Shown piece by piece: positions 1-26,727 of a DNA stretch of 26,727 nt; position 1 is the stretch's first letter, and each line of letters begins with the position of its first letter. The DNA comes from a virus. The notes beneath the pieces are model-generated. The model did not search any database, was not told the origin of the DNA, and saw only the letters and a list, made by a program, of their open reading frames with translations. The position numbers and the translations under genes were made by a program. Location of the stretch: the IMG/VR virus record IMGVR_UViG_3300032182_000273, positions 1 to 26,727 of that record. The stretch is one strand, 5' to 3'.

Positions 1-53
1 TTGGTGTCGATCTCGATCTTGTAGAAGGAGTGCTTGACGACTTGGACGGTCAT
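1..53 (-). CDS. 5' end of an unidentified gene, cut by the window edge
   Basis: An ATG at 53..51 opens a frame that stays open to the window edge and reads MTVQVVKHSFYKIEIDT. A purine-rich AAGGGAA lies about 6 nt upstream and is a plausible ribosome binding site. The gene follows a strong terminator (89..127), so it probably begins a separate transcription unit. Only 17 residues are visible, so no family can be named. Its codons look more GC-rich than those of most genes in the window. Confidence 0.5.
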   Translation of the reverse strand, partial: MTVQVVKHSFYKIEIDT

Positions 54-88
54 GTAGTGTTCCCTTGACGACTTCTATAGAATACACG

Positions 89-127
89 AAAACAGGGCAG
101 TGAACCACAAGAGTGGACACTACCCTG
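89..127 (-). terminator. Rho-independent terminator after the SPFH gene
   Basis: On the minus strand a 10-bp outer stem, CAGGGTAGTG with CACTGCCCTG (one G-T wobble), encloses a second 4-bp stem, CCAC with GTGG, around a TCTT loop. TTTT follows directly. It begins 16 nt after the SPFH stop codon, where a terminator for the minus-strand transcript is expected. Confidence 0.85.
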
Positions 128-143
128 ACTGTCACATGTTAGA

Positions 144-1028
144 TCACTTGCCGATGTTGCCTGTGGGTAGCATCTCAAGTGGTGAACCATTCACAATGAT
201 CATTTTCTCCACATCACCATTAGCAAATGCTTCTTTCATGATCTGATTACGTTGGTATTCAAGGAACTTAGGAGTAATAGATGACTCCAGTGCCTTATTC
301 TCCTCTGCTTTCAAACGTGCTGCTTCAGTTGCTGTTTGTTGATCAAGAAGAATTGCTTCGTTCTTAGTCTTAACAGCAAGCAGTTTAGTTTCATTCCGTA
401 CTTTCTGCTCCTTGTTATCAGACTGAGCAGCAACAACACGGTTGACACTATCAACCAGAGTATCAGGAAGATCTGCTTTCACAGCAACAACACTCTCGAT
501 CTCAATACCTTCATCAAGACCATTCTTACCCAGTTGTGCTTGAAGATTAGTCTTGATCACCTCTTGGATCTTATCAAGACTACTATTCACCTCAAGAGCA
601 GGGAATTCATCAACAGATTGGTTGACAGCAGATGCAATCAGACGACCAATATAGTTGGACATCAGTTGAATCTGACCATTGTTATAACGATCATGATTAC
701 TCATATCGTAGTCAGTATAGAAACGATAGAGAGAACCAGGATTGATGGCATATGTCACCACCACATCCATATCTTTCATGATAGTGTTGTCCTTGGTCTT
801 AGGACGAAGATCATTAGCAGCAACCGTAATCTTACGAGTGTTGAATGTCTTAATTGATCCCAATCCATCAAAGTGGATGCCAGGTTGAATAATACTTTCT
901 TTGACTTTACCATCAAAACTAACGTAAAGTCCATTCTCGCCAGTTTTAAGCGTAGTAAACTGTCCAGCACAGAGGATAGCGACGAGAAGCACACCACCAG
1001 CGCCGATGGCAAGTTTAATAGGGTTCAT
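144..1028 (-). CDS. SPFH/Band 7 (prohibitin-like) membrane protein
   Basis: This 294-residue protein has an N-terminal hydrophobic segment (about residues 5-24), then a Band 7-like region with the typical opening 'GENGLYVSFDGKV' and 'IIQPGIHF', and the stretch 'DMDVVVTYAINP' near residue 90. From about residue 200 it becomes Ala/Glu/Lys-rich and is probably coiled coil (RNETKLLAVKTKNEAILL). SPFH proteins form membrane-bound ring or cage oligomers, and homologues are known in marine T4-like cyanophages. It is probably anchored in the host inner membrane with the body on one face. The start is ATG at 1028 with a weak ribosome site, 9 nt after the upstream stop. It is the last gene before the terminator at 89..127. 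The phage role is unknown; control of a host membrane protease, as prohibitins do with FtsH, is a guess. Confidence 0.88.
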   Translation of the reverse strand: MNPIKLAIGAGGVLLVAILCAGQFTTLKTGENGLYVSFDGKVKESIIQPGIHFDGLGSIKTFNTRKITVAANDLRPKTKDNTIMKDMDVVVTYAINPGSLYRFYTDYDMSNHDRYNNGQIQLMSNYIGRLIASAVNQSVDEFPALEVNSSLDKIQEVIKTNLQAQLGKNGLDEGIEIESVVAVKADLPDTLVDSVNRVVAAQSDNKEQKVRNETKLLAVKTKNEAILLDQQTATEAARLKAEENKALESSITPKFLEYQRNQIMKEAFANGDVEKMIIVNGSPLEMLPTGNIGK

Positions 1029-1037
1029 AATAAAAAA

Positions 1038-1202
1038 TTAGTCGTTGGAAATAGCTGCCCAGATAAATGCTAGGGCAATAATGAGTAGGACAAAAAGTGG
1101 TAGCAGTTTTAGAAAGAATAATGCTACTGTGATTCCCCTGGAGAGGAGAATCAGGAGGATGATGGCAATACCTGCCATAAATCCTAGAGTTCTAGTGATC
1201 AT
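1038..1202 (-). CDS. Small two-helix membrane protein, unknown function
   Basis: I place the start at the ATG at 1202 (MITRTLGFMAGIAI...), giving 54 residues. GGAG lies 5 nt upstream of it, and a longer frame to 1265 would only add sequence overlapping the previous gene. The protein is almost entirely hydrophobic: one segment at about residues 8-22, a short Arg-Gly turn, and a second at about 26-50, ending in the polar AISND. This suggests a hairpin of two membrane helices. It overlaps the preceding gene by 11 nt and sits directly upstream of the SPFH gene, which is also a membrane protein. A shared membrane role is possible but unproven. A holin-like role cannot be excluded by size and topology, though nothing specific supports it. 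Confidence 0.62.
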   Translation of the reverse strand: MITRTLGFMAGIAIILLILLSRGITVALFFLKLLPLFVLLIIALAFIWAAISND

Positions 1203-1386
1203 AGTTCTCCAATACGATCTTCCGAAGATCTTCAATTTGATCTTCCAATCTACAACTGTATACATACAGATTAAAGATAATTTCTTCGGGATCTAGCTTT
1301 CTGCTAGTATTTGGTCCCCAAGTTCCATGTTCTGTACAAAATTCTTTCCAGTTTTCCCGGTAGATTGATGCCTGGTCAGTAATCAT
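1192..1386 (-). CDS. Small hypothetical protein (64 aa)
   Basis: Not recognised. The 64-residue product is soluble and mixed in charge, with an aromatic N-terminal half (YRENWKEF, GTWGPN) and a probably helical C-terminal half (CRLEDQIEDLRKIVLENYDH). It overlaps the previous gene by 11 nt at its start and the next by 11 nt at its stop. That is the packing seen through this small-gene chain, and it is the main support for the gene being real. No strong ribosome site precedes the ATG at 1386, so translation may depend on coupling to the upstream frame. Confidence 0.6.
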   Translation of the reverse strand: MITDQASIYRENWKEFCTEHGTWGPNTSRKLDPEEIIFNLYVYSCRLEDQIEDLRKIVLENYDH

Positions 1387-1555
1387 AATTAAATTTACTA
1401 AGTTGATAACCTTCTTTGATTGCTTGAATAATAATGTTGTCGTAACTATGACTCATCAATGGGATATGACGATGATTAAGGAAGTCCTCACAACTATCAG
1501 ACAATGCTTCCTTATATTCGTGTGTCATTGTTGTGAGGAATGTTCTATCAATCAT
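1376..1555 (-). CDS. Small hypothetical protein (59 aa)
   Basis: Not recognised. The frame is open from 1573, but the ATG at 1555 is preferred: GGAG lies 7 nt before it and it gives only an 8-nt overlap with the upstream gene. The product begins MIDRTFLTTMTHEYKEAL and is soluble, His/Tyr-containing and probably helical. It overlaps the next gene by 11 nt. Support comes from the ribosome site and the packing; no motif was seen. Confidence 0.6.
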   Translation of the reverse strand: MIDRTFLTTMTHEYKEALSDSCEDFLNHRHIPLMSHSYDNIIIQAIKEGYQLSKFNYDY

Positions 1556-1718
1556 GGAAATGCTCCGTATCATCGATGTATGTTAGCAGATGATCATAGA
1601 GTTTTACGTCATCTACAGAATTAATTAATGATGTCTGTTTTGTTAGTCCAAGTGGGCACCCCATCATCATATCAATGAGGAACATTATCTCATTTTGAGT
1701 CAGGGGGACTTCTTTCAT
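1548..1718 (-). CDS. Small hypothetical protein (56 aa)
   Basis: Not recognised. I choose the ATG at 1718 (MKEVPLTQNEIMFLID...) because GGAG sits 6 nt upstream. A longer frame beginning with TTG at 1730 would place that ribosome site inside the gene. The Met-rich N-terminal half (NEIMFLIDMMMGCPLGL) looks amphipathic and the C-terminus is acidic (YIDDTEHFHD). The gene begins 1 nt after the previous stop codon and overlaps the next gene by 8 nt. Confidence 0.6.
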   Translation of the reverse strand: MKEVPLTQNEIMFLIDMMMGCPLGLTKQTSLINSVDDVKLYDHLLTYIDDTEHFHD

Positions 1719-1719
1719 G

Positions 1720-1884
1720 TTAGTCTCCAAATACAGGGTAGAAGTCTACACTATCAGCAACGATCATAGGATCTTGCTTGAGGTTTTTAACAATGTGTGA
1801 CACATCTTCAGGGTTGAACACAGTAATTTGTTGCTGTGCTGTACCTTTCTTCTTCATTTTCAACCATTGGATCTGGTACTTCAT
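1720..1884 (-). CDS. Small basic hypothetical protein (54 aa), found by eye
   Basis: A 54-codon frame fills what would otherwise be an empty gap. It starts with ATG at 1884 and reads MKYQIQWLKMKKKGTAQQQI, then ends ...ADSVDFYPVFGD. The N-terminal third is strongly basic (KMKKKG) and the C-terminal end acidic. It begins 2 nt after the previous stop codon, and the next gene begins 1 nt after its own stop. The conserved packing and lack of any competing minus-strand frame support it. Function unknown. Confidence 0.62.
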   Translation of the reverse strand: MKYQIQWLKMKKKGTAQQQITVFNPEDVSHIVKNLKQDPMIVADSVDFYPVFGD

Positions 1885-1886
1885 GA

Positions 1887-2012
1887 TCAAAACTCGTTCA
1901 GGATGTCAAAGGGTACTTCTTCGTTCATTTCATATTCAGGTGCTTCTTCTGCCTCACGGAGAAGTGCTGCCCGAATCTCAGGGTCATCAAAATAATCAAA
2001 AGTTTCGTTCAT
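1887..2012 (-). CDS. Very small acidic protein (41 aa), found by eye
   Basis: A 41-codon frame from ATG at 2012 to TGA at 1889..1887 reads MNETFDYFDDPEIRAALLRE and continues acidic to ...VPFDILNEF. Its start overlaps the previous stop as ATGA, a classic coupling arrangement. The strongly acidic, probably helical product has no motif I recognise. Small acidic phage proteins are sometimes DNA mimics or host-protein inhibitors, but nothing here shows that. Confidence 0.6.
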   Translation of the reverse strand: MNETFDYFDDPEIRAALLREAEEAPEYEMNEEVPFDILNEF

Positions 2013-2269
2013 TTAGAGTCAAGATAGATAATTTTGTCAAAATCATAGTGATACACTACAACATTTACATTACGAGCAGGGTGTTCGGGGAACTCCCTCA
2101 CACATATTGTAACACACTGGTCACACCGAAAGTTGATGAAACCCCGATCACCCTGATATTCAACCCATTCCCTAGTCTTCGTAGATGAGACACTCTGGGG
2201 CTTCTGGGTTGAGGTCACAGTGGATTTCGAGAGCGGTGGGATCGTGGTGGTCATCAGGGTTGTGCTCAT
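2009..2269 (-). CDS. Small protein with a CxxC cluster; start uncertain
   Basis: The C-terminal part looks genuine: 'FRCDQCVTICVREFPEHPARN' contains a CxxCxxxC cluster (possible metal site), followed by a Val/Tyr-rich strand-like tail. The N-terminal 30 residues (Thr/Ser/Pro-rich) overlap the end of the preceding gene in another frame and may not be translated. The ATG at 2269 has only a weak AGAG upstream, and the GTG at 2218 is the alternative. The gene couples to the next through ATGA at 2012..2009. Function unknown. Confidence 0.5.
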   Translation of the reverse strand: MSTTLMTTTIPPLSKSTVTSTQKPQSVSSTKTREWVEYQGDRGFINFRCDQCVTICVREFPEHPARNVNVVVYHYDFDKIIYLDSK

Positions 2270-2384
2270 GATAAATCTCTAGATCGTGAAGTTCACTCTC
2301 AATGTGACGACGTTGTTGAGGGGAAATTGTGGAATCGTCGAGGATTTTCTTATCCTGTTCGATATGTTGTTCGATACTATCCAT
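2172..2384 (-). CDS. Small acidic His-rich protein (70 aa)
   Basis: Not recognised. The 70-residue product starts MDSIEQHIEQDKKILDD, is probably helical in its first half (QQRRHIESELHDLEIYHEH), and then has a cluster DDHHD and an acidic tail (PEAPECLIYED). The His/Asp cluster could bind a metal, but no family is evident. The start at 2384 lies 23 nt downstream of a CTAAATA box (2408..2414), so this gene may open a late transcript. No good ribosome site is visible. Confidence 0.6.
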   Translation of the reverse strand: MDSIEQHIEQDKKILDDSTISPQQRRHIESELHDLEIYHEHNPDDHHDPTALEIHCDLNPEAPECLIYED

Positions 2385-2407
2385 GGTAGTAAAAACGTTG
2401 TATAAAA

Positions 2408-2414
2408 TATTTAG
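2408..2414 (-). promoter_or_regulatory. Late-promoter-like box CTAAATA overlapping a stop codon
   Basis: The minus strand reads CTAAATA in a 26-nt intergenic gap, 23 nt before the ATG at 2384. Its TAA is the stop codon of the upstream 60-72 aa gene. It resembles the T4 late promoter TATAAATA, where a -10-type box alone directs a gp55-like sigma factor. Function is inferred from the motif and its position. Confidence 0.5.
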
Positions 2415-2593
2415 AGGAACTCGTTCATATAGTAATCAACTGTTACCTCAAACTTTGCTGCTTCTTCCTCCACACATGCCATAAAGAGTTCATCAATGGG
2501 GAAGTCATCACCAATACGCTCACGTGCAACCTCACCTACTTTTCTACGGTAGATAGTCTTGCCGTGGTCAGGAGATTCATAGACGTAGGTCAT
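2411..2593 (-). CDS. Small hypothetical protein (60 aa)
   Basis: Not recognised. I prefer the ATG at 2593, giving MTYVYESPDHGKTIYRRKVG followed by an acidic helical tail (DELFMACVEEEAAKFEV). The frame is open to an ATG at 2629, which would make 72 residues and a 53-nt overlap with the upstream gene. Neither start has a well-spaced ribosome site; an AGGA lies 12 nt before 2593. The pattern ESPD.GKT.YRR gives a protein-like character that argues against a random frame. Confidence 0.6.
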   Translation of the reverse strand: MTYVYESPDHGKTIYRRKVGEVARERIGDDFPIDELFMACVEEEAAKFEVTVDYYMNEFL

Positions 2594-2951
2594 CGGGTGT
2601 TGTGTTCCTGTACTCTGTAAGTGTACCATGCTCCATGTAGAGCGTCAACCTCGGAAAGGGAGACCAGTGAGCGTCCCACTTGTCCGGGTAGATCTCAATC
2701 ATACCATAAAACGGGAACGGGCGAACCTTCCCATGTGTTCCATTTGAGACCCACTTGATACCCTTCAACAATGCTGTATCATTGTCTGGCTCATACTCAA
2801 AGTCTTGTGTACCACTATAATCTATCTCAAACATTTTACCTGCTGGATCAATCCAGTAAGTTGACATTACATTGTGTAGTGATTTAGTTTGGCATACATT
2901 AAATGATGGTCCGAAATCATATGATGATATGATAGTATCAAACATCCCCAT
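2577..2951 (-). CDS. Hypothetical phage protein beginning MGMFD (124 aa)
   Basis: This 124-residue protein starts MGMFDTIISSYDFGPSFN and is rich in aromatic residues and short strand-like segments (MFEIDYSGTQDFEYEP, GMIEIYPDKWDAHWSPFPRL). An MGMFD/MGMYD opening recurs in small proteins of tailed phages, but I cannot assign a function. A strong GGAGG lies 6 nt upstream of the ATG. It overlaps the upstream membrane-protein gene by 14 nt. The gene at 3213..3410 starts with the similar MGMYDEL, but the rest shows no clear relation. Confidence 0.72.
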   Translation of the reverse strand: MGMFDTIISSYDFGPSFNVCQTKSLHNVMSTYWIDPAGKMFEIDYSGTQDFEYEPDNDTALLKGIKWVSNGTHGKVRPFPFYGMIEIYPDKWDAHWSPFPRLTLYMEHGTLTEYRNTTPDDLRL

Positions 2952-3186
2952 TGTTATCCTCCGAGATATTATATTTTTCTCGTATTTTGATTAGTTCTCT
3001 CTGTAGACGCCAGCGATCAAGTTGTAAGCGTGGCCACATAGTTGCCATGAACCACCAGCGTCTGATGTCAACAGAGAGACGTTGAATCTGGAGATCAACC
3101 CATAAACCAACATTAGGATCGATAACAATGAGAGCAAGTAATACTGCTGCTATTGATACCATCGACAAATAATATGTCTCGTTCAT
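2938..3186 (-). CDS. Single-pass membrane protein with a basic tail (82 aa)
   Basis: The 82-residue product has one hydrophobic segment (about residues 6-24, LSMVSIAAVLLALIVID). A Trp- and Arg-rich amphipathic region follows (DIRRWWFMATMWPRLQLDRW) and then a charged tail. The layout suggests a bitopic inner-membrane protein with the basic part in the cytoplasm. GGAG lies 7 nt before the ATG. A TTAAATA box lies 19 nt upstream, so it may start its own late transcript. No family recognised. Confidence 0.7.
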   Translation of the reverse strand: MNETYYLSMVSIAAVLLALIVIDPNVGLWVDLQIQRLSVDIRRWWFMATMWPRLQLDRWRLQRELIKIREKYNISEDNNGDV

Positions 3187-3205
3187 GGTAGATCTCCATT
3201 TCTAC

Positions 3206-3212
3206 TATTTAA
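3206..3212 (-). promoter_or_regulatory. Late-promoter-like box TTAAATA
   Basis: The minus strand reads TTAAATAGTAG in the 26-nt gap upstream of the gene starting at 3186. The same TAAATAGTAG occurs at the box near 14003. Between box and start codon there is room for a leader carrying the GGAG site. It matches the TAAATA core of T4-type late promoters but starts T rather than C. Confidence 0.4.
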
Positions 3213-3410
3213 TCACATACTATCAGATTCTTGTTGATTCTTCAGGAATTTTCGGCATTTCTTAACCTCTTTCATCTCCTCCTTGATTCGTTGATATGTT
3301 TCCTCAGCACTAAGTTTACCTGCCATTTCCATAGCAACATAAACTTCAACCCTTGTACCAAAATGTTTCAATGCTTCTTCGAAGCAATTCAACTCGTCAT
3401 ACATTCCCAT
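3213..3410 (-). CDS. Small helical hypothetical protein (65 aa)
   Basis: Not recognised. The product starts MGMYDELNCFEEALKHFGTR and continues as a Lys/Glu-rich, probably coiled-coil helix (ETYQRIKEEMKEVKKCRKF). Its start codon shares one base with the upstream stop (TAATG), so the two genes are translationally coupled. The MGMYD opening resembles that of the 124-aa protein downstream. Confidence 0.65.
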   Translation of the reverse strand: MGMYDELNCFEEALKHFGTRVEVYVAMEMAGKLSAEETYQRIKEEMKEVKKCRKFLKNQQESDSM

Positions 3411-3553
3411 TACTTACCCACACCATAATCAGGACATTCTTTCTCCAGTCGTCGAATAGTTTCGTGGAGTCGTGCTACTGCTTCAGTAACTTCGGGAGTT
3501 TCTTCCCACTCCCATGTGTCACCAGATTTTACTACATGTTGTCTTGTGGTCAT
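3410..3553 (-). CDS. Small hypothetical protein (47 aa), found by eye
   Basis: A 47-codon frame between the methylase gene and the MGMYD gene reads MTTRQHVVKSGDTWEWEETP and continues as a helical stretch to ...CPDYGVGK. It has one of the best ribosome sites in the window, GGAGG 6 nt before the ATG. Its start overlaps the methylase stop as ATGA and its stop overlaps the next start as TAATG. These three facts make it convincing despite its size. Function unknown. Confidence 0.78.
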   Translation of the reverse strand: MTTRQHVVKSGDTWEWEETPEVTEAVARLHETIRRLEKECPDYGVGK

Positions 3554-4401
3554 AGTATACCTCCAATAAGATATTGATTGAGTGAAGCGTTTGCTAGTTT
3601 AACAGATACATCAGGTTTCATACACACTACAAGTTCTGTTTTCTCATAGCGTTTAGTACCTGACATTTGATAAGGGAAGGTGAGATATTTAAACTCAGTC
3701 CATCCCTCATACAGTTTACGGACAGATTCACTATTGTCATATGACATAACGAATCCACCCTTGTGATCCTTTAACATCTCCGCCAGTGCTTCATGGTCAA
3801 AGGATTTATGTAGTTCACCATCCTTGCCGTAGTAGTGACTCACCGTTTCATAATATGGTGGGTCCAGGTATAAGAAGTTATTTCGGTGAAGCGGGAGCGT
3901 GTCGAAGCATGAACCGTAGCGGAACGACAGGTTAGGATTGTAAAAATTCCTAAGTTTATCAATTCCCACCAATCTGAACTCTGCTCTACTACGAACAGTA
4001 GAACATCCGATCTTACCTGAGTACGAACCCTTGATTGCAATGTAAAATCCTAGTGCTCGGACGAACTTGTCCTCGCTATCTAGCATTGGGAGGAAGGATT
4101 TGTAGTGATCGCTATCAGTTAGTGGGAAATGCTTCTCAGCAGCGTCTGCCAGGCGCTCGCCGCCCTCACTGGTGACGATCTCCCAGAAGTCCGCCAAGGG
4201 TCGAAACACATCATACGCTTGAACCTTGATGCCCTGGGATGCCATCAACATTTCAGTGCTGCCACCACCAAAGAACGGAGACACCACATAACTGGTGCCA
4301 CCGCTCACTTGCCTGATAATATCAATCAGGTCTTTCTTCATTCGATTCTTACCACCAGCATAGCGGTAGAGTGAATGATTTGTTACTTTACGTTTGGCCA
4401 T
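3550..4401 (-). CDS. dam: Dam-type DNA adenine-N6 methyltransferase (D12 class)
   Basis: The 283-residue protein carries the class-alpha methylase signatures in order: RYAGGK (13-18, the first AdoMet-pocket motif of the Dam family), FFGGGS (43-48, motif I) and DPPYY (180-184, the catalytic DPPY). A Dam-like 'FDHEALAEMLKDHKGGFVMSYDN' region follows. It should transfer a methyl group from AdoMet to adenine N6; GATC is the expected target from the family but is not proved. Length is normal for Dam. The start at 4401 overlaps the HNH gene by 19 nt, with a weak GGAA site. Coupling to the HNH and helicase genes may mean self-protection from the nuclease. In other cyanophages an orphan Dam is thought to guard phage DNA or alter expression. 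Confidence 0.92.
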   Translation of the reverse strand: MAKRKVTNHSLYRYAGGKNRMKKDLIDIIRQVSGGTSYVVSPFFGGGSTEMLMASQGIKVQAYDVFRPLADFWEIVTSEGGERLADAAEKHFPLTDSDHYKSFLPMLDSEDKFVRALGFYIAIKGSYSGKIGCSTVRSRAEFRLVGIDKLRNFYNPNLSFRYGSCFDTLPLHRNNFLYLDPPYYETVSHYYGKDGELHKSFDHEALAEMLKDHKGGFVMSYDNSESVRKLYEGWTEFKYLTFPYQMSGTKRYEKTELVVCMKPDVSVKLANASLNQYLIGGIL

Positions 4402-5366
4402 TTGTAAGTGTTCCGGAGGACTTTCTTGGTGAACTTCTGCCTATTATACTTCACCCACTGGTGTTTTGACAACTCAATCGTGTCTGCCAGAATATCTACA
4501 TATGTATCGTTCTGGATCTTACCTTTGAGATACTGAGTACATGCTGCCTTAGCAGTTCTATACATCTGTCCTGCCAGTTCTTTATCACCATGGAGATACT
4601 CTAGAGCAATAGTGTTGAGAACTTCCTTGTAATTGCCTTGACTACCACCAGCACGGACCTCACCATTCTTCAGCAGACGATGAGAACCAAGTGATGACAT
4701 ACCAACAGCACGATGAACATACTCCCACTCTTTTGCTTTAGATGGTGTGAACTCTCTAAGCTCATCTTCTGTCATGTTAAGGATTCTCTCCTTAACAAGG
4801 CGATTAGCACTGTTCTTCAGTTCTTTCTTAGCATACTCTGCTTCAAAATACGCCTTACCTTTAGCAACTTTCTTCTCCCACTTTGCTACCCACTTGGTGA
4901 GATTAGTACGCTTACGATTCATATTAACATTTGACTTAACAAGCAACCAATTATATGGGTCATCACCACCACCAGGAACAACATGCTCAATTTGCATGTC
5001 AAGAATATCACATTCTACATGAGTATAAGCACATTTTCCTCTTTGGCAATGGTACAACTTGTAAATAGCCTTACCACGACCATCTGTAGGATTCTTGGTC
5101 AATCCTTCAAAAGGACAATACCAACCAGTTTGTGATTGCTGACCAGACTTTCTGATCATTGCTTTAGTTGCTGATGGCAGAGCATCGTAGTTCTCACAAA
5201 AAGTACGATAAGTAAGATGCTCTGGAACTGAAGAGTTCCAACCAGGAATTGCCTGTCGAATAATATGAGGATCTTCAGAAGCAATCACAGACTTGTTCTT
5301 AACAAGGTTGGTTGCTTCTTCCCAAGTAAGTTGCTGGTTCACGGTAGGACGGTTGTTAGTTGGCAT
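4383..5366 (-). CDS. HNH endonuclease-like protein with a Cys cluster
   Basis: This 327-residue protein has a recognisable HNH region at about 80-152. Cys84 and the cluster C107, C112 and C119 could form a structural zinc site. The ββα-metal core follows: 'IEHVVPGGGDDPYNWLLVKS' (H128, N139) and then NVNMNRKR with the late Asn residues. The N-terminal 80 residues and the helical, Lys-rich C-terminal 170 residues are unassigned and may bind DNA. The ATG shares one base with the helicase stop (TGATG), indicating coupling. It may be a homing-type, restriction-type or recombination nuclease. Its size and fixed place between helicase and methylase argue mildly against a simple homing element. Confidence 0.8.
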   Translation of the reverse strand: MPTNNRPTVNQQLTWEEATNLVKNKSVIASEDPHIIRQAIPGWNSSVPEHLTYRTFCENYDALPSATKAMIRKSGQQSQTGWYCPFEGLTKNPTDGRGKAIYKLYHCQRGKCAYTHVECDILDMQIEHVVPGGGDDPYNWLLVKSNVNMNRKRTNLTKWVAKWEKKVAKGKAYFEAEYAKKELKNSANRLVKERILNMTEDELREFTPSKAKEWEYVHRAVGMSSLGSHRLLKNGEVRAGGSQGNYKEVLNTIALEYLHGDKELAGQMYRTAKAACTQYLKGKIQNDTYVDILADTIELSKHQWVKYNRQKFTKKVLRNTYKWPNVK

Positions 5367-6616
5367 CAGACAGTAACAGAAACGGCGGGGAGACCTTTGA
5401 CGAAGATAGTGTTGACGAGATTCTGGAGTCGCTTGATCGTAGGAGCACCGTAGTTCTTGAACACGGGCACGATCACCTTACCAGACGGTTTACGGTAGAG
5501 GTGGAACTCACCGGGTTTAATTGTACCACATGCCAGGGCGTCTGCGTCATCCTTGTGGAGACGGATCACACGTCCTACAGTCTGTGCCATCTGGATCACG
5601 TCCAGTTGACGGAGGAAGACAGTGTGAGTAAGACCGTGGACGTTGATACCCTCAGACAGAATGCTGTAGTGGAAGATCACAAACTTACGGTTAGGATCTT
5701 TACCCCAAGCATTGAAAGTCTCGAAGAACTCTTCACGGTTGACTTTGGTCTTGTTCACATAAGCACCATACTTGCTGGTAATATGGAGCACATCGTAACC
5801 TTTCTCGGTAAAGAACTCCATGATCTTAGTCTTAGTCAGCAAGGAGAACATAATCTTGCTAGTAGGAGCAGCGATCAGGATCTTGTTACCATCAGCATCA
5901 ACATCGTTGATCAGGTTGGTGAGTGTGTCGTAGTCAGACTCGTAAGAGAAAGAACCCTTGACACGCTCGATGTCGATCTCGTAGGAGTGAACCTCGGGAG
6001 GGAGAATGTAACCACCAGAAACCAGATCAGGAGCAGCAACGTTACAGATAACGGGACCGAACACCATACGATTGTTCATGCCACGACCGTGAGGAGAGTG
6101 AGTGTGCTTAGGAGTGGCAGTGAAGAAATAGTAGGACTTAGCATCAACTTCAAGCACAGACTCAAAGAAGTTACGTTGGACAGCATTGTGTGCCTCATCG
6201 TAATAGATAGCGTCGATGCTGATGCCAGACTCAACAATACGACGGAGAGAGTTGTAGGTGGTGAAGATCAGTTGGTGAGTGTTAGCAGCAGTACACACAG
6301 CATCGTGACACTTGATAGCATCAACTTTGGTGCTGCTGTTGAAAGAAGTCTCACCACTGTGAACGTGCATCACAGCAGCATCTACAGTGCCGTTGAGAGC
6401 AGACCAGAACTCATCACACAGTTGGTTTGCCAGAAGGATACGTGGAGCAACCACAACGATGGTCTGAGGGGTCTCAGCAGCAATCAGACGACGCTCAACG
6501 TCCTTGATCATCACCAGAGTCTTGCCACCACCGGTAGGTACGATAACCTGACCGTGGGAGCAGGTGGCGAGAGCGTCAAGTGCTGCCTGTTGATGGGGGC
6601 GAAGGGTGATGGTCAA
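5366..6616 (-). CDS. SF2 DEAH-box DNA helicase (UvsW/restriction-subunit-like)
   Basis: The 416-residue protein has the full SF2 set: LRPHQQAALD (5-14), PTGGGKT (27-33, Walker A), APRILLANQL (57-66), DEAH (140-143), TATP (166-169), SEGINV (321-326) and QTVGRVIR (345-352). This fits an ATP-driven DNA translocase of the UvsW / type III restriction R-subunit group. It is shorter than T4 UvsW (about 500 aa) and lacks room for an N-terminal DNA-binding domain. The start is TTG: the frame has no ATG or GTG between an upstream stop and the TTG, and the first internal ATG (Met36) lies beyond Walker A. The ribosome site at 6622..6627 agrees. Likely roles are branch migration, replication-fork rescue or partnership with the downstream nuclease. 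GC content is visibly higher than in its neighbours. Confidence 0.9.
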   Translation of the reverse strand: MTITLRPHQQAALDALATCSHGQVIVPTGGGKTLVMIKDVERRLIAAETPQTIVVVAPRILLANQLCDEFWSALNGTVDAAVMHVHSGETSFNSSTKVDAIKCHDAVCTAANTHQLIFTTYNSLRRIVESGISIDAIYYDEAHNAVQRNFFESVLEVDAKSYYFFTATPKHTHSPHGRGMNNRMVFGPVICNVAAPDLVSGGYILPPEVHSYEIDIERVKGSFSYESDYDTLTNLINDVDADGNKILIAAPTSKIMFSLLTKTKIMEFFTEKGYDVLHITSKYGAYVNKTKVNREEFFETFNAWGKDPNRKFVIFHYSILSEGINVHGLTHTVFLRQLDVIQMAQTVGRVIRLHKDDADALACGTIKPGEFHLYRKPSGKVIVPVFKNYGAPTIKRLQNLVNTIFVKGLPAVSVTV

Positions 6617-6621
6617 GTGTG

Positions 6622-6627
6622 TCTCCT
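6622..6627 (-). promoter_or_regulatory. Ribosome binding site AGGAGA deciding a TTG start
   Basis: AGGAGA on the minus strand ends 5 nt before the TTG at 6616..6614. It is the only good ribosome site here and supports TTG as the helicase start. Confidence 0.7.
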
Positions 6628-6641
6628 GTGCTGATGAATAT

Positions 6642-6670
6642 AGTATACATCAGATCAGGGCACCAGTCTA
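6642..6670 (-). promoter_or_regulatory. Sigma70-like promoter before the helicase operon
   Basis: The minus strand has TAGACT (6670..6665, 4 of 6 with TTGACA), a 17-nt spacer, and TATACT (6647..6642, 5 of 6 with TATAAT). Transcription would start about 18 nt before the TTG codon. An inverted repeat, CTGATG at 6631-6636 with CATCAG at 6648-6653, flanks the -10 box and could be an operator or a small hairpin. No late box is present here, which fits early or middle expression by host polymerase. Confidence 0.45.
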
Positions 6671-6687
6671 GACCATGTGACAGTTTC

Positions 6688-7062
6688 CTAACCGGCTACT
6701 CTATGTGATAGTTTAGTGAGGTTATCATTCGACCAAGATAAACCACCGGAAGCAAATACCCATGCTTGAACAAAGTAATCCGGGTCATCTGTCATATTCA
6801 ATGGTAGATTATCTCTAGCAAACTCTCTTGCTTGTTCTTCTGTGTTAAATGTAAGAAATGTCCACTCATTTGCTAAAAATGTAGGAAATACTTCTGTATT
6901 TTCTTCATCCATATTATTTTTGTATGCTGAATAGATTGTATTAATCTTTTCAGAATCAGTACAAGCATCAGGTCCGACAGTCCTTATCACCATAACACAA
7001 GAATCCATCGCTGTTGTGGTTGACTCGATGTATTGTAAAAATGTTTCTGTTTTAATATCCAT
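6688..7062 (-). CDS. Hypothetical protein after the fibre chaperone (124 aa)
   Basis: Not recognised. Of two adjacent ATGs I prefer 7062 (MDIKTETFLQYIESTTTAMD), because GAGGG lies 6 nt before it. The ATG at 7068, which overlaps the upstream stop as ATGA, has no spacing from that site; using it adds two residues. The product has a mixed helix-strand character, a Phe/Trp-rich middle (FPTFLANEWTFLTFNTEEQA) and a near-C-terminal 'YFVQAWVFASGGLSWSN'. AT-rich codon use matches the upstream gene, not the downstream helicase. Its place suggests a second tail-fibre assembly factor or a small virion protein. Confidence 0.68.
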   Translation of the reverse strand: MDIKTETFLQYIESTTTAMDSCVMVIRTVGPDACTDSEKINTIYSAYKNNMDEENTEVFPTFLANEWTFLTFNTEEQAREFARDNLPLNMTDDPDYFVQAWVFASGGLSWSNDNLTKLSHRVAG

Positions 7063-7064
7063 TA

Positions 7065-8012
7065 TCATCCCTCAGATTGTAAATTTAATGATTCTACGTC
7101 TAAACTTTCCATTAATTTATATCTATTCACCAATGCTACCATTCGTTGATAATCTGGTTTTCCACCAAATCCTTCAGGTATCTCACCATTAATAGCAGAT
7201 TTAACTATATTATTAATATCACTATTAATATCTTCTAGTTTTTGTTCATTAATATCATCCGATATAGATACAGACCAGTGATTATCACCCTCTAGATATG
7301 GTGTTTCGTGTTCTGGATCTAGAATGTTATAACCAATAGGAGATATTGGCCATCTAAAATCAGCATTATATACAAGATAATCTAGATCAGTATCAAACAT
7401 ATCCGGAGATTTGATGATATTTCTCATTGTATCTCTAAACAATAACCAATTATCTTTTTCACCCTCATATTCTTCTACATAATCAGGTAAAACTCGGAAA
7501 TCACATGCTCTAAGTTGTTTATCTCTTGTTGCCAACTTTTCGGTGTGCATTTTATCTAGATAAGGTCTCTTTTTAACAAGTTCTAGCATTTGATCTCTTA
7601 CCTGAACTTCCGAGACTACTTCTTGTGTCCATACTGCTGCTTTAATAGCCTCAAATAGAGTTTGTGCCTGCTCTAAAGATAGATCTTCATAAGTATATTT
7701 TATCCATGTACTTGTTTTTGTAGCAAAACTATACTTTAATTTTTCTTTTTCTAGTCGATAAGATCCATCTTTTCTGATGTAGAAAAGAACGATACGATCA
7801 TTTCTATTTGAAAACTCATCAGGAAGATTTTCCAATAGGTTTGTATTTAACTGTTCCGACAGTTGACATGCTTTATACTTTAATTCATCAATATCAGGAT
7901 TGACAGTTCTAACTAAAATAAACTTTTGAACTGCATCATATTCTATGAGAGTAGGATTTTCCTCAGGTACAGGAATATCAGTAAAAACAAAATCGTCAGG
8001 ATTGAATGTCAT
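7065..8012 (-). CDS. Tail fibre assembly chaperone-like protein (315 aa)
   Basis: Residues around 170-205 read 'TRDKQLRACDFRVLPDYVEE' and shortly after 'NWLLFRDTMRNI'. This follows the pattern R...L..tDw..lpD.......W..yR..lR.i seen at the C-terminus of many phage tail-fibre assembly chaperones (the XkdW/gp38-like group). The protein lies directly downstream of the giant fibre gene, where such chaperones normally sit. It is unusually long: about 170 acidic, helical residues precede the signature and about 110 follow ('FRWPISPIGYNILDPEHETP', then an Asp/Asn/Ile-rich stretch). A CTAAATA box lies 11 nt before the ATG. The family call rests on pattern memory, so it is moderate; an uncharacterised virion protein is the alternative. 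Confidence 0.65.
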   Translation of the reverse strand: MTFNPDDFVFTDIPVPEENPTLIEYDAVQKFILVRTVNPDIDELKYKACQLSEQLNTNLLENLPDEFSNRNDRIVLFYIRKDGSYRLEKEKLKYSFATKTSTWIKYTYEDLSLEQAQTLFEAIKAAVWTQEVVSEVQVRDQMLELVKKRPYLDKMHTEKLATRDKQLRACDFRVLPDYVEEYEGEKDNWLLFRDTMRNIIKSPDMFDTDLDYLVYNADFRWPISPIGYNILDPEHETPYLEGDNHWSVSISDDINEQKLEDINSDINNIVKSAINGEIPEGFGGKPDYQRMVALVNRYKLMESLDVESLNLQSEG

Positions 8013-8023
8013 TGTTTTATTTT

Positions 8024-8030
8024 TATTTAG
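8024..8030 (-). promoter_or_regulatory. Late-promoter-like box CTAAATA before the chaperone-like gene
   Basis: The minus strand reads AACTAAATAAAAATAAAACA directly before the ATG at 8012. The box lies 1 nt past the giant fibre gene's TAA stop, so the two do not overlap. Only 11 nt separate the box from the start codon. With T4-like spacing the transcript would have a leader of about 6 nt. Confidence 0.5.
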
Positions 8031-8031
8031 T

Positions 8032-11000
8032 TTAGTATGCTTTAATCAACCATCTTGTCCAGATGTATGGAGTAATCAAACCAACCTTTTCTTGTGGTGA
8101 GAAAGATGGCGTGGGAATAATTTGCTTATTTTGATCTAAAGTAAATCTACCAGGAAGAACTTCTATTCCTAGATCTCCACTGTTAAATTGTGCTTCAATA
8201 ATAGGAGTGGATGGTACACCAGACTGTACTACTCCACCATCAGAAACATTACCATAACTAAATTTAGTGGGATCTCCCTGAACATTTTCTCTAGTTAAAT
8301 AATGACTATGACTTAATCGATTGACAGGTCTGAATTGATTAATACTAATTTGTCTTTCAGCAGCATCAATAGAAGCAACCCATTTGTGAAGATCTCCAGA
8401 AGAAACACCGCCAGGAGGAGCAGTATCTAGATCAATAAAACTGTTAATCTCATTATAAAAAGGGCTACCAACTTCCAATCCAGTCTGTCTATAGTTTACA
8501 TCAGACCAACTATTGGTAATATGCTCTCCATCACGACCATCACCTTGAACCAGAACAATACCACTACAGAATGATGGTTCCCAATCTTCTGTTGTATTTA
8601 CCCAAGACGAATCACCCGCAGATGTAGTTGTAATAGTATCATCAGCATCAAGTTCGATACCATCGAATACAGCATATCCCCAAAGGTTAATGAATGTATT
8701 ATATTCAGGTTGTTGTGGTAGAGCATCTGTATTATAATTTACTGTTTGAAGATCATTACTCCTTCCGCCATTTCCACCCCATGAAATTCTACCTTTAAAT
8801 CCCTGGTCAATAATACCAGTAACAAGTTCATGAACGTGAGTTGGAATTTCAAACAATCTCTGTTCTTTCAAAGAAATATCTCCTCTAGATTCTCCTGTTG
8901 TGATGAATTCAATAGTAGATTGAACATCAACGTATCCACTAGTTCTAATACTACCAATGTCAAAGAACTGAGAATCAATAGGTTCTTGTCCTGTAGGTGG
9001 TTGTTCTACCTGTGGAATATCCTGAGCTGATGGAGAAGCAATAGTATCAATGAACCACAATCCACCATGAGATCCAGGAACAAATGCTGATCTATTTGCT
9101 GTATTCTTTGCTGGTCCAAAATTAGGAGATAGAATAGCGGAAGACTGTCTGTTTCCATCAACAGGACCAGTACCAACTACTTTCTTATTTCTAAGATCAG
9201 GTAATCGGAATCTAGGTGGAGTTCCAACAAATTGCCCATATGTATATCCAAGAACATCAAATAGAGCAGGATATTCTAATGGATCTAAAGATTGACCATC
9301 ACAGTAAATAAATCCAGGGAATCTAGATACGATTGATCCATCGAGTTCACCAAATCCCGTAACTCCCGGATCTACACTATCTTTAAATACTGGCATCATT
9401 GTACCAATAGGTAATCCATCAAATTTAGTGGCATACTTAGTCTCTTCTATAACTGGTCCAGGAAGTAGATTTCTAAGAATAACATTCAAAGAACTATACC
9501 ACTGTCCAAGAATAGGTTCTTGTGGTGGAGTTTCGAGGAATACAGTAAATGTTCCTTCGCCATCACCAATAAAAACTGTACCTACTCTCTGGAATCCAGG
9601 GAATAATGGAGATAAAAGTCTTGCTCTAATTAAAGTTCCATTAATAACTTGTATAGCACTGCCAACACCAGCATAAGTAGTATAGTTTCCTGTAAAACTA
9701 CCACCAGGAGGAACAACTTCTAGTTCAATACCACTACCTTCATCTGTAAAGAGAGGAACACCACCGGGATTTGTAATACCAGCAAGTACCACAATAGCAG
9801 TGCTCTCTACTAACTGACTAGGAATTGCAGTTGAATCAACACCAAATGTAAAGTTGTCAGGAGTTGTGCCGAAGTTACCAGAGTTTGTAACACTCCAAGG
9901 AACAGGAAGATTAACACCAGCAGTAACTTGGAATACAACTTGTTCACCAGGAATAAGAGATGTAGTGTAATATAATCTAATAACATCAAACTCAGATACT
10001 ACGGCACTACTTACACCTAATTGAACACCATTGACTTCTAAAAATGCCTGTGCTCCAGTTGTAGGATCAGGAGCAATAGAAACAGTAATATCCTCACTAA
10101 TATCCTGAATTACTTGTAAATTACTAAAGACTTCAACAGCAGGATCCTGATTAATTAATGGAACGAATGCTAAAGTATCAGGTTCTAAGTCTGGCTCTGC
10201 TTGTGTTGTAACACTCCACGTAACTAGATTACTACTACCAACAACTACACCAGTGCTAACTGTACTTACAAAGTTTGGAGATGATGTTAATCTTAGTTGT
10301 AATCTTTGTCCGTTTTCGATAGTAGCTGGAGAAGGATCACTAGGATCCGAAGTTCTCCATGCTCCAAAAATATATGTTCCAGGATTACCAGGATCTTCTA
10401 TTCCTACTCGTAGTTCAGCACCATTAGTAGCGGTAACGTCAACTACTTGGTTAATACCACCAATAGTTACTTGATTAGATTCAACCAAAGTATTGATTGG
10501 TTGTAAAAATAGATCTTGGAAACTAAAAGAAGAAGGACTTGTATCTGGAGGATCTCCAGTTGTTACAACCCATACAACTTCAGAACCATCACCAGGAGTT
10601 ACAGTTACAGAATATCCAATGTTATACAAGAATCCAGTATTAATTCTAAGTTGAATGTAATAATTATTTCTTACAGCAGCACCAATACCCCATGGAGTAG
10701 TTAGTAGTGTTGCTATGTCTGGTGCTGTTCTAATAGCAGCACTTTGACCATTTGTAATTACATCAAATGATACAGTTCCTGTAATACCTGTGATTTGAAC
10801 AATTTCAGATTCTACCTCGGTATCTGGATCTACAGGTCCAGCAGGAGTAAAACTAAAAGGATCAGGTATTGTATCTTGAGGAGGCCAGGCAACAATTACA
10901 AGACCATCTTCTCCAGGACCAAATCCATTTTCAGAATTTGTTAAAGGAGATGTAATATTGGTGAATACAGCAGGATCATAATACCATCCACCACCAGTAC

Positions 11001-13971
11001 CACCTGTAGCGTCAAGATCTTCAGACTCGGAAGGAGAAACAATAGATCCAATACGACCACCAAACTCATCAAACTTATCAGTGGTAGTAGTACCGCCAGT
11101 ACCCCATCCACCACCGGCACCTCCACCGCCACCACCTTTAGTGGGGTTGTCTTCTCCATCATCACCTACAGAAATAATAGTACCAATAGGTTCAAGTGCT
11201 CCACCACCTAAGTTTTGGTTTCCATTTTGTGATGGTTCTGGAATTGTGGTATCACCACCGGCACCACCGCCACCACCACCGCCTCCAGCAACTACAAGAG
11301 TTTGAAGAACAGCAGAACTGAAAATATCTCCAACTAGTTGGTTGACACCAGAAGCACCGCCACCTCCTCCTCCACCACCGGAGAATTCATTAACAGCACC
11401 AGACCCGCCATTACCACCTGTAGCAAAACCAACGCCACCAGCTCCTCCAGCAGCACCATTGGCAAAACTATCACCATCTTCTCCTGCTGTGCCAACAATA
11501 ATTTGTACTCTTCTATTATCAGGATCTTCCCAGAATGCAGCAGGGGAAGAAAGAGTTCCAGAGACCCAGTTTCCAGGAGCTCCTCTACCGCCAATACTGT
11601 TTGGTTGATCATCACCACCATCACCACCACCAGCACCATAGACATAGAAATCAACCTCATCTGCCCAGTTAGGTAAGAATAATGTAGTGTCTTGTCCTCC
11701 CGTTTTTATGTCATATGTATATTCATCTTTACGAGTAAGAACAGCAAATTTTTCTGTGACAAATGTAGCACCAAGACCTATTCTGTACGTCATCTCAACA
11801 ACAGTTCCTGGTGGTCCTGCTTCAATACCAACATAAGCAGTACCATTGTTAACAGTAACTGCAGTTTGATACACTACATCATTAGTGGATACTCCAGCAT
11901 TTGAAAATGGAGTAGCACTAACAAGACTCAACGTAGTAGCAGCATCTAATCCTTGAAGATTAATTGGAGAAACAACAAATTCACCAGCATTTTCAACAAC
12001 CTGAAATTCACTTTTAAATCTTTCTGGAACAATTCTAGGATCTCTAGTTGTTAGAGTTATTGTATCTGTAACATACGGAGGAACATTAAATACCGGACCA
12101 AGAGTAGGATTACCTAAAGGACCACCATTTGGAGGACCTTGGAATACGATAGAACTTGTTAAAGTTTGATCATAAGAAGTAGAAGATCTAAATCGTAAAT
12201 TCAATACATCGCCATTTTCTACAAATATAGATGTTGACCAACTACCAGTATCATTTTTTCTTATTTCAGCACCACCCTGATTAACAACAGCAGCAATTCT
12301 TACATCTTCTCCATCGACAGCACTAGTGTCGATAGGTAATGTTGGATTACCATCATCCCCAGCGAGAGGATCTTCTAAATCATTATATGCTCCATCTGGA
12401 TATTCTACACCAAGTCCACTAATAGGAACATCAACATAATATAACCTATCCACTTCGGCATTAGGTAGTGTAGTTGTTGTAGATACTCTTACTTTTCTGT
12501 ATTGATTAAGTATAAAAACAGCATCATTATTACCACCATTAATTCTAATCTGATCTAAATCTTGATATCCAGTTCCTCTTTCGACGATTTCTAAAATAGC
12601 AATGCCGAAAGCAGGATCAGCTTGGAGAGTTCTAATTGTGAGGCCAGTAGCAGATGGGGTGGTAAGATTGGTAGTGGTGTATATCGTGTTATTAGTATAT
12701 CCCGTTCCTTGTTGGTTGATATCAATTTCAACATCATCGGAGAATGTAAAAATAGGACTTAAAGTAATGGGATCAGGATATCTATCTACTTCTGTCCAGA
12801 TTTGTTGATCATCATTTCTAGTTCCTACTATTTGAGTTACTTCGAAGTTTCCATTGCCTTGATTAGCACCATATGTTCCAGCTGGATTATTGTCAAATCC
12901 ACCTGGCAAAGTTTTATTTGGAACGGCAAATATAGTTAAATCACCAGTAGTTTTTGTAGTATAATCTAAACCAATAAGAGTTCTTGCTGTAATAGAATCT
13001 CCTAAAGTTAAATCATTAATAGTTTGTACCCAGTTAACTCCATCGGTAGAGATTTCAATATCACCAGTAGATTCTGCTTCGACAATAGTATCATCATCGA
13101 TACCTGTGATAGGAAATGTTCTTGTCTTATAAGTACCAAAATCAAAATCTCTTTGGTCAATAAAATCAGTAAATACACCATCAAATAATGAAGTTACTTC
13201 CTGAAGTTGTGCTCTTGTAGTAATACTCCAAGTGTCTGATACAGCACCATTAGTGCCAGTCTCATTCCAATATTCATCAGAAATAGTAAGTGTTACGTTT
13301 GTATTAGTGGTATACCAATCTTCTGTAAGAATTCTAAGTCTTACTGTATTTCCTGCCTGTACTGTAAAATAAACATTTCCTGATGTATTTCCACTAGCCG
13401 ATGCTGGTTCAACTACCGTAACATTGTTTCCGGAAATATTAATAATTTCTCCTGTAATGTTAGGAGTATCAACATATCTTCCTACTGCTAATTGACCAAC
13501 ATTTCCGGAAGTAACAGTAAACGTTTTGCTACCGTTAGTTGTACTTGCTGTAATTGCTATAAATTGATCTTGTTCTCTAATATATGGACCATCGTTAATA
13601 CTAAATGCTGCTTCTGCTGAGTTTGGATATACTCCTTTAGGACCACTAGCAGATACAGCAATACGAATAGGAACTCTAAGTTCTATTCCAGAGACTTGAA
13701 TTGCTTGAGAATAATATGTTGTGTTCTTTTCAAATACACCAATAAATGAACCAGATGTGGGATTTGTTCTACCAAATTGATCAGTAAATGAAAAGAAATC
13801 TGGTTGTGCGTCAGGAAGTTTCGTACCTACAGTGACATCATCAGTTCCTTCCCCAATCTGAACCTGAAAAGTAATATTAGTATTCCAAGTATCTGGAGTT
13901 GGATACCTTAATTCAATAAAATCACCAGGATTAACAATAACCCCAGTAGAGCCTGCTGGAAGAAATGGCAT
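8032..13971 (-). CDS. Giant tail fibre/adhesin: Ig-like repeats, Gly-rich, collar domain
   Basis: At 1979 residues this is the largest protein in the window. Residues 1-760 and about 1035-1500 consist of repeated Ig-like units of roughly 90-110 residues, many ending in W-s-V/I-T-T (such as TWSITTRA, VWVVTTGDP, TWSVTTQAE). Between them, about 770-1034, is a glycine-rich domain with long Gly runs. At about 1520-1600 is a phage tail collar domain: PIGTMMPVFKD, then GFIYCDGQSLDPLEYPALFD, then FRLPDLRNKKVVG. The C-terminal part has two HxH motifs (THVHEL near 1711, SHSHYL near 1887), like the metal-binding sites in T4 gp12 and gp37 trimers, and ends PYIWTRWLIKAY. It is probably a distal, host-recognising fibre. 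A chaperone-like gene follows it. The ATG at 13971 lies 31 nt after a CTAAATA box. Confidence 0.88.
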   Translation of the reverse strand: MPFLPAGSTGVIVNPGDFIELRYPTPDTWNTNITFQVQIGEGTDDVTVGTKLPDAQPDFFSFTDQFGRTNPTSGSFIGVFEKNTTYYSQAIQVSGIELRVPIRIAVSASGPKGVYPNSAEAAFSINDGPYIREQDQFIAITASTTNGSKTFTVTSGNVGQLAVGRYVDTPNITGEIINISGNNVTVVEPASASGNTSGNVYFTVQAGNTVRLRILTEDWYTTNTNVTLTISDEYWNETGTNGAVSDTWSITTRAQLQEVTSLFDGVFTDFIDQRDFDFGTYKTRTFPITGIDDDTIVEAESTGDIEISTDGVNWVQTINDLTLGDSITARTLIGLDYTTKTTGDLTIFAVPNKTLPGGFDNNPAGTYGANQGNGNFEVTQIVGTRNDDQQIWTEVDRYPDPITLSPIFTFSDDVEIDINQQGTGYTNNTIYTTTNLTTPSATGLTIRTLQADPAFGIAILEIVERGTGYQDLDQIRINGGNNDAVFILNQYRKVRVSTTTTLPNAEVDRLYYVDVPISGLGVEYPDGAYNDLEDPLAGDDGNPTLPIDTSAVDGEDVRIAAVVNQGGAEIRKNDTGSWSTSIFVENGDVLNLRFRSSTSYDQTLTSSIVFQGPPNGGPLGNPTLGPVFNVPPYVTDTITLTTRDPRIVPERFKSEFQVVENAGEFVVSPINLQGLDAATTLSLVSATPFSNAGVSTNDVVYQTAVTVNNGTAYVGIEAGPPGTVVEMTYRIGLGATFVTEKFAVLTRKDEYTYDIKTGGQDTTLFLPNWADEVDFYVYGAGGGDGGDDQPNSIGGRGAPGNWVSGTLSSPAAFWEDPDNRRVQIIVGTAGEDGDSFANGAAGGAGGVGFATGGNGGSGAVNEFSGGGGGGGGASGVNQLVGDIFSSAVLQTLVVAGGGGGGGGAGGDTTIPEPSQNGNQNLGGGALEPIGTIISVGDDGEDNPTKGGGGGGAGGGWGTGGTTTTDKFDEFGGRIGSIVSPSESEDLDATGGTGGGWYYDPAVFTNITSPLTNSENGFGPGEDGLVIVAWPPQDTIPDPFSFTPAGPVDPDTEVESEIVQITGITGTVSFDVITNGQSAAIRTAPDIATLLTTPWGIGAAVRNNYYIQLRINTGFLYNIGYSVTVTPGDGSEVVWVVTTGDPPDTSPSSFSFQDLFLQPINTLVESNQVTIGGINQVVDVTATNGAELRVGIEDPGNPGTYIFGAWRTSDPSDPSPATIENGQRLQLRLTSSPNFVSTVSTGVVVGSSNLVTWSVTTQAEPDLEPDTLAFVPLINQDPAVEVFSNLQVIQDISEDITVSIAPDPTTGAQAFLEVNGVQLGVSSAVVSEFDVIRLYYTTSLIPGEQVVFQVTAGVNLPVPWSVTNSGNFGTTPDNFTFGVDSTAIPSQLVESTAIVVLAGITNPGGVPLFTDEGSGIELEVVPPGGSFTGNYTTYAGVGSAIQVINGTLIRARLLSPLFPGFQRVGTVFIGDGEGTFTVFLETPPQEPILGQWYSSLNVILRNLLPGPVIEETKYATKFDGLPIGTMMPVFKDSVDPGVTGFGELDGSIVSRFPGFIYCDGQSLDPLEYPALFDVLGYTYGQFVGTPPRFRLPDLRNKKVVGTGPVDGNRQSSAILSPNFGPAKNTANRSAFVPGSHGGLWFIDTIASPSAQDIPQVEQPPTGQEPIDSQFFDIGSIRTSGYVDVQSTIEFITTGESRGDISLKEQRLFEIPTHVHELVTGIIDQGFKGRISWGGNGGRSNDLQTVNYNTDALPQQPEYNTFINLWGYAVFDGIELDADDTITTTSAGDSSWVNTTEDWEPSFCSGIVLVQGDGRDGEHITNSWSDVNYRQTGLEVGSPFYNEINSFIDLDTAPPGGVSSGDLHKWVASIDAAERQISINQFRPVNRLSHSHYLTRENVQGDPTKFSYGNVSDGGVVQSGVPSTPIIEAQFNSGDLGIEVLPGRFTLDQNKQIIPTPSFSPQEKVGLITPYIWTRWLIKAY

Positions 13972-14002
13972 GTTGCTACGAAAATTCCATTACTAGTCCT
14001 AC

Positions 14003-14009
14003 TATTTAG
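14003..14009 (-). promoter_or_regulatory. Late-promoter-like box CTAAATA before the giant fibre gene
   Basis: The minus strand reads GCCTAAATAGTAG. TAA within the box is the stop codon of the 65-aa gene upstream. The giant fibre ATG is 31 nt further on. The flanking TAAATAGTAG also occurs at 3206. Confidence 0.5.
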
Positions 14010-14203
14010 GCTTGATTCTGCTCGTCTAGTGCTTTAATATCTACCCACGGACCTCCATTTACTCTCACTTGAAGAGGAATAGATGCTTTTATTTCCGATT
14101 GCTCGTCGATATTGTTTAAACTAATTCTTCCGGATTTATAAAAATCCGATTTTTCTGGATGAATACCAGACTGGTTAATTTTATTCTTCTTAAATTCTTT
14201 CAT
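14006..14203 (-). CDS. Small protein resembling the fibre C-terminal module (65 aa)
   Basis: The basic N-terminus (MKEFKKNKINQSGIHPEK) leads to 'SEIKASIPLQVRVNGGPWVD', which resembles the end of the three Gly-rich fibre proteins (EIKTDDPDTQVSVNSGGYQN). It may be a free-standing copy of that module, for example a small capping or linker subunit, or a decayed duplicate. It overlaps the previous gene as ATGA and its stop lies inside a promoter box. There is no ribosome site, so translation probably depends on coupling. Confidence 0.6.
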   Translation of the reverse strand: MKEFKKNKINQSGIHPEKSDFYKSGRISLNNIDEQSEIKASIPLQVRVNGGPWVDIKALDEQNQA

Positions 14204-14433
14204 AGTGTACTAAAAAATGTATTAATCAATGTTTGAATGTTATCAGGTAAAGAAGAAATATCGTCTCCTTGATTATAGTTTTCTTTTCTTTTAGTTGATG
14301 TCTTTACCTGAAAAGGAGTTTCCGAGTTAGAATCAAAATTATATTGTTCAGTTGTATATACCACCTCCACATATGGATCACTAATACGCGGATATTTAAA
14401 TTGAACTGCCGAAATAAATGTTGTACTGTCCAT
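14200..14433 (-). CDS. Small hypothetical protein in the fibre cluster (77 aa)
   Basis: Not recognised. The product begins MDSTTFISAVQFKYPRISDP and has strand-like segments (YVEVVYTTEQYNFD), a basic patch (KTSTKRKENYNQ) and a C-terminal helix (NIQTLINTFFSTL). It sits among fibre genes with a promoter box 10 nt before its ATG and couples to the 65-aa gene by ATGA. A minor virion or assembly protein is the natural guess. Confidence 0.62.
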   Translation of the reverse strand: MDSTTFISAVQFKYPRISDPYVEVVYTTEQYNFDSNSETPFQVKTSTKRKENYNQGDDISSLPDNIQTLINTFFSTL

Positions 14434-14443
14434 GGTTTTTAGA

Positions 14444-14450
14444 TATTTAG
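14444..14450 (-). promoter_or_regulatory. Late-promoter-like box CTAAATA after the first Gly-rich paralogue
   Basis: The minus strand reads ATCCTAAATATCTAAAAACC directly before the ATG at 14433. TAA in the box is the stop codon of the 536-aa gene. Ten nt separate box and start codon, so the leader would be about 5 nt. Confidence 0.5.
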
Positions 14451-14698
14451 GATGAAGGTGGTGTACCTATTTGTCTCATGTTCTGCCAAGTAGAACTACT
14501 ATTAACACTTACTTGACTATCTGGATCTTCTGTCTTGATTTCTACGGGTATTTCACTATCATTGATATTAATTTGCTGTGAGAATATATACTGCTGGTTT
14601 AAGTCAGGAACAACAGTATCAATATCTGGATTAGGATAAGCGTTAGGAGATAATGGTTGCCCTTCAGCATCAAATGTTTCTTCTAAACGTGGTGCTCT
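14447..14698 (-). repeat. Shared C-terminal fibre module, copy 1
   Basis: This segment encodes RAPRLEETFDAEGQPLSPNA through to NMRQIGTPPSS. It closely matches copies at 16058..16294 and 18684..18932. The DNA is also similar: both this copy and 18684..18932 contain CTATTTGTCTCATGTT and GGATAAGCGTTAGGAGATA on the plus strand. Confidence 0.85.
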
Positions 14699-16057
14699 AG
14701 TTGTACAATTAAAAGTATAACTATCCGTCCCAATACTTATCGAGTAAGAACGAGTAGTTGTTTGACCAACAACAAATCCACCAGAAGTACCACCGGGAGT
14801 TCTTGATTGATTGAACGGGGCAGATGTATATCTCACAAAAATAAATTTCTGTGTAGTGGGAACCAAAATTTGATTTGTAGTCCAACTGCTAGCATTTAAA
14901 CTGAGTCTTGTTCCTACACCAGAGACAGAATTACATCTACAAGGCATATCAGTTGTATTTCCCCAATCAACCCTAGAATAGTAATCTTGATCGTCTTCTG
15001 CGTTTAGAATAGTATTTCCACTAGCAGTTTTAGTTCCACCGCTGCTGGTTCCGATTGGTATACCATTTCCTAAAGTTTTAGGACCTGGATTGTTATCGTT
15101 AAATACTCTGGCTGTTGTAGAACTGAATGTTCTTAAGGTCGGACTAGCAATAGTATTTCTTGCTTCCAAAACATATGTTCTAGTTGCCGGAGAATTAGAT
15201 CCTGCAGTTGAATTTAATCCTGTATTAATAGTAGTGGTATTACCAGTTGCTGCTGTACCCAATCCAGTGGCAACAATAGGACCACTAGAACTATTTGCTC
15301 TAATACGGACAGCATTAGCAAGAGTGACACCCCATTGGAAAGTTACATTACTGCTTGGATTGCCATTTGCAGATGTCTGAGTTGTCGATGTAAAGAAAGA
15401 AATACTTGGTGGAGTAAAATTATAGATTAGTCTAGCGCCACCTCGAGCCCCTGATCCTGCTGGGGCTTCTGTTTGCGTGAATCCGCCAGGTCCGAAAGAG
15501 ATCTCGATTTTATTACCAGCACCTCCACCACCCATCGTTCCTCCATTAGTACCAGCAGGTCCTTGACAGGCACCACCATATCCTATTCCCTGCCCTCCTT
15601 GATTGTCACTATTTCCTCTAGGGCATCCCCCAGCACCGCCACCGACTCCATCAGGGTTTCCATCATCATCACCACCAGATCTTCCAGGTCTTACACTATC
15701 ACCGGGACCAAACTGGCCTCCGCCACCTCCACCTCCACCATTATCATCTGTTCCTCTACCTCCACCATTAGCTTGAATAGTAAGTCCGCTCCATCCAGAA
15801 ATGAAACTACTACCCCCGCTGTTATTAATACTTCCACCGCTACCAACTCTAATGCTTATATTTTGACCATTTGATACAGGTCTTGCGGGTCCGGCGGAAA
15901 CCCATCCGCCACCGCCGCCTCCGCCTCCTTGACGGTCATTATCATCATCACGATATCCACCTCCACCTCCACCAATGACAACACCCCTCATACTAATTAC
16001 GCCAAAGGGAACATTAAAATTATAATTTCCTGGTGAGTTATAATTGACGTTAATCAT
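14447..16057 (-). CDS. Gly-rich tail fibre/adhesin protein, paralogue 1 (536 aa)
   Basis: The N-terminus, MINVNYNSPGNYNFNVPFGV, is a strand that opens a glycine-rich domain (about residues 25-205, with runs of 6-8 Gly). Such domains in phage adhesins can pack as polyglycine helices with variable loops that bind the host. Next come an Ig-like region (about 215-325), a region with 'TTQKFIFVRYTSAPFNQSRT' and the C-terminal module starting RAPRLEETF. The order matches the 551- and 873-aa neighbours, so this is a tandem family. The ATG abuts the upstream stop (TAAATG), and no clear ribosome site is seen, suggesting reinitiation. It is probably a virion fibre or tip protein. Confidence 0.8.
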   Translation of the reverse strand: MINVNYNSPGNYNFNVPFGVISMRGVVIGGGGGGYRDDDNDRQGGGGGGGGWVSAGPARPVSNGQNISIRVGSGGSINNSGGSSFISGWSGLTIQANGGGRGTDDNGGGGGGGGQFGPGDSVRPGRSGGDDDGNPDGVGGGAGGCPRGNSDNQGGQGIGYGGACQGPAGTNGGTMGGGGAGNKIEISFGPGGFTQTEAPAGSGARGGARLIYNFTPPSISFFTSTTQTSANGNPSSNVTFQWGVTLANAVRIRANSSSGPIVATGLGTAATGNTTTINTGLNSTAGSNSPATRTYVLEARNTIASPTLRTFSSTTARVFNDNNPGPKTLGNGIPIGTSSGGTKTASGNTILNAEDDQDYYSRVDWGNTTDMPCRCNSVSGVGTRLSLNASSWTTNQILVPTTQKFIFVRYTSAPFNQSRTPGGTSGGFVVGQTTTRSYSISIGTDSYTFNCTTRAPRLEETFDAEGQPLSPNAYPNPDIDTVVPDLNQQYIFSQQININDSEIPVEIKTEDPDSQVSVNSSSTWQNMRQIGTPPSS

Positions 16058-16294
16058 TTATGGAGTACCTATCTCTCTCATGTCTTGGAACCCACCAGTA
16101 TTTATTGAGACTTGAACATCAGGATTATCTGTTTTTATTTCAGAAGAAACTTCAATGTCATTCATATTTGCTGTATTGGTAATAATATAGGCATCGCTAG
16201 GATTAAATGTCGTATCAATATCTGGATTAGGATAAGCATCTGGTGATAAAGGCAATCCATCAAAGTTAAAAGTTTCTTCAAGGATTGGTGCTCT
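16058..16294 (-). repeat. Shared C-terminal fibre module, copy 2
   Basis: This segment encodes RAPILEETFNFDGLPLSPDA to MREIGTP. It is the most divergent of the three copies and lacks the final PSS. Confidence 0.8.
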
Positions 16295-18679
16295 AGTAGT
16301 TACATTAAATGATGAAGATTGTGTACCAAAAGAAAAGTTAATTGTTTGTGTATTAGTCTGACCTAAAGTTTGTCCTGCTTGGTTTTGACCACTAGGAGTT
16401 CTATCAGAATTAAATGGTGGCGAAGTATATTCTACATAGAAAAAACTTTGTGTTGTGGGAATTAGAACATTAGTATCCCATGTTATAGCATCTGCTGATA
16501 CTCTCACCCCAGCACTACCATTAGCAAATGTATTCATATCAACTCCTGTAAAATCTACCCGAGTATAATATACCACATTAGGTTCTAATGATGTTATATT
16601 AAGTGTACCAGGAGATGCTGTTGTCCCTGGAGTAATACTAGTGGGGGTATTATCATTAAGAGCACTTACTGTTATAGTTTGTGATGCTGTTCCGGCAGCA
16701 TTAGTAACAGTCATTGTGTAATCTCTTGTCCGAGGAGAAGTAACTCCTGCTTCGGATTGCCCTACATCGTTGACAACTAACGTACCACTACTTCCAGAAA
16801 CAGAATAAGAAGTAACGCCACTTTGTATTGTAAATGTTGTAGCAACAGAGTTACCACTACCATCTTCACTAGTATATGACCAACTAATTATGGTACTAGA
16901 AGAAGGAACACCATTGGAACTTGTTATAGGATTAGGAGAGGCAGAAAATACATCGATAGTTGGAGGTATAGCAACAATAGCTATTTCAGCACTAACAAAG
17001 GTAGCACCCGAAGATTCCGAAATACTAAAGTTAGTGGCAAAACTAGCATTTAATACAGGGATTTCTACTGGTGAATAAATCTGAAGAGGATTTACAGCAG
17101 GGTCTGGGAGTCCACCGGCATATGAAGATCCACCACCTCCACCTCCACCAAAGTATCCGCCAAAATCAAAGTCAGTGTCCCATCCACCGCCGCCACCGCC
17201 GCCGCCGTAGTAACCTTGTCCACCATCGCCACCAGTTCCATCAACACCATCACCACCAGCACCGCCACCAGCACCAGGAATGTTGTAGTTGATTGTTATA
17301 TATCCAGTATCAGAATCTGACTCTTCTAATATAGCCGGAGCAATAGTATGATAGTTTGGGTTGTAATATCCATCTCCTCCACTGCCGGGGTATCCACAGA
17401 TATGATTACCAGCAGCAGAGTCAATACCACCAAGACCGCTATTGAAACCTCCACCTCCACCACCGGATCCACCATTAGCATTAAATCCATTACCGCCAGA
17501 TGCGGCAGTGCCACCTACACTAGGCACTACACCACCTAAATCAGAAAGGATAATGCTAGTTGTTCCAGGATTGTCTCCAGCTATGAAATTGGTTGCAGTA
17601 ACATTAGCGGCAGCGCCTGGACCACCACCACCACCGCCAGCAGCAACAACAATATCACCGTTAAATGCTATAGCGGCGGCTCCACCTCCGCCACCTCCAC
17701 CACCAGAAGTTCCCCAAGTTTCACTGCCGATTGCTAGACCACCCGTACCACCAGAATTAGCTCCAACAGCGCCAAATCCACCTACAACAGTACCAGCTCC
17801 AGTTTGACCATTGCCACCATTATTGCCAGAGATAATATCTAATGTTAGACCAGCAACTCCGGTGATACTACCAGATATTTTCTGTCCTCGTCCCCCTTCT
17901 CCACCAGGATTGTTATTGAAAGTTGGAGGTGAACCTATTAGTAGAAAAGAATCACCACCAGAACCACCTTTACCGCCATGTATGACGTAGTTTATCTGAT
18001 CAACCGAAGCAGGTATTGTAATATTTGTGTTACCTGATGTAAATGTTTCCCCAAATGTTCCTACATTTCCATTAGGATCCCATAATCCTCCAGGTTGAGC
18101 AGGAACATTTGCAAGATCACCACCAGATACTCCAGCAGTTCCACCAATACCAGACAAATATCCGAGTGTAGTTCCGCCTCCTCCACCTGTAGAACCATTT
18201 AAGTCTTGACCAGCTGCTCCACTTGGAGATCCAGCATTACCACCAAGAGTATTTCCAGGTCTAGGTGGATGACCAGTGCCGAGGAAAGAGAGATCATCTC
18301 TAGGAACACCTTCTCTTCCACCACCACCAGCCATCATTATGATACGACCAGCATCACCATTGTTATCATAGAATACGCCAGCATAGTCATAGTCACCCTT
18401 TACAACAGTTAAGTAATTGCCAGATTCAATACGAACTGTTCCGGTAACTCTACTTCCATATCCACCATTTCCAAGTGCTGGATCGGCTCCAGGGGGAGCA
18501 TTATCAGGAAGAAGTCCTCTTCTACCGTCAAGTCGAAAAGTTATATCGTAAGTAGTTCCTGCTTGGAACACACCACTTTCATCATTTATTTGAAGTAGGC
18601 AGATATCACCCGGAAAGGAGTAATTTGTGAAGTTAGTAATATCTGTGATAGGACCTTGATTAATAAGTTCTATTGTCAT
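16058..18679 (-). CDS. Gly-rich tail fibre/adhesin protein, paralogue 2 (873 aa)
   Basis: This protein shares the rear half of the 536- and 551-aa neighbours: an Ig-like region (from about 570, 'PTIDVFSASPNPITSSNGVP'), 'TTQSFFYVEYTSPPFNSDRT' and the RAP...IGTP module. Its front differs. It has its own 60-residue N-terminus (MTIELINQGPITDITNFTNY) and two successive glycine-rich blocks (about 63-215 and 230-530) separated by a strand, 'NTNITIPASVDQINYVIHGG'. That strand is the usual opening of such a block, so the front appears internally duplicated. It starts 4 nt after the previous stop with an A-rich spacer and no good ribosome site. Probably a virion adhesin subunit. Confidence 0.8.
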   Translation of the reverse strand: MTIELINQGPITDITNFTNYSFPGDICLLQINDESGVFQAGTTYDITFRLDGRRGLLPDNAPPGADPALGNGGYGSRVTGTVRIESGNYLTVVKGDYDYAGVFYDNNGDAGRIIMMAGGGGREGVPRDDLSFLGTGHPPRPGNTLGGNAGSPSGAAGQDLNGSTGGGGGTTLGYLSGIGGTAGVSGGDLANVPAQPGGLWDPNGNVGTFGETFTSGNTNITIPASVDQINYVIHGGKGGSGGDSFLLIGSPPTFNNNPGGEGGRGQKISGSITGVAGLTLDIISGNNGGNGQTGAGTVVGGFGAVGANSGGTGGLAIGSETWGTSGGGGGGGGAAAIAFNGDIVVAAGGGGGGPGAAANVTATNFIAGDNPGTTSIILSDLGGVVPSVGGTAASGGNGFNANGGSGGGGGGFNSGLGGIDSAAGNHICGYPGSGGDGYYNPNYHTIAPAILEESDSDTGYITINYNIPGAGGGAGGDGVDGTGGDGGQGYYGGGGGGGGWDTDFDFGGYFGGGGGGGSSYAGGLPDPAVNPLQIYSPVEIPVLNASFATNFSISESSGATFVSAEIAIVAIPPTIDVFSASPNPITSSNGVPSSSTIISWSYTSEDGSGNSVATTFTIQSGVTSYSVSGSSGTLVVNDVGQSEAGVTSPRTRDYTMTVTNAAGTASQTITVSALNDNTPTSITPGTTASPGTLNITSLEPNVVYYTRVDFTGVDMNTFANGSAGVRVSADAITWDTNVLIPTTQSFFYVEYTSPPFNSDRTPSGQNQAGQTLGQTNTQTINFSFGTQSSSFNVTTRAPILEETFNFDGLPLSPDAYPNPDIDTTFNPSDAYIITNTANMNDIEVSSEIKTDNPDVQVSINTGGFQDMREIGTP

Positions 18680-18683
18680 TTTT

Positions 18684-18932
18684 TTAAGATGATGGTGGAG
18701 TTCCTATTTGTCTCATGTTTTGATATCCTCCGCTATTAACACTTACTTGAGTGTCCGGATCATCAGTTTTAATCTCAACACCAACTTCGGCGTCGTCCGA
18801 GATAACAGTATTACTAAAAATATAAGGTTGATTTACATCCGGTTCTAAGGTATCAATGTCTGGATCAGGATAAGCGTTAGGAGATAGTGGTTGACCTTCA
18901 TAGTCAAAATCTTCCTGGAGAACAGGTGCTCT
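18684..18932 (-). repeat. Shared C-terminal fibre module, copy 3
   Basis: This segment encodes RAPVLQEDFDYEGQPLSPNA to NMRQIGTPPSS. It is closest to copy 1, including the identical ending, which suggests a recent duplication or gene conversion between paralogues 1 and 3. Confidence 0.85.
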
Positions 18933-20339
18933 AGTTGTAACTGTCACCGTAACATTATCAGTTCCACAAGTAAAAGAAATATTTTTGCTATTAGTTTGTC
19001 CAATAACTTTACCATTACTATTAGTACCACCAGGAGTTCTGGATGTATTAAACTCAGGAGATGTAAATCTTACATAAAACTCGTTATTAGTACCTGTTGT
19101 AGTTAATCTAGAAGGTCCAAAAGTGCTGTTATTTAAACTTACCTCAGTATCTGTTCCGGCAGTAACCTGAGTATTCATATCTACTCCGGTTGGTCTATAT
19201 CGTATAGAATACACTGTGTCTGGTTCTAAAGCACTTAGTTCAGTATCATCTACTGTCTGTGTACCATTCTGATTTACAACACTAGTAGGATTGTTGTCAT
19301 TTCTTACATTGGCAGTGGCACTAGTGCTAGTACCAACATTGGGTTGTCCAGGACGAGTTTGTCGAGCAACTAAATACAAAGTTTTTTGAGCAGGACTAGT
19401 AACTCCTGCTACCGACGTTAATTCAGTGTCTAGATCTACACTCCCACTGCCAGTTACACCATCATAGACGAGATTGTCCACAAGTAGATTTCCCGGAGAT
19501 CCAAAAGCAGCATCTCTTATTCGTAGATCAGTAGCAAACTGAACGCCGGTCCAACTACATGTATTTACAGACGACGGGACACCAGTTGTTGAGTTTTGAG
19601 CCTCAACAGTAAAAGTTCCGATTACTGGATCTTCAAACTCATATTGTATTCTAGCGCCTCCAGTTCCTCCATTTCCTGCTTGACTTGTTGCACCGGTTCC
19701 GGTTCCACCTCCGCCTCCACCATAAGTTCCACCAACTCCGTTACTAGGACATGGCTGACCACCTCCTCCAAATCCTATTCCTTTACCACCATTTCCAGCA
19801 AAACGGGATTCGCCGCCGGGAACACATGATACTTCTCTATATCCACAGTCACCATTTAAATTTCCAGCATTTCCTCCTCTTCCAGCACGTAGAGCAGTAG
19901 CAGCGCCACAACTACCAGATCCACCACCTTGATAAAAGTCATCTTCATTACCACCATCTTCTCCTGGTCGATTATCATCTACAGTGCCACCACAAGTTCC
20001 ACCGGGACTTCCGCCACCGCCAGATCCTCCTATTCCGCCACCAGCAACTGTGCTTTGTCCTGTAGGAGCATATCTAATACGGGTCTGACCGCCAGGGGAA
20101 GAGGAATCAGGCGGAGCAGACCCACCTGCCCCCACATTGATTGTCCATTGTTGTCCAGCAATAACAGAATGATTTCCAGCACAATAAGCGCCTCCACCAC
20201 CTCCACCACCTAAGGCATCACCATCATTATCAGCATTACCAGATCCACCAGCACCAATACAAATAGCACGTATGCTTATTACAGCAAAAGGTATAGTAAA
20301 CGTACTATCTCCAGATGATGTGTAATTAACATTAATCAT
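18684..20339 (-). CDS. Gly-rich tail fibre/adhesin protein, paralogue 3 (551 aa)
   Basis: It begins MINVNYTSSGDSTFTIPFAV, almost the same as paralogue 1. A glycine-rich domain follows (about residues 30-225) that differs in carrying several Cys (AYCAGN, GGTCGG, DCGYREVSC), which could form disulfides or metal sites. Next come an Ig-like region, 'NDNNPTS', 'VYSIRYRPTGVDMNTQ' and the RAP...GTPPSS module. The gene starts 2 nt after the 293-aa collar gene and lacks a clear ribosome site. Its likely role is a virion adhesin with a variable glycine-rich tip. All three paralogues share the back half, suggesting a common attachment surface. Confidence 0.8.
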   Translation of the reverse strand: MINVNYTSSGDSTFTIPFAVISIRAICIGAGGSGNADNDGDALGGGGGGGAYCAGNHSVIAGQQWTINVGAGGSAPPDSSSPGGQTRIRYAPTGQSTVAGGGIGGSGGGGSPGGTCGGTVDDNRPGEDGGNEDDFYQGGGSGSCGAATALRAGRGGNAGNLNGDCGYREVSCVPGGESRFAGNGGKGIGFGGGGQPCPSNGVGGTYGGGGGGTGTGATSQAGNGGTGGARIQYEFEDPVIGTFTVEAQNSTTGVPSSVNTCSWTGVQFATDLRIRDAAFGSPGNLLVDNLVYDGVTGSGSVDLDTELTSVAGVTSPAQKTLYLVARQTRPGQPNVGTSTSATANVRNDNNPTSVVNQNGTQTVDDTELSALEPDTVYSIRYRPTGVDMNTQVTAGTDTEVSLNNSTFGPSRLTTTGTNNEFYVRFTSPEFNTSRTPGGTNSNGKVIGQTNSKNISFTCGTDNVTVTVTTRAPVLQEDFDYEGQPLSPNAYPDPDIDTLEPDVNQPYIFSNTVISDDAEVGVEIKTDDPDTQVSVNSGGYQNMRQIGTPPSS

Positions 20340-20341
20340 TT

Positions 20342-21223
20342 TTAAATTTTAATAACATACTCCATGAACATATAAGGAGATACAGCGTTATCTAACTTTT
20401 GAACATTGCTAGTATTAAGAGTAACATCCGTAACCAAACCCTGTGGATCTACTGGTGTAGTATTGACAGTAAATTTAAAATCTGATTTATCCCTAAGTTC
20501 TTGTGTTCCAGGAAGATTAACACTATGGTTATGAGAGGGAGCAGCAGTAGATGTAGGTGGTGGTTCAATCTGTACTAGTTCATTAGATCCCTCAGTTCTA
20601 CCAGCATTATCTCCTCTTTCAAATGTATTAAAGAAAGCACTATCTTCCCAATTTCCAAGATATGTGTACACACCAACATTTGCTCTGTGACCATGAGCTT
20701 GGAAATTATCTTCCGTCAAGAAAGAATCTCTAGTGTTGCCTAAATTGTCTTCAGATCTAAAAATAGGATTACCATTAAAATCAACAGTTTTTTGTACAAC
20801 TTCAAAAAATCCACCATAACTAATCTGGACTTGATCTCCAACTAAACTATTGACAACTACCTCAGCACCAACTCGGTTTATAATAGAATCAGGATCCTGA
20901 GCAATATTATCGTTAATATATTCACCACTACTAAGAGAAGCAGTAACGTATTTAGATCCCAAGTCCGGAAGTTGAAAGAACTCATCATCTAGTTCATCTT
21001 TAGCAAAAGGACATTGATTTCCTACACCAATAACTCTTGCCAGAGCAGGATATAATTCTGCTCTAAGAATACTACCATCACACCTTAAAAATCCAGCTGG
21101 AATCAAATCCTTAAAGGCACCTGAATCTGGAAAATTTGTTAGAGGGAGTTGTATTGTAAAAGGTAAAATGGTCCCCGTGGTGCCGCCAAATTTTCCCTTT
21201 TCTGATGTGTAATACTTGGTCAT
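20342..21223 (-). CDS. Collar-domain tail fibre protein with two HxH motifs (293 aa)
   Basis: Residues about 18-95 form a phage tail collar domain: 'FKDLIPAGFLRCDGS', then ELYPALARVIG and FFQLPDLGSKYV. HxH motifs occur at H177-H179 (QAHGHRA) and 231-233 (PSHNHS). In T4 gp12 and gp37 such HxH motifs bind metal on the trimer axis. The protein ends SPYMFMEYVIKI, resembling the giant fibre's PYIWTRWLIKAY. The ATG overlaps the upstream stop as TAATG. It is probably a trimeric short tail fibre or fibre-tip protein. It is much shorter than T4 gp12, so an exact equivalence is not claimed. Confidence 0.85.
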   Translation of the reverse strand: MTKYYTSEKGKFGGTTGTILPFTIQLPLTNFPDSGAFKDLIPAGFLRCDGSILRAELYPALARVIGVGNQCPFAKDELDDEFFQLPDLGSKYVTASLSSGEYINDNIAQDPDSIINRVGAEVVVNSLVGDQVQISYGGFFEVVQKTVDFNGNPIFRSEDNLGNTRDSFLTEDNFQAHGHRANVGVYTYLGNWEDSAFFNTFERGDNAGRTEGSNELVQIEPPPTSTAAPSHNHSVNLPGTQELRDKSDFKFTVNTTPVDPQGLVTDVTLNTSNVQKLDNAVSPYMFMEYVIKI

Positions 21224-22932
21224 TAGTATGCTCGTATAAGAGTTAAACAGGTTACTGTTGGGGAGTTGGCGCTAATCTGAAGTTGAAAAGCATTAGGAAC
21301 ATTGTCGGGAACAATATTTGCTGATACATTAACAGAAACAAGTCCAGGAATATTTAGACTTCCGTTATCAAAAGTAATGTTAATCTCACCCTGGTGATCA
21401 TGAGCATCAATAGTATCCTTTGTCGTAATCTCCACGGGAGTGACTCGTGTAAAGCTATTAGCAGCATTATTAAACAATACTTCTGTTGGAGTTACTACAT
21501 TATCACTACCGTCGATAGGATCAGCAGGTCCTAAATCATAATTAATGCTGTTTACTTGACTACTAGCATCGCTAAATGGTAACTTACTAGAAACATCAAA
21601 TCTACCAAACTTTTTCAAGTTATCTAAAGTTCCTTTTGCTGGTGTTCCAGGATCAATTCCTCTATCAGATGACACAATACCATCAGCATCTCTTAATTTG
21701 TATACAATACCTTCAAACCATGGTTTACCAATACCATGACTTTGTGCCGCTGTTCTAATTGGAGTATGTGTTCTGGCGGGAGCAGTACCTTCAACTCCAC
21801 CTAAACTATATCTACCAACTCCAGATGAAAATGGATTTTGAATTCCAGTAACTTCTCCAGTATCTTTAGAATCATTCCATTCAAAACCAACCTCCACTTC
21901 ATCACTATCATATACAAATCCAACAAAAGGACAAGCACCTGCTCCGTCCTGATCAACTGTTCCATACCAATACTCTGTAATGGTAACTTCCGGGTTACTC
22001 CAAATACCAACACCTCTACCGGGTTGAGTAGAAGCATCATTTTTGTTAATAGTGCTATATGATCCTAGGTGAGCATGTGGAGGTAAATGTTCTCTACCTA
22101 GTTTCCTACCAACAATATTAATTGTATCGATACCAAATCCAGGAACAAATTCTAAAGGATTTCCTTCTCCATCCCTATCAATAGTTCCAGTAAAGAATGG
22201 ATTTCCGATCTGTGTTACTCTAATAAAAATATCATTACCGGGTGTAGTACCACCAACTAAGTTTCCTCTAATGATAAGCAAGTCATCAACTTCATACCCT
22301 TCTCCCTTTTCTCGTCTAGCAATCTGATATGTACCATCGATGTCTTTAATGACATTGAAAGTAGCATCAATACCAGACGTAGGTGGTACTTGAACAGGAT
22401 CAGGTTCTACAGGAACATTACCGAAGAACAAAACACCACCCGAAACTTCAGCAGTACCGCTAACAATTTCAGCACTTTGTAGTGTGCCATCAGGATCAGG
22501 TGTAAACGAGAAGTTTAAATCTGTTTGAGCAAACTCAATTCCAGGTACACCAACATCACCTTCAGGTCCAATGTAAATACCAACTACATCTAAAGCATCG
22601 GCATTATCAATACCAAACTGAGGTTGATCAGCACCAGGAGTTAATGGTCCATTATCAGGAACAGAAAAATAATCTATGTAAATATCCGCCATTCCTTTCT
22701 GATTAGGATTAGGCAGTTTAAACTGGCCAGTGTAATTAGGGAAATCTCCAGCGGAGTTTCCACCATATGTATTTTTAATAACTCTTCTCAATAATGGATA
22801 TTCAGAAGCAGTTAGCTCCTGACCATTACAAACTAACCACCCAGGAGGGATAGATGTTAATGACCCAACCCACGGAACAGCAGATCCGACAGGTTGGGCT
22901 TTAGCAGTTCTAACAGAGGAATAATTGGGCAT
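21223..22932 (-). CDS. Collar-domain tail fibre protein with two HxH motifs (569 aa)
   Basis: The collar domain is N-terminal: 'PVGSAVPWVGSLTSIPPGWL', VCNGQELTASEYPLLRRVI, then GQFKLPNPN (residues about 14-78). A central insertion at about 205-240 has 'GEGYEVDDLLIIRG' and GGTTPGND, a repeat pattern also found in the giant fibre. HxH motifs lie at 286-288 (PPHAHL) and 511-513 (DAHDHQ). The C-terminus reads NSPTVTCLTLIRAY. A short-tail-fibre (gp12-like) role is likely, with trimer and metal binding inferred. GGAA lies 7 nt before the ATG and the upstream stop is 1 nt away. Confidence 0.85.
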   Translation of the reverse strand: MPNYSSVRTAKAQPVGSAVPWVGSLTSIPPGWLVCNGQELTASEYPLLRRVIKNTYGGNSAGDFPNYTGQFKLPNPNQKGMADIYIDYFSVPDNGPLTPGADQPQFGIDNADALDVVGIYIGPEGDVGVPGIEFAQTDLNFSFTPDPDGTLQSAEIVSGTAEVSGGVLFFGNVPVEPDPVQVPPTSGIDATFNVIKDIDGTYQIARREKGEGYEVDDLLIIRGNLVGGTTPGNDIFIRVTQIGNPFFTGTIDRDGEGNPLEFVPGFGIDTINIVGRKLGREHLPPHAHLGSYSTINKNDASTQPGRGVGIWSNPEVTITEYWYGTVDQDGAGACPFVGFVYDSDEVEVGFEWNDSKDTGEVTGIQNPFSSGVGRYSLGGVEGTAPARTHTPIRTAAQSHGIGKPWFEGIVYKLRDADGIVSSDRGIDPGTPAKGTLDNLKKFGRFDVSSKLPFSDASSQVNSINYDLGPADPIDGSDNVVTPTEVLFNNAANSFTRVTPVEITTKDTIDAHDHQGEINITFDNGSLNIPGLVSVNVSANIVPDNVPNAFQLQISANSPTVTCLTLIRAY

Positions 22933-22933
22933 A

Positions 22934-25900
22934 TTAGATTTCCGTTAACCACCATCCAACATCAACACTTGCTCCAGTGCTAGTTCCATCATAGCGGACG
23001 TTTCCTAGATACACAAGACCAAATGCTGCGTTTGGCGTCTGAACTAGTAGTTCTCCACCATTGAATCCAGATCCTGTAATAGGTCCAGAGTTATCAGCAC
23101 CACCTTGAACTCTTGTGCCATCAACTGCTCTAATTCTTAGAGATACATTGTAAGTGAGTCTACCACCAACATCAGTAATACGGATCATATCTCCGTGAGT
23201 TGGAAGTTCTGGTAACTCAAGTAACATATCAGCAGCAGGAGCGATGAAATAGTTAGTATTTGAAGAGATAGGTTGAACCTGTACACCAGGACCAATATAA
23301 TCCCATTGTCTTCCACCGGTAGGAGTCATGAAAGCTTCCTGGCCAGCGAAACTCATGGATCCATCATTATTTATGGAGAAGTTAGTCTCCCCAATTTGAG
23401 AAGATGTTAGGTTAGAACCAGATCTATCAATTAAAGTATCGGCATTGACATTTAGATCAGCACCGTTGATAGTAACATCACCGGCAAAAATATTTTCTCC
23501 AGTGGCGTTAGTTCTAATAACACCAGCGATGGTCAGATCACCAGAAGCATTATTGAATACGAGTTGGTTATCATCAGTGGTATTCTTGATGACAAGATTT
23601 CCTTCCGTAATTGTTGTGTTTCCATTAGCAGATTCAACAATAAATCTATCAAGGTTATCTCTACCAACTCTCAAATCTCCACGGATAAATGTTTCACCGT
23701 CAAAACTATCAACAGCAAATTTTTCCTTATCGGCATCATTAGATCCATCAGTGATGACTAATCTTTCAAGATCAGGAGCAGTAGTACCTTCTAGACAGAT
23801 ACTCTTATCAACGGTTAACTTACCACCAATAAAGGTGTCACCAGTAACAGAATCTACAGAGAAAGAAGTAATAGCAGGTGAACCACCATCAGTAATAACA
23901 AATTGTTGGTTAGTTACCTGATTGATTGCTGTTACTGTAGTAAGTTCTCCGAGGTTGCTATTATCATCAGAAGATAGTCTAAAGATATCTCCCACATTAA
24001 TAGATCCGCTGAAGTTACCAGTAGAAACATTTTCTAAAGTTCCTTCCGCAACATCTAAGAGATCTTGAGTTAAGAAACTGACATTGGCAGAGAAGTCAAA
24101 GCGAACAAGAACTGCTTGATCTGGGTGATCTGTTCTTAGGTACTTGTAGTTTGTAGGAGGTTCAGCATCAAGAGGAAGATTAGAAGGTGTACCCAGAATC
24201 ATGTCACCATTGACATCTAGTTGGTTTCTAGCACGTCTTACTCTTACGTATAGAGGATCTGGACCAACATCATTTAGATTAGGAACACCAATAACTTCTA
24301 GAAGTTCACTATATTCTTCGCCAACAGGAGCATTTCCTTGTACTGGAGAAGGTACTGATCTATCAATCAAGACATAAGATCCAACTTCAAAGTCTAGAAG
24401 TGTAGCAGGTTGATCAATAGTTAATCTGTAAACTGTTGGGTCAGTAGCAAATCCAACACTAGTATCTTTAAACTCAGCTTCATTACCCCAATACTGAGCA
24501 CCCTCAGAACTTAGTCTGATGTTAATTGGTGTTCTCTTATAGAAGTCAATGTTAGATTCATCAATCTCATTTCCTTCACTGTGAGCTGTAGTTGGAGTTC
24601 CTAAGGAACCACGACGTAGTTCAAACTGACCAGCATTTAGACCACCCTGTAGTGTTACATCTCCAAATAGATCTGTATCAGCATTAACTTCGAGGGAGTT
24701 ATTAACAACTGTAGTACCACCAAGAGCACCAATACTAATATTAGTAGAAGATAGTCCAAAGTTAATGTTTGTGGTAGTTGTTGTTAGTAAGTTGAACGTT
24801 TGAGCAGGAGAGTTAAATCTAGCAATACCAGATCCAGGTGTCAATGCTTGTCCAACTCTAATGTCTCCATCGAAGTAAGCAAATCTGTTATAAACCTTGA
24901 GGATAGATCCACTGAATAGGTCGTCAGATGTATTAGCATAAGCACCACCTAGTTCAATTACGCTAGAGAAACTAGAATCATTATTACCAGCAGTTGCTAT
25001 TCTAACAACACCGTTTTCGGTAGTAGAATGTAGATTAAACTCAGTTACTGGAGAGAATCTACCAATGTTAACAATCTGATTACCAGAGATGTTGCCTAGG
25101 TTGATTTCTTGATCAGCAGTGGTTTGGTTGGCAATATTAAGTTCTTCGCCAATATTAACAAAGTTGAGTCTTGTTGTAACTGTTGGGAGAAGGTTGAAGT
25201 TTGTAGTTTGACTGATGAGACTTTCACCACCAATGGTTAGATTCTGCTCTAGTAAGCAGTCATCGGTGATTCTCATGTCACCATCAACAACGAATGTTCT
25301 GTCTAGTTCAGAAAAATCTACATTGATACCAACTCTTCCATTATTAGTGGTAGAGATTCTAAATGTAGCTTCTTGTGATGGATCACTACTATCACCACCA
25401 ACTAGGAAAGCGTGATCAACAGTTAAGAACGTTCTGTTATTAGGATCAGGATTGAGTAAGAAATTATTTGATACTCCAGTTTCTAGAACTTTACCACTAA
25501 TCCATGCCGTACCAACAACATCAAAGTTAGCTCTTGGTAATACAGCATCAGATACAAACCCTTCTTCTTGATCCCCACCCGGACCATGAGTAGCACGAGC
25601 TAAGGTATTAATACCAACTTTAAAGTCTCCGTAATCATCAGTTAATGTTCTGATAGATTCAGTTCCTAAGATACCAGTTTCTTTCCATTGATCAACAGAT
25701 ACTTCAATCAACGGACTTCCGGGTAGAGAAGTAATAGTAGTTGGATCACCAGGATCACTGACGATAAGGAATGAAATTTCAACTTCAAAGGATGTACCAG
25801 TGACGTTAAGAGCAGTTCTGATACCATTGATATTCTGGAATCTGCCAGAAAATCCACTTAATCTAATCTGAGATCCAGTCGAAATGCCTAAATCAGCAGG

Positions 25901-26727
25901 AGATGTTCCGAAGATAGTTGTGAATACTGCTCTGTTACTTACAGGAGTTGTAGCACTAATTGTATTAATACCAGCAGTATTATCAACATAGAAGTTGGAA
26001 TAGATCCAACCTAAAGATCCCGTCTTACCAACCTCTAATCCTTTATAAAGAGTATCTCCAGTGAGAGGAGAATCACTACCGTAAGTAATAGGAATACCTA
26101 CAGACGCATTAGTTTGATTTGGAGTATGATTAGAAGGTAAATTACCATTAGAAGGATCTACATGAGTTCTCCAGCTATAGTTTTGACCAGATAAGGTTGT
26201 TGTTCCTCTTGGATTGAGTCTATAGATAGCAGCATATAGATTGTTCTGTGTAGCAACGATATTACCCTCGGATGGGATATTGCTAAAGTTGAATGAAGAA
26301 CTATCTAACGTTTGATCACCGCCGTTGTTGAAATCTACGTTCGAGACAACTGTAAGGGCATTACCTTCGATTGGATCAACACTAATCGTTACCGGATTGC
26401 CGAAGGAAGCATTGCCATCAACGGTAATCTCTTTCTCAAATACAACTGGTAATGGGAAAGTAGTTACCAATCCACCAAGATCTCCCTCTTCATCATCAGT
26501 CTCAACTAGTTGAGCAGATTCTAGGAATGTCTCTTCACCAGTAATAGCATTGATTTTCTTATTACCAATGTAAAGATCACCATTAGAGTTTAGACCGGTA
26601 TAGAATACAATACCAGCATCTTCTCTCTTAGACTGAGCATAGAAGTCCTGAATATCAGATAGGACAACTTCTTGTCTAAGTGGGAAACCAGTAGAGTAGT
26701 TACCAGGACCAAATCCTAGATATTCAA
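22934..26727 (-). CDS. Large repetitive virion fibre protein, 5' end outside the window
   Basis: At least 1263 residues are visible. I read the frame on from 26470 to the window edge without a stop; it includes 'FYTGLNSNGDLYIGNKKINA' and ITGEETFLESAQLVE. The TTG at 26470 is therefore internal. The body is built from short β-rich repeats of about 30-35 residues such as 'TFIGGKLTVDKSICLEG', 'ETFIRGDLRVGRDNLDRF' and 'NTTITEGNLVIKN', typical of fibrous β-helical shafts. The C-terminal 110 residues are different and globular ('YFIAPAADMLLELPELPTHG', ELLVQTPNAAFGLVYLGN). It is probably a long fibre or baseplate-attached structural protein of a T4-like cyanophage. The next gene starts 2 nt after its stop. 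Confidence 0.85.
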   Translation of the reverse strand, partial: EYLGFGPGNYSTGFPLRQEVVLSDIQDFYAQSKREDAGIVFYTGLNSNGDLYIGNKKINAITGEETFLESAQLVETDDEEGDLGGLVTTFPLPVVFEKEITVDGNASFGNPVTISVDPIEGNALTVVSNVDFNNGGDQTLDSSSFNFSNIPSEGNIVATQNNLYAAIYRLNPRGTTTLSGQNYSWRTHVDPSNGNLPSNHTPNQTNASVGIPITYGSDSPLTGDTLYKGLEVGKTGSLGWIYSNFYVDNTAGINTISATTPVSNRAVFTTIFGTSPADLGISTGSQIRLSGFSGRFQNINGIRTALNVTGTSFEVEISFLIVSDPGDPTTITSLPGSPLIEVSVDQWKETGILGTESIRTLTDDYGDFKVGINTLARATHGPGGDQEEGFVSDAVLPRANFDVVGTAWISGKVLETGVSNNFLLNPDPNNRTFLTVDHAFLVGGDSSDPSQEATFRISTTNNGRVGINVDFSELDRTFVVDGDMRITDDCLLEQNLTIGGESLISQTTNFNLLPTVTTRLNFVNIGEELNIANQTTADQEINLGNISGNQIVNIGRFSPVTEFNLHSTTENGVVRIATAGNNDSSFSSVIELGGAYANTSDDLFSGSILKVYNRFAYFDGDIRVGQALTPGSGIARFNSPAQTFNLLTTTTTNINFGLSSTNISIGALGGTTVVNNSLEVNADTDLFGDVTLQGGLNAGQFELRRGSLGTPTTAHSEGNEIDESNIDFYKRTPINIRLSSEGAQYWGNEAEFKDTSVGFATDPTVYRLTIDQPATLLDFEVGSYVLIDRSVPSPVQGNAPVGEEYSELLEVIGVPNLNDVGPDPLYVRVRRARNQLDVNGDMILGTPSNLPLDAEPPTNYKYLRTDHPDQAVLVRFDFSANVSFLTQDLLDVAEGTLENVSTGNFSGSINVGDIFRLSSDDNSNLGELTTVTAINQVTNQQFVITDGGSPAITSFSVDSVTGDTFIGGKLTVDKSICLEGTTAPDLERLVITDGSNDADKEKFAVDSFDGETFIRGDLRVGRDNLDRFIVESANGNTTITEGNLVIKNTTDDNQLVFNNASGDLTIAGVIRTNATGENIFAGDVTINGADLNVNADTLIDRSGSNLTSSQIGETNFSINNDGSMSFAGQEAFMTPTGGRQWDYIGPGVQVQPISSNTNYFIAPAADMLLELPELPTHGDMIRITDVGGRLTYNVSLRIRAVDGTRVQGGADNSGPITGSGFNGGELLVQTPNAAFGLVYLGNVRYDGTSTGASVDVGWWLTEI

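What the first reader, a model, noticed from the sequence alone, without database searches (positions are those of the whole stretch)
3550..6616. Coupled helicase-HNH nuclease-Dam methylase operon
An SF2 helicase, an HNH nuclease and an adenine methylase overlap by 1 nt and 19 nt and share a promoter of their own. A translocase, a nuclease and a protecting methylase are the parts of a restriction-like system. Such a unit inside a lytic phage could degrade host or rival phage DNA while marking its own. Each protein alone is common in such phages, so joint action is an inference.
Basis: inference. Interest (0 to 1): 0.6.

Follow-up and report, generated by a model that had tools for sequence, protein, structure and literature searches.

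The report
Cyanophage nuclease–methylase pair, likely restriction system
A group of uncultured cyanobacterial viruses carries a DNA-cutting gene joined to a DNA-marking gene, and every virus that has the pair has purged one short DNA word (YGCR) from its own genome, which suggests that the virus carries its own restriction system and reveals what it cuts.

Summary
The three overlapping genes are real (window 3550–6616, minus strand). The helicase is an ordinary core gene of T4-like cyanophages (419 phage records); its promoter and the helicase itself occur in relatives without the other two genes. The unit is the HNH nuclease plus methyltransferase pair. It sits behind the helicase in 39 uncultured contigs besides the window, was gained by about three helicase lineages, and was not found in cultured phages. 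The "Dam" is not Dam-like: its closest solved relative is M.CbeI, an N4-cytosine methylase of GGCC. All four words of YGCR (TGCA, CGCG, CGCA, TGCG) are depleted in every pair-bearing contig (obs/exp 0.00–0.26, median 0.10; 94/1106 in a 190-kb contig) and in none of 67 helicase-bearing contigs without it (0.43–0.95), including five same-sample comparisons and a relative with 90%-identical helicase. Loss is not C-to-T decay. Best reading: a phage-borne Type II-like restriction–modification pair, predicted specificity YGCR, that cuts host or rival DNA; the helicase is a neighbour. Cleavage, methylation and cognate specificity are untested. A host-side YGCR restriction system remains the main rival.

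The parts
4383..5366 (-). HNH nuclease (327 aa), new family found so far only in this cassette (distant relatives in a few named cyanophages); predicted restriction endonuclease for YGCR
   Evidence: (invariant C112, H128, D135, P137, N139, N148)
3550..4401 (-). D12-fold DNA methyltransferase (283 aa), nearest solved relative M.CbeI (N4-cytosine, GGCC); predicted cognate modification enzyme
5366..6616 (-). SF2 helicase, cyanophage core gene T4-GC_36; upstream neighbour that supplies the promoter, probably not part of the system
6642..6670 (-). sigma70-type promoter of the helicase (TAGACT, 17 nt, TATACT); position conserved in relatives with and without the pair
4383..4401 (-). 19-nt overlap of nuclease and methylase reading frames (14-28 nt in relatives)
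5366..5366 (-). 1-nt overlap of helicase stop and nuclease start (-1, -4 or +2 nt in relatives)
1..26727 (.). window-wide depletion of YGCR: 26 sites against 176 expected; 24 in the main genes against 111.8 (sd 6.6) after synonymous shuffling
3213..3410 (-). small gene (phrog_765) that follows the helicase directly in the empty-site contig L022; marks the downstream edge of the insertion

Best explanation
The HNH nuclease and the methyltransferase form a phage-borne, Type II-like restriction-modification pair with recognition sequence YGCR, inserted behind the core helicase and using its promoter. The methylase marks phage DNA (probably N4-methylcytosine in the GC core, as M.CbeI does in GGCC). 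The nuclease cuts unmarked YGCR in host or competing phage DNA. Because the nuclease is present in every infection, the phage genome has also lost most of its own sites. The helicase is a neighbour with its own older job. Shown here: gene structure, co-inheritance, and the link between the pair and YGCR loss. Inferred: cleavage, the methylated base, shared specificity, and the DNA attacked.
For: Pair behind the helicase in 39 contigs besides the window; HNH and methylase never apart where both would be visible, save for the remote L067/L068 branch. YGCR obs/exp 0.00-0.26 in 36 pair-bearing contigs, median 0.10, pooled 275/2545, against 0.43-0.95 in 67 contigs without the pair; of the degenerate 4-letter palindromes tested YGCR separates the groups best (AUC 1.000). 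Its words are the most depleted of all 4-mers relative to cultured phages. Depletion runs over a whole 190-kb contig, 94/1106. Three changes on the helicase tree, avoidance follows in all three contrasts; nearest contrast L134 with 90%-identical helicase, no pair, 0.67. Same-sample contrasts in five metagenomes. Lost sites became YGCY/RGCR while GC dinucleotides stayed at 33 per kb, so selection on the palindrome, not cytosine decay. L067/L068 have a related methylase without the nuclease and no avoidance, 0.73-0.82. M.CbeI kinship fits a GC-core site that in CGCG holds no adenine. Coliphages with a protective modification avoid few host sites (PMC6286503), so strong avoidance beside a methylase points to a constant internal cutter.
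Against: No biochemical data. Only three independent contrasts, so the sign test cannot go below p 0.25. A classic pair with an efficient methylase need not purge its sites. The HNH is much more variable than the methylase (window against L008: nuclease 45%, methylase 98.6%), which is unusual for a matched pair. No fold match to a solved restriction enzyme was found for the HNH model. Hosts are unknown.
Confidence: 0.66

Rival explanations
1. Counter-defence. The hosts carry a YGCR restriction enzyme; the phages avoid the site and also carry a methylase against it, and the HNH protein does something else (for example general DNA breakdown or excluding other phages).
For: Site avoidance in phages usually reflects host restriction enzymes (PMC6286503). 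Cyanophages show other avoided palindromes such as RGCY and CCGG that do not track a D12 methylase.
Against: Phages without the pair should need avoidance most, yet none of 67 avoids YGCR strongly, including contigs from the same samples. A protective methylase should relax avoidance. L067/L068 have a methylase without nuclease and no avoidance.
Confidence: 0.17
2. One reading: the helicase is the translocating subunit of a Type I or III-like restriction complex with the HNH nuclease and the methylase.
For: Tight gene overlaps at the loci compared; ResIII is the best Pfam match of the helicase; helicase and methylase blocks of the window and L008 are both mostly over 90% alike against a 71-78% background.
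Against: The helicase is a core gene in 419 phage records without the pair, the pair joined about three separate helicase lineages, and the methylase is more alike between lineages than the helicase is. Avoidance of sites is typical of Type II, not Type I/III systems.
Confidence: 0.09
3. The HNH gene is a free-standing homing-type nuclease that happens to lie between two conserved genes, and the methylase is an unrelated orphan.
For: HNH genes are common mobile nucleases in phages (general knowledge); the nuclease allele is exchanged between conserved flanks (window/L008, L040/L053).
Against: Close relatives of the HNH were not found outside this place in viral contigs or 84,980 genomes (pattern-limited), it overlaps both neighbours in a fixed way, and its presence goes with genome-wide loss of YGCR.
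Confidence: 0.05
4. The methylase alone depletes YGCR by mutagenesis of methylated cytosines.
For: Depletion is found wherever this methylase (75% identity or more) occurs.
Against: YGTR/YACR are not enriched (12.1 per kb against 9.9-12.4) and GC dinucleotides are not lost; YGCY/RGCR rise instead.
Confidence: 0.03

Closest known systems
Chlorovirus restriction-modification pairs (CviJI and others; PMC7019647)
   Same: Virus-encoded nuclease and methylase genes side by side, short sites, CviJI with a GC core (RGCY); thought to break down host DNA early in infection.
   Different: Eukaryotic algal viruses; here a tailed cyanophage, an HNH family not matched to known enzymes, a D12 M.CbeI-like methylase and the YGCR site, with purging of own sites.
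CbeI/M.CbeI of Caldicellulosiruptor bescii (PMC3425538, PDB 7M6B)
   Same: The methylase is the nearest solved relative (profile E 1.4e-27) and methylates the inner C of a GC-core palindrome, GGCC.
   Different: About 21-23% identity in the structure match; bacterial and thermophilic; GGCC avoidance here does not follow the pair.
Marseillevirus GATC restriction-modification system (PMC7253447)
   Same: Virus-borne R-M pair; authors suggest a role in interactions during coinfection.
   Different: Giant virus of amoebae; GATC; different enzymes; does not degrade host DNA.
Cyanophage core 'dam' (T4-GC_161, e.g. P-SSM7)
   Same: D12 methylase in T4-like cyanophages, also nearest to M.CbeI (E 2e-47).
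   Different: About 30% identity; sits next to gp44/gp62, about 90 kb from the helicase; no HNH partner in P-SSM7.
S-TIM5 'virion structural protein' AEZ65730
   Same: Clearest relative of the HNH protein among named phages (24%, fold E 6e-10) and lies next to a cytosine-5 methylase gene.
   Different: Larger protein with extra N-terminal region, other methylase type, divergent gene order.

Membership tests
Type II restriction-modification system | Methyltransferase with intact SAM and catalytic motifs | tested here: met
   FFGGGS and DPPY intact and conserved; Pfam D12 over cut-off
Type II restriction-modification system | Nuclease with intact active-site residues | tested here: met
   H128, N139, N148 and C112 invariant in 20 proteins; aligned with Cas9 HNH. 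Activity not tested.
Type II restriction-modification system | Nuclease and methylase genes linked and co-inherited | tested here: met
   39 contigs besides the window, overlap 14-28 nt
Type II restriction-modification system | Nuclease and methylase recognise the same short site | tested here: inconclusive
   YGCR loss follows the pair; methylase family acts on a GC-core site; neither specificity measured
Type II restriction-modification system | Cleaves unmethylated, spares methylated DNA | not testable with these tools
   needs biochemistry
Type I or Type III restriction-modification system | Dedicated helicase/translocase subunit inherited with the methylase | tested here: not met
   helicase occurs without the pair in most cyanophages and the pair joined about three helicase lineages
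Dam family (GATC adenine methylase) | Match to the curated dam model TIGR00571 above cut-off | tested here: not met
   50 bits against cut-off 114.85; nearest solved relative is M.CbeI, not Dam
Dam family (GATC adenine methylase) | Methylates adenine in GATC | not testable with these tools
   GATC is not avoided, which does not decide it
Pfam HNH families | Match above the gathering score | tested here: not met
   no Pfam match even at E 5; weak matches to Cas9 and PtuB models only
Free-standing homing endonuclease | Patchy insertion at varied sites, independent of neighbours | tested here: not met
   family found only behind the helicase and before the methylase
PtuB / retron HNH defence proteins | Curated score and partner gene (PtuA or retron) | tested here: not met
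   TIGR02646 16.5 bits against 52.15; no PtuA-like neighbour among the window genes scanned

The most novel reading that the evidence does not exclude
A lytic tailed phage carries a complete restriction-modification weapon with a new HNH enzyme family and a new specificity (YGCR), and has reshaped its whole genome to escape its own nuclease; the nuclease gene is swapped between phages as an allele while methylase and specificity stay fixed.
Probability: 0.5. Interest if true: 0.82.

Novelty: new variant of a known kind. Interest (0 to 1): 0.7.

Why it matters
Complete restriction-modification pairs in viruses are known from algal and amoebal giant viruses; in lytic phages mostly lone methylases are described (my knowledge). 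If true, a group of uncultured cyanophages brings its own restriction system. The claim offers a precise target (YGCR) that simple bench work can test, and a general trick: read an unknown phage nuclease's specificity from the word missing from the genomes that carry it. It also warns that cyanophage 'dam' annotations may be N4-cytosine enzymes.

Tried and rejected
Pfam and PDB sequence searches for the HNH protein gave only weak Cas9-like hits, and Foldseek against PDB found nothing. A direct single-sequence scan for HNH relatives failed; the route through the conserved methylase worked. Scans of 84,980 cellular genomes with HNH and methylase profiles found no relatives; these pattern scans can miss distant ones. 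GATC and GGCC as cassette-specific sites were tested: GATC is not avoided, and GGCC/RGCY is avoided with and without the cassette. Linking RGCY avoidance to the ordinary cyanophage D12 methylase was tried and rejected: the long contigs G024 and G025 (171 and 155 kb) show none and still avoid RGCY. A different site for the divergent L053 nuclease allele was sought by comparing with L040; none stood out. C-to-T decay as the cause of YGCR loss was rejected. TGCA alone is not diagnostic: some contigs without the pair also avoid it (L022), but not the whole YGCR set.

Full report
What is there. The window is a 26.7-kb uncultured virus contig of a T4-like cyanophage with all main genes on the minus strand: tail fibre genes, a tail assembly chaperone, then helicase, HNH protein and methylase, then small genes and a Band-7 protein.

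The helicase is ordinary. It matches 419 of 50,697 phage records over at least 80% of its length, nearly all cyanophages. In five cultured relatives it stands behind tail-fibre, oxygenase or small unknown genes and is followed by small unknown genes or an oxygenase, not directly by a nuclease or methylase. In S-RIM32, Sf-FP1 and others the usual 'dam' gene, only about 30% identical to this methylase, lies about 90 kb away; in P-SSM7 it sits near gp44 and gp62.

The pair is a real unit. A methylase-based scan of viral contigs brought 42 loci. Re-reading them showed helicase, HNH and methylase in one order with helicase/HNH spacing of -1, -4 or +2 nt and HNH/methylase overlaps of 14-28 nt. A profile scan with the HNH family returned only such places. 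Contigs cut by their ends (L033, L045, L105) fit the same plan. In total 39 contigs besides the window show the HNH gene beside helicase or methylase; three more (L066, L070, L071) begin inside the methylase. Two contigs with a methylase about 53% identical, L067 and L068, have helicase and methylase with about 200 nt between them and no HNH. L022 has the empty site: helicase followed directly by the gene that follows the methylase in the window, 74% identical.

Mobility. On a helicase tree of 94 sequences the pair needs three changes, on supported branches. Methylases of different lineages are more alike (window to the L041/L034 lineages 73-76%) than their helicases (56-58%), so the pair probably moved after the helicases split. 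The nuclease allele itself is exchanged: window and L008 share helicase at 92.5% and methylase at 98.6% identity, but HNH only at 45%, with sharp borders at the gene ends and a 71-78% background in most of the rest. L040 and L053 repeat this (90.5%, 23%, 95.7%).

The methylase is misnamed. It fails the curated dam model. Its profile finds 7m6b at 1.4e-27 and DpnM at 6e-5, and the predicted structure ranks 7m6b first. 7m6b is M.CbeI, an alpha-class N4-cytosine methylase of GGCC with a DPPY motif that had been annotated as an adenine enzyme (PMC3425538; PMC8616854). The base methylated here is therefore open, and N4-cytosine is at least as likely as adenine.

The missing word. Counting four-letter words against a maximal-order Markov expectation showed TGCA strongly depleted in pair-bearing contigs. 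Over all four-letter words, the three most depleted relative to cultured phages are CGCG, TGCA and CGCA with its complement TGCG, each at 0.09-0.11: exactly the set YGCR. In 36 pair-bearing contigs YGCR is at 0.00-0.26 of expectation (median 0.10). In 67 helicase-bearing contigs without the pair it is 0.43-0.95, and of the degenerate four-letter palindromes tested none separates the groups better (AUC 1.000). The 190-kb contig G002 has 94 sites where 1106 are expected, low in every 20-kb block. In the window's own genes there are 24 sites against 111.8 (sd 6.6) after shuffling synonymous codons. Six end-cut contigs agree (0.05-0.24).

Controls. Whole-contig profile searches found no HNH relative in 22 contigs classed as lacking the pair. 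Five metagenomes hold both kinds of contig: 0.05-0.20 with the pair, 0.54-0.76 without. L134, whose helicase is 90% identical to that of pair-bearing L041, lacks the pair and stands at 0.67 against 0.08. The lost words turned into YGCY/RGCR while YGTR did not rise, so the change is selection against the palindrome and not cytosine decay. RGCY avoidance, by contrast, occurs with and without the pair and with and without any D12 gene seen.

Mechanism. The simplest reading is a Type II-like pair: HNH cuts YGCR, methylase marks it, and the phage has also purged its sites. Coliphages with a protective modification avoid few host sites, and avoidance is reported for orthodox Type II but hardly for Type I/III enzymes (PMC6286503). 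That favours an internal Type II-like cutter over a host enzyme met only sometimes. Chloroviruses give the precedent: adjacent nuclease and methylase genes, very short sites, and host DNA breakdown (PMC7019647). Marseilleviruses give the other precedent, interactions between coinfecting viruses without host DNA breakdown (PMC7253447). Which DNA is attacked here is inference.

Limits. Nothing was assayed. The three contrasts give few independent events. Host identity is unknown, and a host YGCR system that selects both avoidance and the pair cannot be excluded. Because the close methylase relatives always come with the nuclease, avoidance cannot be assigned to the nuclease alone except through the more distant L067/L068. 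Genome scans for cellular relatives use short patterns and can miss distant ones. That no enzyme of YGCR specificity is known rests on my memory and a text search without relevant hits, not on a search of REBASE.

Noticed in passing
L008/L032 contig (G042, 37.7 kb): AATT is almost absent (34 against 418 expected, both strands) while the window, its closest relative in the cassette, has 266 against 398; another restriction-like signal of unknown source.
   Followed up: no
L124-L196 loci, cultured phages L001-L007: RGCY (the CviJI site) is avoided to 0.0-0.3 in many cyanophages and not at all in others (L152, L158 at 0.94-0.95); it does not follow the presence of a D12 methylase.
   Followed up: partly
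L006:3977-4804 (P-SSM7 dam): The core cyanophage 'dam' is far closer to the N4-cytosine methylase M.CbeI (E 2e-47) than to T4 Dam (E 1e-5), so the common annotation may be wrong.
   Followed up: partly
L005:4139-7089 (S-TIM5), L117:1418-7750 (ACG-2014f), L115:139-6689 (RN05-S), L114:4119-6197 (S-CRM01): Distant HNH relatives sit inside larger proteins, some labelled virion structural, and three of the four lie near DNA methylase genes.
   Followed up: partly
window 6642-6700 and relatives L034, L040, L134, L002: In several relatives the promoter before the helicase has its -35 box inside the terminator hairpin of the upstream gene, so terminator and promoter overlap.
   Followed up: partly
L039:4156-5016: The nuclease of this contig lacks about 45 residues in its C-terminal half in frame, yet YGCR is still avoided (15/85).
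   Followed up: no
window, L008, L015: CCGG is not avoided here although it is absent from nearly all other pair-bearing contigs and most cultured phages examined.
   Followed up: no
L155 against L227-L230 (contig G023): RGCY is wholly absent from the 17 kb around the helicase (0/84) but only halved elsewhere in the same contig (306/633); chimera or regional history.
   Followed up: no
window 14447-20339: Three neighbouring glycine-rich virion proteins share similar C-terminal regions (SPNAYPNPDIDT-like and MRQIGTP-like stretches), apparently repeated tail genes.
   Followed up: no
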